DNA of 64,000 bases, from the NCBI GenBank assembly GCA_030374765.1, contig JARGXX010000097.1, positions 930,001-994,000 on the forward strand, read 5' to 3'. Made by a program: the position numbers and the translations under genes. Positions within the stretch are counted from its first letter, which is position 1. Each line of letters begins with the position of its first letter. Origin of the DNA: Agarophyton chilense. Lineage: Eukaryota > Rhodophyta > Florideophyceae > Gracilariales > Gracilariaceae. Positions 1 to 64,000 of the stretch are shown here, one piece after another. The notes under the pieces are model-generated. The model did not search any database. It worked only from the letters and a program-made list of their open reading frames with translations, and was not told where the DNA came from.

Positions 1-421
1 GGTCTTTTTCAATGGCATATTTGAGCTGGTTAGCCGCATTAGTCACTCCAGAGTTGGTGCAAAACGTGTTTCGCACCGACAGAGGATGGTTGTTGTACTC
101 GCTTCTCTGGTACCAGCAGTACGTTCGGCGTCTCGGGAACTCTGGAGCCTTCACACATCCAGTTCCTTGGTCGTTGACGTTGCGCGGCCATCCATGATAT
201 CCATTTCCAGTCGTAGCTGTCTTCACGTACATGTCACAATAGCCGCTGCTTCCGGTGTGCAGAGAGATGTAACATCCACCAACTTCATTCTTGATACCGT
301 ATGCGAACAAGGCCTGGGGCGAGAGAGACAGGTAGAAGCTCTTTGAATGAGTTGCAGCGGAGACACTGGCAATAGCGCCGAGAAGCAGCAGAACGGTCGT
401 AACTAGCCCTTTTGCCATCAT
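1..421 (-). CDS. Secreted six-cysteine protein, copy 1 (3' end outside window)
   Basis: Reverse-strand twin of the gene at 1993-2427. ATG-ATG at 421-416 opens a frame with a hydrophobic signal peptide (residues 1-22, ending ASVSA). The frame is uninterrupted to the window edge and lacks only the last few codons. The cysteines visible in the window match copy 2. Compared with copy 2 I count 7 amino-acid replacements, all between residues 51 and 103 (for example Y for S at 51, K for T at 67, W for Y at 103), and 4 synonymous changes. No known family recognised. Secretion is inferred from the signal peptide; function unknown. Confidence 0.75.
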   Translation of the reverse strand, partial: MMAKGLVTTVLLLLGAIASVSAATHSKSFYLSLSPQALFAYGIKNEVGGCYISLHTGSSGYCDMYVKTATTGNGYHGWPRNVNDQGTGCVKAPEFPRRRTYCWYQRSEYNNHPLSVRNTFCTNSGVTNAANQLKYAIEKD

Positions 422-524
422 TTTGTCGTCGAGAAGAGAATATGCAAGAGAGTATACGAGTGGTGTTTGAGTGTAAACTGTGGTGCAGAAGCCCAAAAGT
501 TCTGGCACGCGGTGAGCGCATCTC

Positions 525-532
525 AATTTATA
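525..532 (-). promoter_or_regulatory. TATA box of copy 1
   Basis: TATAAATT on the reverse strand, about 105 bases upstream of the ATG of the secreted-protein gene. It is the exact mirror of the TATA element in front of copy 2. Both copies therefore keep their own core promoter inside the duplicated segment. Confidence 0.55.
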
Positions 533-1065
533 GTGAGCCAAGCTGCCGGAAAAGCCAGGTTTCAGAAGTGCGACGTCGGCGCGTGTTGCGATGATTTTGG
601 CTGGCGCATCAGTGGAATTGCGATGAGGCGCTTCATTCAATTGCTGTGAAACTTGAGGCTTGAATTTGGGAGATTGCAAGAAACAGAAACGTAGAAGGCA
701 ACGCCACAGAGAGCGGGCGACAGGCGCCCACCTAAGACGGGAAACGTGCGAACGTTAGTGAAAAGCTGAGAGGAACTTTGCTGCAAGACGACAGCGTGCA
801 GTGAGCCGAAACCGGATTCCTCCTACTTGTCCAGTCGGTGGCGGTAGTAGAAGCCATGAAAAACTTTTTGCAGTTTGTGGGAGGCTCCAAAAGTTATTCT
901 GATGATGAATGAACCTCTCCGCAAGCACTACCGGGTGCCAGAGATGTATGCTTGTAGCGCATCCAGACGTTAATGGGGTCCAAGCGATGAACACCAACGG
1001 CCAACGAGGCTAGCGGTATTTTTGAGTTTCTCTTTGCTGTCTGCTGGTCAGCTCACGGAAAGCAC

Positions 1066-1348
1066 TCCGCGCCATACCTGTCACGTGCAGCCGTTTGCGA
1101 GTAGATTGCTTGCGTGTGTTTTGGGAAACCCTGGCTAAGGTTGCAAGAGGTGGAATCAGTTTGGTTTCAGATGATTCCACCTTTCGAGCACTGCGACTGA
1201 CAAAATGTGCACCCGACTTGCTATCCCATCAACAGCCAGCAGCTCCTCACATCCTTCACAACCCGTTCCAGCAATGAAACGGTCTCGCCTGAGAACCAAT
1301 ACGAGCTAACTATCGCGTCTCTACTGCACTTGACAGCATTTGCGTGCA
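1066..1348. other. Unique spacer between the inverted arms
   Basis: About 280 bp that is not part of the palindrome. It is the outward-facing centre between two divergent genes. I see no gene in it. Confidence 0.6.
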
Positions 1349-2413
1349 GTGCATTCCGTGAGCTGACCAGCAGACAGCAAAGAGAAACTCAAAAATACCG
1401 CTAGCCTCGTTGGCCGTTGGTGTTCATCGCTTGGACCCCATTAACGTCTGGATGCGCTACAAGCATACATCTCTGGCACCCGGTAGTGCTTGCGGAGAGG
1501 TTCATTCATCATCAGAATAACTTTTGGAGCCTCCCACAAACTGCAAAAAGTTTTTCATGGCTTCTACTACCGCCACCGACTGGACAAGTAGGAGGAATCC
1601 GGTTTCGGCTCACTGCACGCTGTCGTCTTGCAGCAAAGTTCCTCTCAGCTTTTCACTAACGTTCGCACGTTTCCCGTCTTAGGTGGGCGCCTGTCGCCCG
1701 CTCTCTGTGGCGTTGCCTTCTACGTTTCTGTTTCTTGCAATCTCCCAAATTCAAGCCTCAAGTTTCACAGCAATTGAATGAAGCGCCTCATCGCAATTCC
1801 ACTGATGCGCCAGCCAAAATCATCGCAACATGCGCCGACGTCGCACTTCTGAAACCTGGCTTTTCCGGCAGCTTGGCTCGCTATAAATTGAGATGCGCTC
1901 ACCGCGTGCCAGAACTTTTGGGCTTCTGCACCACAGTTTACACTCAAACACCACTTGTATACTCTCTTGCATATTCTCTTCTTGACGACAAAATGATGGC
2001 AAAAGGGCTAGTTACGACCGTTCTGCTGCTCCTCGGCGCTATTGCCAGTGTCTCCGCCGCAACTCATTCAAAGAGCTTCTACCTGTCTCTCTCGCCCCAG
2101 GCCTTGTTCGCATACGGTATCAAGAATGAAGTTGGTGGATGTTCCATCGTTCTGAACACCGGAAGCAGCGCCTATTGCGACATGTACGTGACCACAGCTA
2201 CGACTGGAAATGGATATCGTGGATGGCCGCGCAACGTCAACGACCAAGGAACTGGATGTGTGAAGGCTCCAGAGTTCCCGAGACGCCGCACGTACTGCTA
2301 TTACCAGAGAAGCGAGTACAACAACCATCCTCTGTCGGTGCGAAACACGTTTTGCACCAACTCTGGAGTGACTAATGCGGCTAACCAGCTCAAATATGCC
2401 ATTGAAAAAGACC
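1349..2413. repeat. Inverted duplication, right arm
   Basis: Reverse complement of 1-1065. It contains the promoter and almost all of the secreted-protein gene copy 2. The outer limit of the repeat is unknown because the left arm runs off the window. Confidence 0.9.
1882..1888 (+). promoter_or_regulatory. TATA box of copy 2
   Basis: TATAAAT about 105 bases before the ATG at 1993, in an otherwise GC-balanced context. A transcription start about 30 bases further on would leave a short 5' leader. It is conserved in the inverted copy at 532-525. Confidence 0.6.
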
Positions 2414-2427
2414 AATGTGCACTCTAA
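1993..2427 (+). CDS. Secreted six-cysteine protein, copy 2
   Basis: A 144-aa protein. The frame is open further upstream, but the start at 1993 is chosen because it lies downstream of the TATA box and begins a classic signal peptide (MMAKG, then a Leu-rich core, cleavage probably after residue 22). The mature part has six cysteines (50, 62, 89, 102, 121, 142), compatible with three disulfides, and is rich in Tyr, Asn and Thr. No family recognised. The paired divergent duplicate, short length, secretion and clustered replacements suggest an exposed, fast-evolving factor such as a defence, recognition or effector protein, but this is inference only. Confidence 0.8.
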   Translation: MMAKGLVTTVLLLLGAIASVSAATHSKSFYLSLSPQALFAYGIKNEVGGCSIVLNTGSSAYCDMYVTTATTGNGYRGWPRNVNDQGTGCVKAPEFPRRRTYCYYQRSEYNNHPLSVRNTFCTNSGVTNAANQLKYAIEKDQCAL

Positions 2428-4363
2428 GTTCTTTTTAGACCAGCGAAGGGATGGACGACGTCTGTGAATCAGGCGCCCTAGATGAGATGCTGCTGTATTT
2501 GATGACCCAACGATCCTTTTCGCTTTCCTAGTATGTTGCTCTGAAGTTGATTAAATGTGCTTTCATTGTTTCTTTTTAGTTCGTGGTGAGCGCGTCTTGT
2601 GTTAAACTAGTTCTATGTACAACTTAAATTCGGAAGATGATGTTTGTCTTCGCATCATGTAAATATAGTGCGCTGCCAGGCGCTTGTAGATAGTCGGCGA
2701 CATATGTTCATATCGATTGAAGGCCTTATAAAACTGGAATCGGCGGCCTCATGGTTTCTCAGTGTTACAACTTGTACCATTTATTCCATAGCTACCTGGT
2801 AGACGCCACCTGGAATATTGATTTTGACAGGGTGGCAGATTTGGCGGCCTTTCTAGACTTGCTGTTTCATAAAAACTAGGAATGATAGGTCTTGAACTGC
2901 AAACAACGCTGGCTTCTACTCTTATATAGCTCGCTCGAGGAGAGTGCGTTTTATTAAATTTACCAAGCATCTAAGATCTAGAGGTAACTGTAGCGAGTAT
3001 TGTGAGGGTATTTGGGACTGCGCGCATATGCTCCCAAATGCACAGGTTTTGAGAAGGACGGACGGGTTCTCGCGCTTGTCTTTCGCCGGAAAGACAAGCC
3101 GACTCGTATTTCTTTCCTTACAGTCTGCGCGTATTCTTGCTTTATATCCGATAGAGAAGATTTTAAAAGTGTAATGAAGCTAAAACCCTAATTATGATGA
3201 AAAGGTACAATTCACTCATTCACTGGGTGAAAATGTTCTTATCGAAGGATCAGAACGTAGAAAGGCAACGACGGTATCCCTGCAATTGTAACGCTCGATA
3301 AGCGTAGCCAAACGCCGAGGTCTTATGATTGTCGTCGAATCCACAAGTAAACAAGCTCGGCGATTGAACGGCTTCTGCCAAGAACCGCTCATATCCGGGC
3401 ACTCAGTAACCTACGCGTCAATAGTGAAAATTTTCGCTTACACAGATATGTCATGGAGCACGTCAAGATATCTCGCATACTGACTGCTTACATTTCGACT
3501 TTTTTGGAATATTTTGTAAACTTTTGGGAGGTGCGAAAAAGAACGGTATCCCAGAAGCCTAATTTCATTTCAGAATGTAGAAAACAAAAATGAAAAGTTT
3601 TTACGTTTTGTATGGCTGACAGTGTTTCTGTAGGAGTTTTTTGTAAGAAGGATGTTGTCGCTGGCCGGATGCACATGTTTCGTGCTAAATTCGAAATATT
3701 TAGGAGACAACTTTCACATCTTTACAACTACCAATACATAAATGTATACATAAATGTAGTTGTTGTAGGTAGTTTGCGTCTGGAGAATATATGATTTCTG
3801 TATGCTTCTTTAACAACACATAAATTGACCATAAAAATTGTCTAGGTTTTTTATGTTTAGCGAAACTAGGAGCGTATTGAAAAGCAACTTTTCTGTGTTT
3901 TTGGACTGTTTTGTCGATTTTTGAAAGGTTCTTTTGTCAACTTAGATTAAGTCTATGTAAAACTCTTTTCCATACTATGTTCTTGGGTAGGACTACATTA
4001 TATAAACGTACCAAGATTTGATAATAGTCGTATTGCTTTTTGGATCATTGCAATGAAAGAACTTGACCTGTGCATGTTTCAAAATGTTCCCGCGACAAGT
4101 TTTCCGACAAGTGTCGCCCGCCTGTCTCGAAAGTACCGTATCTGACAGTGAAAATATTTCGTGAAACACTTTTTTTTCAAAAACCTTTTCCTGTGGACGT
4201 TTTATTCTAACGAGGGCATATTCGTTGGAAATGACCTCCACAGACACGTTGTAATAGCAAAAAGACACTCCACGTTGACCTGTCAACAACCTGTAGTTTA
4301 CAAAAATACCGAATTACCGCTTCTCCTTGTCAAATTTACGGTTGGCGACCCCATTTCATATGA
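2428..4363. other. Intergenic, AT-rich, no gene recognised
   Basis: Only short frames without recognisable motifs. It contains the 3' flank of the secreted-protein gene and the 3' flank of the convergent kinase gene. No LTR or tandem array seen. Confidence 0.5.
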
Positions 4364-5272
4364 TTACCGAAGCCCCTCCCTTTGCGCATGGATGGCCTGC
4401 CTGAACAGATGTCCAATCCTATTGTAATTGGTATCGTCTCTGTTCAATATTTCTTGCACAAGGTCCCGAACTATGTGTGGAATTGGCGTATGAAGTCTGC
4501 GGCGCGTGTTAAACGCCTTCTCAACGTTTTCCCACATCCTTCGCATCTGCCTGTTCGTCAAAGAGTTCCAGTAAATTCCACCTCGCTCACAATCTGGAAT
4601 AATTCCATCTATTCCATTCCTAAACATTTTTATCATGATGTGACATAATTCTCCAAGGTCATCAAGGCATGTCTGAAAGGTGTATTCTGAAGAGTTGCCA
4701 AAATCAATAATGTACAAGTTACCCCCATCACTTGTGCCTCTTCCGAATACTATGTTTTCTTCGCTTAGATCTCCATGCAGAACATTTTTCTCGTGCAAGC
4801 GACGGACGATTTTGAATAACTCGAAGCACATTTGAAGAATTCTAATATTTGAAACAGGTCTGTCGCGATCATCGAGCCGGCCTTGCAGAGAAGCACCGAG
4901 TTTCTTCATTACCATATATTCAGTGCCATTATGACGTCCCCTTTCATATACTTCAGGCACTCTTAGATAAGGATCCACATGGTTGAGATAGCGCAATACT
5001 CTATACTCTGTTCGTAGACATCTTACAGTATCTTCTTCTTCTCCTGGTTCACCTCCGGCAAATTTGATAACTATGGAAGAATGCGTTCGGGATCTATCCC
5101 TAGCCTTGTAAACCGAACCAAAGGCACCGCCACCTATAAAATCTCCCACCTTCCATCGCCCATTTACAGTTTCACCATTATAGTCGTAGTGCTGAGAACT
5201 GTCCGACATGCTTCTTTTGTTTTGTGAACGATGAATTTGGGGTATGTTGAGTCTCACTTGGTAGCTAGACAC
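4364..5272 (-). CDS. CK1-like protein kinase, atypical catalytic loop
   Basis: A 302-aa intronless frame covering a whole kinase domain. Visible: glycine loop GGGAFG (47-52), ATP-binding lysine K70 in VIKF, helix-C glutamate E89, a CK1-style hinge segment VMKKLGASL (about 121-129), catalytic loop HGDLSEEN (166-173, D168 and N173), and DFG (190-192). The DDLGEL segment (204-209) recalls the CK1 motif after the activation loop. The usual HRDxKPxN is replaced by HGDLSEEN, so the Arg and the loop Lys are missing although the catalytic Asp, Asn and DFG remain. An alternative start is Met22. It has no C-terminal tail beyond the domain. Probably a divergent active or weakly active Ser/Thr kinase of the CK1 group; substrate unknown. 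Confidence 0.8.
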   Translation of the reverse strand: MSSYQVRLNIPQIHRSQNKRSMSDSSQHYDYNGETVNGRWKVGDFIGGGAFGSVYKARDRSRTHSSIVIKFAGGEPGEEEDTVRCLRTEYRVLRYLNHVDPYLRVPEVYERGRHNGTEYMVMKKLGASLQGRLDDRDRPVSNIRILQMCFELFKIVRRLHEKNVLHGDLSEENIVFGRGTSDGGNLYIIDFGNSSEYTFQTCLDDLGELCHIMIKMFRNGIDGIIPDCERGGIYWNSLTNRQMRRMWENVEKAFNTRRRLHTPIPHIVRDLVQEILNRDDTNYNRIGHLFRQAIHAQREGLR

Positions 5273-6026
5273 AAACCGATCATGTGCATATGTAGGTGTA
5301 TCAGAAGTTTAGGATGCAACAGATTTTGTTGCTTCCAAGACTTCTGATAGACAGAGTTTTTATTTTGGCTTTTTTTGCTTTTCATGCTCATAATGTTTAT
5401 CATAAAAAATGTAAAAAGTCACAGGATATATTTCAGCTCATATGAAACAATTGGGTTGAAATTCAGAACATTATGAGATGTGGCAATGTGGAATATTGTA
5501 TCAGGACTGAACAGTTTTATCCAATGTTGTTCTTTTCAAAAGCTGGAAGAGACATTCATTTATTTTGAAGAAAGCAATTTTCGAAAGAATAGCTTCCAAA
5601 AGTTTAAAATTGATAAGGGATCTTATAGTTCTGTAGACTTTCACTCCACCGCAGATGTGAGGAAGAAATCTGCAATACCGCGTTCTAAATCATGCATGGA
5701 GGCAGGCAGCGCCACTCGGCAATGCGCGCCACAGCGGAGCAAATGCGTGCGTGGAGCAGTGCGAGCGCCATAACCTGGACTTGTGTATACTTTTTCAGCG
5801 AAGCAATTGTATCAGCGCAGCTTACTTTACGTTGAATTAAAATGCGCTGAGCCACCTCGATTGCGTTACTCTTTTTCGCTCTAGGAAACACCACATGCCA
5901 GCTTAAAATCGAAGCATTTGCACCGGCGCGAGGTCCAGGCACACACTAGTCGCAACCGTTGCGCTGCACATCTGATGTTAACAACGTGCTCTGCACTTCG
6001 AACATTGGCGTCTCCAAGGCGATGGT
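5273..6026. other. Intergenic, no gene recognised
   Basis: The upstream region of the kinase gene lies at its left end. The rest has only short frames without motifs. It may include the degraded 5' part of the Harbinger-like transposon that starts to be readable near 6030. Confidence 0.4.
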
Positions 6027-6440
6027 GTGATCTTTGAGATTATCTGGCAAAGCATACATATTCTACAAGAGGCTCCCAGTGATCTTCTCGTTTCACATAT
6101 TCAGTCGCCGTTTGTTCTCCAGAATCTAGACTGCATCGCTAGTGCTGTTCGTGACCAAGGCCACCACCTATCAAAGGTTGTTGACTTTATGGAGGGTACT
6201 GTAGTCGGCATAGATGTCTGCCTACAACGGCCACAAGCGCAAGCATGCACTCAAGTACCGAGCTGTCATCACGTCTGATGGCATAATAACTCACGAATAC
6301 GGCCCGGCGGAAGGAAGACGGCATGACTGGATTTCATACGTGCGCCAAAGTTTGAAGGCCATTTTGGCGGCTGGTTTCGATCAAAATGACATGGTTATCT
6401 GCATCTATTGAGTTTCTGGCTACAGGCGCACCAACTAATC
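6027..6440 (+). pseudogene. Broken PIF/Harbinger-type DDE transposase
   Basis: The first frame ends its readable part with DFMEGTVVGI, matching the first-Asp region (F-x-DGT) of DDE_Tnp_4 transposases, here with E for D. After a frameshift near 6210 the next frame reads YNGHKRKHALKY and EGRRHDW, hallmark blocks of this family. A stop then falls where the second catalytic block would be (the residues SGYRRTN follow it). AATAAATAAAG follows near 6456. Only the central part of the domain survives. It lies directly next to the 3' LTR of copia element D, so the rest may be displaced or lost. Confidence 0.6.
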
Positions 6441-6561
6441 ACAGCTCAAATTGTAATAAATAAAGCAACTTCTTCCTCGCAAAATTGCTGTTAAATGTGG
6501 TTTCAAGGACGTATAGATGAATTTCCCAACAATGGACTAAGAACGGAAGATGCGCTTGCTC

Positions 6562-6812
6562 TGAAAGGTTAAAACGAAAACTGTGGTACCAACCTCGGTT
6601 TCCGTTTACTTCTGAAGTTCAAACCAGACTTATATACCAGTGTGATCACCGGGATGGTTACGTCACTGAAACTCTAACAATTCAATATCTTCTACCCGCG
6701 CAATTCAATTAGTTCTCAATTAACGATATCTACCCATCTGTAAACAGAATAGGTAAGAATGAAAACTCTCACGATAAAGGCAATTCATGTCTTCCACAAT
6801 TGAATTCTAACA
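6562..6812 (-). repeat. 3' LTR of copia D
   Basis: Element-sense start is TGTTAGAATTC at 6812, a typical copia LTR beginning, preceded internally by a purine-rich stretch (GAATGAGAGCGGG). It matches 33646-33897 along its length with scattered substitutions. Confidence 0.75.
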
Positions 6813-7059
6813 TTACCCGCTCTCATTCAAACAATTGTGCTAGATTGACATGTTCATACCAAGACAACACTTTACTTTGTTCCACCTCCAGATTTCTTCG
6901 AATGAAGTGCGACACTGTCCAATGCCATCAACATTTTCACAGATGAACAATTCTCTATCTTAAAGTCCTGGAGGAGTCAAGAAATCAATGGCGCATTGTG
7001 CTTCTTGACCTCTCCGGGGTTGATATTAACAATCATTCCCAGAAACTTTGCCTCATCCT

Positions 7060-8480
7060 TTTCTACTCGCAGTTCAACATGCTTCAACAGTTACCGTATC
7101 ATTTCATTATTACTTTTCATATTATTTCCCGCAATCAGCACATAGTGAACATAGATCATTAAGATAGTCCTGGACGATCCAGTAGCAGAAAAGTACAAAG
7201 CCGAATCATGTTCGGAGCACTTAAACCCAGAATTAATTAAAATAGGATGAATAAACTCACGAAACGCTCGTGATGCTTGGTTCAGTCCATAGACTGCTCG
7301 CTACAACGTGTGAACATGCTTTTCTTTTCCAGTGTGACAACCAAGAGGCTATAAAAGTGTCCTGCTAGGCACCAGAGGGACGTGGAAAGCTGTATCAACT
7401 AGTGGTGAGCTCCCACGAGCGTGGACGGAACATGGAGCCAAACGTGGAGAATATGTGACGTGTTTACGTTTCGACGATGTGTAGATATGTAGATATGTAG
7501 ATGAATTGATGTGTAGACGTGTCGACGTGTCGACGTGTGATAATCACGTTATCGATGTGACTCTAAAAGATGGAAAGAGTGGAAGGTAGCGGGTGCGACT
7601 AGTGAGACTGGAACTCTGTACCACAGCGGCTGCAATGAGAGCTCAGAACCTGTGAACACCACTAGGCTGTAAACGTGTCTGGCCACACAACACAAGAACG
7701 TGGACAGCTGTAATAGTAGTGAGCTCTCACATCCAGGAACTGAAAATCGTGGAAACTGTTCCACGTAGATTTCATCTTCCAGTCTGCCGTACAAAAAGAC
7801 TGCTTTGATGTCGATACTATTTAATTCCAACCCATAATGCGCTATGAGAGCGAACAACATCCTTACATTTGTGTATTTAACTACTAGTGCGAAGACGTAT
7901 GTGTCGCCAATTCCATAGGATTTCATGAAACCCTTTGCCCGGATTCTCGCTCTTTGTCAGTAGTTTCAAAACCTCTTTCTGCTCCATGTTTTTTGTTTTG
8001 ATCGCCATGGGCTCCAGACATTCTTTCCATTCATGCGACTTTTGCTTCTTAAAACGACTTCAGGACATTGTTTTCTAATATTTCTAGCGAACAGCTCATA
8101 AACATGCCAATGAAAGACACAGGAGATTAACGATGGGGTTTTGAACTTGTAAGAGAAGATCTTCTGGGAATGCTCTCAAGAGTAGAACGAAGATCCTACT
8201 GGAGGATAACTTCTTCCTCCTCCATAACAATGTTTTCCTGCCTCCCTGTTCTACTGAGGACTTCATGTTTAACGGGTATAATTTTACCAGGATTCTTACA
8301 GGTATCAAGAAGATCAAGAAATGTGCACGTCGTAGTTGATTGCCTTTCTCCAGTTCTTTAAAGAAGGCTAAAGTCATCAAGATGACATCAAGCGAAACAA
8401 AAAAACTCATTGTATCAAGAAAGAAAATTTTGTACGAGTTGCCTCTTCCAAAACCAACTAGGGTGCCCATGCCCTTTTTG
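7060..8480 (-). pseudogene. Copia D reverse transcriptase remnant
   Basis: Reverse strand, several frames. 7926-7760 reads the RT block SIDIKAVFLYGRLEDEIYVEQ (D of catalytic motif A kept). After the small insertion 7333-7731 it continues with RAVYGLNQASRAF (about 7300) and then LMIYVHYVLIAGN (about 7120) where the family has YVDDVL, so both catalytic aspartates are gone (D to H and D to Y). 8096-8470 holds the integrase-RT linker. Only about 250 bp separate the RT from the 3' LTR, so RNase H has been deleted. Confidence 0.7.
7333..7731. mobile_element. TRIM-like miniature LTR element in the RT of copia D
   Basis: 399 bp starting TGTGAC and ending CTCACA, flanked by a perfect 5-bp duplication TCCAG (7328-7332 and 7732-7736). 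The ends are diverged direct repeats, 7333-7416 and 7651-7731, sharing blocks such as GTGGAxAGCTGTA and GTGAGCTCxCAC. The left repeat carries TATAAAA at 7350. The 234-bp interior holds a GTAGATAT / GTCGACGT short tandem array (about 7478-7545) and no coding capacity. Removing it makes the flanking RT reading continuous. A solo LTR with an internal duplication is the alternative. Confidence 0.6.
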
Positions 8481-8790
8481 TTCTGACCGCTAACTTTCCT
8501 TGTCGAAGCTTTTTCGGGACATAAACATACGCTGTAGCTCCAAAAAATCTAATGTTGGACATTTCTCGCCTTTGCTTCCAATCGCTTTCGAATGAAATGA
8601 GTTTCACCTCGATAGCAGAGGTGAAAATCCTATTTCTAAAGTGTTTTGCAGTAGAAACAGCCTCATCTTATTGTTTCTCTTGCCCATTGTCTGCAGGCAG
8701 GTTTTCCAACATTGATCTGGCCATGTCATACAAAGTCCTATTGAGACGTTCTGCCTTTCTGTTGGACCTTGGGCTGTAAGGAGAAGTTGT

Positions 8791-9432
8791 TTAACATGTC
8801 GTGCTGCGTTGCTTCATCCAATCTACTAATTCGTGAGAGAGGTACTCCTTTGCGTTATCCATTCGAACTAGTTTCATCTTCTTATCAGGGGCTGTTTCCA
8901 GCTCCATGATCATTTTCTTTACTGCTGCCTGTACTTCAGAGCGTCGCGCCAGCAAACGAGCCATTGAAAATGCACTTGCATCATCATACAAGGTAAAATA
9001 ATCCTGTGCCACACCATGTGAAAGAACTGAAATTGGGCCAACAACATCCGTACATACCAAGTCACCAGGTTTCTTCTCATCTTCTGGTGTTTTCCTTGAT
9101 CTATAATCACGACAGGACTTGGATATATTACAAGGTTCACAAACTGGTGTACTCCCAACAGCGTTCATTTCAATGCCGTTCGCAAGCTTCAGAGTTTCCC
9201 GAATGTAATTTTCAAAACTGTGCCCCTGACGTTTATGCCAAAGAACTGCGTTTGGAGTTCCTAATGTTGACACTAAGGACACATCCCGTTTCAAATCAGA
9301 AAAAGACCGTAATAACACTTCGTAGAGACCATTACTGTCATTTCCAACAGCGACAAGAACTACTGCTCGTGAAGTGGAATCTAAAACCCTGCAGAACCTC
9401 TCTGCAACGGTGCTAGAGAAATAAAGTTGCAC
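8791..9432 (-). pseudogene. Copia D GAG-pre-integrase and integrase N-half
   Basis: 214 codons with the GAG-pre-integrase zinc region (LWHKRQGHSFENYI ... CEPCNISKSCR, an H..H / C..C arrangement) followed by the integrase core start (VCTDVVGPI, YFTLYDDASAF) and the second Asp region (LVRMDNAKEYLS). It ends at a stop about where the third catalytic residue block should follow. It overlaps the protease frame by about 50 bp in a different frame, so a frameshift separates them. Confidence 0.75.
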
Positions 9433-9755
9433 TTCAAATCAGGGATTAGCTGGACATCTGTAAGTTGTAATGGAAAGATTCGCCCGTGGGCGACAGCTGT
9501 ACACGAAATGGAGCCCTGTCTATTTACAACTACCTTCGTTCCATCACCAATCTCTACAGCACGTTTTTCAGAACGTTCAATACCGGAATTGAAACAATTT
9601 TTATCGTTACGAATATGCACTGTAGCTCCAGAGTCAACGTACCACTCGTTCGAAGAACTGACATGACTGGCGACAAGGGCTTTCACAAAATTCGAGACTT
9701 CCATTTGATTCTGTTCACGGCCTGTACCAGTAGTACTTTTTCCATTGATCTCCAC
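9381..9755 (-). pseudogene. Copia D protease
   Basis: Retropepsin of copia type. WYVDSGATVHI carries the catalytic DSG, followed by the DGTKVVVNRQG and LIPDLKCNFISL blocks that lead into the GAG-pre-integrase region. It was part of one polyprotein; the frame now breaks at both ends. Confidence 0.75.
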
Positions 9756-10025
9756 TATGATAACATTTAACCCACCTCATCTTCTTGTATCTTGATTTAA
9801 CATTCAGTTCTTCGACAGAAATGTCCAAAGCATCCTTGGTGTTGGCCAAAGATGCTTCATTTGCGATCAGTAAAGCCATTCCATCTGCAAGCGTTTGGTC
9901 CAGTCCGCCGATGACGTCAGCCGTAACACCAAAGTTTTACCTGAGTCCTCTAAGAAAATCACGTAGCTTTTCGCTTTCTGAAACAGCGTAACAAACGCCA
10001 CCGATATGTGATTCAAGCTCAGAGA
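9756..10025 (-). pseudogene. Copia D gag, C-terminal part
   Basis: Reverse-strand reading gives UBN2-type copia Gag blocks: KLRDFLRGLR, VIGGLDQTLADGMALL, ANEASLANTKDAL and DISVEEL. At least one in-frame stop interrupts it. The N-terminal portion lies 23 kb away at 33120-33640 because element A inserted into this gene (TSD GTTGT). Confidence 0.6.
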
Positions 10026-10030
10026 GTTGT

Positions 10031-10272
10031 TGTGGCGAACTACGCTGGTTGCGTTGTTTAATGATGAGGTTCGATGCCTCCTCTTTACTGTGGAGGGATC
10101 GAGTGGGTGCTTAAATATCCCTACTGTGTCTCTCGTACGAGAGACACAACTAGTCTAGAAGGCTATCTACGCCTGCAACCTACGCAGGTACTACCTACGC
10201 GTATGCCTGCTGACGGAACCCTGTGTCCTCCTTGGGTTCCGTCCAGCCAGGCAGAGCCGAAAACGGCTACAC
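10031..10272 (-). repeat. 3' LTR of Ty3 A, rich in inverted repeats
   Basis: 242 bp, TGTGGCG ... GGCTACA on the plus strand. It contains a perfect 22-bp palindrome at 10126-10147 (half site GTGTCTCTCGT). In element sense TATTTAAGC follows directly, a TATA-like box. Further small hairpins are AGCCG-aaaa-CGGCT near the right end and CGGAACCC...GGGTTCCG. Confidence 0.85.
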
Positions 10273-10308
10273 TCCCCTCTTTCAGAGAGCGAGTTGCAAA
10301 CGAACGGC

Positions 10309-10680
10309 CTACGCTAACTCACTCGGGGTGTTCTTGCGATTGAGTAAGCGCTTGAGCATGACTGGCACATCTTCTTTGATTCGTTCCAACGGTTCCAATG
10401 TGTCCTCTATAGCACTGAGTCCTTTCCAACGAACCTGAACCTTGATTCCATCAAAAGTTTTGAACAGCTTCCTCAGACGAGCCACAGGCATACCAGTCTC
10501 TGAGGTGATTACATGGGACATGATTGCATCAGTTTCCAGAGAGGTATCATTGTAGTACGTCAGTCTGCATGCATGAATGTCTTCCGTAAGTACGTTGCGT
10601 AGGTCCTCGACCTGATACACGTAATCCGATATTGTTTTGAGGATGCGACGTGGTCCGAGCCAACGCAACGCCAGCTTTTC
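10309..10680 (-). pseudogene. Ty3 A chromodomain / pol C-terminus
   Basis: Reverse-strand reading LGPRRILKTISDYVYQVEDL is the end-of-integrase module. It is followed by a chromo-like segment KVQVRWKGLSAIEDTLEPLE (about residues 70-95 of the frame), then the C-terminus ending just inside the 3' LTR. Chromodomains in Ty3 elements steer integration to particular chromatin. A stop upstream separates it from the integrase core. Confidence 0.7.
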
Positions 10681-10749
10681 ACCGGCATGGAATTATTCAC
10701 GAGCTACTATGACATAATCTCCTTCTGTAAAGTTCGGAAGCGTTCTCTT

Positions 10750-11640
10750 TTACGCTTTCTCACGAGATGCTTGCCTGATCTCCTGTAGCTCAGAAGCCAC
10801 TGACGGAGGGAGAGCACAGCAGGCCTTCTGCAGATTTTCATTGTTAACACAGCGCTCACGAATGACGTCTGCGACTTTAATTTCCTTCTGACTAGATTTT
10901 CGTAGACACGATGAAACTGGTGGAGTTGGCTTCATGCCCAGAAAGGCTGTGACAGGGGCGACGTTCATCCTATGCGGCGAAAAAGAGTTCTTCAGAATGC
11001 TTTTTATAATAGGGACCAGATCCGTCCATTCCTTGAAGTCCATCTACATATCCGATGTTAAAGCGCGAAACCTGCGTAGAACTTCTTTTCTCAAGCGCTC
11101 GACTGCTTCGTTCCTCCATGGAGTGTATGTGAGAGTGTATTGATGCGGTACACGTAGGGATTCGCAGAGGAGGCGAATGGTTTCGTTTCGGAAATGCGTT
11201 GGGCCGTCGGACATGAGACCGTTTGGTACAGCGAATGCAGCGCACCAGTCGACAATAGGCAGAGCAGAATTCTCAGCGGCTGTGTTTGCAAATGCAAAGA
11301 GCCACTTGTAATCCGAGTGATCGTCGCGCAGCATGAGAACGTATTTTTCACCGCTTCGGCTTGGTCCAATTTCCAGATAGTTGAACTGCAGGAGGTCATT
11401 TGGCCCGGTTCCATGAACTGCTGGTCCGAAGGAGCGAGGAACTTTTTCACCCCCTGTAGTAGAGATGCAGTGAATGCAAGCTCGAACGAAAGTTCGGATG
11501 TCATTCTTCTAGGTCATCCAAAAAAACATTTTGCGGAGAGTGTTCAAAGTTGGAATTCGGCCTCGGTGCCCCAAAGGACCAGTGTGTGAAATGATACAAA
11601 AGCGTAGCTGCAGTTCTTCGGCGTTGTCAGGGATCAAAAC
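10750..11640 (-). pseudogene. Ty3 A integrase core
   Basis: Overlapping frames 11334-11044 and 11043-10750. The first has YKWLFAFANTAAENSA, DWCAAFAVPNGLMSDGPTHF (second catalytic Asp), YTPWRNEAVERLRKEVLRRFRAL (catalytic Glu) and then a stop. The second carries the post-core segment. The zinc-binding N-domain (about 11640-11400) is in another frame. At least two lesions. Confidence 0.65.
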
Positions 11641-11658
11641 GGCGCTATCCTTAAATTT

Positions 11659-12334
11659 CTAAAGTCCATTTTCCTTCTGTAAGCCTTGCGGACGCGCGAA
11701 ACTGTTAGACGATTGTGCGGCAAAGATTTCGTCAAGCTTTGGCCAGGAAAAGCCTTTGGCTGAGCTGGAAGGGAGAGAAGGGATCTTCACTAGGCGTCTG
11801 ACAGTGGATGGTGCTCTACAGCGTGTGAGCATGTCGGCCCATACATTTTCGGTGCCTTTGATGTGGAAGCACGTGTAGCTGTAGGTGCTTAATTTGACTG
11901 CCCATCGTAACACCTTTCTGGTAGATGGTAGGCTGAGATCTGGGATGGTATGCAACGGATCGAAAAGGAAGATGAGGTTGTTGTGGTCTGTGTAGAGATC
12001 AATACCGGCTGAGGGTGCTACGAGCCAATGCATCCGCTCCATTGTAGCCAGTATTGCAAAAGCTTCTTTCTCTAGCACTGACCAGCCTAGTTGCGTAGCA
12101 TTGAACAGGCCTGAACAGAATGCCAAGGAACTGTGGCGCTGCTGCGCATGGGGCTTGTGGAGATCAGACGGGGGCACTTGCGTCAGTATTCCAGACCAGA
12201 TGTTGTCGGAGGCATCTGTGTAGACAATGATTCGCTGGTTTTCGTCTCTGTGTGACAGTGTGACGCTGTGGGCAAGGGCTTCTTTGCAGGCACGAAATGC
12301 TTTCGCCTCCTGTTCTGACCAGTCAAGAGATGCG
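11659..12334 (-). pseudogene. Ty3 A RNase H domain
   Basis: Reverse-strand frame beginning at the copia C insertion border reads LDWSEQEAKAFRACKEAL, then IIVYTDASDNIWSGIL (catalytic Asp), LGWSVLEKEAFAILATMER (catalytic Glu), IDLYTDHNNLIFLF (Asp) and FHIKGTENVWADMLTR. All RNase H acidic residues appear present. It is separated from its RT (30098-32194) by the 17.8-kb copia C insertion. Confidence 0.75.
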
Positions 12335-12339
12335 AGGTC

Positions 12340-12590
12340 TAAAGATAGTCAGTGTCAGATACAGGAAAGTCTGAGTGAAAGGTGCAGGGTGTATTCAGAG
12401 TACAAGCATCCTCGGTCCCGTGCATCGGGGTCTCGTCCGACGTTTAAAATGCGGCGGTCTGATATTTGTAGTCAAAGAACTTGTTACACAAACATTCGCC
12501 AAGAAATATACATTACAAATACAAATACAAATGCAAATGCAAATACAGTGAACTTCACTAGTCCACGAGAGCAATATTCAAACATTCATA
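12340..12590 (-). repeat. 3' LTR of copia C
   Basis: Plus strand begins TAAAGATAGTC and ends AAACATTCATA, so in element sense it runs TATGAATG ... ATCTTTA instead of TG...CA. These ends are fixed by the perfect AGGTC duplications. It contains an AAATAC/AAATGC hexamer run (about 12513-12545). A purine tract (GAAGAAGGAGCAA in sense) adjoins it at 12591-12603. Confidence 0.8.
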
Positions 12591-12601
12591 TTGCTCCTTC
12601 T

Positions 12602-12762
12602 TCAGCCGAAGTTCTTTTCTGTCGCCTTGGTCTCAGCAACTGCAGTGAAGTCGATGGAAAGCTGGCCAGAGAAAAGAGTCAACTGCAATGCTTGTGTGAG
12701 AGGGCTGTCGCGCTTCGTTAGCGGATCAGCTAAGTTCGTAGTCCCAGGTATCCAGGAGATAC
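12602..12762 (-). pseudogene. Copia C RNase H, C-terminal piece and gag-pol end
   Basis: Reverse-strand ISWIPGTTNLADPLTKRDSP is the signature C-terminal block of copia RNase H, followed by about 35 residues to the natural stop next to the purine tract. Its upstream continuation lies at 24567-24836, on the other side of Ty3 element B. The duplicated GATAC borders the break. Confidence 0.8.
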
Positions 12763-13678
12763 TGTAGAGCAACGCCCAGTTAGGGGATACTTGAAGATGC
12801 AACTCATAGAATGAGGATTGAACCCTCCGAGGGTTATGATTATGATCCCCTCTATGGTGTGCTGAGGTGGCACTGTTTTCTGGTTATATTTCGCCTATAA
12901 GGGAAAAATTCGGATGGCCCATGGTTGGATTGGCCCCGTGATACACGTGGCTTAATTTTGGCACCGAATTTCGGATATTTGTTAGAACGTTGGATTTTTG
13001 GGCCCTGGCAGTGGGAGCTCCACGTGTATGGTCCTGAGCTGGTGTGCACTACTGTACAGTTTAGTTAGTGGGCCCTACTCAGGGAGGCGAGATCTGACAG
13101 TCCGAGCTCAGAGTAAATGACAACCAAGGTTGATCTTCGATACCTTTAGAGGTTCTTCGTCGCTATCGTTTCGGCCTTACAACCCGGAACGGGCTCTGGT
13201 TAGCAACGCCTGCGTAGGGACACGACTCCACTTGGAGAGTGCCCACGTTTGGGTTCCGTGCAACCACCCCCTTGGGACCGTTCAGACGACCTGCGTGCAC
13301 GATACCCCGTGGGGGTTCTGCTTACTTGTTGCGTGCTTTTTGTGTTTCCTTTCGAGGACAAGTTTTCGCCCCTGTATTGGGTTTCTTTTGTTGTTTCGCC
13401 CGTTTTCTGGTTCTCGGGTCCGGTGCCTGTTAGTGCCCGACCCTCGCCCCGTTTTTCCTCTTCGCCGGATTTTCCCCCATTCTTTGGGATACCCATACCC
13501 ATTCCCGATCCAACGGTTTCTACCCCTCACCTCCGTCGGTACTGCCGGAATCCCCCGTGGGAGTTACACCCCACACTACGGGTGGAACGGAGGGCTCTGT
13601 CTCTGAGTCTGCCTCCCCCCAGGGAGCAAGGCTTCGAACACCTTGAGAGCACTTCCCGTCGCCGGGTTTTGCTCCACA
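12763..13678 (+). repeat. 5' LTR of Ty3 B
   Basis: 916 bp, TGTAGAGCAACGCC ... TTTTGCTCCACA. It matches 23648-24561 with about 20 substitutions or small indels, mostly in the left 350 bp, and matches the inverted solo LTR 24842-25755. Long frames inside it are not treated as genes. Confidence 0.92.
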
Positions 13679-13680
13679 AG

Positions 13681-13701
13681 TGGTCTCCCGACTTAGAATC
13701 C
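13681..13701 (+). other. Primer-binding site of Ty3 B
   Basis: TGGTCTCCCGACTTAGAATC begins two bases after the LTR. It starts with TGG as expected for complementarity to a tRNA 3' CCA end. Elements E and F have TGGTCTCCCGACTTTGAAG and TGGTCTCCCGATTTAGAATC in the same place, so a common primer tRNA ending ...GGGAGACCA is likely; I cannot name it. Confidence 0.7.
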
Positions 13702-13905
13702 GTTCTCGGACTTTTGGGTTGGTCATCCACGTGTTGGAATATCTCTTGGAAGAGGAAGCACCGTCGTGAAGATTTGTTGTAGTGGTCCCCTTTGGAAAGG
13801 GTGGAATCGGTTTTTATTTTTGTTTTGTGTTACGTCATCCGTTCTCCGGGAATCTCGTGATCGAATTTCATCGTTACCCCGAATCGTCGGTGTCGTGTCT
13901 GCAGC

Positions 13906-15936
13906 ATGTCGCCGCCTACCCGTGGTTCCAGGACTGGATCGAACCGTCAAGCGGATTCAATGCCCCCGGCCCCGCCTAGGTCGAGGAGCTCAATTCCCGA
14001 AGGTCGGAACGATTCCGGTATCGATCCGGACACTCGGAGAGCACCCTCAGTGGTTTCAGGTCCTCGAGAGGTCGTGGCTGTGGGCCCAGCTCCAGTGGTG
14101 GAGACCCCCTCAGCAGCACCCCGAAGTCAGGCCGACCCTGAATTACAGCGCCTGGAGACTCGAATTGATATCGCCAACGCGGCTCACATCGAGCTCCTTC
14201 AGGAGGTTACTACCCTCCGCCTCAAGGTGGAGGACGCCCAGGTGCGGGGAGTCGCCGATGACCTTCGTACCCTGAGGAGGGATGTGAACTTTTTTTTGGA
14301 AAGCTTTGGTACCCCTGGGGTCTTTATCCAGGAGTACCGGAACCTCGTGGAGGAACACCGCGTGCAAGCGGAACGCTTCCGAGCTCGGCTGGACACCCTC
14401 GAGGCCATTATCCGTATGGACGGAGACGCAGAAGCCTCGAAGGATAAACCCGACGTTTCGGAAGACGAAGAACACCGCTCCGCTAAACGGGCCCGCCGCA
14501 AGTCCAAGAAGATGGTTCACCTCCAAGAGGATTTATCGGATTCCAATCCCAATCGCTCGTCATCGAGTTCGTCCTCCGAATCTTCGGATAGTGAAGATGG
14601 ACGCCGTTCATCCCGGGCGACTCGGTCGAAGGCTACTTACACCTCTCAAGGGGCAATTCGTACCCGGAAGAAGGGTAGGAAACACCTTGGATTAAGGGAG
14701 CTGAAGCCGACGAATCCTCTCTATCGGAAGCTGCTATCGTACCGCTATTACCGGTTGGATAACCCTTCGAGAGATCGAACATCCCGCGGAACGGGTAAGG
14801 TCAAGGACTACATCAAAAGGCTGAGCATCACCCTACAGAAGAGGGAGTTCACAAAAACAGACCCAATTCTGGTGCTCGATTTCCTTGCGAGGTTCGTCCA
14901 GGAGGCTGGCATCCTCGGTATGAGTGAAGCGCAAGCGTATCTTGCATTACCCTATTTCTTAAAGGGGATGGCTGAAGACCAGTTCAACTCCGTCCGTGGA
15001 TCATCCCGAGCCTCGGAAGGGGGAGTCACGTGCTGGCCCGAAGCGGTGCAGTACCTCTTGAGGTCATACGCTACTGGAAATGCGATTCAGGAAGCAACCC
15101 TTGCATTAAGGGATACGCGGCAGAAGCCGATGGAAACCAAAACGGTGTATTCAACTCGCTTGAATAAAGCGTTTCACAGATGCGGGAATATATTCCCCGC
15201 CTACGAGAGATGCTCCATGTTTGTGGATGGTTTGGACCCCTCGATAAGGGCATTGGTTGCCCGACATCGGGAAGAGAAGCGCAAGCTGACCTACTTGGAA
15301 CTGGTTCAGTACGCCCAGGCTGAGGGGGATACTCTCCGTGCCCGGCAGAACCGGAAGAGTCGGCCGACACGTGCATTCCTCGCCGATGGAGGTAACTCGT
15401 CTTTGTCACTCGCAGGAGGCCCTACCCCTGTGGGGGTCAATGATAACATTCACTTCATGGGAAGTAACCCCGAATCTATGGGTACGTCTGAGTTGCAGTC
15501 GACATCCGCTCCGACTACGGATGAAGACCCTGCGCTCTATACCCACGGACGGAGGGTGCCAGCCGCATCGCTACCTTTTGCGAATACCGCTGCTCCGTTC
15601 TCTCGCCCCGGATGGAGGGATACAGCACCACGTCCCCTGGATTCACGTCCACAACCGAACCCGGCAGAGCTGATTTGCTATTTGTGTTACCTCCGTGGTC
15701 ACAAAGCACCAGACTGCACATTTCCCCTGCGGGAGGGTTCACGAATTATCGCTCAGTACGAGGCTCTGACCCCTGAGGAGAAAGCTCGAGTCCCGAGTAG
15801 GTCCTATGAGGAACAAAGGATACTCCGAGCTCACCTTGCTGACAGGGATACAGAACTTGTACGCGCGAACGGGGAACAACCGGTCCCCTTCGAGGCAGCT
15901 GCACCGAATTCGGTGGGGTCCGCTTCGAAAAACTAA
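13906..15936 (+). CDS. gag: Ty3 B Gag
   Basis: 676-aa structural protein of the particle. N-terminal Pro/Ser-rich stretch, a probable coiled coil (about residues 80-145), a Ser/Asp-rich acidic segment (about 190-245), a retrotransposon-Gag core (about 265-510, including MAEDQFNSVRGSSRASEGGV) and one CCHC zinc knuckle C591-x2-C-x4-H-x4-C604. Element E Gag has the same layout and shares long identical blocks. The frame is uninterrupted, and the first Met at 13906 aligns with the start of the conserved Arg/Ser-rich segment in E. It ends AAA AAC TAA inside a frameshift signal. Confidence 0.9.
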   Translation: MSPPTRGSRTGSNRQADSMPPAPPRSRSSIPEGRNDSGIDPDTRRAPSVVSGPREVVAVGPAPVVETPSAAPRSQADPELQRLETRIDIANAAHIELLQEVTTLRLKVEDAQVRGVADDLRTLRRDVNFFLESFGTPGVFIQEYRNLVEEHRVQAERFRARLDTLEAIIRMDGDAEASKDKPDVSEDEEHRSAKRARRKSKKMVHLQEDLSDSNPNRSSSSSSSESSDSEDGRRSSRATRSKATYTSQGAIRTRKKGRKHLGLRELKPTNPLYRKLLSYRYYRLDNPSRDRTSRGTGKVKDYIKRLSITLQKREFTKTDPILVLDFLARFVQEAGILGMSEAQAYLALPYFLKGMAEDQFNSVRGSSRASEGGVTCWPEAVQYLLRSYATGNAIQEATLALRDTRQKPMETKTVYSTRLNKAFHRCGNIFPAYERCSMFVDGLDPSIRALVARHREEKRKLTYLELVQYAQAEGDTLRARQNRKSRPTRAFLADGGNSSLSLAGGPTPVGVNDNIHFMGSNPESMGTSELQSTSAPTTDEDPALYTHGRRVPAASLPFANTAAPFSRPGWRDTAPRPLDSRPQPNPAELICYLCYLRGHKAPDCTFPLREGSRIIAQYEALTPEEKARVPSRSYEEQRILRAHLADRDTELVRANGEQPVPFEAAAPNSVGSASKN

Positions 15937-15992
15937 ACTTGGGAGTCTCCCCTGCGGGAGGGGCGTCTTCTAAGCCGGAGTTGAAGACGCCC
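15927..15992 (+). promoter_or_regulatory. Putative -1 ribosomal frameshift signal, gag/pol of Ty3 B
   Basis: GAAAAAC (15927-15933) immediately precedes the gag stop TAA, and pol continues in the -1 frame with no stop in the overlap. Thirteen bases downstream lies hairpin CTCCC-ctgc-GGGAG (15947-15960), followed directly by a perfect 10-bp stem GGGCGTCTTC / GAAGACGCCC (15961-15970 with 15983-15992). Element E has the canonical G-GGA-AAA at the same codon distance and the same two hairpins at the same spacing. Confidence 0.65.
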
Positions 15993-18455
15993 GAGGCGCT
16001 CCAGCTTCGCTCCCCAGCTGTGACTATCCTTTCAAGGAGAACGGCTGACACCGACGTTAACTCGGGATACTTTAGTGTCCTCCGTCGCCCGTGGATACGG
16101 TCCCGTAATCTCCGTATTCCGGATCGAGTTATGGTAATGGCCAAGCGGAAGTATAAAGTATTTGCCGACTTCGGCCTGTCCAACCAGTTTATGGTTCGTC
16201 AAATATCTGTCCTGGATAGAGGAGCCGCTCCTAACTTAATTCATGTGGAATTGTTACCCCCGCTGCTCCGGGTCCAAGTTCGTACCGGTCCACGTTTGGA
16301 TATCGCCGATGCGAACAACCACCCGCTACGGACACTGGGTACAATTTCCCTCATGGTGAGGTTAGGCTCCTATCTCGTTCAGCTAGAGTTTATTGTATGC
16401 AAGTCACTTGCAGCACCAGTCATACTGGGTTGTGACTTTTGCGACCGCTTCGTGGAAGCCATCCGTCCTCGGAATAGAACTGTGGAACTTGAAGACGGGT
16501 CTACGATCCCAATCGTTCGTAAACCCTTACAGGGAGCAGCGCGAACACGCGTTCCTCTCCCTGTCGCGCAGGAATCTGTGAAGAAGGACCCGGTTTCTAC
16601 ACGGGTAAAGGTTGCGAAGTCAGTGGCTATCCCGCCGGAAACCCAGGTTTGGGTCACGGTTGTTACCAAGCAAATTGGTGTGCATGTGGTACAACTGAAC
16701 CCGTCTCTGTATACGCGGCGTCAACTCGCCCTTGCGAATGGGGTTGTCTCCGTGGAACCGGATAAACCTTTCAAGGTTTTGGTAGCCAACTTTGGAAAGA
16801 CAACGCAGCATTTGGTCAAACACCAGATCCTGGGTTCTGTTCTTCCACACCCGCATGCAGTCGTACCTACAAAGATCTCTATCGCAGAGGTCCTTGGTGT
16901 GGCGGACCCTAAGGAGGGGGAGGACACTGCCGAAATCGCGGAAGACGGTGAGCATACGACTGCAGCTCCACACACTGAACACTTTAAACCTCAGGAGGTT
17001 ACGGCCCCTATCACAGGAGCAGACAAGACGGATTCTGTTCAGGAATTGGAAAAATGGGATCTTAACCATGTACCCGCATCTCATCGGGAGAAGCTGAGGC
17101 ACATGCTTCGTGAATTTACCCCCATGTGGGATGGTTCCCTTGGAACTATTGGGATTACAGAACACCGCATCGACTTGTTACCGAACACTCGGCCTCTTGC
17201 CCAACACCCTTACAGGGCTGGACCGAAAGCTCGGGAAGAGGAGAAATCTCAGGTGGAGAAGATGCTTAAAGCGGGCGTAATTGAACCTGCCCAGTCCGCT
17301 TGGGCCTCACCAGTGGTGTTAGTTCCGAAACCGGATGGATCGTGGCGTTTCTGCATCGATTACAGACGCCTGAACGAGGTAACCATTAAGGATGTGTACC
17401 CGATCCCTCGGATGGACGAATACATCGACTCCCTTGGGAGCACTACTGTTTTCTCTACCCTCGACGCCAATTCGGGCTACTGGCAAGTCCCTATTAGGGA
17501 GGAAGATGGAGACAAAACGGCTTTCGTGTGTCATCAAGGACTTTTCCGATTCCGGAGAATGCCTTTTGGGTTGACAAATTCCCCCGCAACGTTTCAACGG
17601 GCGATAGACATTCTGCTGGCTCCCTTCAAGTGGAGGACGTGTCTAGTGTATTTAGACGACATTATTGTCTTCTCCAACAACCTGGATGACCACCTCGAAC
17701 ACGTCAGGGACGTAATGAAGATACTCCGCGACGCGGGAATCACCTTGAAACTCAAGAAGTGCGAGTTTTTCACCGATTCGGTTAAGTATCTGGGTCATAT
17801 CATCCGTCCCGGACAGCTTTCAATCGATGAAGTACGAGTGAAATCCTTGAAGGAAGCAAAACACCCGAAAACTCAAACGGAGTTGCGATCCTTCTTAGGT
17901 CTGTGTAACGTGTATCGCCGATTCGTCCCGAACTTTGCGGATATTGCCACCCCCCTCAACAGGCTCCTGACGAAGGGACAACCAGTTGAACTGGAACCTT
18001 TTGGCGACGCGGAAGCGTCTGCCTTCACGGCACTGGTGAATGCCGTAACATCACCGCCAATCTTGGCTCTACCCAATCCTGGGCTCCCTTACGAAGTGGA
18101 CACCGATGCTAGTGCAAACCAAGTAGGTTGTGCACTGTTCCAATCCTCTGAGGATGGTGAACGTCACCCTATTTGGTACTGGTCACGTTCCCTGAATGTC
18201 CATGAAAGGAACTACTCGGTCTCCGAGAAAGAATGTTTAGCTGTTGTGTGGGTCTTAGCTACACTTCGCCCCTATCTGATGGGTACTCGTTTCAAAGTCC
18301 ATACGGACCACGCATGCTTGCGTTGGCTCCTGGAGATCTCCGAACCGTCGGGCCGCCTTATGCGCTGGCGTCTCCGACTGTCGGAATTCGACTTTGAGAT
18401 CCTGTACAAGAAAGGGAAGCTGAACACTCAGGCTGATGCACTATCCCGCTTGTGA
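15939..18455 (+). CDS. pol: Ty3 B Pol part 1: protease, reverse transcriptase, RNase H
   Basis: 838 codons in the -1 frame of gag, probably made by frameshifting rather than from its own ATG. Protease: VLDRGAAPNLIH at about 92-103, where the catalytic DTG is changed to DRG; element E keeps DTG. RT: FCIDYRRLNEVTIKD, FSTLDANSGYWQVPI, and YLDD at 571-574, all intact. RNase H: DTDAS at 721-725, ENYSVSEKE-type Glu block, HTDHACLRWLL, and QADALSRL at the end. UGA at 18453 stops the frame exactly between RNase H and integrase, while the same frame reopens into integrase. Confidence 0.88.
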   Translation: MGVSPAGGASSKPELKTPEALQLRSPAVTILSRRTADTDVNSGYFSVLRRPWIRSRNLRIPDRVMVMAKRKYKVFADFGLSNQFMVRQISVLDRGAAPNLIHVELLPPLLRVQVRTGPRLDIADANNHPLRTLGTISLMVRLGSYLVQLEFIVCKSLAAPVILGCDFCDRFVEAIRPRNRTVELEDGSTIPIVRKPLQGAARTRVPLPVAQESVKKDPVSTRVKVAKSVAIPPETQVWVTVVTKQIGVHVVQLNPSLYTRRQLALANGVVSVEPDKPFKVLVANFGKTTQHLVKHQILGSVLPHPHAVVPTKISIAEVLGVADPKEGEDTAEIAEDGEHTTAAPHTEHFKPQEVTAPITGADKTDSVQELEKWDLNHVPASHREKLRHMLREFTPMWDGSLGTIGITEHRIDLLPNTRPLAQHPYRAGPKAREEEKSQVEKMLKAGVIEPAQSAWASPVVLVPKPDGSWRFCIDYRRLNEVTIKDVYPIPRMDEYIDSLGSTTVFSTLDANSGYWQVPIREEDGDKTAFVCHQGLFRFRRMPFGLTNSPATFQRAIDILLAPFKWRTCLVYLDDIIVFSNNLDDHLEHVRDVMKILRDAGITLKLKKCEFFTDSVKYLGHIIRPGQLSIDEVRVKSLKEAKHPKTQTELRSFLGLCNVYRRFVPNFADIATPLNRLLTKGQPVELEPFGDAEASAFTALVNAVTSPPILALPNPGLPYEVDTDASANQVGCALFQSSEDGERHPIWYWSRSLNVHERNYSVSEKECLAVVWVLATLRPYLMGTRFKVHTDHACLRWLLEISEPSGRLMRWRLRLSEFDFEILYKKGKLNTQADALSRL

Positions 18456-20471
18456 ACCACAGCGGAAACGGAACCCTACGAGGACGATGACATCCCATGC
18501 TTTATGGTATCGGACCTCAAGGGAGGAGCTCAACCGCTGACGGATGATGTTTCTGACGATATACTCGTCAACGAGAGTCTGGATTCGCCGACCGGCTCTT
18601 TTATACCTATCTCTCCAGAGGAGATGATACCCAAGCAACAGCTCGACCCATTCTGTACACGGATTCGGGCTCGCCTCAACAGAGGATTTCAGTTACCTTT
18701 CGAGGACGACGATCAGGGTTACCTAATCAGGACCGTTGGACCTCGCCCGAGGATAGTTGTGCCGCCCACCCTACAACAGAGGGTATTACAACTCACTCAC
18801 TATGTGAAGGTATGCGCCCACCCCAGGGGAAGAAAATTGTACCTCACGTTGAGAAGGGACTTTTACTGGCCGGCAATGGCATTCGATTGTTACGCCGTCA
18901 GACGGGCCTGCGCCATTTGCGCCAAGAATGACGTCAAACTTCGGAAGCACTCTAAGAAGTTGACGCTGTTCCCGGCACGGGCTCCACTCGAATTCCTGGC
19001 CATAGACATCCTAGGGGAGATTATCAAGACGCCCCGAGGTCATCGGTATCTGCTTGTCATTTTTGACAGATTCTCAAAGCTAACGAGAACTGTGCCGCTG
19101 AAGCGGATCACCGCCGCTACCGTCGCGCAAGCGTTCGTGACCCATTGGGTGTTCGTATATGGACCGCCGGTGCAGTTGTTATCCGACAACGGAGGGCAAT
19201 TCGCATCAAAGTTCTTTCAGGATGTATGTCGAATCCTTGATGTAAGGAATTTATTTGTTACTACGTATCACCCTCAGAGGAATGGCCAGGTGGAGAGGTT
19301 TAACCGCACGATACTCAACGCTTTGAGATCGTATGTGGCGGATCACCCCAAAAATTGGGACTTGTACACAGACGCTATCACGTATGCATACAACACCCAG
19401 GTACATCGGGTTACATCGTTATCCCCATTCGAACTGGTACTGTCGAGGACACCGCCGCCGGTCGCCATCGAGGCTCAACCGACGCTGTCGACGTACCCGT
19501 CACCGGGATTGTACCGAGAAGCCTGGAAGGAGTGGCTTACGAAGATGGTGCCGATAGCCCGGAAAGCAATGGAAAAAGCTCAACGCGCCTACAAGAAGGA
19601 CTTTGACAATCGGGTTCGCAAACCTCTACCTCAGGTGGAGCCCGACGACTTCGTCTTCCTTCGAAAGGAATACTACAATCCTGAAAAGGAACGTAGGCAC
19701 AAGCTTTCGCCAATTGTGGACCGACACTATCGTGTGGTTTCTGTAGACCCGGACACGGTGGTATTGGATATCGCTAACCGCCACGAACGGATCTCCAGGG
19801 ACCGCATCACACGAGCGCCCAACCCAAATGTGGAAGTGGTGTCGGCACCAACGCCCTCCACAGGGGATGATTCAGCGGAAGTTAACCCGTCAGGCGGAGA
19901 TTCGAACAACCGCCCCGTTATACTTCCGCACCCGGAACGTGGTTTAAACGACCTACCGGAAACTTCGGAAACTCCCGAACCTGGGCCCGCTCCCTCAAGG
20001 GCCCAGTCAACGAACTCTTACAGAGTTACTCCCCCACCGGAGGTAATCAAGGCTCATGGCTCTCCGCCTAAGGAGGGGGAGGAGGACTTAGTTCCTTCGC
20101 AGGACGATGTTTCGGCGTCAGCCAGTCGCCCTAACAGGGAATCTAGTTCTCACAGTGAGACGGCGAGCCCGATCGAGCCGGCGACAGAGAAGTCACAACC
20201 CCAGCATATGGGTAGCGACATCACCGCCAACCCAGCCGAGCACGACGTCAGAAAAGATGACGAAAACCCGCCTAGGGATAGTCGTGTGGAGAACTCCGCA
20301 CCTGGAACGCCTACAGAGCCGACGATCACCCGCCGCCGCGGAAGAGACACTGAGGTGTCGCACACTCAAACCCCGCTTTCTCGGGAACGAGCTGTGTCAG
20401 CGGACCCGCACGGGGAAGATCTCGACGACGAGGTTAACCAAATTTGGCTCTCCGTTATGGAATGGGAATAG
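18456..20471 (+). CDS. pol: Ty3 B Pol part 2: integrase
   Basis: Same frame as the upstream pol, beyond the UGA; the first Met is at 18504, and numbering is from there. Zinc domain H99-x6-H106 and C136-x2-C139. Catalytic D168, D228 and E264 with the classic 35-residue D-E gap, all intact. A GPY/F-like module (KLSPIVDRHYRVV) follows near 400, then a Pro/Ser-rich tail ending at a TAG. The element E homologue runs without break from RNase H through integrase to chromodomain, so the UGA and TAG here are probably lesions. It acts on the element cDNA in the nucleus. Confidence 0.85.
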   Translation, partial: TTAETEPYEDDDIPCFMVSDLKGGAQPLTDDVSDDILVNESLDSPTGSFIPISPEEMIPKQQLDPFCTRIRARLNRGFQLPFEDDDQGYLIRTVGPRPRIVVPPTLQQRVLQLTHYVKVCAHPRGRKLYLTLRRDFYWPAMAFDCYAVRRACAICAKNDVKLRKHSKKLTLFPARAPLEFLAIDILGEIIKTPRGHRYLLVIFDRFSKLTRTVPLKRITAATVAQAFVTHWVFVYGPPVQLLSDNGGQFASKFFQDVCRILDVRNLFVTTYHPQRNGQVERFNRTILNALRSYVADHPKNWDLYTDAITYAYNTQVHRVTSLSPFELVLSRTPPPVAIEAQPTLSTYPSPGLYREAWKEWLTKMVPIARKAMEKAQRAYKKDFDNRVRKPLPQVEPDDFVFLRKEYYNPEKERRHKLSPIVDRHYRVVSVDPDTVVLDIANRHERISRDRITRAPNPNVEVVSAPTPSTGDDSAEVNPSGGDSNNRPVILPHPERGLNDLPETSETPEPGPAPSRAQSTNSYRVTPPPEVIKAHGSPPKEGEEDLVPSQDDVSASASRPNRESSSHSETASPIEPATEKSQPQHMGSDITANPAEHDVRKDDENPPRDSRVENSAPGTPTEPTITRRRGRDTEVSHTQTPLSRERAVSADPHGEDLDDEVNQIWLSVMEWE

Positions 20472-20575
20472 GAACTCCTATGGAGACACTGGAACCCTCA
20501 GAAATGGGAAAGAAATGAGTGAGACCCGTCGGGGACAGCTCAGGAGAGTGCTAGCGCGTGCCGAAAGCGCCACCT

Positions 20576-20739
20576 CATATCCGCTTGCGGAGTGGCAACC
20601 GGCGCCCGCGCATTTATGTGGCCCACGTCGAATGGCACCGAGCCAATCAAAAGGCTCTAACGACCGACCGTCGCGCAACCCGCCTCACTGAGCCAATCAA
20701 AAGGCTCTGACGACCAACCGTCGCGCAAACCGCCTCCTT
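20576..20739 (+). repeat. 50-bp tandem pair and a dispersed 33-bp repeat
   Basis: Two adjacent 50-bp units (20640-20689 and 20690-20739), each starting GAGCCAATCAAAAGGCTC, a small hairpin enclosing CCAAT. Just before it, TATCCGCTTGCGGAGTGGC and following bases (about 20577-20610) recur at about 21853-21886 in the same orientation, inside the antisense ORF region. Confidence 0.7.
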
Positions 20740-21020
20740 CGCACGGCGCGTTGCACAAGAGCAACCTTCGTCCCCGTATCTCGCGTTGACGTTGAAGTCT
20801 CACCCCCCTGAGATTGGAGACGTTACCGTGTCGCGGTTTCTCAACTGTCACGGAATCTAAGAACACTGTTGTTATCGAGAAGATCTCAGCTTTAAGAAGA
20901 ACCCAAAACTGGGCCGTTTTGACTTCGTAGACGGAAGTTACAACGTAGCCCACAGGCCACTCGGCGCCGTTTGGACGAAGTGCTGAGACCCGCTCGCAAC
21001 ACGGAAAAGAACCCACCGGA

Positions 21021-21311
21021 GTGTGTCTAGACCATACGTTGACACCCTCAAGGGAACTAGAGCGTTCCAAGATGGAAGAGAAGCCCGAACAGGGAAAAGT
21101 GTACCCGCAGGAATTCGTTATCGATCGCATCGTGTGTCACATCTACACCCCCGAGGGAGAAGTTCGCTACCAAGTCCGATGGTACGGATTCTCGCCTGAT
21201 GAGGATACAGTGGAACCCATTGAGCACCTTCCGAGGTCTAAGGTTTTATCCTATCACCGACGCGCTCGGGTAACCTTGCCTCCAAGTCTGGATCGTGCCC
21301 AAGTCGGGTGA
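21021..21311 (+). CDS. Ty3 B chromodomain (pol C-terminus)
   Basis: 96 codons in the same frame as integrase, cut off by stops in 20472-21020. It reads YPQEFVIDRIVCHIY ... YQVRWYGFSPDEDTVEPIEHL, a chromodomain with the aromatic residues around RWYGF and E-P-IEHL. Element E has the same module fused to integrase. In Ty3-type elements this module targets the integration complex to chromatin. The start codon is uncertain because it belongs to the polyprotein. Confidence 0.75.
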   Translation: MCLDHTLTPSRELERSKMEEKPEQGKVYPQEFVIDRIVCHIYTPEGEVRYQVRWYGFSPDEDTVEPIEHLPRSKVLSYHRRARVTLPPSLDRAQVG

Positions 21312-21477
21312 GCCACCACGGGAACTGGTGTGGATGGGACCTCGAGGTGAGGAAGATGTTGGACCTCTGAAGAGGAATTCAGGAGAGTATCCCGAAGAAC
21401 ACGTATTGAGAGGGAATGTCTACTGGCCCTCGGCCTAGCGCCGTTAACCGGGGAACAAAGCACCGGTTATCGGGACA

Positions 21478-21645
21478 GTTTATGATGAAAAAAAGGAAAG
21501 GAAGACCCACGAAGTGGAGAAGAAGATTAAGAAGAAGATTGGACCCTAGGAAGGGAAGAAGATGAAGACGAAGATGAAGAAGATCCTAGGAAGGAAGAAG
21601 AAAAGAAGTAGAAGTTAAGATCCTAGGAAGGAAGAAAAAAAGAAG
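21478..21645. repeat. Purine-rich low-complexity tract
   Basis: About 170 bp of almost pure A/G on the plus strand with repeated GATCCTAGGAAGGAAGAA units. It lies in the gap between the convergent ends of pol and the antisense ORF of element B. Confidence 0.7.
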
Positions 21646-21711
21646 TTATGCAAATATCAGAAGTTTACTATTGTCGCCAAGCTATGGACTCCACAATTGC
21701 CCGAAGCGGAA

Positions 21712-23568
21712 CTACGGAAAGCCTGAGGAGGGACCAGCCCCACCGTTGGGATTCTGACCCTGATGGTACGCCGAGGCGAAAGCCAACATCTGGCTCACAT
21801 CCGCCATACCCGGGGGAATCGGAATGCCTGCGTTCACGAGGCCTTGTCGCACACTATCCGCTTGCGGAGTGGCAACCGGCGCCTGCGCAAGGGTGTTCAC
21901 ACCCCACCCGGGGGGAGCAGATGGACCGCCACCGGATGCATTCGCCGCCGCAGCTGAGGTCTTTCCCACTGGTTGGAAGGGTGCAGATGGCTCCACAGGG
22001 AGTACTCCACTAGGAGCTGGCACGTCGTTATCCAACGCTGGATCGTCCAGGTCTACTGGAGGCTCGTACTCGTAATCGTCGGTATAAATGAACCCCGTCG
22101 GGTGTCCCACCGGCATCGGTCGAGGCGAGTCAATCAGCGCCCGTGCTTGCGCCGCGCTGATGCGAACCCCTTCGAAGGGATTGTAATAGACCCAGTTACC
22201 GGAGCCCGGATCGTACCGGCCAGGAGACTTGTCTCGCGCGGATCCTTCCCCTGCGGGTTGATTTGCCACTGGAACTCGATCCCATTAGGTGTTGTCAATC
22301 ACGTCCAAGATTGGATACAGGTCCTGCACGTTGCTGGCCGAACCCAACGCTGGGACAAGGTCGATCTGACGCATGATGGTCCGTAGCATCGGAGGAATAT
22401 ACCAGATACGGAAATGGTCATGAGCATCCCAGAGGAGGTGCGCCGCTACGCGGGCTGCCCACTCGGCTGCAACGAGGGCCCAGTATCCCGAGTTCGGGTC
22501 GTGCATCAAACGAGACCCGATATAGTAGATGCACGGGGGCAGTTCAGCAAAGCACCCTCGGGGGACCTCGACCTTACTCCACCAAGCTGGAAGGGGCACG
22601 AATCGTCCAACCTTCGCCGTGTTACGGATACGCTCCAGTTCCACGTGAGGATACGAGACAAGGAACCCGAAACGGGAGCGCGAGCGGCGCTCGAAGCGCA
22701 CGCGTCGATCGAACCCATACTGGGTAAACTGTCGTTGAAGGTACCTGAATTCAGCCCGAAGGATGGGACGACTCCATTGGAGCATATTTTCTCGGAGAGG
22801 AAAACCCGGTCCGCGAAACTCGGCTTCGGGAAAGGCTGCCAGGTTATCCCCGTAGGAGACCTCACCGTACGTGCGGTAATAGGCGACATCGAACCCGTAC
22901 TCCGGGGGAACCAGATCGTCAAGGCGTGACCTCTCCAATCGCTGGTAGGCCAGATCAGCCATCGCTGCGCGCGCCTTGTCCAGGGACTCCCCGCGACTGC
23001 GGTATAGATACTGAGGCTCTATGGCTACCCGCGCCCTCCAATCGGGAGAACGTACAACCTCAACAGGTAGGCCACCCGGCAATAAGCCGTCCTCCACGTA
23101 GGCGTCGATGAGCTCATCGTCGCGAACCGCTGTCGGATGGAACCACGGAGCGCGGGAATATATCACCGGATCGGTAAGGGGACTCCACCTTCGAAAGGAT
23201 TCGTTTGAGATCCAACCTCTGGAGTTTGCTACCAAGGGCATCGCATGAGCGGAGTTCCACGCCACCGCGGTGATGTCCAAATCCTCCAGAGGATGTCGGT
23301 TGCCCGCCGAGGCGGAAGGTTCGGTACCTGACGGAGCCGCCTCCAAACCGGAGAAATATCCACCCTGCTGGGGAGCTTCGTTTTCCGCCGGCGCGGAGGC
23401 CGATGGCCCCGAGAGTGGGTTGATGACGTATGGGTTCATTCCCTTGAGAGGGCTAGTCGAGACCGCTGTTGCGAGAAGTTGCGTATCGCCGAAAGTCGGA
23501 GGAGTAGATGAAAGTTGTACCGATGTGCCGGTTTTGTGGCGATCCTCAGAAGTGGTGAAGGACCCCAT
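21712..23568 (-). CDS. Conserved antisense ORF of Ty3 B (one internal stop)
   Basis: Reverse-strand frame of 618 codons broken by a single TAA at 22287-22285; both halves are in one frame. It starts 79 bp inside the 3' LTR and runs toward the end of pol. Layout: Ser/Pro-rich N-terminus (1-100), a Trp/Arg-rich core (about 110-425) and an acidic then Ala/Gly/Pro-rich C-terminus. The core shares many blocks with the element E antisense ORF, such as APWFHPxAVRD, RPILRAEFRY, LPxWWS and GCFxELPP. The sense strand here has only short frames. I recognise no known domain. Antisense additional ORFs are known in some plant Ty3 elements and antisense genes in some retroviruses, but homology to those is not shown. 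Confidence 0.8.
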
Positions 23569-23634
23569 TGGGAGAAGTATGTATAGTGATCGGAAAGTTA
23601 GACACCCGCGGCTCGGAATGTTCTTCCTCGTCTT

Positions 23635-23647
23635 AAGGAGGGGGAGA
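23635..23647 (+). other. Polypurine tract of Ty3 B
   Basis: AAGGAGGGGGAGA directly before the 3' LTR. It is preceded by TCTT, as in element E (TCTTAAGGGGGGGATA). This is the plus-strand DNA priming site. Confidence 0.8.
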
Positions 23648-24561
23648 TGTAGAGCAACGCCCAGTTAGGGGATACTTGAAGATGCAACTCATAGAATGAG
23701 GATTGAACCCTCCGAGGGTTATGATTATGATCCCCTCTAAGGTGTGCTGAAGTGTCACTGTTTTCTGGTTAGAGTTCGCCTAGAAGGGAAAATTCGGATG
23801 GCCCATGGTTGGATTGGCCCCGTGATACACGTGGCTTAATTTTGGCACCGATTTTCGGATATTTGTAGAACGTTGGACTTTTGGGCCCTGACAGTTGGAT
23901 CTCCACGTGTATGGCCCTGAGCAGGTGTGCACTACTGTAGAGTTTAGTTAGTGGGCCCTACTTAGGGAGGCGAGATCTGACAGTCCGAGCTCAGAGTAAA
24001 TGACAACCAAGGTTGGTCTTCGATACCTTTAGAGGTTCTTCGTCGCTATCGTTTCGGCCTTACAACCCGGAACGGGCTCTGGTTAGCAACGCCTGCGTAG
24101 GGACACGACTCCACTTGGAGAGTGCCCACGTTTGGGTTCCGTGCAACCACCCCCTTGGGACCGCTCAGACGACCTGCGTGCACGATACCCCGTGGGGGTT
24201 CTGCTTACTTGTTGCGTGCTTTTTGTGTTTCCTTTCGAGGACAGGTTTTCGCCCCTGTATTGGGTTTCTTTTGTTGTTTCGCCGGTTTTCTGGTTCTCGG
24301 GTCCGGTGCCTGTTAGTGCCCGACCCTCGCCCCGTTTTTCCTCTTCGCCGGATTTTCCCCCATTCTTTGGGATACCCATACCCATTCCCGATCCAACGGT
24401 TTCTACCCCTCACCTCCGTCGGTACTGCCGGAATCCCCCGTGGGAGTTACACCCCACACTACGGGTGGAACGGAGGGCTCTGTCTCTGAGTCTGCCTCCC
24501 CCCAGGGAGCAAGGCTTCGAACACCTTGAGAGCACTTCCCGTCGCCGGGTTTTGCTCCACA
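23648..24561 (+). repeat. 3' LTR of Ty3 B
   Basis: 914 bp. It differs from the 5' LTR at about 20 places, yet I find only about two differences (at one spot, AGTTAGGGG versus AGTCCGGGG) from the inverted solo LTR 280 bp away. Confidence 0.92.
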
Positions 24562-24566
24562 GATAC

Positions 24567-24836
24567 TATCCACTGCTCCAGTCTGGAACTCGTAGCGAAG
24601 CGAGCTGACGTCTCCTCGAATTGACTTGTCGATAGAGTTCTTTTGCGTCGAAAGAGAACTGAACAGATCTTTCGAATCGACACGGAGGCGTAGACGTACA
24701 CGGGTAGGAAGCAGTTCGTTGTAGGCATTGCAGATAATCTTTCCATCGTCAATTCCTTGGGCGGCGGCAAAGATTTCAGCAGCAGGGATGCTCTTAACGG
24801 GGCGTTTGGCTTTGTGGGAAACCCAGGATATAACAT
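24567..24836 (-). pseudogene. Copia C RNase H, central piece
   Basis: Reverse strand, 90 codons open: ISWVSHKAKRPVKSIPAAEI (catalytic Glu block), then RLRVDSKDLFSSL (catalytic Asp), NSIDKSIRGDVSSLRYEF. It is flanked by the duplications GATAC (Ty3 B) and GGTAG (solo LTR). Joining order is 25751-27214, this piece, then 12602-12762. Confidence 0.8.
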
Positions 24837-24841
24837 GGTAG

Positions 24842-25755
24842 TGTGGAGCAAAACCCGGCGACGGGAAGTGCTCTCAAGGTGTTCGAAGCCTTGCTCCCTG
24901 GGGGGAGGCAGACTCAGAGACAGAGCCCTCCGTTCCACCCGTAGTGTGGGGTGTAACTCCCACGGGGGATTCCGGCAGTACCGACGGAGGTGAGGGGTAG
25001 AAACCGTTGGATCGGGAATGGGTATGGGTATCCCAAAGAATGGGGGAAAATCCGGCGAAGAGGAAAAACGGGGCGAGGGTCGGGCACTAACAGGCACCGG
25101 ACCCGAGAACCAGAAAACCGGCGAAACAACAAAAGAAACCCAATACAGGGGCGAAAACCTGTCCTCGAAAGGAAACACAAAAAGCACGCAACAAGTAAGC
25201 AGAACCCCCACGGGGTATCGTGCACGCAGGTCGTCTGAGCGGTCCCAAGGGGGTGGTTGCACGGAACCCAAACGTGGGCACTCTCCAAGTGGAGTCGTGT
25301 CCCTACGCAGGCGTTGCTAACCAGAGCCCGTTCCGGGTTGTAAGGCCGAAACGATAGCGACGAAGAACCTCTAAAGGTATCGAAGACCAACCTTGGTTGT
25401 CATTTACTCTGAGCTCGGACTGTCAGATCTCGCCTCCCTAAGTAGGGCCCACTAACTAAACTCTACAGTAGTGCACACCTGCTCAGGGCCATACACGTGG
25501 AGATCCAACTGTCAGGGCCCAAAAGTCCAACGTTCTACAAATATCCGAAAATCGGTGCCAAAATTAAGCCACGTGTATCACGGGGCCAATCCAACCATGG
25601 GCCATCCGAATTTTCCCTTCTAGGCGAACTCTAACCAGAAAACAGTGACACTTCAGCACACCTTAGAGGGGATCATAATCATAACCCTCGGAGGGTTCAA
25701 TCCTCATTCTATGAGTTGCATCTTCAAGTATCCCCGGACTGGGCGTTGCTCTACA
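24842..25755 (-). mobile_element. Solo LTR of the Ty3 B family, inverted
   Basis: 914 bp, the reverse complement of 23648-24561, flanked by the perfect duplication GGTAG (24837-24841, 25756-25760). It is an independent insertion into copia C RNase H that later lost its body, probably by LTR-LTR recombination. With the 3' LTR of B it forms an inverted repeat of 914-bp arms around a 280-bp loop. Confidence 0.9.
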
Positions 25756-27214
25756 GGTAGATCGCGTCTTTCTGCATCGGACCAAGGAGTAAACCAGTAA
25801 CAATGCCGAGTTGGCCGACGTCGTCAATGCGCGATGCATCAGCAAAAACTAGAACAGAGAGCTCGTAGGCTTTGTCATGAGAAGGGCGTGGATAGGCAAT
25901 CACAGTTCCAAGCTTCTTGAGCTTTTGAACGATTGAGGCTTGCTCAACGAGGTGTGAGACTTTGAGTTCGGGTGCCTTTTGCTGGAGGTAACTCGCATAA
26001 AATGAACAGACGGGTGTAGCAGCGGTGCCAATCCATCCGATCGAGCTATTGGTTGAAGAAAAGGCTGACTTCTCTAACTTGTTCATCGGGTCTTCGGACT
26101 GCTTTCGGCGAATGCGGGTGAGAGAATATTCAGAAAGAGCGTTAAGCTTGTCTTCTGCGTTGGTTTCAATCGAAAAGTCATCATGTTGCACTGTGTTGAT
26201 GCCGAAATAGCGGAGTTTCCCAGGGCCGCTGTTGATTTCGCCAAACTTGAACTTCTTGTAAAATTCTTCTAGAAAGCGGAGAGCGTTGTCCTCAGTACCG
26301 GCAGCTTTGAGGTCATCCACAATTTTTGCCACGAGCAGTGTTAGCTTACCATCCTTTTTCTTGTAGAAGAGTTGCGGGATAAACTTGGACTGTGTTAGAC
26401 CGAGGTCTATCATTACTGCATCGGACTGACTTTGCCATTTTGCATTTGCGTTGACCAAACCATAGGCTGCAGTGAGCAAGAGCCAAACATGGGAGGACTT
26501 CATGGCGCTTTCTTTCGGCAGGCGAACGTAAACATCACGCTGAGCTGCGCCGGTTTGTAAAAAGGCGGCTTTGACATCGGCCTTGTACAATTTCCAACCA
26601 AACAGAGAAGCAATAGACTCTAGTACGCGCAGACCGGTTGGCGGGCACGTAGAGCGGTCAGTACTCAGGAAATTCTTGAGTGCGTCTTCGTTGCCATGAG
26701 GTGCGATGCGCGCCTTCAGTTTCAAACTGTTATCGTCGTTGTGCTTCAGTTTGTACAGTGTGTGGCTGCTAATGACGTTGGCAACAGGGAGAACGTCGCA
26801 GTGATAGACGGGGCGTGCCGTCTCTAAGAAAGTTTCTTCTTCACGTGCGTACGCGTGGACGAGGGAAAACTGGTCGAATCCTTGGGCTTGATGGCGCAAG
26901 AACGGTTTGTTGCCGAAGTGTTCGAGCATGGAGGATAGAACAGCGGCTTCAGTGCTTGTCACTTGCACATTTCCACCGGACAGACTGCTGCTTGCAGCAG
27001 CTAGCGAAGTGGGCTCGGAGTGATTCCAATGTACGGTTGTCATATCTAAGTCTGCTTCGACTTCACTATTGTCATAATGAATGGTCACGGTACCGTTATC
27101 TGCTTGCGAGTGAACAACACCAGGGTAAACAACATTGTTTTCGTCCCAGAGTATATCAAGACGATCACCAACTGCAGGTCCATTGTTACCGTCATCAGAA
27201 AAGTTGCCGTGCAC
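25751..27214 (-). CDS. pol: Copia C reverse transcriptase (truncated by solo LTR)
   Basis: Frame of 488 codons, -1 relative to the upstream gag-integrase frame; the true polyprotein is probably one ORF with a one-base lesion near 27255. It contains the linker region, then RT blocks LKARIAPHGNED, LYKADVKAAFLQTG (motif A Asp), AAYGLVNANAKW and VAKIVDDLKAAG (catalytic DD intact), FGEINSGPGKLRYFGI, then VFADASRIDD, the first RNase H Asp. The last few codons run into the solo LTR. The first Met is not a natural start. Confidence 0.8.
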   Translation of the reverse strand: MHGNFSDDGNNGPAVGDRLDILWDENNVVYPGVVHSQADNGTVTIHYDNSEVEADLDMTTVHWNHSEPTSLAAASSSLSGGNVQVTSTEAAVLSSMLEHFGNKPFLRHQAQGFDQFSLVHAYAREEETFLETARPVYHCDVLPVANVISSHTLYKLKHNDDNSLKLKARIAPHGNEDALKNFLSTDRSTCPPTGLRVLESIASLFGWKLYKADVKAAFLQTGAAQRDVYVRLPKESAMKSSHVWLLLTAAYGLVNANAKWQSQSDAVMIDLGLTQSKFIPQLFYKKKDGKLTLLVAKIVDDLKAAGTEDNALRFLEEFYKKFKFGEINSGPGKLRYFGINTVQHDDFSIETNAEDKLNALSEYSLTRIRRKQSEDPMNKLEKSAFSSTNSSIGWIGTAATPVCSFYASYLQQKAPELKVSHLVEQASIVQKLKKLGTVIAYPRPSHDKAYELSVLVFADASRIDDVGQLGIVTGLLLGPMQKDAIYL

Positions 27215-29838
27215 GTAACGGTCGTGGACCAGTAGGTTTGAATCGTCACGGTCATCCGTGTGCTCAGTTGGGGGATATCACTGAGAAGGTCAAAAAGTGA
27301 GGCGTCAAGGGAGTCAATCCCTTCTTGAACGAGCTGTGCAAAACAAAGTGGGGACATGGCGGGTCGAGTATCTTCAAAGGCTACAGTGAGACATCGGCCG
27401 TTTGCACCGGGAACGGTGATGGAGCGGGCAGGAAGATCGACCGAGAGCACAGTTTTGGGTTGGGACCATTTGCCACGCTTCTCTTTCTCTTTCTTCTGGA
27501 AAATTTCCACGGAGTCGCCAATGGCGATTGGTGCTTCGGTGAGTGCTTTAGAGCGCATACTGAGTGCCAGCTTGCGACGAGCTTGGAGCTGTTCACGGGC
27601 ATCAATGACATCGATGGGGACACAAAGTTCAGCAGGCTTTGAACTGACTGGCTTTGTAAACCCTTTCGCCAGTTCAAATGCTGACATGATATCGTTACCA
27701 TAGAGATCGTTTGAGATCGACACAGATTTGTATGCAGCAAGGACAGCATCGAACTCATCACCACTACCTTCTTTGAGACGGAGAAAGACGGACCGAATAA
27801 TGTTGTGCTTAGATTCGATGGCGTTCTTGTGATGCGGACGAGGTGGAACTGTCTTGATGGGGATGCTGAGTGCATTAGCATAGTTTTTGGATGCGCCGGT
27901 GTTGAATGCTTTGTCACCAATGATTGAGTCAGGATACCAGAACAGCGCTACCCAGGTTGCTTCGAAGCCGATTACAGCTTCATGAAGAGCAGTTGTACTG
28001 ACAACATACGCGACGGAGTAGCGCGAGGACACATCCATGAAATGAAGGACACACAGGCCTTCGAGGAAGAAGTGATCAACAGATAGCACTTCGTTGAACT
28101 CTTTCGACAAAGAGCTGATAGAAACTTTCCGGGACGGAGCTGGAGGAGAGGTTGACAGACAGGCGGTGCAAGCGTTGACAACTTCAGTAAGGTAGCCAGA
28201 CACAACATCGTTCCACAGACCATTACGTTCGAGCAGAAGCTTGTAGTCGGAAAAGGCGGCATGTCCACACACATGCTTATGGATCTTGTCGATTACACTC
28301 TTGACCTCAGTCCACGGTGACAGATCGAGGGAAACCGCAGACATGCGTGAGAGTGACGATCCAGTGTTAATGTTAGCTGATGGCATAGTCGGAAAAAAAC
28401 ACTCGAGCTTGATGAAGTCAAGAAAGTTGTGATTCACAATCGAGATGAAATCTTCTTTGCCATTTGCAGCGAGAACCAATGCATTCCGGCCGATGTTTTC
28501 GATGTTTGCCTTGCTTGTCACATTTCGCCCGACGACCCATTGAGACGAGCCGTCAAGCACCAAGTGCCTGATTCGAACTTGGTTACCGTTGTCGGTGTTG
28601 GCCGTAAGAAAAATCGACCCAAGAATATCTCGCGGTTGGCTGGCGTGGTTACCAGTGCCATATTTCCAGGAAGTGTATCCAGAAAGTGCGGCAGGAATCG
28701 GGTCAAGAGCGGGGTCGGTTTGCAGGCCAGAGTGGTCAGCGAGCATGTTGAGCTCGACCATACTGATTGCCGAGTATGGAGCGCCACTGTCCAAGAGAGG
28801 TCCAAAGTGCATCGGTGACTCCGTTGATCCATCAAAAGTGGCCATGTTGAAGGAAAAAGTTTGTTGTTTGGAGGAATTCGAGGACGATGCAGCAGATACA
28901 GAAGACGAGCCAGAGGCTGCTCCTCGGTTGTTAGACTGATTGGACGAGTTGGACGAGTTGTTGCCAGTCGGAACTTGCTGGTTGTCGAAGGACTTCACAC
29001 CAGGGGCTAAGGAGCCATCAGCACGGTGATTCCGTTTCCAGTGGCCATACTTGCCATAGGTGTCACATGGATTCTTCATGGTGGGAGAGATGCGGTTGCG
29101 ATCACCGTTCCTAGAGTTTCTGTTGTTGGAACTGTTGCCAAAGCCATCGGAGCTGTCATTCAGTGTGCCGTTTGTGGTGGGCGAGCGAGCAGACTTGTCG
29201 CACTGTTTGATTACGGATTCCACGGAGGAATTGGTGACAGCAGACAGGTACTGATCATTACTAGATTGGGCACCGAGGTTTTCATCTGAGGGAGACGCAG
29301 CGGCCATAACGGAAACACGTTGTGCGTCATCAATGGAAGCATTGGACAGCAGCATGAGTGCTGTGAGGCATTCTGGCAACTTGGTTGTATTCGAGATCGA
29401 ATTAAACTTTGCTACCTGTGCAGAGAAACGGGACTCGAAGTTCTTCATGTTTTCCGAGTTCCCACAACGGGTGTTCAAGAGCACGTTGAAGGTGTTGTAG
29501 GCTTCACTCACGACGGAGAGAGCGTCACGCTTGTAGATTGCACCGACGATCAGAGCGACTGACCCTTCTCCAACGAGCTGGGCGTCAGTAATTCCGGAAC
29601 ACAGGTCCTTGGCACGTCCATACAGTTGGGACTTGAGACAAACAGCCTGCAACGCTGCAGGAATCTTGGTGTTGTTATTAACGGGTAGTGCATTGTGAAA
29701 CGTCTGCCACAAACTAACAGCATCGCGATATTCTTCCTGGTCTCCTTTGCCGTCAGTCCAAGGCGGAGATTTGGAATCCCAGGAAAACTTGGGCCTGGGA
29801 GGGAGGTCCTTGGGCGAGGGCGTAGCCTGGTGGCCCAT
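27085..29838 (-). CDS. gag-pol: Copia C Gag, protease, integrase
   Basis: 917 codons without a stop. Gag about residues 1-240 with a knuckle-like CDTYGKYGHWKRNH (258-271) in which two of the four CCHC ligands are replaced (Y, H). Protease LLDSGAPYS with D350. Integrase: zinc region HKHVCGH ... CTACL, then LSVDHFFLEGLCVLHFMDVSSRY, DSIIGDKAFNTG and HHKNAIESKHNIIRS (catalytic D, D, E). The start ATG at 29838 lies inside the primer-binding site three bases from the LTR, so the leader is essentially the LTR itself. The last ~60 residues are out of frame with the family because of the lesion near 27255. Confidence 0.85.
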   Translation of the reverse strand: MGHQATPSPKDLPPRPKFSWDSKSPPWTDGKGDQEEYRDAVSLWQTFHNALPVNNNTKIPAALQAVCLKSQLYGRAKDLCSGITDAQLVGEGSVALIVGAIYKRDALSVVSEAYNTFNVLLNTRCGNSENMKNFESRFSAQVAKFNSISNTTKLPECLTALMLLSNASIDDAQRVSVMAAASPSDENLGAQSSNDQYLSAVTNSSVESVIKQCDKSARSPTTNGTLNDSSDGFGNSSNNRNSRNGDRNRISPTMKNPCDTYGKYGHWKRNHRADGSLAPGVKSFDNQQVPTGNNSSNSSNQSNNRGAASGSSSVSAASSSNSSKQQTFSFNMATFDGSTESPMHFGPLLDSGAPYSAISMVELNMLADHSGLQTDPALDPIPAALSGYTSWKYGTGNHASQPRDILGSIFLTANTDNGNQVRIRHLVLDGSSQWVVGRNVTSKANIENIGRNALVLAANGKEDFISIVNHNFLDFIKLECFFPTMPSANINTGSSLSRMSAVSLDLSPWTEVKSVIDKIHKHVCGHAAFSDYKLLLERNGLWNDVVSGYLTEVVNACTACLSTSPPAPSRKVSISSLSKEFNEVLSVDHFFLEGLCVLHFMDVSSRYSVAYVVSTTALHEAVIGFEATWVALFWYPDSIIGDKAFNTGASKNYANALSIPIKTVPPRPHHKNAIESKHNIIRSVFLRLKEGSGDEFDAVLAAYKSVSISNDLYGNDIMSAFELAKGFTKPVSSKPAELCVPIDVIDAREQLQARRKLALSMRSKALTEAPIAIGDSVEIFQKKEKEKRGKWSQPKTVLSVDLPARSITVPGANGRCLTVAFEDTRPAMSPLCFAQLVQEGIDSLDASLFDLLSDIPQLSTRMTVTIQTYWSTTVTCTATFLMTVTMDLQLVIVLIYSGTKTMLFTLVLFTRKQITVP

Positions 29839-29841
29839 AAC
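29832..29841 (-). other. Primer-binding site of copia C, overlapping the gag start codon
   Basis: In element sense GTTATGGGCC directly abuts the LTR end. It is complementary to the anticodon arm of eukaryotic initiator tRNA-Met (GGCCCAUAAC), the half-tRNA priming known for Drosophila copia. The ATG in it, the complement of the CAU anticodon, is the gag start. Confidence 0.65.
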
Positions 29842-30092
29842 TAAAGATAATCAGTGTCAGATACAGGAAAGTCTGAGTGAAAGGTGCAGGGTGTATTCAG
29901 AGTACAAGCATCGTCGGTCCCGTGCATCGGGGTCTCGTCCGACGTTTAAAATGCGGCGGTCTGATATTTGTAGTCAAAGAACTTGTTACACAAACAGTCG
30001 CCAAGAAATATACATTACAAATACAAATACAAATACAAATGCAAATACAGTGAACTTCACTAGTCCACGAGAGCAATATTCAAACATTCATA
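29842..30092 (-). repeat. 5' LTR of copia C
   Basis: 251 bp, element-sense TATGAATGTTTG ... GATTATCTTTA. Four differences from 12340-12590. Right flank AGGTC at 30093-30097. Confidence 0.85.
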
Positions 30093-30097
30093 AGGTC

Positions 30098-30367
30098 GAC
30101 TGTTGCAATAGAGGTTTTGGTGCGCTTCCCGGCTTACGTGTAGACTTTCTCCAAGAATGTGTGCAGGGGAAGGATGAGGTGAAAAATATTCTGTATGCTC
30201 ATCTTTTCCCACTGCAGTGCACAAAGAAACTTATGCAAGTGTGCGCCACTGGTTGGTAGCTCCATCCGCAACAATCCTTCGAGATGGCGCGGGTCATACC
30301 GCACGCCCGATGCAGATATGATTCTTCCACACCATCGGATGGAATCCGCAAAGAGGATGCATTTCTT
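30098..30367 (-). pseudogene. Ty3 A RT thumb / RNase H linker
   Basis: Reverse strand after one in-frame stop: KKCILFADSIRWCGRIIS and GVRYDPRHLEGL, then LHKFLCALQWEKMSI, typical of the region after the YxDD in Ty3 RT. It ends at the copia C insertion border and resumes at 12334. Confidence 0.65.
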
Positions 30368-32194
30368 CTAATGGAGTCTGATGGAGTGCTCTTTGCACAC
30401 GTAGAAGAACTGTCTGATGCCTTGTAGCAGTCCTTCGATGGTATTGTGATGCAGGAGAATATCGTCAAGCCAATATAAGAGAGATTGGCGTAACTCCTTC
30501 GGAAATATCTCAGCGAGGACTGATTGAAGGTGTGTTGTGGCGTTGGTGGTGCCATGAAGAACTCGCGTGGGTGAGAAGATACCGTCAGGTGTGACGAAGG
30601 ACTGTAGTGCCTGAGAATGTTCATGAAGGGGGAACTGCCAATACCCGTGGGAAAGGTCGAAGGTGGCAAAAAATTTCGATCCCCCTAGCTTCAGAAGTTC
30701 TTGCTCGATGTTAGGCATCGGAAATGGTTTCCTAACAGTGTTTTTGTTAACGGGGCGCAGGTCCACGGTGAATCTGAACTGAGCTGGGCCAGGGTTTGGA
30801 ACTATCAAGGGCGCACTAGCCCATGCAAACGTTGGGTTGGCCCAAGCCATGCCGGTTTTGACGAGATCGTCCACGAAGCGCTGTAGGAACAGTCGTTGTT
30901 CTTGGGAGTAATTGCGCAGTCTCACGCGCACTGGCTTTGCATCAGGGACTAGCTCGATTTTCAAAGGCCTTATTTTTGCCGGTGGGCCGGCCGAGAGAGA
31001 TACGCGAAAGACCTCGATGTTCTCCGCCAGAACGCTGCGAAGCTGGGTGACATCGATGGCGCTCATACCGTTCTGTAGCGCTGTGTCCAGCATTCCGGTA
31101 ACAGCGGCTTCAATTTCACTATGATGATCCTCTTCAATGGGTTCCAGTAGCGAAGGGTCAGGAAAGGGGTCCTGGTCTTGGCGTGTGGCGTGGAAATTGG
31201 CTAGCGGGCGGTTTAGTGGTGGTTGATTGCGCTGAATCGCATCTGAGGCATGCGAATCCTTGTGTAGCCTTGCCACCATCAGGCGGCTGACGTAGCCCTC
31301 ATCGGAGTCGACAGTGGGATTTCTAACTTCCGAGCAGTCTGCACCGTTGAGTGCAAACCGGTAGTTGTTGAGTATCGTCTCGGTGTCGACTCTGAGGTGG
31401 CGCAATACCGGGCGACCAATGGGCAATTCTTCGCAAGCGAGGTCATTGTCGGCGACCAAATAAGTGATGTTCTGTAGAGCCAGACTGCCGGATGAGACGT
31501 GTAGAACTGTACGAGGCGCAGTCCACGTTCGTGAGAATGCGAAACTTTGCGGTTCGGTTCCGAATTTCAGAGCTAGAGACAAGCGTGTAGTCTTAATGGC
31601 TGATAATCTTCCGATTCCTTTGAGCGCCGCCTTCTCGGCGAGATTTGGAGACACGATGCTGTCGTCACTGCCGTCGCCACACCTTCCTGTGCCGTTAAGT
31701 GAGGTCATACCATCCGAAACGGTGACGAGGCATGAGGGAGGGTTCTTCGGGTTCGACGAAGGGCGTAATCGATTTACAGTACCTTTGTTGTTTGAGATGC
31801 CGTCTCCTGCTCCGGATTTGTTCTTCTGATTACGAGGTGACTTGGATGGGCCGTCTTCAGCTTTTCGTGCCGCAAATGCGGCCTTCATTTCAAGCTTCTC
31901 TTCTTTCGTGGAGTACTCGCAATCGTCAACCCTGTGACGATTGTTCTTAGCCTTGCAAGGTGTGTGTGGGCACGGTGGAGCCAGTCTGCGGGACCTTGCT
32001 TTTCGAGGTTCTTCGCTAGAGCTCCTGGCTACGTTGTTTTCTCTCTGTCCCTGCGTCGAGTGGCTTTTCTCATCTGCTTTCCGATTGGGCAACGAAGGGG
32101 GACGAAATGTAGGGCCCTTATCGAGGTTCTCGAAGGAACGAGACACTTGCATGGCGTGTTTAAAGAACGCGCTGAAGTCTTTCTTTAGCTCCAA
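30368..32194 (-). pseudogene. Ty3 A Gag C-terminus, protease, reverse transcriptase
   Basis: 608 codons open. The N-terminal part is a basic, Cys/His-containing Gag end (CPHTPCKAKNNRHRVDDC, a knuckle-like region). The protease region (about 165-290) has GDGSDDSIVS in place of a DSGxD site and a flap-like ELPIGRPVLRHLRVDTET block. RT (about 395-608): FRFTVDLRPVNKNTVRKP, FATFDLSHGYWQFPL, and YWLDDILLHH with the catalytic DD kept. It ends at a stop within RT. Confidence 0.75.
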
Positions 32195-32873
32195 GGGCGA
32201 GAAATCAATGCTAGATTACAGCTTTGTGCGTAGTGGTTTCGGCTTAACGGCCGCAATTATATGTCCAATTGCAGTCTTTGGTCGTGTAGAGGTCACCCAC
32301 TTCAAGCCATGTCGTCAAAGAAGTGAAAGGTAGGACGTGAAGAGGTTTTCCATTCGAATGTGAGCAGATATATCTGTCATGTGCATTCGGAGTTCTTTGT
32401 CAACAATAGCGTTTAGAGCGGCCAGGGAAATGGTGCTCTTCTTTTTCTGCGCTCGTTTTTCCGAGAACTCGCGCAGCATGGCGTCCGTAAGCATACTGCA
32501 GTCTGTAAGATCGGGAATTAAATTCAAATCGACAATAGATTCTATCCATTCGGGATCAACAAAGTATGTCAAATTGACGGGAAGGACGAGTTCTGGAGTT
32601 GTTGAGTCAACCACTGCGAGTTGTAAAGCTCGCGCTGTGATTTAATTTCAGTACTGATCGTAGGAGCAGAGAAATTTCCTGAGTGAGGCAGAGTCCGTGC
32701 GGACAAGGCAGGGATGACTAATCGACGTAGAAACGAAAGACGGTTCTTGATACATGATCTTCGCCTGATTATCATCCGTTTGGCTGCCATCATCGGCGTT
32801 CGACGGTACGTCGGACATTGCGATCGAACGAACGGTATGAATGTTGAACTAGTGTAGTGAATCCAGTGATCAC
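32195..32873 (-). pseudogene. Ty3 A leader and Gag N-terminus
   Basis: Frames 32793-32569 and 32614-32315 join by a frameshift. The second reads LTYFVDPEWIESIVDLN ... LTDAMLREFSEKRAQKKKS, a helical Gag-like segment, and continues with another break into 32194. The stretch next to the LTR (about 32800-32873) would hold the leader and primer site; I cannot assign the primer. Confidence 0.5.
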
Positions 32874-33114
32874 TGTGGCGAACTACGCTGGTTGCGTTGT
32901 TTAATGATGAGGTTCGATGCCTCTCCTGTACTGTGGAGGGATCGTGTGGGTGCTTAAATACCCCTACTGTGTCTCTCGTACGAGAGACACAACTAGTCTA
33001 GAAAGCTATCTACGCCTGCAACCTACGCAGGTACTACCTACGCGTATGCCTGCTGACGGAACGCTGTGTCCTCCTTGGGTCCCTTCCAGCCAGGCAGAGC
33101 CGGAAACGGCTACA
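32874..33114 (-). repeat. 5' LTR of Ty3 A
   Basis: 241 bp matching 10031-10272. The 22-bp palindrome is perfectly kept at 32969-32990, and AGCCG-gaaa-CGGCT is also kept, while the GGAACCC/GGGTTCC hairpin is broken here. Right flank GTTGT. Confidence 0.85.
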
Positions 33115-33119
33115 GTTGT

Positions 33120-33640
33120 GCACGATACCGTAGAACCGTCTCATTCGCCGTCATCTTCATAGCTTGATATGTATCAAGAAATGCTTCACAATTTGCTTAT
33201 CTCACAGATTGGTGTTGTGCCTTCAATGTTTTCCACAGTTTCGAAGGATCATTCATTTCTAGGAAGGGAACTACACAAGTCTCGTCAACCAACAGCAGGA
33301 GGGTTGACAAAGCAGTATCACGACGACGCGAAAACGGTTTGTGAGCAGCATCTTCGGTAATGTCTGAGCCTGCTCAGTACCAGAAACAACAGTCCAAAGC
33401 CCTTTACTCTTCAAGATTAGTTGAATCTTCTTTGCCCACGTAAAAATGTTCGAAGAATTTAGAACAGGGAGCTTGACTTTTGGACATCGACAAAGCTTGA
33501 CACTTCATTCTCCGCGGAACGATCATGTACACAGTAGAACAGGAACAAAACAAATTGAAACAATAATGCGACGATTGTGACGAAACAAAAGATAAGGGAA
33601 TCAACAGGAACTTCAGAACACCAGGAAGTCTGGGCCCATA
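33120..33640 (-). pseudogene. Copia D gag, N-terminal part
   Basis: Reverse-strand fragments in changing frames: LWTVVSGTEQAQTLPKM and MNDPSKLWKTL-like readings, typical of copia Gag (UBN2) starts, leading to the GTTGT border of element A. Frame breaks prevent a single ORF. Confidence 0.45.
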
Positions 33641-33643
33641 ACC
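33630..33643 (-). other. Primer-binding site of copia D
   Basis: Element-sense GGTTATGGGCCCAG lies two or three bases inside the 5' LTR. It is a 14-base match to the complement of the initiator tRNA-Met anticodon arm, as in Drosophila copia. It confirms that 33646-33897 is the 5' LTR of element D. Confidence 0.7.
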
Positions 33644-33645
33644 TC

Positions 33646-33897
33646 TCAAAGGCTAAAACGAGGACTGTAGTACCAACCTCGGTTTCTGTTTACTTCTGAA
33701 GTTCAAACCAGACTTATTTACCGGTGTGACCACCGAAATGGTTACGTCACTGAAACTCTAGCGTTTTAATATCCTCTACCAACGCAATTCATCTAGTTCT
33801 CAATTCCCGATATGTACCTATCTATATAGCAGAATAAGTAAGATTGTAAACTCTTACGATAAAACCAATTCATGTTTTCCACAATTGAATTCTAACA
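33646..33897 (-). repeat. 5' LTR of copia D
   Basis: About 252 bp, homologous to 6562-6812. Shared blocks include GGTTACGTCACTGAAACTCTA and CCACAATTGAATTCTAACA; the latter is the sense-strand start TGTTAGAATTC. Confidence 0.75.
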
Positions 33898-34172
33898 TTA
33901 CATGCAAGAGGCTGTGGTGGGAAAACTTAACATGCTACTCATGATCATTTGAAGCATATAAAAATGAATCCCTTCAATCTTATTTTGTTCATCTTCTCTA
34001 CTAGATTAAATCTAGAATGTGCCTGCAATCCAAAACTTCAGAGAAAAATGACAATATGTGAATCTATCTATGTTTTCTCTTTTCTACGAAACGCTTCTAT
34101 CATGAGCCATAACTTCTCTAGCTTCTTTATAGCAGGCTTTTAACGCTCCGCCTTTTGATCTTGATCATCTTT

Positions 34173-34505
34173 CTACCGCTCTTTTCTTTCCAAGTCCCAT
34201 CGCTGCCGGTCGAACTTGAGACGTTCGCGGTCAGTTGAAACGCACAAAGCTTCTGAGTCATGCAAAACCTCACTGAGTAACCCCATGTTCCCGCCAATCT
34301 GTCTCGGGCTCGCAAAAATCTGATGCCGTGTTCTCCTTTTTTTCCTAGCTGCCGGGTCGAAGGAAGGTTCGGTTTCCTTGGGTGTGGAACGATCCTCCGA
34401 GAAGGCATAATGGGGGGAAAACATGGTTTCACAGACAGAGGAGCGCGGGGGCCTGAGGTCTGCGAGCCAATTAATAATAATATGAATGGGGCAAACACTA
34501 TACAC
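34173..34505 (-). CDS. Unrecognised ORF with charged C-terminus
   Basis: 110 codons, ending in a charged helix ERLKFDRQRWDLERKER. Such helices are common at the end of Myb/SANT-like proteins, including the second protein of Harbinger transposons. Given the transposase remnant on the far side of element D, this could be the other half of that transposon. No DNA-binding motif is clearly visible, so the assignment is weak. Confidence 0.25.
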   Translation of the reverse strand: MYSVCPIHIIINWLADLRPPRSSVCETMFSPHYAFSEDRSTPKETEPSFDPAARKKRRTRHQIFASPRQIGGNMGLLSEVLHDSEALCVSTDRERLKFDRQRWDLERKER

Positions 34506-34732
34506 GCACTAGAATGCGCGAAAACTTTGTAGGTAGTCGGAGCTACTTAGACTTGAAGCACACTTTATTATTGTATGTTCTACTCTTATACAGGATCGTT
34601 GCTTGTGCATTCCTTATCTTCCTAGCTGGTAGTCAAGTGTTTTAGGCTTTTGTATTGCTCCTGATACACGTCTTCCAATGCTTACGGCACGCAACTATAC
34701 CAATCAATTACCATCACCGCTTTTGCAAACAA

Positions 34733-34853
34733 ATGATCTCATCAGCCGGGCAGGCATTGGAACAATGTAGCTCTCGTACTCTGTCTTTCTTCAACAACAA
34801 TCCTTTTACAAATCCGACAAGGAGATTGGCTGGTCTCCTTCTACAACACAATT
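34733..34853. repeat. Diverged repeat shared with 48055-48175
   Basis: Alignable over about 120 bp (for example TAGCTC, TTTTACAAAT, GACTGGT/GGCTGGT blocks). The two copies bracket Ty3 remnant G, so they may be its decayed LTRs; exact ends cannot be set. Confidence 0.35.
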
Positions 34854-35403
34854 GAAGATGTTTTGATAAACTCGTTGTTTGGATTTAAATTCAAACAGCT
34901 ATACGATCGTAATCTGTGCGTAGATGTTCTAGGACACGTTATGTTACGTTCAGCTCCCTTTTGAACTTGTCATCCGCAACAAGTTCTCAAACTGTCTAAC
35001 GAGATCCTTACAACTACGAAGCTCTGTCTTTCTCATCCAGATGGAATCTTTAGTGTTTTTTTCTTTAAATTTAACAAGGTGAAAAACCTCTCGATTCTCC
35101 TTTTTCTTTTCGTAGACACAAACTACTTCCTGTTTTACATATTCTTCTGCATATATGACGACTGACAACGGACATTCTTTTCATTTCTTTTTAAACGGTT
35201 CAACCTGGAAACTTGAATAACGTTGTCAACTCTTTTCATTCCCGGTAGAAATTCCATCTTAGAAGTTGCAGAACCCACTACTTAAAGAACTTTCACGAGA
35301 CCCATAAACTTGGACTTCTATTCCTACGCTTTTCCGAAGGTCTCAAAGGATCCTTTCCTTTCTGTTTTCAGCATTTCTAAATCATCAATTTGAAAAGTTC
35401 TTC

Positions 35404-38400
35404 TTATCTCTTCTTGTTTTCGTGAAAAGTTTGTTTGGTAACTGCGTTCAAAAGTCTGTCCTTCGCAAGTTTCCAAAAAGCTTTTCTTTGTTCCAACATG
35501 TCCCAACCAGCTTTCAATTTCATTTGTGGTCTCCTAATAATTTTTGGTACTTGAGATTGATTTGATTTTTTCATATCAACCATGAAAGAAGTAAAGTCAA
35601 TACTTAGTTTGGGAGTAGAATTGTGTTGATATTGTATTTCAAAAAGTACGTTATCCCAATGATACGTTTTTTTCTGAACAACATTTCTGATCATGAAAGA
35701 GAACGTTTGAATCGTATTCTCCGTTTGACGGTAAGTTCCTGGATGGTCTTTGATAGCCATATTCAAGTCAATTTTGAGAAATTTCGGCACTTCTTGTAAG
35801 TGCGAATCTTGGAATAGATTGTCTTTATCTAGAATACTTGTGTGTGGCATCGTATACTTAGAGAATACGATGTCGAAGAGAAATTGGACGACTTCGTTCG
35901 ACGTAGTGTTTTTCGTAATGGCTAAAAAAATGGCCCTATCTGAGAGATTTTCCACGATTAAGAGAGCATCGTCCTTCTTTGTTTCCGTAGTTGACAGTTG
36001 GGTTAATACTTCCATACAAATCACGTGCAAACATTGCTATGGGATGTTATGAGGATGAAGCCTACCTTTTTCAAATGATCTCTATTGTTTTCTCGCTTGA
36101 AACTCACCGCAGGAGCGTATGTAGCTTTACATATCATCAAACATTTGTTTCCGATAGAAATGTCTTAAACATATGTAGTACGTCCTTTCTGAAACAATAT
36201 GTCCTTGCATATGTCATTCTCTTATTACTTCCTCCCGTATGTGTTCGTTCCTTGAAGCATACATTCGTTCTGCGTTGGAATTTTTCTATTATACCATTCT
36301 TTCTTTAAAATAGTATTAGCAAATATACATTTCGGTTTTCTTGTTTGGCGGTTGCTCATTGTCTCCAAGCACCTACAAAATATTGTTTTTCCATACGTCC
36401 TCGGCATAATTCTTTTTAATCCTAGAAAACAATTCAGGGTTGCGTAAGGAAAGTCCCTTTAAATGTATGGATGATTCCACCCTCGTGCTCAACGCATCTG
36501 CGGTTGGATTCTTGGATCCAGCGACATGTTCCACTTCAGAGGTGTAACATTGTAGCTCGTTCAACCATCTGTAATGTTCTACAGACAACATTTTCTTGTA
36601 CTGGAGATATTTAATCGGCTCGTGATCAGTTCTGAGTAAAAAAAGGTCTATCTCGATGGTACACCGCCCACTCTCGCAATAAAGTGATTTCTGCAAGAAG
36701 TTATTGATCGCGTGGGTCCCATCTAGACTCTACATCTGACAAGCGGTATGACAAATACTCAACCGGATGTTCTTTTTGTTTTAATGTGGCATCTACGGCA
36801 TATTTGGAAGCGTCTGTGGTTAAAACAAACTTGTGCTCTAACGACGGATTTTGGAGTATTGGAGCAGTCGTATAACGTTGCTTTACAGATTCAAATGCCA
36901 TTTCTTGTTCTTCATCCTGTGTGGAAACCTTCTAGCGTAGTAACGACGTGTTTGGACGTACCACAGCTGCGAAATTCCTCAAAACTCTTCGATAGAAGTT
37001 TGAAAGCACCAGAAATATTTGAACATCCTCGACTGAGGAAGGAGTTTGAAATTTAAATACAGCTTCTACCAACCGTTATTGTTAGTGAATGCCGTTTTCA
37101 TTAATCTTTTACCCAAGATATTGCACCTCTTCAGATCCAAATCTGGACTTGTTCTTTCGGATGTAAAGCTGATGCTTTTTAAAAAGTTGAAAGAGCTCTC
37201 GAAATTGCAACATATGCTCTAGTTCGGTTTTTATGCAGATGTAAATGTCATTTAAATACAGCGCTATGCAATCACCATGTAACTCCCTCAACAAGTGTCC
37301 AAGTAAGCGCAAGAAAGCAGCAGGGGCATTTGTGAGTCCAAAACAAAGTATTCGTCACTCGAATGACCAATTTCTCCTACGAATGACTGTTTTTTTGACA
37401 ATCTTCATCTTTAAGTCCCATCTGGTGATGTTTCTAAATAAGATCATTTTTTTCGAATACAATTTTGCGCCAGAAACTTGATCTATGATCTCGTTGATCA
37501 TCGGAATGGGGCTTGCAACGGGTATTGTGATTTTGATTAAGGACCTGTAGTCATAGACCATTAGGAAGTCACTACTTTCTTGATAAAGAATACTGAGGCC
37601 CAAAATGGAGCCGATGAAGGCCGTAGCAATCCTTTTTCCAAATAAATCCATATCTGGCGTTTTAACTCTTTCCACTCAGAACATGAGAGTCTTAAGACAG
37701 GCCTGACGGGAGGCTTTGAACCAGGAATGAGGTTCATAACGAATTTAATACCACGTGAAGATGGTATCTCATCTGGTAGCTCTTCTTTGAATATATCGCT
37801 AAACTCTGCCAACAGTTCTCTTTACTCCGGAGCACACTTTTCGTGTCCCTCGTCTTTGGTATTTTCTGAACTCAGTTGAGCGGATTAAATTCTTATTTCC
37901 CTTTTTTGACCTCCTCGGCCATTCTTCATAGCGACATATTATTAAACTGTATCTTTCTGTCTCCTTTCCTTCTTGAATTTCTTGGCTGCACTCGAACGAC
38001 TGGTCCATCTTGTCTACGAAGCGTCAAAGTTCTTGTCTCCAAATCAATTTTAGGGTATAGGTTTTCTAACCACTTCTGATCCAAAATCAAAAGTTGAGAT
38101 GAATCTTTATCACTCAAATGAATGAAATATATTTCTGCTCTACTAATTTGTCCATTGATATTCAACATACCAATTTTTTCTATGAATTTCTGCCTCTGAG
38201 GAATCATCAAGTTGTACCTGCAGACCTCGGACGTCTGTGATGTGATTTTCAGTCCAAATTTTCTGGTCTCATACGTAGACAAAATTATATGAGATAAGAA
38301 TCAGTCAATTAATGCGCGAACCGAAATTACCACTGAGCTTTCCATCTTAAAGCCATTTTTGGTCATTTGCAAAGTCACTTGCAGATGGGTACGGCATATA

Positions 38401-39021
38401 ATTTTCGATTACGCTCGTAAATGCCACTTCTCTTTGTTTTTTTAAGACTGTGAGCTCTGTGAACCATTATCTTTACAGGGATGCTCGAAACCACTCCATC
38501 CTTTTTCCCGCACTTGAAAAAATTTATCAGGTTGAACCTAATGCCCATGTTCTTCTCGCTTGGCCTTAGTACAAGACGCTTAATTATTATTCTTACATGG
38601 TATATTCTCTACACTCTTCCTTGCAGCGTACCTCTTCTGGTACTAATTCTCCGAAACGGTTTTCTTTCTTCCATTGTACATTCCGGAGATGATTTGTTGC
38701 TTTTTACCAGCTAAAGTTTAAAAAACCTCTTGAATACTAGCGCAGTGGTAGGCCAGGTTCATGGAGAAAGAACCCAAATGATGCAAAGGCTGAGACGTTG
38801 GACATTTCTCTGCAGATTTTCCTTTAAACACTCTTTGCAAACTGTTGGAAAAGTAGATGTATGCTTCATTATCTGCAGTGCCATAGATCAAATCCAAATC
38901 TTCGACTTTCGTAACGTGATTATCGGGACACTTGAAATCCTTCATTACCACTTCCATCAATTTGACTCGAGCCGCCGCCTTTTCGTTTTCCGGTACATAT
39001 TCATCCATCGCAGACTTCTGC
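35404..39021 (-). mobile_element. Decayed Ty3/gypsy element G
   Basis: AT-rich, reverse-strand remnants in correct order. Gag-like 39008-38718. Protease C-part 38282-37926 (LLILDQKWLENLYPKIDLETRTL). RT 37812-37109 (FSDIFKEELPDEIPSSRGI; YDYRSLIKITIP; catalytic YLND for YLDD at about 37250). RNase H 36901-36373 (VLTTDASKYAVDATL; LLRTDHEPIKYL; AGSKNPTADALS). Integrase core 36030-35404 (LIVENLSDRAIF; SILDKDNLFQ; GTYRQTENTIQ). Many frameshifts. Element F interrupts it at 39022-39026; more of it probably continues at 47610-48190. Confidence 0.75.
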
Positions 39022-39026
39022 AGATC

Positions 39027-39470
39027 TGTGACGCAACGAATGGTGGGTCAGCGTACTGTTCTCAACCCGAGGTAGCTTAGTAGAGCGGGTCCAAAGGTCC
39101 TTATCCTTGACTGTGGAACTCCCAGAGTACTTGGTGTAATGGGCCGGCGTTTACTACGTAGTCCTACAGGTCAGAGCTCCGGAAGCGATGCCTTGAAGAT
39201 CAATTGGTGGAACTAATATACCAAAGGAGGTAGTTTAGTATCTCAACGGTGCCTACCCGATCTTAAGGTAGAAGCGTAACTCAAGCCAAGTAAATATCAA
39301 TGGCAAGGCGCTGAGATCTCCATTGCACTGTAAGGCTATTTTATCACAACTAAATAAAAAAAAAATTCTCTAATATGTCCAGCTGAGGTCGGCCAGTCCA
39401 CTTGGCGTCTGTAATATACCTTAGGCCCTGGCGACTAACAGGACTCAACCGTAATCGGTGCTCCTTCACA
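39027..39470 (-). repeat. 3' LTR of Ty3 F
   Basis: About 444 bp. Element-sense start TGTGAAGGAGCACCG resembles the LTR starts of B and E (TGTAGAGCAACG, TGAAGAGCAACG). The purine tract AAGGAGGGAGATA adjoins at 39471-39484. It includes an A-run (CTAAATAAAAAAAAAATTC). Confidence 0.7.
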
Positions 39471-39484
39471 TATCTCCCTCCTTG

Positions 39485-40539
39485 CGATTCCATCGTCACG
39501 GTGAAGTCCAAATTGCCTCACAACTTCTTGCGGGTCTGGCCCTAATTGGACTTATAGATAAATCCCCAATCTTTCCGTCAGGGTCAGAACCTCGTGATCA
39601 TCAGAACCCTAATAAAATTGACACGAGCGGTGCAGTGTCCAACATTTCGACGTCTCACTACCGATCTGGGGGACGCGAAACGTGAGTGCTTAGTAGCTCT
39701 CGTTACCATTGGGCGCAACGGGGTGTCGCATCACCACCATCTTCGGGGATTTAAGTACTTATTAGCTGACCCTTGGCGCCAGGCTGGCAGTCAATTCGCC
39801 TGAGTTACTGTACGCGCACTGAAGGGGTCATCGCCGCCTTTCCTATTCTCCGCTTTTCCTTTGGTGATTCAACGAGCTTCGCCCACTGTGAACCACGGTG
39901 CTCGCTTAGTCCATCATGGTTCATGTCGGTCAGCCCGCCCGATTCAGTTCCATCTCCCCTTCTTCCGGCCGTGGTAATCCTCCATTGGTCGCGTGCGATG
40001 CCGAACTCGCCATTTAAGCCCGTTGGATACGCCACTCTCCCTCCGGACTTTGTCGCTTCCGTCGGTTCCCCTAGTTATTTTCCGACGGACCAAATTGTGG
40101 GCAGCGGCACCATGGCTTCAAACAACCAAGCGCACAGCTCCCCGGGATACCAAGTGGCGTATGAGCGCCCCGGAGACCGTTTTGACAATACCATCGGAGG
40201 AAACCCGCGGGCAGTGCGTCATGCTATTCTGCCGACTTGGTTGCCCGGTATGGTCTATTTTTGAGTGATTGGGAGATTTCTGAGGGTGACAATAGTTCCT
40301 CAGGTGAATCCCCGGTGAATCTCGGGCGAAGAAGCGTCTTCGGCTTTCTGGTTCCAGTTCTATTGGTATGGTAGGCTCCTCAGGTGATCCCAGCCCCAGT
40401 TTTGCCCCGGCAGGTTCCAATGACAACGACGGGGTTACCCCTGCGCCGTTCCAATGAGTCTCGTTGGTATTCGGAGCGCTTCCGCGAACCTTGAAGTCAT
40501 GGTAGGGGCTGTTTGGCTTCTGCTAGTTTGTCAAATAAA
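39485..40539 (+). pseudogene. Possible relic antisense ORF of Ty3 F
   Basis: Position between chromodomain and 3' LTR matches the antisense ORFs of B and E. Plus-strand frames of moderate length occur (39773-40264; 39993-40268), with a Ser/Gly/Pro-rich end (SGSSSIGMVGSSGDPSPSF ... TPAPFQ stop at about 40457) and AATAAA at 40534-40539. I could not align the core blocks seen in B and E, so homology is unproven. Confidence 0.3.
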
Positions 40540-40779
40540 GTAATGTTTGTGCTTTCTTTTAAGTCGATCCTGTATTCCTCAAACGTGCATGCCTTCGGAC
40601 GCCGTCCGAACCTTGAGAGCTTCTTCGTGTCTTACCCAGGTTTTGCCTGAGAACTAACGTTTTTCCCTGATGCGGGAGATACCACGGACCGACGTGTCGG
40701 GAGGCGTATCGAGAGGCATTTTGGTACTATTCGGGCCAATGGTTGCTCCCTTCTAAAGTCGGTGCTCCGTGCTGCCTAT

Positions 40780-40960
40780 TTTGCGCAAATAGCGGGCGAT
40801 AAAATTAGCCGGAATGGTTTGAGGCTTTTGCCAAGTGCCTTCCTTAGGAGTATAGCCAAACCAACGGTCGCGATAGCGCATTATCCCATCTTCTCCCTGA
40901 CCGGCGGGGATGATTCCTTCAATAACGTATTGCAGTCGGTGTTCCTCCTCCGGAAGGAGA
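40780..40960 (-). pseudogene. Ty3 F chromodomain
   Basis: Reverse-strand reading QYVIEGIIPAGQ ... MRYRDRWFGYTPKEGTW, aligned with YQVRWYGFSPDEDT of B and YRTRWYGYGPEWDT of E. Confidence 0.6.
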
Positions 40961-41299
40961 GTGTGGTCCAGAAGGGCTATTCATCGGAGTCGGTTGGAAG
41001 AGATGGGTCATCGTAATTGGCAGTGACTAATGGGTCCATGGGGACAGTCGCGTCCGTTGACATTTCCATAGGAGCGGTGGAATTCTGAGCCTCGACCTGA
41101 GGTCATGGTGATTCCGATGGGCCAAGGGGCTGGGGCTTTGGTGATGCGGAGGAGCTGGGAGCTCGTGTCACCCGATCAATAGACATTGTGTCCTGTAGAC
41201 CGGCAATTAGTATGGTAATCGTGTGTGTTCATTGGCCTTAAGGACTTTATATGGTCCCGTCAAGCGGGGTAAAAGTCTCTGCGTAGTGTCCTCCAGTTC

Positions 41300-42471
41300 A
41301 TCACTCTCTTTCGGTGGCCGGTCCAGGTAAACCAATTCTCCTTTCATGAAGGTAGGTTTGTTCCAGACGGCTCTGTCGAAATTGACCTTGTAGTGCGACT
41401 GGGCTTTGGTCAGTACAGCTCTAGCCGATTAGGTAATGCTATCGATGCGTCGACGCGAGTAGCGCTTCGCTTGGGTAGGAGTCATTCCTTCGGTTATGCT
41501 TTGGGGTATAATTGCCCCTGAAGGTCAATAGCGTTCGGCGGTGGCGATCTCGTCAGCGTTAAATCAAAAGGTGTTGTCCCCGTGGAAGCGTGTACTTGAG
41601 TGCTGTAGGCATAAACCAGTGGCTCAATGTAGTCGTCCCTGTCCAATTTGTGCTCCGATACGTAGTGTGCCAATCGGTCCAGAAGGACACGTTTGAAGCG
41701 TTCGGCTTGGCCATTGGTTTGCGGGTTGTATGCCGTTGTGGTTACGTGTTTGACATCTAAGGTAGCACAAAAGTGCGAAAAGAATTTGGATTCAAACTGG
41801 TTGCCATTATCCGTAAGGAGGTAGAGTGATATGCCATAGGGATATACTCAATGGGAAAAGAATGACGTGGTGATATCCACGGTTGTTGTATTTCATAGAG
41901 GTAGAGCTCGTGTAAGATTGTTAAGCCTATAGGATATTACCTAGACGAACGGTTTCCCATGGTACGACCTGGGAAAAAGTCCAAGTGTATCCATTGCAAC
42001 GAATTCTATCGGGCCTGCGGTGGGGAAGAGTTTCAATTTGGCCTGATGGTTGGCGCTTGACCCTCGGATTTGTGCGCACGGAGTGCAGTTCCGTGCGGTT
42101 CGCCATAATTTCCGCGCTATAAGTGGCCAGTAGAAAAACTTCTTAAGGGTCTGATACATTCATCGGCCCCCAGGGTGACCAGCTAAGCGAGGGAAATGGG
42201 TGAGGTATAGGAATCGTGTCCTCAGTGACCTTGGTATCATCTGTTGGAGTGGGCCATCCAGTGGTGAGCGGCGACACAGTAGTCCGAATCGGTCGTAATC
42301 TAATAGGCATCTGGGGGTTCCTACCAATTTGGCCTTTTCCTTGCAGTACTCGTCTTCGACCTGCGCCTGTAGGAGCTCCTCAATAGTTATAAGGAGGAGC
42401 TCTTTTTCCTCTGAGGTTATTACATTAACCTCAGATGGTGTCGAAATTCGTGGTACTATCTTCCATTCCAA
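41300..42471 (-). pseudogene. Ty3 F integrase
   Basis: 42471-42160 and 42159-41941 carry the zinc region (LTHFPRLAGHPGGR, then CTPCAQIRG) and FVAMDTLG, the first catalytic Asp. Beyond it, a frame with stops gives LLTDNGNQFESKFFSHF and NGQAERFKR, the second Asp and the Glu. Several frame breaks. Confidence 0.65.
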
Positions 42472-42822
42472 TGAGTAGAATTCATTCTCCTATACTTCAG
42501 GATCATCCACTTCGACCGTACCAATAAGGTAATCCGTTTCCCTACTAACCTGAGGTCCATCATCTGTGAAGGGTATAGGGATGAGGCCGTCCAATGGCGT
42601 GTCATCCGTTCCGTAGGTAATGAAAAGCAAAAGGGAATCTGCTGCCTGCTGCTTAATGTCTGCCCTATAGATTATATCATAGTTATACTCTGACAGCCTA
42701 AGGCGCCACCGAGCAAGGAGACTTCAAGCATCGGTCATATTCTCTAACCAACGAAGTGAATCGTGGTCGGTCTTCATGGTGAACCTAGTTCCCTCGAGGT
42801 ATGATCGGAGTGTTAATACAGA

Positions 42823-44340
42823 CTATACGATGGCGGGACATTTCTTTTCGGTAAAACTGTAGTTTCGCTCCGCGCTGGGGAGCATTCTGCTCCGGTATCC
42901 GATAGGTCGATATTCCTTTGGTGAATCTTGTTTATGTAGCAGTGCACATCCCACTTTCACTTCAGAAGCGTCTGTGTCTAATAAAAAGGGCCTCTTGGGT
43001 TTTAGGAAAGCCAGTATAGATGGTTTCATCAATTTGTCCTGTAGGGCCTTAAAGGCCTGGCATTAGTCCTCGGTAATGTCCTCAAACTCCGAAGATGTTC
43101 CCTTCTTCAACATTGTGTTGGGAAGGGCCGGGATTTTAACAAATCCTTGGACGAAACTTCGGTAAACATTCCAAAAGCGCAAGAAGGATCGTAGTTCTGT
43201 CTGGGTTCTGGAAAGTTTAGCCTGGCGGGTCTCATCCGTGGTCCGTGTGCCTACCTTTAACTTTCCTGGGAGGACGACGTGACCGAGATAGTCCACTGAG
43301 GCCTGAAAGAAGGTTCATTTGAGGAGTTTCAGTGTTACCCCAGCGTCCTGTAGGATTGTTAACACTGTTCTCATGTGGCGAAGGTGTTCCTTCATGTTTT
43401 GTGAAAGGATTATTACGTCATCTAAATAGATCAGGGCGAAATTCCATTTTACTCTGTATATCATGATGTCTATTACCTTTTGGAAGGTCACCGGCGCCTT
43501 CTTTACACCAAAGGGCATACTAGTTAATCTGAACAGACCTTCATGGGTAATAAAGGTGGTAAGCGGTCTCGCATCCCCAGCCAAAGGGATTTGCCCATAT
43601 CCGGAATTAGGGTCCAGTGTGGTGCATACTGCTGCTTCACCTAAGCGATCTAGACAGTCATCCATACGGGGTATCGGGTATGAGTCCCTCTTGGTTACTG
43701 CTTTCAGCTTCATATAGTCGACACAGAACCTGACGGAGCTATAATTTTTCGCCGCGAGGACAAGGGGACTCGTCCATTCGGATTGGTTAGGAGGCACCGG
43801 CTCTGTGACATGAGCTTTGCGCATTTTGTCCATGTGGTCGGCGGCAATTTCCCTACCCCTCAGACCTGTACGTAATGGGTGCTGGAACTGTGGTCTAGCA
43901 TTATCCTGAAAATCATTGCGGTGTGTAGTGGCTCTGAACTTGCCTAATCTACCTGACCACATGGTCCGGTATTCCCTGAAAAGATCAATCACCTGGGGCC
44001 TATAGGATTCGAATTTTGCGCCGATTTCGGCTGTACCCTCCCAAAAGTTGACGTCCTCGTCGGAAGTTGTAGTATAAGTTTTATCCAATTGGGCCTCTAT
44101 ATTGGCAACAGGGGCGGGTTGAGTGATTCGATTCACTTTACCTTTAGGTAAACGTACGGGCTTATGTCGGAAGTTGCTGATCGTGACCAAGAAGGGCCTG
44201 TTGGGGCGGATGTCTATTATTTCATTGGCCATTAAGGTGATGTGATTCAGAACCGTTTTCGGGTGATTCTGTATCGCCACGAGACCTAAGGACTGAAAAT
44301 GGACTGATAAGGTGATCTGGGTCATCGGGGGTATCGTCAT
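42823..44340 (-). pseudogene. Ty3 F reverse transcriptase and RNase H
   Basis: 44340-43315 (341 codons) holds RT: RFCVDYMKLKAVTKRD, TTLDPNSGYGQIPL and IYLDDVIILS with catalytic DD intact. 43296-43063 and 43032-42823 continue with the thumb and RNase H (LLDTDASEVKVGCALL; NYSFTEKKCPAIV). Frame changes separate them. Confidence 0.75.
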
Positions 44341-44534
44341 GGCTTTCGATAAGCGAACCTTATTGGACTTAGTATCTTCGGAGACAATTCCTCGTTTGAA
44401 ATTAGCTTCAGATCTTAATGTATCGGTCGATGAAGGAGGTCTTTGGGATTGTGTCAGCGCCCAAGTTAGGACATAAAAGAGACCACGTGCGGACTTTGAA
44501 ACGTCCCATGTGTATGTAAAGTGTTACTATCCCT

Positions 44535-45840
44535 TTAATGTCCATTTGTATACGTGATACCTCGGTAATTCCCGTGGGTCTTCCTTGCCTGACCTGAATC
44601 TTCGCAACCAGATGAGAGTAGTTTAGAATGGACTGAATCGGGACCAGCGTCTATGCCCAATACGGCTGTTGGCACTCGGGAGCTGTTGCAACGTAGTTCC
44701 ATGGCTACCCGAATATTATGATTCTCCTTCCTGAGGATACAGACGGGGTCGTTACTGTCTTCCAATTCTGGTTCATTCTGAGTGGTCCAAAAGTTGTTGT
44801 TTGTATTGGGAGGAGAGGAGCTCCTTGGCTCCTGACCGTCCAATTGGTTGCGGCAGGGGCTTAATGAGAGAGGATTTGCCTTGCGTTGACCCTCAAAGCG
44901 TTTTCCGATATGGTTTCCGTTTATTTCTGAGAATGGAGTTCCTCTTTTGGGATCACCAGTAGGGTCCACATTGGCATGGACCGCTGGGGCTTTCATTGGG
45001 GTATCCGGAGGTGTGACATAGCGAGAGCTCCCAGGTGTTCCTGTGGCTTGTTGCTGTGTCCTGTTAATTATTCCTTTGAATCTACACAGCTTGTAATTCT
45101 CTTCCTTTAAGGCTAGAAGATGTCTGATGTCTGTGTGCGTCCTCAGGCAGATACTTCGTGCAGTCACAGGGATGGACTATGGAAAGGCAAAGAAAGCAAG
45201 CCCTTGGTGAGCGAACGAAAACGTCCTTGCGCGGTGGAAAGGGAAAATACTGGGGTGTGGGTGGTCCAGGGGTCGCTGTAATTCCCTGGGAGGTATATGA
45301 TGGAGGCCCCGACGGAGGGGCACTGAAAATAACCTCGAGGATATCTCCCGAGTCGGCATAATGGAGTGATGAATCCATGTCCGATTCCGTGGAGCTAAGA
45401 AAATGGATTTGGTTCGGTTTACGTAATTGAGTTGCGTGTCTTCTAGATATCTCAGCATGGTGCCTGGAAGTCCTGTAGGGTTTGCCATAACCTCCATAGG
45501 TGACGAGTCGTGGGAAGGAGTCTTGTGGGTTTTCCGTGTCGTAATTACAGACATGTGTCTGAATAACAGGTAGTAATCCAGTGATGAAATGGCGTTTAAG
45601 CCGTCCTTCGTAAAATACGTTTCCACAACAGTAAGTCTTCTTCCATAGGTCGTCTGCAAAAGCCGATTCAGTCATGTTGGAGCTCTGTCTAAAGGATATC
45701 ATTTCCTTGTCGGCATCCATTATAAAGTCCTCCGTGGCATAGATTCCCAAGGGGTAATGAAACACATGAGGATATGACCTGAGGAGCTCACGATCTTGAG
45801 CATAAAAGAGGTCAGTTGCGCCATATATCTTCGAAACCAC
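44535..45840 (-). pseudogene. Ty3 F Gag and protease
   Basis: 45840-45082 is Gag: GNVFYEGRLKRHFITGL aligns with the Gag core of B and E, and a degenerate knuckle CFLCLSIVHPCDC is near its end. 45167-44535 is the protease region with GIDAGPDSVHSKLL, where DAG stands for DTG. N-terminal Gag sequence extends in broken frames to about 47100. Confidence 0.65.
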
Positions 45841-47160
45841 TCGGTCACGGGCCTGTCCTGTGAGGAAGAATCTGAAAAGCTACAGAGCGGCGCCCTCATG
45901 AACACCGTTCTGATCACAGGCCGTTCGGAACTAACTAAGAAACCTAAGAACAGAAATCGGATCGCAACCCGAGATCTTGTCTTCAATGGTTAGTTGCATC
46001 CATTTGGCCCATTTGGCGACTCTTCGAGCCACCGAACTAGAATATTTCTGAGACCTGTCGGCCAATCGGTAATTACGGCAGTCTAGAAGCCTAAAAGGAA
46101 AAGTTCGTTAGTTGTTATCAGTGGTTTGAGGCCTCGTACGGCAGTCTCATCCACTTCCCAGTCGTTCGTTCCGGTTGTGTCTGAATCGGAATCACTCGTG
46201 TCCGAACGGTCTCTTCTTATACTCTTTCTGTTCTTCTTTCTCCTGCGGTTGTTTCGTTTCTTTCCAGCTGAATGGGAACCTAAAGGATCAATCTCTCTAT
46301 CAGATCCGATGGAGCCCTGAGATCGCTGTACCTCATATTATCCTTTGGGAAGGGCAATCTGTCTCTGTTCTAGACGCGGAGCCTATCTTCTGCTCCTAGA
46401 TTGTCTTTCCATTTAATTTTCCTGATGGTGTTCCCGGAGAGGGGCGGGTAATACCGTCACTCCTGGGGGTTGGGTAGGGGGTTGCCATATGGAAACCGGA
46501 TGGTTGAATTGTGGAGTGGTCCTAGGGACTGCATTGCCTGACTGGCTGGTGACTGCTCCTTGAACAGTCTGAAGGAGGGAGTCTATGAATAGCTCAGACT
46601 CCATGACCTTGGGGAAGATTCACGTAATGAGGTAATCCGTGTGGTCAGCGATCTCCGTAGCGAGTCGCATTTCCACGATAGAATTCACATGGGCTGAGCA
46701 GAGCTCTCGGAGACGAGGCCAGAGAAGTTTGGCAAGCCTTGCGGGAATGTTCTCTCTAATTTCTTCGGTCTTATGGGGTTCTAATTGGGATGGTCCTGGC
46801 ATAGAGGTGGCCCTGGTGAGGCGTTCTCGTAAACGCGCTGCTACCGTGGGTTCTCGGCGAATCCTTTCAGGGTCGTCCAGGGGAGTCAGTACTCCTTGCA
46901 GCTGGTTTCAGCTGCTCTTGCGGCCGCTAAAAGTATCAACCTGGGGTTCAGGCGGCATCATCGCCGTTTCAGTGGCACTGGCCCTGCGGTAGGAGTCCAA
47001 TGGTCTTGTCGGTTGGGTGTGCTTCCTGCATCCATAATGGCGGTTGCTTCTGTACTTCTGGTCCATTGGGGAATTAAACCAAAGGTTAGAATCCGGATAA
47101 TTCTTCTTTCCAGTGGTCCGTTCAATTATTCCTAAGGGATTCTAAATCGGGAGACCAAAA

Positions 47161-47609
47161 TGTAATGCAACGACTGGTGGGTCAGCGTACTGGTCTCAAT
47201 CTGATGAAGCTTGGTGAAACGGGTCCTAAGGTCCGTACCTTTGACCGTGGCACTACCATAGTACTTGGTGCAGTGTTCCAGCGATTACTGCGTAGTCCTA
47301 AAGGTCGGAACTACGGAAACGATGGGTTGAAGACCAATTGGTGGAACTAATGTATCAAAGGAGGTGATTTAGTGTCCCAATGGTGCCTACCCAATTCTAA
47401 AGGAGAAGCGTCACTCAAGCCAAGTACATAACAATGGCGAGGCGCTGAGATCTCCCCTGCACTGTAAGGCTTTTCTATCAAAACAAAATAAAATAAAATA
47501 ATTCTCTAATATGTCCAGCTGAGGTCAACCAGTCGGCGTGGCTTCTGTAAGATACCTCAGGCGGCCCTGGCGACTTGCAGGACTCAACCGTAATCATTCG
47601 TTATTCAAA
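47161..47609 (-). repeat. 5' LTR of Ty3 F, with primer site
   Basis: About 449 bp. The primer-binding site TGGTCTCCCGATTTAGAATC (sense) lies at 47157-47138, three bases inside the LTR. It matches the 3' LTR across its length with scattered changes, including the adenine-rich segment near 47490. Confidence 0.7.
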
Positions 47610-48054
47610 AGTTCCTTTAAGAACTTCGGCTTCCAAATATTCTTCTCAAAACGAATCATCAACGAAGCCGCTCTACCTTGAAAATAACATTATTCAAGGT
47701 CCAGCATATAATGTTTCGAGTAGCTAAATAGTTTACATACTTCTTAATACTTTTGACCTTCTCTGAGTCTCTGTCTACCTTTTTTTATTGAAACATCGTA
47801 CTTAGAGAGGCTCCAAAGGCGTTCTAACGAACTGGAACTATTCTTGAATGCGTTTTGACATCTTTTATACCATCTAAACGAGTTTGTAAGTTTTCAATCA
47901 GCCCTTTCTTGGCCTTTATGGAATTTTTCAACCAATGCACTTCTTATAGCAGAGCATTCAGCACTATATGTCTTTTTCAAGAATTTATGCTTCGTGATTC
48001 CGTACTTTTAGTGAAATAAGACATATCCTTTTCGTACTGGACCATCCCTGTACA

Positions 48055-48175
48055 AATCATTTCTTTAAATGCTACAAATGGTAATATAGTAGCTCCCTTC
48101 TTCTGTCTTTTCCAACAAAAAAATCTTTTTACAAATAAGAAAAAGAAACTGACTGGTATTCTGGTAAAACACACT
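48055..48175. repeat. Diverged repeat shared with 34733-34853, cut by Ty3 E
   Basis: Element E begins at 48192, directly to its right; weak similarity seems to resume at about 59590. Possible second LTR of remnant G. Confidence 0.3.
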
Positions 48176-48191
48176 GCTGTTTCATGGTTTG

Positions 48192-49054
48192 TGTAGGACA
48201 ATGCCCCCAAGGGGGAAAACCTACGAAGACGTCCGGATCTTCCTCTCACGAGGTAACCGGCGCCGTAGAGCCCTCCCAGGGATCGGCGCGCAATGCCGGG
48301 TGTAAGCCGGAGCCGAACCGTCGCGACGGGCGCAGGGAGGCTGAAAGAAGCCGAGAATATCCGCCGAAGCGGTGCTTGCGTATCTTCTGAGGAGGCAAAA
48401 CCCACGAGAGTGGCGAGCACGACAGGTGTCAGTGCGAGCCGCAAGAGCGGGAATTGCCAAATGAAGGGGAGGAAAAGGGAAGGAAAATGGGAACGGAGGC
48501 AAGAGGGCGAGGTTGACCACGAGTCGCAAGAGGGGACTCGGGAATAGCCGGCACTGACGGGTGTAGCAAACCGTATACACGGGAGGAACCACGAAAGTGA
48601 GAATAGATACCCAACACACGAAGGCTGCTTGAACGTCCAAGGGGGTTGGGAAGTCGTGCACCACGGGAAATCCCTCCGTAAGGAGTTGTATATCCGCGCG
48701 GGCGGTTCAACCCAGAGCCAAGATCTGGAAGACCAAGATCACCCTTGTTGGGGAGACTTTACTGGACCGGCGGCCGCGAGGCCGGCGCCCTAAGTACTGT
48801 AGTCACCGTAGAATAGAATAAATAAAGTCTATCCTAAATAGCTAAATGTCCGTCTAACAAAGGGGCCAATCTGGCGGCCACGTGTCGCACGGGCGCTGCG
48901 GCCACGTGTATGGCACCCCGTCCCGCCGGTGCATCACCGGCGTTCCGGTCATCGCTGTGAAACGGATTACTCCTACTCATAACGAGGTTGCACGCCGGAG
49001 GCTCCGGAAAAAACTTAAGTCCCCAAAAACCTCCCTGGAGGACGTTGCTCTTCA
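48192..49054 (-). repeat. 3' LTR of Ty3 E
   Basis: 863 bp, element-sense TGAAGAGCAACG ... TGTCCTACA. It carries AATAAATAAAG on the plus strand (about 48818), antisense to the element. As the LTR beside the antisense ORF start, it is the natural place for an antisense promoter. Confidence 0.92.
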
Positions 49055-49070
49055 TATCCCCCCCTTAAGA
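49055..49070 (-). other. Polypurine tract of Ty3 E
   Basis: Sense TCTTAAGGGGGGGATA just before the 3' LTR, matching the TCTTAAGG(A)GGGGG core of element B. Confidence 0.75.
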
Positions 49071-49100
49071 CAGCGCGAACACCTCGAAGAGGAAGTCGGC

Positions 49101-50876
49101 ATGGCAGCTCGTCATGATAAGAGCGCGTCCGACACCGGGTCTCCAGAAACCAACACACCTTCACCAAGGATCCCACGCACGCTCTCCGCATCCGATTTCA
49201 ACCACAGCACACCAACACGCACCATGTCCAACCCCGACCGTCATAACACATTCGCGACTCCCGCCCTTGGCGGTTCCACCGGCTTCCGGTCCGCACCCCA
49301 CCCTGGGGATGTTACCAACCTCGCGTACGAAGACTGCCGTATTGGCGCCCGCTTTCGCGGACAGTCGGACCCACCGCAGTGGCCGACCTACGACGCCCTT
49401 GTGGGTGCAAATCCGAGAACTCGGAATGGCTCCGCGATGTTGCGGTATGCGCCTTGGTTTCACCCATTGGCTGTCCGCGACGGGGATTTGATCCAATCCT
49501 ACACCGATAATTCGGAGATGCTCCCGGGCGACCTGCCCGGCGTGGTGACCATGTCCTGGGATTGGCGTAATCGCATCGCCATCCCGGTACACCACATACT
49601 CCGCCGACGCGGTGAATCCTCCGCGGAGGCTCAGGCCGCCCTTGTGCGGATCGCTTACCTCAGGCACCATCGGGCGCCTTTCGAGTTCCCGATACCGCCA
49701 AAGGTCGAATTCGACGTCCACCTTTACCGCACTCGCGGGGAAATGTCGTACTGTGACCGTCTTAACGGATTGGAAACCCTCGCTTGGAGGGGCACACCGA
49801 TCGCTCGGCAAGAAGCCCTTTGCTGGGGACGACCGATTCTTCGGGCAGAGTTCCGCTACCAAACGCGGCAGTCGCGCTTGAACTTCCTTCAGAACTTCAT
49901 CCGCGATGAGCGGCGTTGGCGGGCCTGGACCGGATATTTCGTACCGTACCAGAACACGGAGATTGAGCGCATCGCGACTGCTCGCCGACGTGGTCGGTAT
50001 GTCAGTCTCCCAGACTGGTGGTCCTCCTTGGAGGCGTGCTGGGGTTGCTTCATTGAGCTGCCCCCAGTCTTCACCTGTGTAGGGTCGTCGTTCTTGAACG
50101 ATCCCCAGTCGGGGTGGTGGTCCGTCGTGGTAAGCGAATGGGCCGTCCGCACTGCGGCTTTTATCCTCGCTGAGGCGTACGACCAATACCGATTGTGGTA
50201 CGTGCCACAGCGTGTGCGGGCTGCGATCCGTCATTTGGACATGTGCATCCCCCTCGGGGGCGAGGCGAACGAAGAAGAGATGCTGGGCCTCCTCGACTTT
50301 TTGGAGGGGGTCCAGTGGAATGAGGTCCCGCTGGAGAACTCCCAACGCATTCAACCGCGTCGCGGGTCTGGCCCCGGATTCGGGAGGAATACCGCGCTAG
50401 CGGTGGATTTCATCTACTTCGACCCCTGGGATCACCACGAGATCAGCCGCGAGGAAGTGGAAGCCCACCGGCATGCGCCGCGTGAAGTCCCGGCCGACCA
50501 CCCGCGAGGGTATGTCGACTCGAGCGACTATTACCGCGACTATGCGGATGGTGACCCGATGGTCGACAACGAACCGGAGGATCCGGGTTACGCTCCGATG
50601 GAGGGTGACGAGTCCGGCGAGGCCGGTGAGGAGTCCGTTGAATACGGTGGTGCGGCTCGATCCGGGGCTGCTGATGCCGTGCGAACGGATTCCTATCCGA
50701 CTCCATCGGTGGCGGGCCCGCCCGCAGCCGCCGCTGGCGCGGAGCGGGGCGGGGTCATCGCGCGCTTCCTTCGGGAGGTGGGGCTTCGCCCTTCCGAGAT
50801 CTCGGGTGATGTGGCCGCCATGCGGGGTGCCTTAGCCAACCGCCTGCGCGGGGGTCCACCTCGTGCGGAGGAATGA
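49101..50876 (+). CDS. Conserved antisense ORF of Ty3 E (intact)
   Basis: 591-aa uninterrupted frame on the strand opposite gag-pol, starting 46 bp inside the 3' LTR and ending 333 bp before the convergent pol stop. The frame is open upstream into the LTR, but Met at 49101 is the first outside it. Layout: Ser/Thr/Pro-rich N-terminus (1-95), Trp/Arg-rich core (about 110-410: APWFHPLAVRDGDL, GRPILRAEFRYQTRQ, LPDWWSSLEACWGCFIELPP, SEWAVRTAAFILAEAYDQYRLWY-type helix), acidic segment, Ala/Gly-rich end. Homologous over its length to the ORF in element B. AATAAA at 50936-50941 is suitably placed downstream. No known domain recognised; no cysteine/histidine finger or transmembrane segment seen. Confidence 0.85.
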   Translation: MAARHDKSASDTGSPETNTPSPRIPRTLSASDFNHSTPTRTMSNPDRHNTFATPALGGSTGFRSAPHPGDVTNLAYEDCRIGARFRGQSDPPQWPTYDALVGANPRTRNGSAMLRYAPWFHPLAVRDGDLIQSYTDNSEMLPGDLPGVVTMSWDWRNRIAIPVHHILRRRGESSAEAQAALVRIAYLRHHRAPFEFPIPPKVEFDVHLYRTRGEMSYCDRLNGLETLAWRGTPIARQEALCWGRPILRAEFRYQTRQSRLNFLQNFIRDERRWRAWTGYFVPYQNTEIERIATARRRGRYVSLPDWWSSLEACWGCFIELPPVFTCVGSSFLNDPQSGWWSVVVSEWAVRTAAFILAEAYDQYRLWYVPQRVRAAIRHLDMCIPLGGEANEEEMLGLLDFLEGVQWNEVPLENSQRIQPRRGSGPGFGRNTALAVDFIYFDPWDHHEISREEVEAHRHAPREVPADHPRGYVDSSDYYRDYADGDPMVDNEPEDPGYAPMEGDESGEAGEESVEYGGAARSGAADAVRTDSYPTPSVAGPPAAAAGAERGGVIARFLREVGLRPSEISGDVAAMRGALANRLRGGPPRAEE

Positions 50877-51209
50877 CCGAAGCTTCCGGTAGAATGTAGG
50901 GCGGCGCCACTAGGGCGCCCTTGCCAGTAGTGAGAAATAAAAAGAAGAGGGTCGCCTTTCCGACGTTCTTTCCCAAGTCCGCTTCTTTCTTTCCGGAGTA
51001 CCGGACTTCTACCGCGGTTCCGGCGTTGCAGGGAACCAGCCTAGCTGGGAGTTCCGTGTTTAACGGTGGGCGCTTCGCGCGCGGACCAGGTAACTGGCAC
51101 GACCACCAACGACGTTGGGATAGCGTGAGCGGTTGCTTCCTTCCCCGCGTTGGGGCATGGACGGAGATGGCGCGTGGCGCCATCAGCTATTCCTTTCCGT
51201 GTTCACGGT

Positions 51210-54200
51210 TTATCCCTCTTGGGCGCTTACCAGCGTGGCTGGGAGTGCGGTCCCCGCAAGGCGGTGGTATCGCATTACCGCGGAGCGCGGGAGATGCTCG
51301 ATGGGCTCCCGGGTGTCCCACTCTGGCCCGTATCCGTACCAGCGGGTCCGGTACTGGAGCACCCCGTGCTCATCGTAGCTATGTCCGACGATTCTGTCGA
51401 CGACGTACTCCTGCACGTAAACTTGCCGGCCTTGCCGGGTGGTGGTGGCCCGAGCCTCAGCGCCGCGTGGTGCTGGGCTCGTCGTCGCCTGTTCCGGGTC
51501 ACCTGGTCTGTCATTCCGCTCTGCGGTTGTTGCCGGGTTGCCGGGGCTGCCGTATCGCTTCGCGGAAGTTGCCGGCGCGGCCGGGTTGTGTTTCCGCTGG
51601 GCGGTAGGGGCTTCCCTGAAGTCCGCCCTTACCGCGAGTTTGCGGGGGTCCTTTCGTCTTGATGACGGTTCGCCGCGGGCCTCCGCTTGTTTTGCGACAT
51701 GCGGCGTTCCCATTGGTGGGCAGTTTCCACTGTGCGGTGCGCCGTGGGCGGTGAGTGGTTCACCCTCTCGGCGATCCGCCTCCGCGGGGTGGCTGTCAGC
51801 CAATGACCGAGATGCCGGGTGCCCTTTGGTCCGATCTCCCGCCCGGGTCACGTGACCTTGACGACGGGTGGTCGGGCCGTGGCGGACGGTTGGCTCCGAT
51901 TGTTCGGCAAGGGAGGCGGTTTTCGACTTGTCGTTGCGCCCCTTTTCCCCCATGGGGTTCGTACCGTTCTCAACGGAGTGGCTCGCTAGACCTGCTTGCG
52001 CACCGCCCGCCGGAGAACCGGTATCGACCGAAACGCTCGGTGTGCGACCGCGAATGTTCGGGGAGCCCTTAGTTGCTTCCACGCGATGCGGAGCGTCCGT
52101 AGGGTCTCGCTTCCCGGCTTCGGGTCTTCGAGCGCCTCGGTTCCCCTTTCGGGGTTGCGTGGCGGTCGGATTGACCGCCACGTCCCGCGGGAGCGGAGTG
52201 GCGTCAGGCGACGATGCCGGATGCCCGCTTGGGGGCCTTGCCCGGGGTGTGCGGTTAAACTTCCGTTGCGACGGCGATGCTTCCGCGATTGAGCGGGTCC
52301 CCTCCCCCTCCTTAGACGGAGCGACGGGTGATGGTGGGCTAACGGCATGGCGGGTATAAATACCGCTGCGCGGCGCCCGTAAGGGTAGCTGGCCGCGAGG
52401 GCCAGGTGTTTCCGGCATTGCCGGTGGTTCCGATAAAGTCGGTATATCGGAGAGACCTCGTGAGGGGTGCGTTACCACGGCGGGGTGTGGTGCCACCGTT
52501 GTCCCCGTGGTATCCGAGGCCGTTTCGACGGGGGCTGATGCGTTTTCCGCCTGCGGCGGTGGGGCGGCTACGATGCGGTCTTGTGAAAGACGTTCGTGGT
52601 CGCCGTTCTTGTCCACCACAACGGTGCCGGGGAGGGAGGACACGACCCGGAACGGACCTTCAGCGACAGGCGAGAGCTTGTGACGCTTGTCGGTCCGGGG
52701 GTTGTAGTACTCCCGGCGAACGAACACGTAGGTTCCCGGCTTGGGCGGTGCCGGTAGTGGTCCGCGTAAGGGGTTATCAAAATCCCGCTTGTAGGCGGCC
52801 TGTGCACGTTCCATGGACTTCCGGGCGACCGGTACAAGCTTGGTAATCCAGTTATTCCACTTGAGGCGGTACTGACCCACGGATGGGAAAGAGTTGACCC
52901 TGTGTTGGGGTTCGACCGCCACTGGCGGGGGTGTCCTGGAGAGCACAAGCTCGAAGGGAGTCAGACCGGTTGTCCGGTGAACCTGCGTGTTGTAGGCGTA
53001 GGTGATAGCATCAGAATAAATGTCCCACGTCATTGGGTGATCGGATACGTAGGAGCGTAGCCACGCGAGTAGGGTGCGGTTGAAGCGTTCCACCTGCCCG
53101 TTTGTTTGCGGGTGGTAGGTGGTAGTAAACAGGTTCTTGACGTCGAGGATGCGGCAGAGGTCCTGAAAGAACTTAGAGGCGAACTGCTTACCGTTATCGG
53201 ATAGAACCTCTATCGGAGGGCCATAAACGAACGCCCAGTGCGTAACGAAGGCGTTCGCAACCGTGAAAGCGGTGATCTTCCGTAAAGGTACGGTGCGCAC
53301 CAGCTTCGAAAAGCGGTCAGTGATAACCAAGAGGAACTTGTTTCCCTTGCGCGTCTTAAGTAGAGGCCCGAGAATGTCGATTGCGACAAACTCGAGGGGC
53401 GCCCTTGCGGGGAAAAGCTTCATCCGTTTGGAGTGCTTCCGGGGTTTCACCCGGTTCTTTGCGCATTGGGTGCAGAGCTGCACCGTAGCGTAGCAATCAA
53501 CCGCCATAGCGGGCCAATAAAAGTCCCTTCGCAGGGTTAGATAAATTTTTCTCCCACCGGAGTGTCCCCCGAGGGACGGGTAGTGTGAGAGGTGGAGCAC
53601 CCTGGTTTGCAGGGTGTGGGGGACCACGATCTGGGATCGGTGGTCCACCGTCCGGACGAGGTAACCGATGTCGTTTACCTCGAACGGGAGGTCCTCTCCA
53701 CCGTTTAGGCGGGCTCGTATGCGCGTGCAGAACGGGTCGCCGAACTGTTCTCGGATCATCTCCTCGGTGGAGATGGGTACAAAGGTCCCGGGTACGGGTG
53801 TTTCATTCTCGCGCGCTGCGAGTAGCTCATTTATTTCCATGGTGTCTTCCCCGGTTTCGGGCCAATCCGACTCCGTCGGTGTTTCCCCTTCCAAGGTAAA
53901 GCACGGGATCTCGTCGACCTCCGGGTCGGCAATTGCTTCACCTGTCGTAGGTAATCGAGAGAGGGCGTCCGCTTGGGTGTTCTGGGCACCCTTTTTGTAG
54001 ACGACTTCGAAGTCGAATTCCTCTAAGCGGAGGCGCCACCGCATTAAGCGGCCAGAAAGATCTGCGATGTTCAGCAGCCACCTCAACGAGTCATGGTCCG
54101 TGTACACGGTGAAATGAACGCCCATGAGGTATGGGCGCAGAGTGGATAGCGCCCAGACCACTGCGAGGCACTCCTTCTCGGAGACCGAGTAGTTGCGCTC

Positions 54201-55301
54201 GTGGACGTTCAGCGTGCGGGACCAATAGCCAATTGGTTTGCGTTCCCCCTCGGGGGTGGTTTGGAACAGTGCGCAGCCCACCTGGTGGTCGCTGGCGTCG
54301 GTGTCGATGGAGTAGGGAAGCCCAGGTTTGGGCAAGGATAGGATGGGAGCTGTCGTAACTGCCTTAATCAAGGAGCGAAAAGATTCCGACTGCTCGGTGG
54401 TAAATGGCGCAAGCTTCGGTGGCTGGCCCTTCCGCAGTAGCGCGTTTAGCGGAGCGGCGATATCCGAGAAACTCGGTATAAACCGTCGATAGACGTTGAC
54501 CAGACCTAAAAAGGATCGGAGCTGCGTTTGAGTACGGGGCTCCTTCGCCTTGCAAAGGGACTTGATACGAACTTGTTCGATCATTAACCGTCCTGGACGG
54601 ATGACGTGCCCGAGATACTTCACCGTGTCGGTGAAGAACTCGCACTTCCTCAACTTGAGGGTTATTCCTGCGTCTCGCAGTACGGTCATCACGTCCCGCA
54701 CGTGGGTCAGGTGATCGTCCAGGTTTCTGGAAAAGACAATGATTTCGTCCAAGTAGACAAGGCACGTGCGCCACTTGAAACGCGACATCATTATGTCTAT
54801 TGCCCTTTGAAAGGTGGCCGGTGCATTGGTTAAACCAAACGGCATCCGCTTGAAGCGGTAGGAACCCGAGTGGCAAACAAACGCGGTTTTGTCTCGGTCC
54901 TCTTCCCGGACTGGGGCTTGCCAGTAGCCCCAGTTAGCATCCAGAGCCGTAAACACGGTAGCGTCCCCGAGCGAGTCTATACACTCGTCCATGCGCGGGA
55001 TCGGGTAGGTGTCCCTCACGGTGACGGCATTGAGGCGGCGGTAGTCAACGCAAAACCGCCACGTGCCGTCAGCCTTGAGGGCCAGCACCACCGGTGAAAC
55101 CCAAGGAGATTGGGCGGGCTCGATGACTCCAGCACGGAGCATCTTGTCCACCTGAAATTCTTCCTCCTCCCGAGCTTTCGGTCCCGCCCTGTAAGGGGGT
55201 TGTGCAACCGGACGTGCGTCCGGTAGCAAGTCTATCCGATGTTCGGTTGTATTGATCTCACCCAGTGAGCCGTCCCACATTGTGGCAAACTCGCGTAGCA
55301 T
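51210..55301 (-). CDS. pol: Ty3 E Pol: RT, RNase H, integrase, chromodomain
   Basis: 1363 codons without a stop. RT: WRFCVDYRRLNAVTVRD, FTALDANWGYWQAPV, then YLDE at 183-186 instead of YLDD. RNase H: SIDTDASDHQVGCALF, ENYSVSEKE-type block, YTDHDSLRWLL, QNTQADALSRL. Integrase: HYPSLGGH and CTQCAKN zinc ligands, VAIDILGPLL, VLSDNGKQFASKFF, NGQVERFNR, GPF module. A long Pro/Arg-rich linker follows, ending in a chromodomain (EYVVDRIVGHSY ... YRTRWYGYGPEWDT) at the C-terminus. The listed first Met is internal; the true frame continues upstream past a one-base loss near 55310. Confidence 0.9.
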   Translation of the reverse strand: MLREFATMWDGSLGEINTTEHRIDLLPDARPVAQPPYRAGPKAREEEEFQVDKMLRAGVIEPAQSPWVSPVVLALKADGTWRFCVDYRRLNAVTVRDTYPIPRMDECIDSLGDATVFTALDANWGYWQAPVREEDRDKTAFVCHSGSYRFKRMPFGLTNAPATFQRAIDIMMSRFKWRTCLVYLDEIIVFSRNLDDHLTHVRDVMTVLRDAGITLKLRKCEFFTDTVKYLGHVIRPGRLMIEQVRIKSLCKAKEPRTQTQLRSFLGLVNVYRRFIPSFSDIAAPLNALLRKGQPPKLAPFTTEQSESFRSLIKAVTTAPILSLPKPGLPYSIDTDASDHQVGCALFQTTPEGERKPIGYWSRTLNVHERNYSVSEKECLAVVWALSTLRPYLMGVHFTVYTDHDSLRWLLNIADLSGRLMRWRLRLEEFDFEVVYKKGAQNTQADALSRLPTTGEAIADPEVDEIPCFTLEGETPTESDWPETGEDTMEINELLAARENETPVPGTFVPISTEEMIREQFGDPFCTRIRARLNGGEDLPFEVNDIGYLVRTVDHRSQIVVPHTLQTRVLHLSHYPSLGGHSGGRKIYLTLRRDFYWPAMAVDCYATVQLCTQCAKNRVKPRKHSKRMKLFPARAPLEFVAIDILGPLLKTRKGNKFLLVITDRFSKLVRTVPLRKITAFTVANAFVTHWAFVYGPPIEVLSDNGKQFASKFFQDLCRILDVKNLFTTTYHPQTNGQVERFNRTLLAWLRSYVSDHPMTWDIYSDAITYAYNTQVHRTTGLTPFELVLSRTPPPVAVEPQHRVNSFPSVGQYRLKWNNWITKLVPVARKSMERAQAAYKRDFDNPLRGPLPAPPKPGTYVFVRREYYNPRTDKRHKLSPVAEGPFRVVSSLPGTVVVDKNGDHERLSQDRIVAAPPPQAENASAPVETASDTTGTTVAPHPAVVTHPSRGLSDIPTLSEPPAMPETPGPRGQLPLRAPRSGIYTRHAVSPPSPVAPSKEGEGTRSIAEASPSQRKFNRTPRARPPSGHPASSPDATPLPRDVAVNPTATQPRKGNRGARRPEAGKRDPTDAPHRVEATKGSPNIRGRTPSVSVDTGSPAGGAQAGLASHSVENGTNPMGEKGRNDKSKTASLAEQSEPTVRHGPTTRRQGHVTRAGDRTKGHPASRSLADSHPAEADRREGEPLTAHGAPHSGNCPPMGTPHVAKQAEARGEPSSRRKDPRKLAVRADFREAPTAQRKHNPAAPATSAKRYGSPGNPATTAERNDRPGDPEQATTSPAPRGAEARATTTRQGRQVYVQEYVVDRIVGHSYDEHGVLQYRTRWYGYGPEWDTREPIEHLPRSAVMRYHRLAGTALPATLVSAQEG

Positions 55302-55309
55302 TCCGCGTA

Positions 55310-56480
55310 AGCGGCCCCGTGTGAGACCGGTACATGACTCAGGTCCAGGGCCTCGAGAGCCTTGATCGGGTCTATCTTATCGTAGCTCGTAGGCTGTGCC
55401 CTGGTGTCAGGTGTGGGAACCGACGAGGTCGGAAATGCATCCGTCTTGACGGTTTTATCGAGCACCAACTGCTGTGCCTCCCCGGAGGTTTCTGCACCGG
55501 ATACCGGGAGACCATCCTCGGTAGAGGGAGTTATTCCAAGTACTTCGGCAGCCGTCACCTTTGTAGGGAGCATCGCGAGCGGGTGGGGCGTCACAGACCC
55601 AATGACTTGGTTCTTTGCAAGCGTCTGGGGAGCCTTTCCCAGATTGGCAACGAACACCCTGAAAGGGGAATTCGGCGTGACTTGCACGATTCCGTTCGCA
55701 ACGGTTACCTGAAATTTCTCGTACAACGAGGGCAAGGGCTGAACAACCCGAAGACCGTGTTGACGGGAATTGACTGAAACCATAACCTGGCTCTCCGGGA
55801 GTATGGTGACTGACGAGGCAACGCGTAGCTTCGTAGAATCCCGGTTCGCCGGTGTGGGTTCCTGCGCAGCAGGTAGAGGAACGTGTTTCCTCGATGCCCG
55901 CTTCAGCGGTTGGCGAACATAGGGACGGTCGATCCGTCCTCAAGTTCCACCTGCTTAAGGCATGGGCGGATGGCGTCGACAAACCTGTCGCAGTAGTCAC
56001 ATCCCAGTATAACTGGCGCGGCCAGCGAGCGGTACACAATAAAAGTTAGTTTAACCACCATCCGCCCTAGTCTGACGACCAGGTCGATCACACCAACCGT
56101 TTTCAACGGGTTGTTATTGGCGTCTGAGACGTCGGGTACCGTTTCAGAACGGATGAGTGACCGCAATGGCGGGGGTAAAACCGATTCCACAATAAAGTTC
56201 GGCCCAGCACCTGTATCCAGGACAGTGAGATATCTCACCATAAACTGCGTGTGCAGACCAAGGTCAGCGTAAATCTTGTAGTTACGCTTGGCCATTAACA
56301 AGACTCTATCCAGGATCCGGTTATTTCTAATCCGTATCCACGGTCGACGCAAAACACCGAGGTGTTTAGAGTCCGCGTCTGCGGTGTCCTTCCTTGTCAG
56401 GATTTTCACCGGGGAGCGAGGCATCGGCGCCTCGGGCGTCGTCAGCCTCAACTCTGAGGACGCCTCTCCCGAAGGGGAGA
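55310..56480 (-). pseudogene. Ty3 E protease and linker (two one-base breaks)
   Basis: Continuation of pol upstream of 55301. The protease frame from the gag overlap to 55903 has TVLDTGAGPNFI with an intact DTG and VILGCDYCDRFV; a base is missing near 55920. The linker (VPLPAAQEP ... VRVVQPLPSLYEKF ... LGKAPQTLAKNQVIGSV) is then in a new frame until a second one-base loss near 55310. Both sites align cleanly with element B. Confidence 0.8.
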
Positions 56481-56499
56481 CTCCCTCTATTCTTTTCCC
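56435..56499 (-). promoter_or_regulatory. Putative -1 ribosomal frameshift signal, gag/pol of Ty3 E
   Basis: Sense heptamer G-GGA-AAA (56499-56493) in the gag frame, two codons before the gag stop; pol is open in the -1 frame. Thirteen bases later comes hairpin CTCCC-cttc-GGGAG (56479-56466). A second stem follows, GGCGTC/GACGCC (56464-56459 with 56440-56435) with an inner CTCA/TGAG helix. Same architecture and spacing as element B. Confidence 0.7.
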
Positions 56500-58607
56500 T
56501 GTACAGGGTCCTGGTCGGGCGAAGGCCCGACTTCCTCGGCAACGAGTGCATGATTCCGTTGCACGGTAGCTACCGCAGGAGCGGGTGAAGATCCACCAGC
56601 GTAGTTTGGCGCTGGTGCGGCGCGTGCCGGCTGAGCCGGTTTGTACCGAGAATTCGGAGTGTGAGCCAATGCGTTGGGGAAGTCCGTCTTCGCGCGGAGA
56701 TATGACGTGAGTGGCACGGAGCCCTTCTCCCGCGGGGAGAGGGCTTCGTAATTATCCACCACTCGCGCCATATCGCGTAGCGATAAAAGGCATTGCGGGG
56801 AGGTGTGCCCGCGCTCGTAGCACAAGTGGCACACCAACGTCACTCCCGCGTTTCGCAGTACGGCATTCCGAGCATCGGTGTATCTTCCGGGTTCCCGGTT
56901 TCCAACACATCCAGGGCGCTGACTTCGTGTCATTCCGTTCGAGAACGGCATACGGGGGGCCGGAGTGCGGCGGTCATTAAGATAAAAGACCTGCCCGTTC
57001 TCCGTGTCCCTTGCGGTTGAGTCAACCGAGCCATCCGTCGTAGACGGTAATTCCGTTGTCGGAATAGATAAACCATCGTGATGGATGACATTCAAATTGT
57101 CATAACCCTGTTTGGGGATGCCATCCGTCGCAAATGACGGTGAAGAAGAGTCTGACTCAAGCAGCAATGCTTTAGCGGCCTTCGACCGGGCTCCCGGACT
57201 GCGTGCACGTAGTGCATCTCCCTCTGCGCGGGCAAACTGTACGAGTTCAAGGTAGGTCACCTTCGGCTCTTGTTCCTTGTAACGGGCGACAAGAGTCTTG
57301 ATGGCTGGATCCAAGCCATCAATGAACATCGTACAGCGTTCCCCAGCGGGGTATACATTACCACAACGGTGAAAAGCCTTATTCAGGCGTACCAAGTAAT
57401 CGGTCTCGAGCTCGCCGGAGCGTTGTCGAGTGTCTCGCAAAGCGAGTATTGCCGCTTGTATCGCAGAGTTGGTTGCGTAGGAACGCAGGAGGTACTGCAC
57501 GGCCTCGGGCCAGCAGGTCACACCTCCTTCGGAGGCTCGCGACGAGCCCCGAACCGACGAAAACTGATCTTCAGCGACACCCCGTAGAAAGTAGGGTAGC
57601 GCCACGTAGGCTTGTCCTTCGTTCATTCCGAGTATATCGGCTTCCGCTACAAAGCGGTGTAGGAAATCCAAGACCAGAATTGGATCATCCCCAGTAAACG
57701 ACTGGTTACGAAGTGAAAGCTGCATCCGCTTGATGCAGTCTTTCACTTTACCCGTGTCACGCGGTGTCCGACCTAAGGAGGAATCTTCTAGCCGGTAATA
57801 CCGGTAGGACAGGAGTGTCCTGTACAGAGGGTTGGTGGGCTTCAAGGGTTTGAGGCCCGGATGTCGCCGACCCTTGGGGCGCGACCGGATGGCCCCGTAG
57901 GTGGCAGAGGACCGCTTTGAGCGGGAAGAGCGCCCATAACGATCCTGTGGGTCATCGCTCACCGACGAATCGGAACTTTCCGAGTCACTCGGTTTACCGT
58001 CCGACTCAGATGATGAGTCGGACGGGTGTCCGTGCTTACGGTTAGAATCCCGGTTCTTCCGGCTCTTCCGGTTCCGTGACTGGGTCTCTCTATGAGAGAC
58101 AACCGGTCTAGCCCCGTTCGCAGGCGAGGTTAACGTCCTCTCGACCGACTCAAGTCGGCTTCGGAGACGCTCGAAGCGATTCTCCATACCTTCTGCGAAG
58201 GAAGACGGAGCGCCAAAACACTCGAGTAGTGTATTGACGTCCGACCGCAATACGCGGATATCCTCGGCTAACTCACTTGTGGGGGGGTTAGCGAGGCTTC
58301 CTCGTAAAGAGGTGAACTCCCTCGAGAGGGTATTGTGAGCAGCCCGCAGGGAGCGGAGCTGCTCTTCCAAGCGTACAATCCGCGCTTGGTCGACCAACCG
58401 CGGAGGCGGAGAAACCACCGTTGCGACGGTCGTTAACCCGGAATCGGGCTGCGGGTCTTCAGTGCCGGTGACCGGTATCTCCCGGGAAGCCGGTGTTGGA
58501 GCCAGAGCCTGTGGAACATCAGTGCCCCTGGCATCACCGCTTTGGCGGGAACGGCTGCGTGTTGCAGGAGGCTCCATGCTATGCGGTTTCCTTGGCATTG
58601 GCCACAC
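56487..58607 (-). CDS. gag: Ty3 E Gag
   Basis: 706 codons. Ser/Pro-rich start, coiled-coil-like region (about 75-145), Ser/Asp-rich stretch (about 190-240), Gag core with AEDQFSSVRGSSRASEGGV also found in B, and one zinc knuckle C-H-L-C-x4-H-x4-C (CHLCYERGHTSPQC). Three Met codons (1, 4, 11) are candidate starts; Met11 aligns best with B. It ends QGKE-stop in the frameshift signal. Confidence 0.9.
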   Translation of the reverse strand: MWPMPRKPHSMEPPATRSRSRQSGDARGTDVPQALAPTPASREIPVTGTEDPQPDSGLTTVATVVSPPPRLVDQARIVRLEEQLRSLRAAHNTLSREFTSLRGSLANPPTSELAEDIRVLRSDVNTLLECFGAPSSFAEGMENRFERLRSRLESVERTLTSPANGARPVVSHRETQSRNRKSRKNRDSNRKHGHPSDSSSESDGKPSDSESSDSSVSDDPQDRYGRSSRSKRSSATYGAIRSRPKGRRHPGLKPLKPTNPLYRTLLSYRYYRLEDSSLGRTPRDTGKVKDCIKRMQLSLRNQSFTGDDPILVLDFLHRFVAEADILGMNEGQAYVALPYFLRGVAEDQFSSVRGSSRASEGGVTCWPEAVQYLLRSYATNSAIQAAILALRDTRQRSGELETDYLVRLNKAFHRCGNVYPAGERCTMFIDGLDPAIKTLVARYKEQEPKVTYLELVQFARAEGDALRARSPGARSKAAKALLLESDSSSPSFATDGIPKQGYDNLNVIHHDGLSIPTTELPSTTDGSVDSTARDTENGQVFYLNDRRTPAPRMPFSNGMTRSQRPGCVGNREPGRYTDARNAVLRNAGVTLVCHLCYERGHTSPQCLLSLRDMARVVDNYEALSPREKGSVPLTSYLRAKTDFPNALAHTPNSRYKPAQPARAAPAPNYAGGSSPAPAVATVQRNHALVAEEVGPSPDQDPVQGKE

Positions 58608-58698
58608 CGTCTCGACGGAAGAATAGAAAGCAAACCGGTGAGACCGGAGAAAACCCGTTAAACGGAAAACAACCTCAGAGAGGACACAAGCAGTCTTG

Positions 58699-58718
58699 AC
58701 TTCAAAGTCGGGAGACCA
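58699..58718 (-). other. Primer-binding site of Ty3 E
   Basis: Sense TGGTCTCCCGACTTTGAAG begins three bases inside the 5' LTR. It shares TGGTCTCCCGACTT with B and, with one change, F. Confidence 0.7.
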
Positions 58719-58721
58719 ATT

Positions 58722-59584
58722 TGTAGGACAATGCTTCCAAGGGGGAAAACCTACGAAGACGTCCGGATCTTCCTCTCACGAGGTAACCGGCGCCGTAGAG
58801 CCCTCCCAGGGATCGGCGCGCAATGTCGGGTGTAAGCCGGAGCCGAACCGTCCCGACGGGCGCAGGGAGGCTGAAAGAAGCCGAGAATATCCGCCGAAGC
58901 GGTGCTTGCGTATCCTCTGAGGAGGCAAAACCCAGGAGAGTGGCGAGCACGACAGGTGTCAGTGCGAGCCGCAAGAGCGGGAATTGCCGAATGAAGGGGA
59001 AGAAAAGGGAAGGAAAATGGGAACGGAGGCAAGAGGGCGAGGTTGACCACGAGTCGCAAGAGGGGACTCGGGAATAGCCGGCACTGACGGGTGTAGCAAA
59101 CCGTACACACGGGCGGAACCACGAAATTGGGAATAGATACCCAACACACGAAGGCTGCTTGAACGTCCAAGGGGGTTGGGAAGTCGTGCACCACGGGAAA
59201 TCCCTCCGTAAGGAGTTGTATATCCGCGCGGGCGGTTCAACCCAGAGCCAAGATCTGGAAGACCAAGATCACCCTTGTTGGGGAGACTTTACTGGACCGG
59301 CGGCCGCGAGGCCGGCGCCCTAAGTACTGTAGTCACCGTAGAATAGAATAAATAAAGTCTATCCTAAATAGCTAAATGTCCGTCTAACAAAGGGGCCAAT
59401 CTGGCGGCCACGTGTCGCGCGGGCGCTGCGGCCACGTGTATGGCACCCCGTCCCGCCGGTGCATCACCGGCGTTCTGGTCATCGCTGTGAAACGGATTAC
59501 TCCTACTCATAGCGAGGTTGCACGCCGGAGGCTCCGTAAAAAACTTAAGTCCCCAAAAACCTTTCTGGAGGACGTTGCTTTTCA
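58722..59584 (-). repeat. 5' LTR of Ty3 E
   Basis: 863 bp, same length as the 3' LTR, about 2.3% different. Right flank GTATG. Confidence 0.92.
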
Positions 59585-60578
59585 GTATGCAAAATTGAGT
59601 TTATCTGAACTACGGATGTAGTGATGTACCTGATTGATGACGGAGGACAACTGGTGCAATGGAAATGTAATTTTGATATCCCAAATATCCTTTGTAGATA
59701 TACTTTGCATGATTTAGACATGAACATTATTTCTACAGAGAAACGACAGTATCGTTTTTGCTTGAGTTGTTTCAGCTCTTTTGGGTTTTCGACACGTTTG
59801 GGCCAGATCCGCTTGACTGGGTCTCGCTGTTCACGGTTGTACAATCGGCTCTAACGGAGAGAGCAGACATCTACAAAAGCGTTCAGACTGCAGAGAGGAG
59901 CGCTTTCGGCGAAAGAAAGGGGGGTGATAGATTTTCAGCACTAGCGAGCTAAAAGATGTATGTTGTTAAGATTCACTTTCTGATGAGTGTGTGATGAGTG
60001 TGATTGATAGACTACGGTCGTTATGGAACGGAGAACTACTTGTTTTGGCTTTTCCAGATCTTTGGTTAAAGAATTCTGAACAAGGAAAAAGTAAGTTCTG
60101 AACCTGTTGTTGTCTTCTTTGCTTTGGAGTTGGCGCTCACCTCTGTACCATATGTACTGTGCGCAGAGGTGATAACCATAAATTAATATCTAGATGAAAA
60201 GCTTGGTTAGCCAATTAGCCCCTCTTCTGTATAGAGTAATTGGCTCTAATGGGCTTCCGTCTACCAAGGGTTGACTTGCCTTCTACTTGGCCATCTACTA
60301 CATGCGCCGTTGCAAGCCAACTCGCACGTGAAACATACAACCTCTGCAGGACGCCGCTCCATGCCGTCACAGCCTGTTATGAGTATCACCGTACTTAGAA
60401 GAAAAAAATGATTCAGCGGCTATCGGAAGGTGTAGAATACTACAGCTCTTCATCGGCTTCAACAGATGAGGCGAACCTCGGTTTGGGGATAGTCCCACAA
60501 AACCGTGGCGACCAGTACTTGACTAGCTTCGAATGTTCGGCATCCTAAGATCTTCAAGAACACCCTGCGCGAGACATA
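59585..60578. other. No gene recognised
   Basis: About 1 kb with short frames only. It may contain the right half of the repeat cut by element E at its left end. No LTR or tandem repeat identified. Confidence 0.4.
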
Positions 60579-61526
60579 ATGCGTCTTTCAAAAGCCCAAC
60601 ATCGATCCATTTTCACAGCAGTGTCCACAGATATCACGGAAACTAGTCCCTTTGACAACTCAAACCATTTGAGAGCTTTTTTGGATCTTCGTGATGTCGT
60701 TGCCAGTGAGGCAATTGCTCCGAAAGGCATCTCCGATCTTACCTCAGATGATGCTTTGACCTTATTAACTGAATCCCCTATCCCAGAGATTGTCGAAATG
60801 GGCTATGCTGATCTTCCTCGCCTTGCGCCGACTATCAAAGCAGCGCGGAAGTCCCGAGAAGAGCTTCTGGAACTCCCTTATGACGAAGAAAACAAACAAG
60901 ATATACTATCGGTCGCCCTTGCATGGCGATCGCAGTGCTACGAAGGGCTTTATGGAGACATGCAAGTCGAGAATGACAGCCTTAAAGCTGGGCCCTCTTC
61001 CATGACCCCAACCTTCTCTACTGTACTATCTGTTTATGGGCAGACATTCATTTCAGCCTCTACAACACGAGAAGGTGTCGTGTCGGAAATCGGTGGAGTA
61101 CCAATTCCAAAACTCGCGGACGAAGATCTCTACCAAACTTTAAACGACACTAGGAAGCGGTGCCCTCGTCATCCTTCCCTTTTACCGTCGTATCACGAGA
61201 GGGGTTTCGCACCTTTTCGTTTGGACTGCGAACTCATATTTGGGACCACAGTTCTCCTCGCGTTTATGAGAAGCGAACGTACTGTAGATCGATATGTAGA
61301 GTGCTCGGATGTCTGGCGTCATCCTCGGAAGTCACCACAAGGCGAACAAGAAGCGCGACACATCGCACTCTACATCCATCTCACAATCCTGCAGTATAAA
61401 TGCAGTGGCTGTCTCGCAGTCACTCTCCGTCTTTGGGCAGAGATTGAACTTCGAAGACTTTACTGCCTCATCCAAGTAGAGAAAGACTTCCAAACGAATC
61501 CAAGCGTAACACGCACCGAACACTAG
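60579..61526 (+). CDS. Unrecognised 315-aa ORF, possible Gag-like protein of the downstream RT element
   Basis: Uninterrupted frame starting at the first Met of the open frame. Mostly charged and helical in appearance. Weakly noteworthy blocks are KSREELLELPYDEENKQDI and HLTILQYKCSGCLAVTLRLW. No signal peptide or known motif. A second frame (61529-61993) follows within 3 bases and an RT domain soon after, so it may be the first ORF of a retroelement; a host gene is the alternative. Confidence 0.45.
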   Translation: MRLSKAQHRSIFTAVSTDITETSPFDNSNHLRAFLDLRDVVASEAIAPKGISDLTSDDALTLLTESPIPEIVEMGYADLPRLAPTIKAARKSREELLELPYDEENKQDILSVALAWRSQCYEGLYGDMQVENDSLKAGPSSMTPTFSTVLSVYGQTFISASTTREGVVSEIGGVPIPKLADEDLYQTLNDTRKRCPRHPSLLPSYHERGFAPFRLDCELIFGTTVLLAFMRSERTVDRYVECSDVWRHPRKSPQGEQEARHIALYIHLTILQYKCSGCLAVTLRLWAEIELRRLYCLIQVEKDFQTNPSVTRTEH

Positions 61527-61528
61527 AC

Positions 61529-62100
61529 ATGTTACGAACACACACTAGCAGTCTCTACCTCGGGACACCTGAAGAGCCAAATCATGAGCCAGTTTGTGAA
61601 CCGGCTAGTGATGCAAGACACGTAGGAATCCGCAAACAGGAATGCCAATGCCCGATCTCGTGGAAAGAAGAACAGCTCCAGACCTTTCAAGAAAGATGCC
61701 AAATACGATCAGAAAAGCGAATATTTCTCCATAATCGCACAATTCCCATTTCTATCTCCGATTCAAAAACTGCCGCAAGTATGCTTTACAGAATCAAAAC
61801 TTTTCTCAACCTATTATACTCGGGTCTAGAATTGAGTTACGCTTCTCCTTCCCTGAGCTCCACAGAAGCAGAATTGACAAAAGCACTATCTGAGAGAGTC
61901 CAGGCTTTCAAAGACCGTACATATCCCACTCTTCTTGAGAGTATGGAAGCCTCCGACATTACAGATCCCGCATCTTCGGATTCCTTCCACTGAAAAGCGC
62001 CTATGAAACAGTTCATCATCTATCAAAAGACTTCGATCTTGGAATACCACCACGTGGGGTCTTCTCAATCATCGATGCAGACCGAATTGGCGTGCCGGTA
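61529..62100 (+). pseudogene. Linker ORF between Gag-like protein and RT
   Basis: 154 codons (61529-61993), then a frame change near 61990 into a frame reading GIPPRGVFSIIDADRIGVPVP, followed by one stop before the RT. No recognisable domain; its position suggests the N-terminal part of the RT polyprotein. Confidence 0.35.
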
Positions 62101-62133
62101 CCTTCGGATACTCTGAAGCCATTTTGGATTTAA

Positions 62134-62960
62134 TGCATACCACCTCACATTCATGGAATTGTCTCTGAAGAATCCCTCCCTACACTTACAAACCCCCTTG
62201 AGGCACTTTTGCAGACAAAATACCGCATGCCGAAACCTCGAATTCACATCGAGCATGGTCACCACCCAAAGCTACTCCGCAAGTTTCAGCAGGCTGGAAT
62301 TTTGGGTTGGTCTGCGATTGGAAAAGAATGTCCCACATATTCTTTGCTTGCACACAGGTTGACCATGACCTTGTTCGCCATATCCAAAAGCAACTCTTCT
62401 TACAGATTAATAAGCTGGTCACGAATGCGAAACGCCCTGATGCCAGATCCTCCTTATACTATCCTTCCCACACATAATTTATTCTTCATTATTCGCGATT
62501 CATCTGCACTTCAGAAGTCTGGATTCTTCTTTGACATCAGCAATATGTTCCATAGCATCCGAATCCCCGATGCCCTTTCGGATCCTCTCCAACTACAATC
62601 CATCTGCTTTGGAGATCTGGATATGATAACCCAAAACTCGATACGGATCACCTGCGGTTGCGACATCATTCCGAAAGACCTTATTCTCCCACTTCAGGGG
62701 ACTATGTCAATGGGGTTCAAAATGGAGCGTGGCCGTGGCCCACAGCCTGGCACACGCTTGTCTCGTTGACGCGTACCAATCGACTTGCTCTCAAACAACC
62801 ACTCCTCACAGACCTCCATCGGAATTCAAGACCCTCTCAAGAAAAAAGGGTCCTGTTGTTCTTCATAAAAAGGATCTTCTCATCCTACACATTTTGGACG
62901 ATTTCAATGCAGTCGAAATAAACTGGCCACACGTATACCTGATACTTTTCAACCAGTAGT
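62134..62960 (+). pseudogene. Reverse transcriptase of a non-Ty3, non-copia retroelement (DIRS-like?)
   Basis: Frame 1 to about 62725: LLRKFQQAGILGWSAIG, SSYRLISWSRMRNALM, then GFFFDISNMFHSIRIP (RT motif A, catalytic Asp) and LPLQGTMSMGFK (the P-QG-MG block). After a frameshift it continues with AHSLAHACLVDAYQS and LLILHILDDFNAVEIN, where LDDF is the catalytic DD. The style and the RNase H that follows resemble DIRS-type retroelements more than LTR families, but no tyrosine recombinase is in the window. Confidence 0.5.
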
Positions 62961-63365
62961 GTAATGCAGCCTTCCTGCTCCATGGGTTACGCCGCAAACC
63001 TCCCAAGTCAAGCCCGGCTAAAAGTAGTTGACGCACGGCTGCCTTTCATTGGGTGGGTCTAGGACCTTCGAACGAACACGATTTATTCTGACCCGACCAA
63101 GCTCGCAGGCTACACTTGAATGGCGTCTGATCCTGTCTCATACACCCAACGAACTCCAGCACGAGTCAGGTCACTTGTTGGGAAACTAATATGGGTGGCC
63201 TTCGCAATGCGCTCAGCTCTTTTCTTTCTGCGTTGGACATTCGTCGTAAGCCATCGTTAACAACCATAGACGTGCACGCTACAGCTGGAAACCCGTCGGG
63301 AGATTTCGGTTTTTGCAGGCGTGTTACCATTGACACATGTGTGCCTCGATAGACAAATCTAGACG

Positions 63366-63830
63366 ATGTTAGTCGCCTTCGACGCTAGTAATGAAGCCGC
63401 CGGTGTTACCTACGCAAAAACTTCATCAGCTCCGATGGATTTCTTGTACGACGTGGCAGCAAGAGGTCTCACAGTTACACCTCTCCAACGTCTCAATATC
63501 CACGCAATAGTCAAGTCTTGTTCATGGCTTACAGCTTTTACTCATCGCTGGCGACGAGGAGAACATATCGATGCATTTGAAGGATTTTTTTTAAGTGCTG
63601 CCACTCGAATGGGTAGTCTCTCATCGCATTTCTGGGCATCGCATCGTGCTACTCCCAAATAGCACTGCCATCATCGGTACATTCTCAAAAGAGCGTTCTT
63701 CCGCTAGAACTCTTGTGCTTTCCGCTCGCCTTTTTGTGGCCCTCACCTTAGCACACGACGTACCACCACGTTTTATATATATCCTTCCAAGCTGAACCCT
63801 GTTGACGAAATTTCCCGGCTGCGATCATCC
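63366..63830 (+). pseudogene. RNase H-like domain of the same retroelement
   Basis: VAFDASNEAAGVTYA (first acidic residue), then HIDAFEGFFLSAATRM (Glu). After a frameshift at about 63600: IVLLPNSTAIIGTFSKERS, where P replaces the usual Asp, SARLFVALTLAH, and the closing block PSKLNPVDEISRL read across another frame change. Typical of RNase H domains ending with N-x-x-D-E-x-SR. Decayed. The element may continue past the window end. Confidence 0.5.
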
Positions 63831-64000
63831 TAATGAGCATATCTCGCGAGTTTTGCCACCGCCTTCGCCTTCGTCGAGCTCTTCGCAAGCAACAACCACA
63901 ACATAGTGTTCTCCGTGTTCGCAGTCGTGCACATTATTCTCTCGGGGTTCATCAACCTTCTTATTAAGCCCGTGAATCTGAAATCGAAACACTAGAATTC

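Follow-up and report, generated by a model that had tools for sequence, protein, structure and literature searches.

Antisense open reading frames (ORFs) located between pol and the 3' LTR are already known from the LTR retrotransposons Grande, RIRE2, Retand, PvRetro13 and Boty, and for this class the name aORF-3R, meaning antisense additional ORF between pol and 3' LTR, is used in the sections of the literature that deal with it (PMC7264820). In the parts of that work that treat them, antisense third genes of LTR elements are described from flowering plants and a fungus and their function is given as unknown, antisense transcription is demonstrated for Grande and Retand, and gene23 of Grande is reported to be nuclear and to have an antisense transcript driven by a promoter located upstream of it (PMC7264820). 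Regarding Retand, a DNA-binding or regulatory role has been proposed for its antisense proteins in the passages that concern them (PMC11963269). The initial annotation of the DNA studied here had remarked that some plant Ty3 elements hold antisense genes, which is correct as far as these accounts go (PMC7264820). For red-algal LTR elements we found no report of antisense ORFs in the open-licence PMC literature.

We analysed a window of 64,000 nucleotides from the red alga Agarophyton chilense, which is the whole stretch of DNA to which the coordinates below refer, and two of its Ty3/gypsy elements, E and B, carry an ORF or a homologous frame of this kind. We regard it as a selected antisense accessory gene, with a probability of about 0.93, and it would represent the third protein-coding gene of a chromodomain-bearing Ty3/gypsy lineage in a red alga. 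The antisense placement, the retention in several families and the purifying selection on the amino acids can all be read from the sequences themselves.

Both elements have separate gag and pol genes. Element E occupies positions 48192-59584 on the minus strand, and comparison of its LTR pair gave 97.8% identity between the 3' LTR (48192-49054) and the 5' LTR (58722-59584). Its gag (56487-58598) encodes 703 aa, 48% identical to the gag of B, and its pol (51210-55301) encodes reverse transcriptase (RT), RNase H, integrase and a C-terminal chromodomain, the last one recognised by Pfam as PF00385 with E = 4.9e-6. The RT clade is a separate criterion, since chromodomain Ty3 elements exist outside the chromovirus RT clade according to the part of the literature that deals with them (PMC12477816). 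Element B occupies positions 12763-24561 on the plus strand, with LTRs at 12763-13678 (5') and 23648-24561 (3') that are 97.7% identical, and a gag of 676 aa at 13906-15936. Its pol (16131-20471) is one frame with a single in-frame stop at 18453-18455, placed between the RNase H and integrase parts, and the frame continues on both sides of it. The chromodomain end of B pol (21090-21308, 57% identical to that of E over 74 aa) is in the same frame as pol, with several stops between 20471 and 21090. Polypurine tracts were read directly at 23635-23647 in B and at 49055-49069 in E, where the tract lies between the LTR and the antisense ATG. The target-site repeats, read from the flanks, are GATAC on both sides of B and an imperfect pair around E.

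An inverted B-type LTR lies at 24842-25755, 280 bp from the 3' LTR of B, and is 100% complementary to it over 914 nt, being closer to this LTR than the two LTRs of B are to each other (97.7%). Next to element B, on the minus strand (25751-29838), two ORFs (430 and 917 aa) resemble, on visual inspection, a Ty1/copia-type polyprotein. At the beginning of the window there is an inverted repeat with arms of 1090 nt (1-1090 and 1324-2413), 98% complementary and separated by 233 nt. A third chromodomain Ty3 element, D, is decayed and lies at 39027-47562 on the minus strand, with LTR pieces that are 82-86% alike and a pol that is 43% identical to that of E. We recognised no copy of the antisense ORF in D, where no open frame longer than 164 codons is present at the expected place. 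Element D shows that, at the level of sequence, the antisense ORF is not universal among chromodomain Ty3 elements.

The antisense ORF of E (49101-50876, plus strand, thus opposite to gag-pol) sits between pol and the 3' LTR and is intact from ATG to stop, with 591 aa. The homologous frame of B (23568 to 21712, minus strand) has 618 codons and is interrupted by an in-frame TAG at codon 428 (22285-22287), leaving 427 open codons. The initial annotation had described an ORF of about 600 codons in both elements, which is right for E and not for the B copy of the window. It had also placed the starts 79 or 46 bp inside the 3' LTR; the distances from the LTR edge to the antisense ATG are indeed 46 bp in E and 79 bp in B, but according to the LTR coordinates both starts are in the internal domain, outside the LTR. 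The ORF ends convergently with pol, as had been noted, and in E its end is 333 bp from the pol stop. Furthermore, the conservation claimed for the two proteins was confirmed by aligning them, as they are 44% identical over 289 aa (E = 2e-70). In view of the copy number, the open frame, the substitution pattern and the conservation across families, the observation exceeds what chance would give in such sequences.

The genome searched comprises 79.8 Mb in 135 contigs, and among the matches listed for a kinase gene of the window those with a name were two Agarophyton chilense proteins, at 75% and 67%. It holds at least 74 E-type and at least 98 B-type copies of the ORF, and besides these there are at least the types F and G, as well as a type H (L039) that is broken; the other types are 47-52% identical to the E antisense protein. 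A search for the ORF in other Ty3 copies, which the initial annotation had suggested, was therefore positive. Regarding the placement, 65 of 68 loci taken from the protein searches have the chromodomain end of pol turned towards the ORF, corresponding to 62 of 65 distinct places, and a facing chromodomain end was not found in L039, L055 and L057. Among the matches listed for the E type (74 antisense ORFs and 122 RTs) we could form 46 ORF/RT pairs, all of them on opposite strands, with a spacing of around 5.3 kb in 27 pairs, around 4.0 kb in 17 and otherwise in 2. Five E-type pol loci were fetched from the 76 that had no listed partner, and all five carry the LTR and the start of the antisense ORF, although at the end of the fetched stretch one LTR was seen as its last 39 bp and one ORF as its first 15 codons. 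The sequence upstream of the F ORF gave 40 matches, which included several same-strand pairs 9.7-11.1 kb apart, as would be expected of an LTR-like sequence. Some E-type antisense ORFs with equal scores occur at regular steps on one strand, namely at positions 3138181, 3147378 and 3156575 of one contig (G000:C68; 9197 bp steps) and at 295889 and 305138 of another (C77; 9249 bp apart), and this spacing resembles head-to-tail arrays of elements with common LTRs.

It is also conceivable that the ORF is a captured host gene that still serves the host and stands beside the LTRs by accident. The homologs in Gracilariopsis chorda, which are recorded as ordinary hypothetical proteins and whose contigs measure 70-445 kb, would be compatible with this idea. 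However, the position and orientation relative to LTR and pol are fixed in nearly all the loci tested and no single-copy host homolog was seen among the best candidates scored, and we consider a host gene very improbable.

In order to see how well the frame is kept, we compared in register 33 B-type copies over 618 codons, the window copy included. The stop at codon 428 is present in 2 of the 33, namely the window copy and L036. The antisense frame was uninterrupted in 7 of 8 copies of E, 14 of 33 of B and 9 of 19 of F. Among the best-scoring copies, taken out of 1,780 B-type and 1,881 E-type candidates respectively, codons 1-427 were stop-free in 62 of 98 B-type copies and the whole 591 codons in 47 of 74 E-type copies (window copies included in both). 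Since they refer to the best-scoring copies, these open fractions are too high and the copy numbers are minimum values. Some copies are broken, as expected of old insertions. The initial annotation had named a randomly broken antisense frame next to a conserved sense side as the pattern that would speak against its proposal, and what we found was the opposite: the antisense frame has on average 0.1 (E), 0.9 (B) and 0.7 (F) in-frame stops per copy versus 3-21 in the other five frames, none of which is stop-free in any counted copy.

Regarding the substitutions, we used pairwise Nei-Gojobori counts with the loci turned to match in strand. The dN/dS of the antisense frame was 0.519 in E (8 copies), 0.539 in B (33 copies) and 0.650 in F (19 copies), whereas the four out-of-register frames gave 0.85-1.24. 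These values are well under 1, the level at which the initial annotation would have abandoned selection on the antisense protein, and together with the few in-frame stops they uphold it. One B locus (L038, less than 85% identical in register) and one F locus (L047) were left out, so that 33 of 34 and 19 of 20 were kept, and L039, L055 and L057 fell outside the E, B and F sets. Three loci (L043, L050 and L067) duplicate L012, L017 and L010 in place, and they were counted once in the dN/dS, shared-variant and stop counts.

The mirror sense frame, which has its third positions in common with the antisense frame, gave dN/dS values of 0.53, 0.60 and 0.64 in E, B and F respectively, which are nearly equal to those of the antisense frame, and therefore the strand cannot be told from the numbers of substitutions alone. 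Thus, the conserved frame could in principle be a sense-strand third ORF, env-like or gag-like, with the antisense frame as its shadow. An actual sense ORF of 357 codons exists in E (49161-50234, minus strand), so the statement that the sense strand has no comparable frame was wrong as to the presence of an ORF. Nevertheless, the frame of this ORF carries in E, B and F a mean of 3.0, 8.9 and 6.6 stops, with a minimum of 2, 7 and 6, so that every counted copy (8 E, 33 B and 19 F) has at least 2, and it is without constraint (dN/dS 1.24, 0.94 and 0.99). The mirror frame has a mean of 19.9, 21.2 and 20.1 stops and a minimum of 18, 19 and 17, that is, at least 17 in every copy counted. These stops identify the antisense as the coding strand, and we consider a sense-strand gene extremely improbable.

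Variants common to at least two copies are mostly older than the insertions. Their nonsynonymous/synonymous ratio was 0.33 in E, 0.38 in B (32 copies, L035 having been left out of this test) and 0.51 in F, against 0.69-1.53 when shared variants were counted in any of the four out-of-register frames. In singleton variants the ratio was 0.60-0.75, where the nonsynonymous counts are lowered because the E and B loci were chosen by high protein score, which also raises the open fraction. The difference between shared and singleton variants was significant by Fisher's test when pooled (p = 0.0013) and in B (p = 0.004), but not in E alone (p = 0.22) or in F alone (p = 0.20), and the shared variants of F did not differ from those of register +2 (p = 0.41). 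Over codons 1-400, windows of 100 codons had a ratio of 0.24-0.54 for E and B, and of 0.41-0.88 for F. The constraint is weak at the C-terminus, with window ratios up to 1.09 in E and 0.91 in B, and also at the N-terminus of F (0.82-0.88). The pol tail of the same E copies had a ratio of 0.71, so that the constraint on the antisense gene equals or exceeds that on this tail. Between types dS is near saturation (pS 0.71-0.73), so we give there the differences by codon position instead of dN/dS: 0.36-0.51 at first, 0.33-0.44 at second and 0.60-0.67 at third positions.

These data bear on the possibility that the antisense RNA matters and not the protein, where an LTR-driven transcript would form dsRNA with the genomic RNA and limit the copy number, the ORF being incidental. 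Non-coding antisense RNAs are present in micropia and TART, for which silencing through dsRNA has been proposed in the sections that treat them (PMC7264820), and the start of the present ORF does adjoin the LTR. However, RNA would not protect codons, and here the amino acids are constrained, the frame is open in several types and the proteins of the types remain around 40-51% identical despite nearly saturated synonymous sites. An RNA-only role is therefore improbable, although an effect of the antisense RNA may exist in addition to that of the protein.

Regarding the expression of the selected antisense gene, the ATG is so near to the LTR that an antisense mRNA would have to begin within the LTR or the adjoining few tens of bases. 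The near end of the 3' LTR is U3, so an enhancer of U3 could work both ways, and the 3' LTR of E is a candidate U3 promoter for the antisense gene. Relative to the antisense ATG, the motif CACGTG (G-box) occurs at -222 and -198 in the 3' LTR of E and at -341 and -265 in that of B, which also has CCAAT at -249. Between -300 and -150 CACGTG was found in 8 of 8 E, 31 of 33 B, 18 of 19 F and 2 of 2 G copies, and CCAAT in 8 of 8 E and 30 of 33 B copies and in none of the 19 F and 2 G copies. All four types have the G-box around 180-270 bp upstream, with a chance of 2.4-4.7% per type in shuffled sequences, a figure to be read knowing that motif and window were picked after inspection and that the types have common ancestry. 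No TATA box or poly-A signal could be assigned to the antisense mRNA, and the motifs vary among types. We infer that antisense transcription would begin at the U3 side of the 3' LTR and run against gag-pol, by a divergent use of common U3 control elements such as the G-box, which would drive the genomic RNA the other way. A selected gene with such LTR-driven antisense expression and an accessory role, probably in trans, its molecular activity being left free, is in our opinion the likely reading.

The antisense protein has around 590-650 aa, with an N-terminus rich in Ser, Pro and Thr, an acidic C-terminus and a core of 290 residues that holds 33-35 Arg, 0-3 Lys and 10-15 Trp. The initial annotation recognised no family for it, and neither did we: E, B and 8 members of alignment A2 gave no Pfam match and no match was obtained among PDB sequences, either by single sequence or by profile. 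A match to DUF3905 with E = 0.18 was rejected as it was below the cut-off. By these sequence comparisons the ORF encodes a new protein family. The AlphaFold2 model of the E core, made with 7 sequences, had a mean pLDDT of 44.5 and a pTM of 0.40 and does not support any molecular activity. The maximal Kyte-Doolittle hydropathy over 19 residues was 1.22 in E, 0.93 in B and 1.70 in a single stretch of F, which is slightly above the customary transmembrane cut-off of 1.6. Thus, there was no transmembrane-like stretch in E or B and none common to the types.

Related proteins elsewhere were found in Gracilariopsis chorda (three, one of them added by an alignment-based search) and in two other cases, and these five were the sole matches among the 8000 best word-sharing proteins scored. 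A maximum-likelihood tree with 17 rows grouped the E-type proteins with two G. chorda proteins and one other protein with support 100/100, and the third G. chorda protein was placed across the midpoint, with B, one other protein and H; P0003, P0004 and H_L039 are on long branches and their placement is unsure. As this tree suggests, the divergence of the E and B sides probably predates that of the host lineages, or else there was horizontal movement. E and B share 75% identity in RT-RNase H and 56% in integrase, compared with 48% for gag and 42% for the antisense protein. Likewise, the RT that accompanies an F-type ORF (at C2:270439, next to L041) shares 87% identity with the RT of E, against 48% for the antisense proteins of E and F. 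Judged by these identities, the antisense gene evolves about as fast as gag.

A size and a rate of change like those of gag, together with a conserved core and the borderline hydrophobic stretch of F, might suggest a structural or particle protein made from an antisense mRNA, such as an extra capsid layer or an env-like or movement-like factor. We consider this doubtful, since E and B are without a transmembrane-like stretch, antisense expression would part the protein from the gag-pol mRNA, and no known protein was matched among Pfam families or PDB sequences.

There is also an E class that is around 1.28 kb shorter between RT and the antisense ORF, with 17 copies among the matches listed, which are the pairs spaced around 4.0 kb. 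In the sole copy inspected (L074, G000:C68:1504200-1505500) pol jumps from residue 504 to 940, so that the integrase domains are gone, whereas RT-RNase H and the pol tail are kept and the antisense ORF is stop-free. The ORF is stop-free in 13 of 17 copies of the shortened class versus 14 of 27 of the long class (p = 0.12). If the class has a common deletion, a non-autonomous lineage would have spread with the antisense gene kept, and such a spread would argue for a function of the protein besides the chemistry of integration, or for a cis requirement for its DNA or RNA. The loss of integrase in the inspected copy may separate the antisense protein from the integration step.

The role of the selected gene can be proposed with less certainty. 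The protein may act in trans in the nucleus, either as a regulator of the expression of its own element or against host silencing, and we put this forward tentatively as the most likely activity, at somewhat less than even odds. This idea comes from the lack of a common membrane segment, the acidic and Ser/Pro-rich arms, the gag-like rate and the retention of the gene in the shortened class, whose inspected copy is without integrase. Furthermore, it follows the analogy with the nuclear protein of Grande and the predicted DNA-binding proteins of Retand, as these are treated in the relevant sections (PMC7264820, PMC11963269). A more specific and rather speculative form, which we think unlikely as a whole, is a fast-evolving, sequence-specific nuclear counter-defence factor, produced from the reverse side of the 3' LTR, that would keep its own family expressed against red-algal silencing. 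Anti-silencing proteins exist in DNA transposons, and such a factor would be their LTR-element analogue. If this were true, the factor would recognise LTR or tail sequences of the same family. Protein and target would then evolve as a pair specific to each family, and parasites without integrase would retain the gene since it is what licenses them.

On the other hand, the protein could be a self-limiting repressor that restrains the transposition of its own element. HBZ and Ty1 p22 do restrain their own elements, the sense promoter is a target of antisense 3' LTR genes like HBZ, and high copy numbers might need control. Nevertheless, a trans-acting repressor would be weakly selected per copy, yet the frame is open in so many of the best-scoring E-type copies (47/74) and of the listed copies of the shortened class (13/17), and we think a repressor unlikely.

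When the known systems are compared with the present ORF, its positional features are, on sequence grounds, those of aORF-3R: it is antisense to gag-pol, as in all 46 listed ORF/RT pairs. Its presence in most copies would fit as well, as it accompanies 46 of 122 RTs among the matches listed and all five of the fetched unpaired loci. Regarding env-like third ORFs, these are in sense orientation and the present one is antisense. HBZ is a small spliced bZIP protein, and the present protein differs from it in having no Pfam match to bZIP. HBZ of the deltaretrovirus HTLV-1 is alike in being an antisense gene with an antisense promoter in the 3' LTR, as described in the passage that mentions it (PMC7264820). 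The mussel Steamer-like element MchSLE-1 is alike in being a non-plant LTR element with an antisense mRNA according to the sections that report it (PMC10974842). Retand resembles the present case in its TRP28 (PF04195) ORFs, which are antisense and have the pol-3' LTR position in the account of them (PMC11963269), but it belongs to a non-chromovirus lineage, whereas the pol of E ends in a chromodomain, which would speak against that lineage, and PF04195 gave no match in 8 family members (Pfam, E up to 1). Boty, from Botrytis cinerea, is also a non-plant element, whose antisense ORF lies between pol and the 3' LTR according to the part that describes it (PMC7264820); its host is a fungus and the likeness is one of position. 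Grande gene23 and RIRE2 are alike in their conserved antisense ORF between pol and the 3' LTR, which is present in most copies as far as the cited sections go (PMC7264820), a feature that the present ORF may share. Their hosts are grasses, the present ORF starts 46-79 bp from the LTR, and they are likened here by description. To these systems the red alga adds a case outside any Pfam family, with a selected protein, several diverged types in one genome and relatives in Gracilariopsis, and the question of what antisense third genes do becomes testable here.
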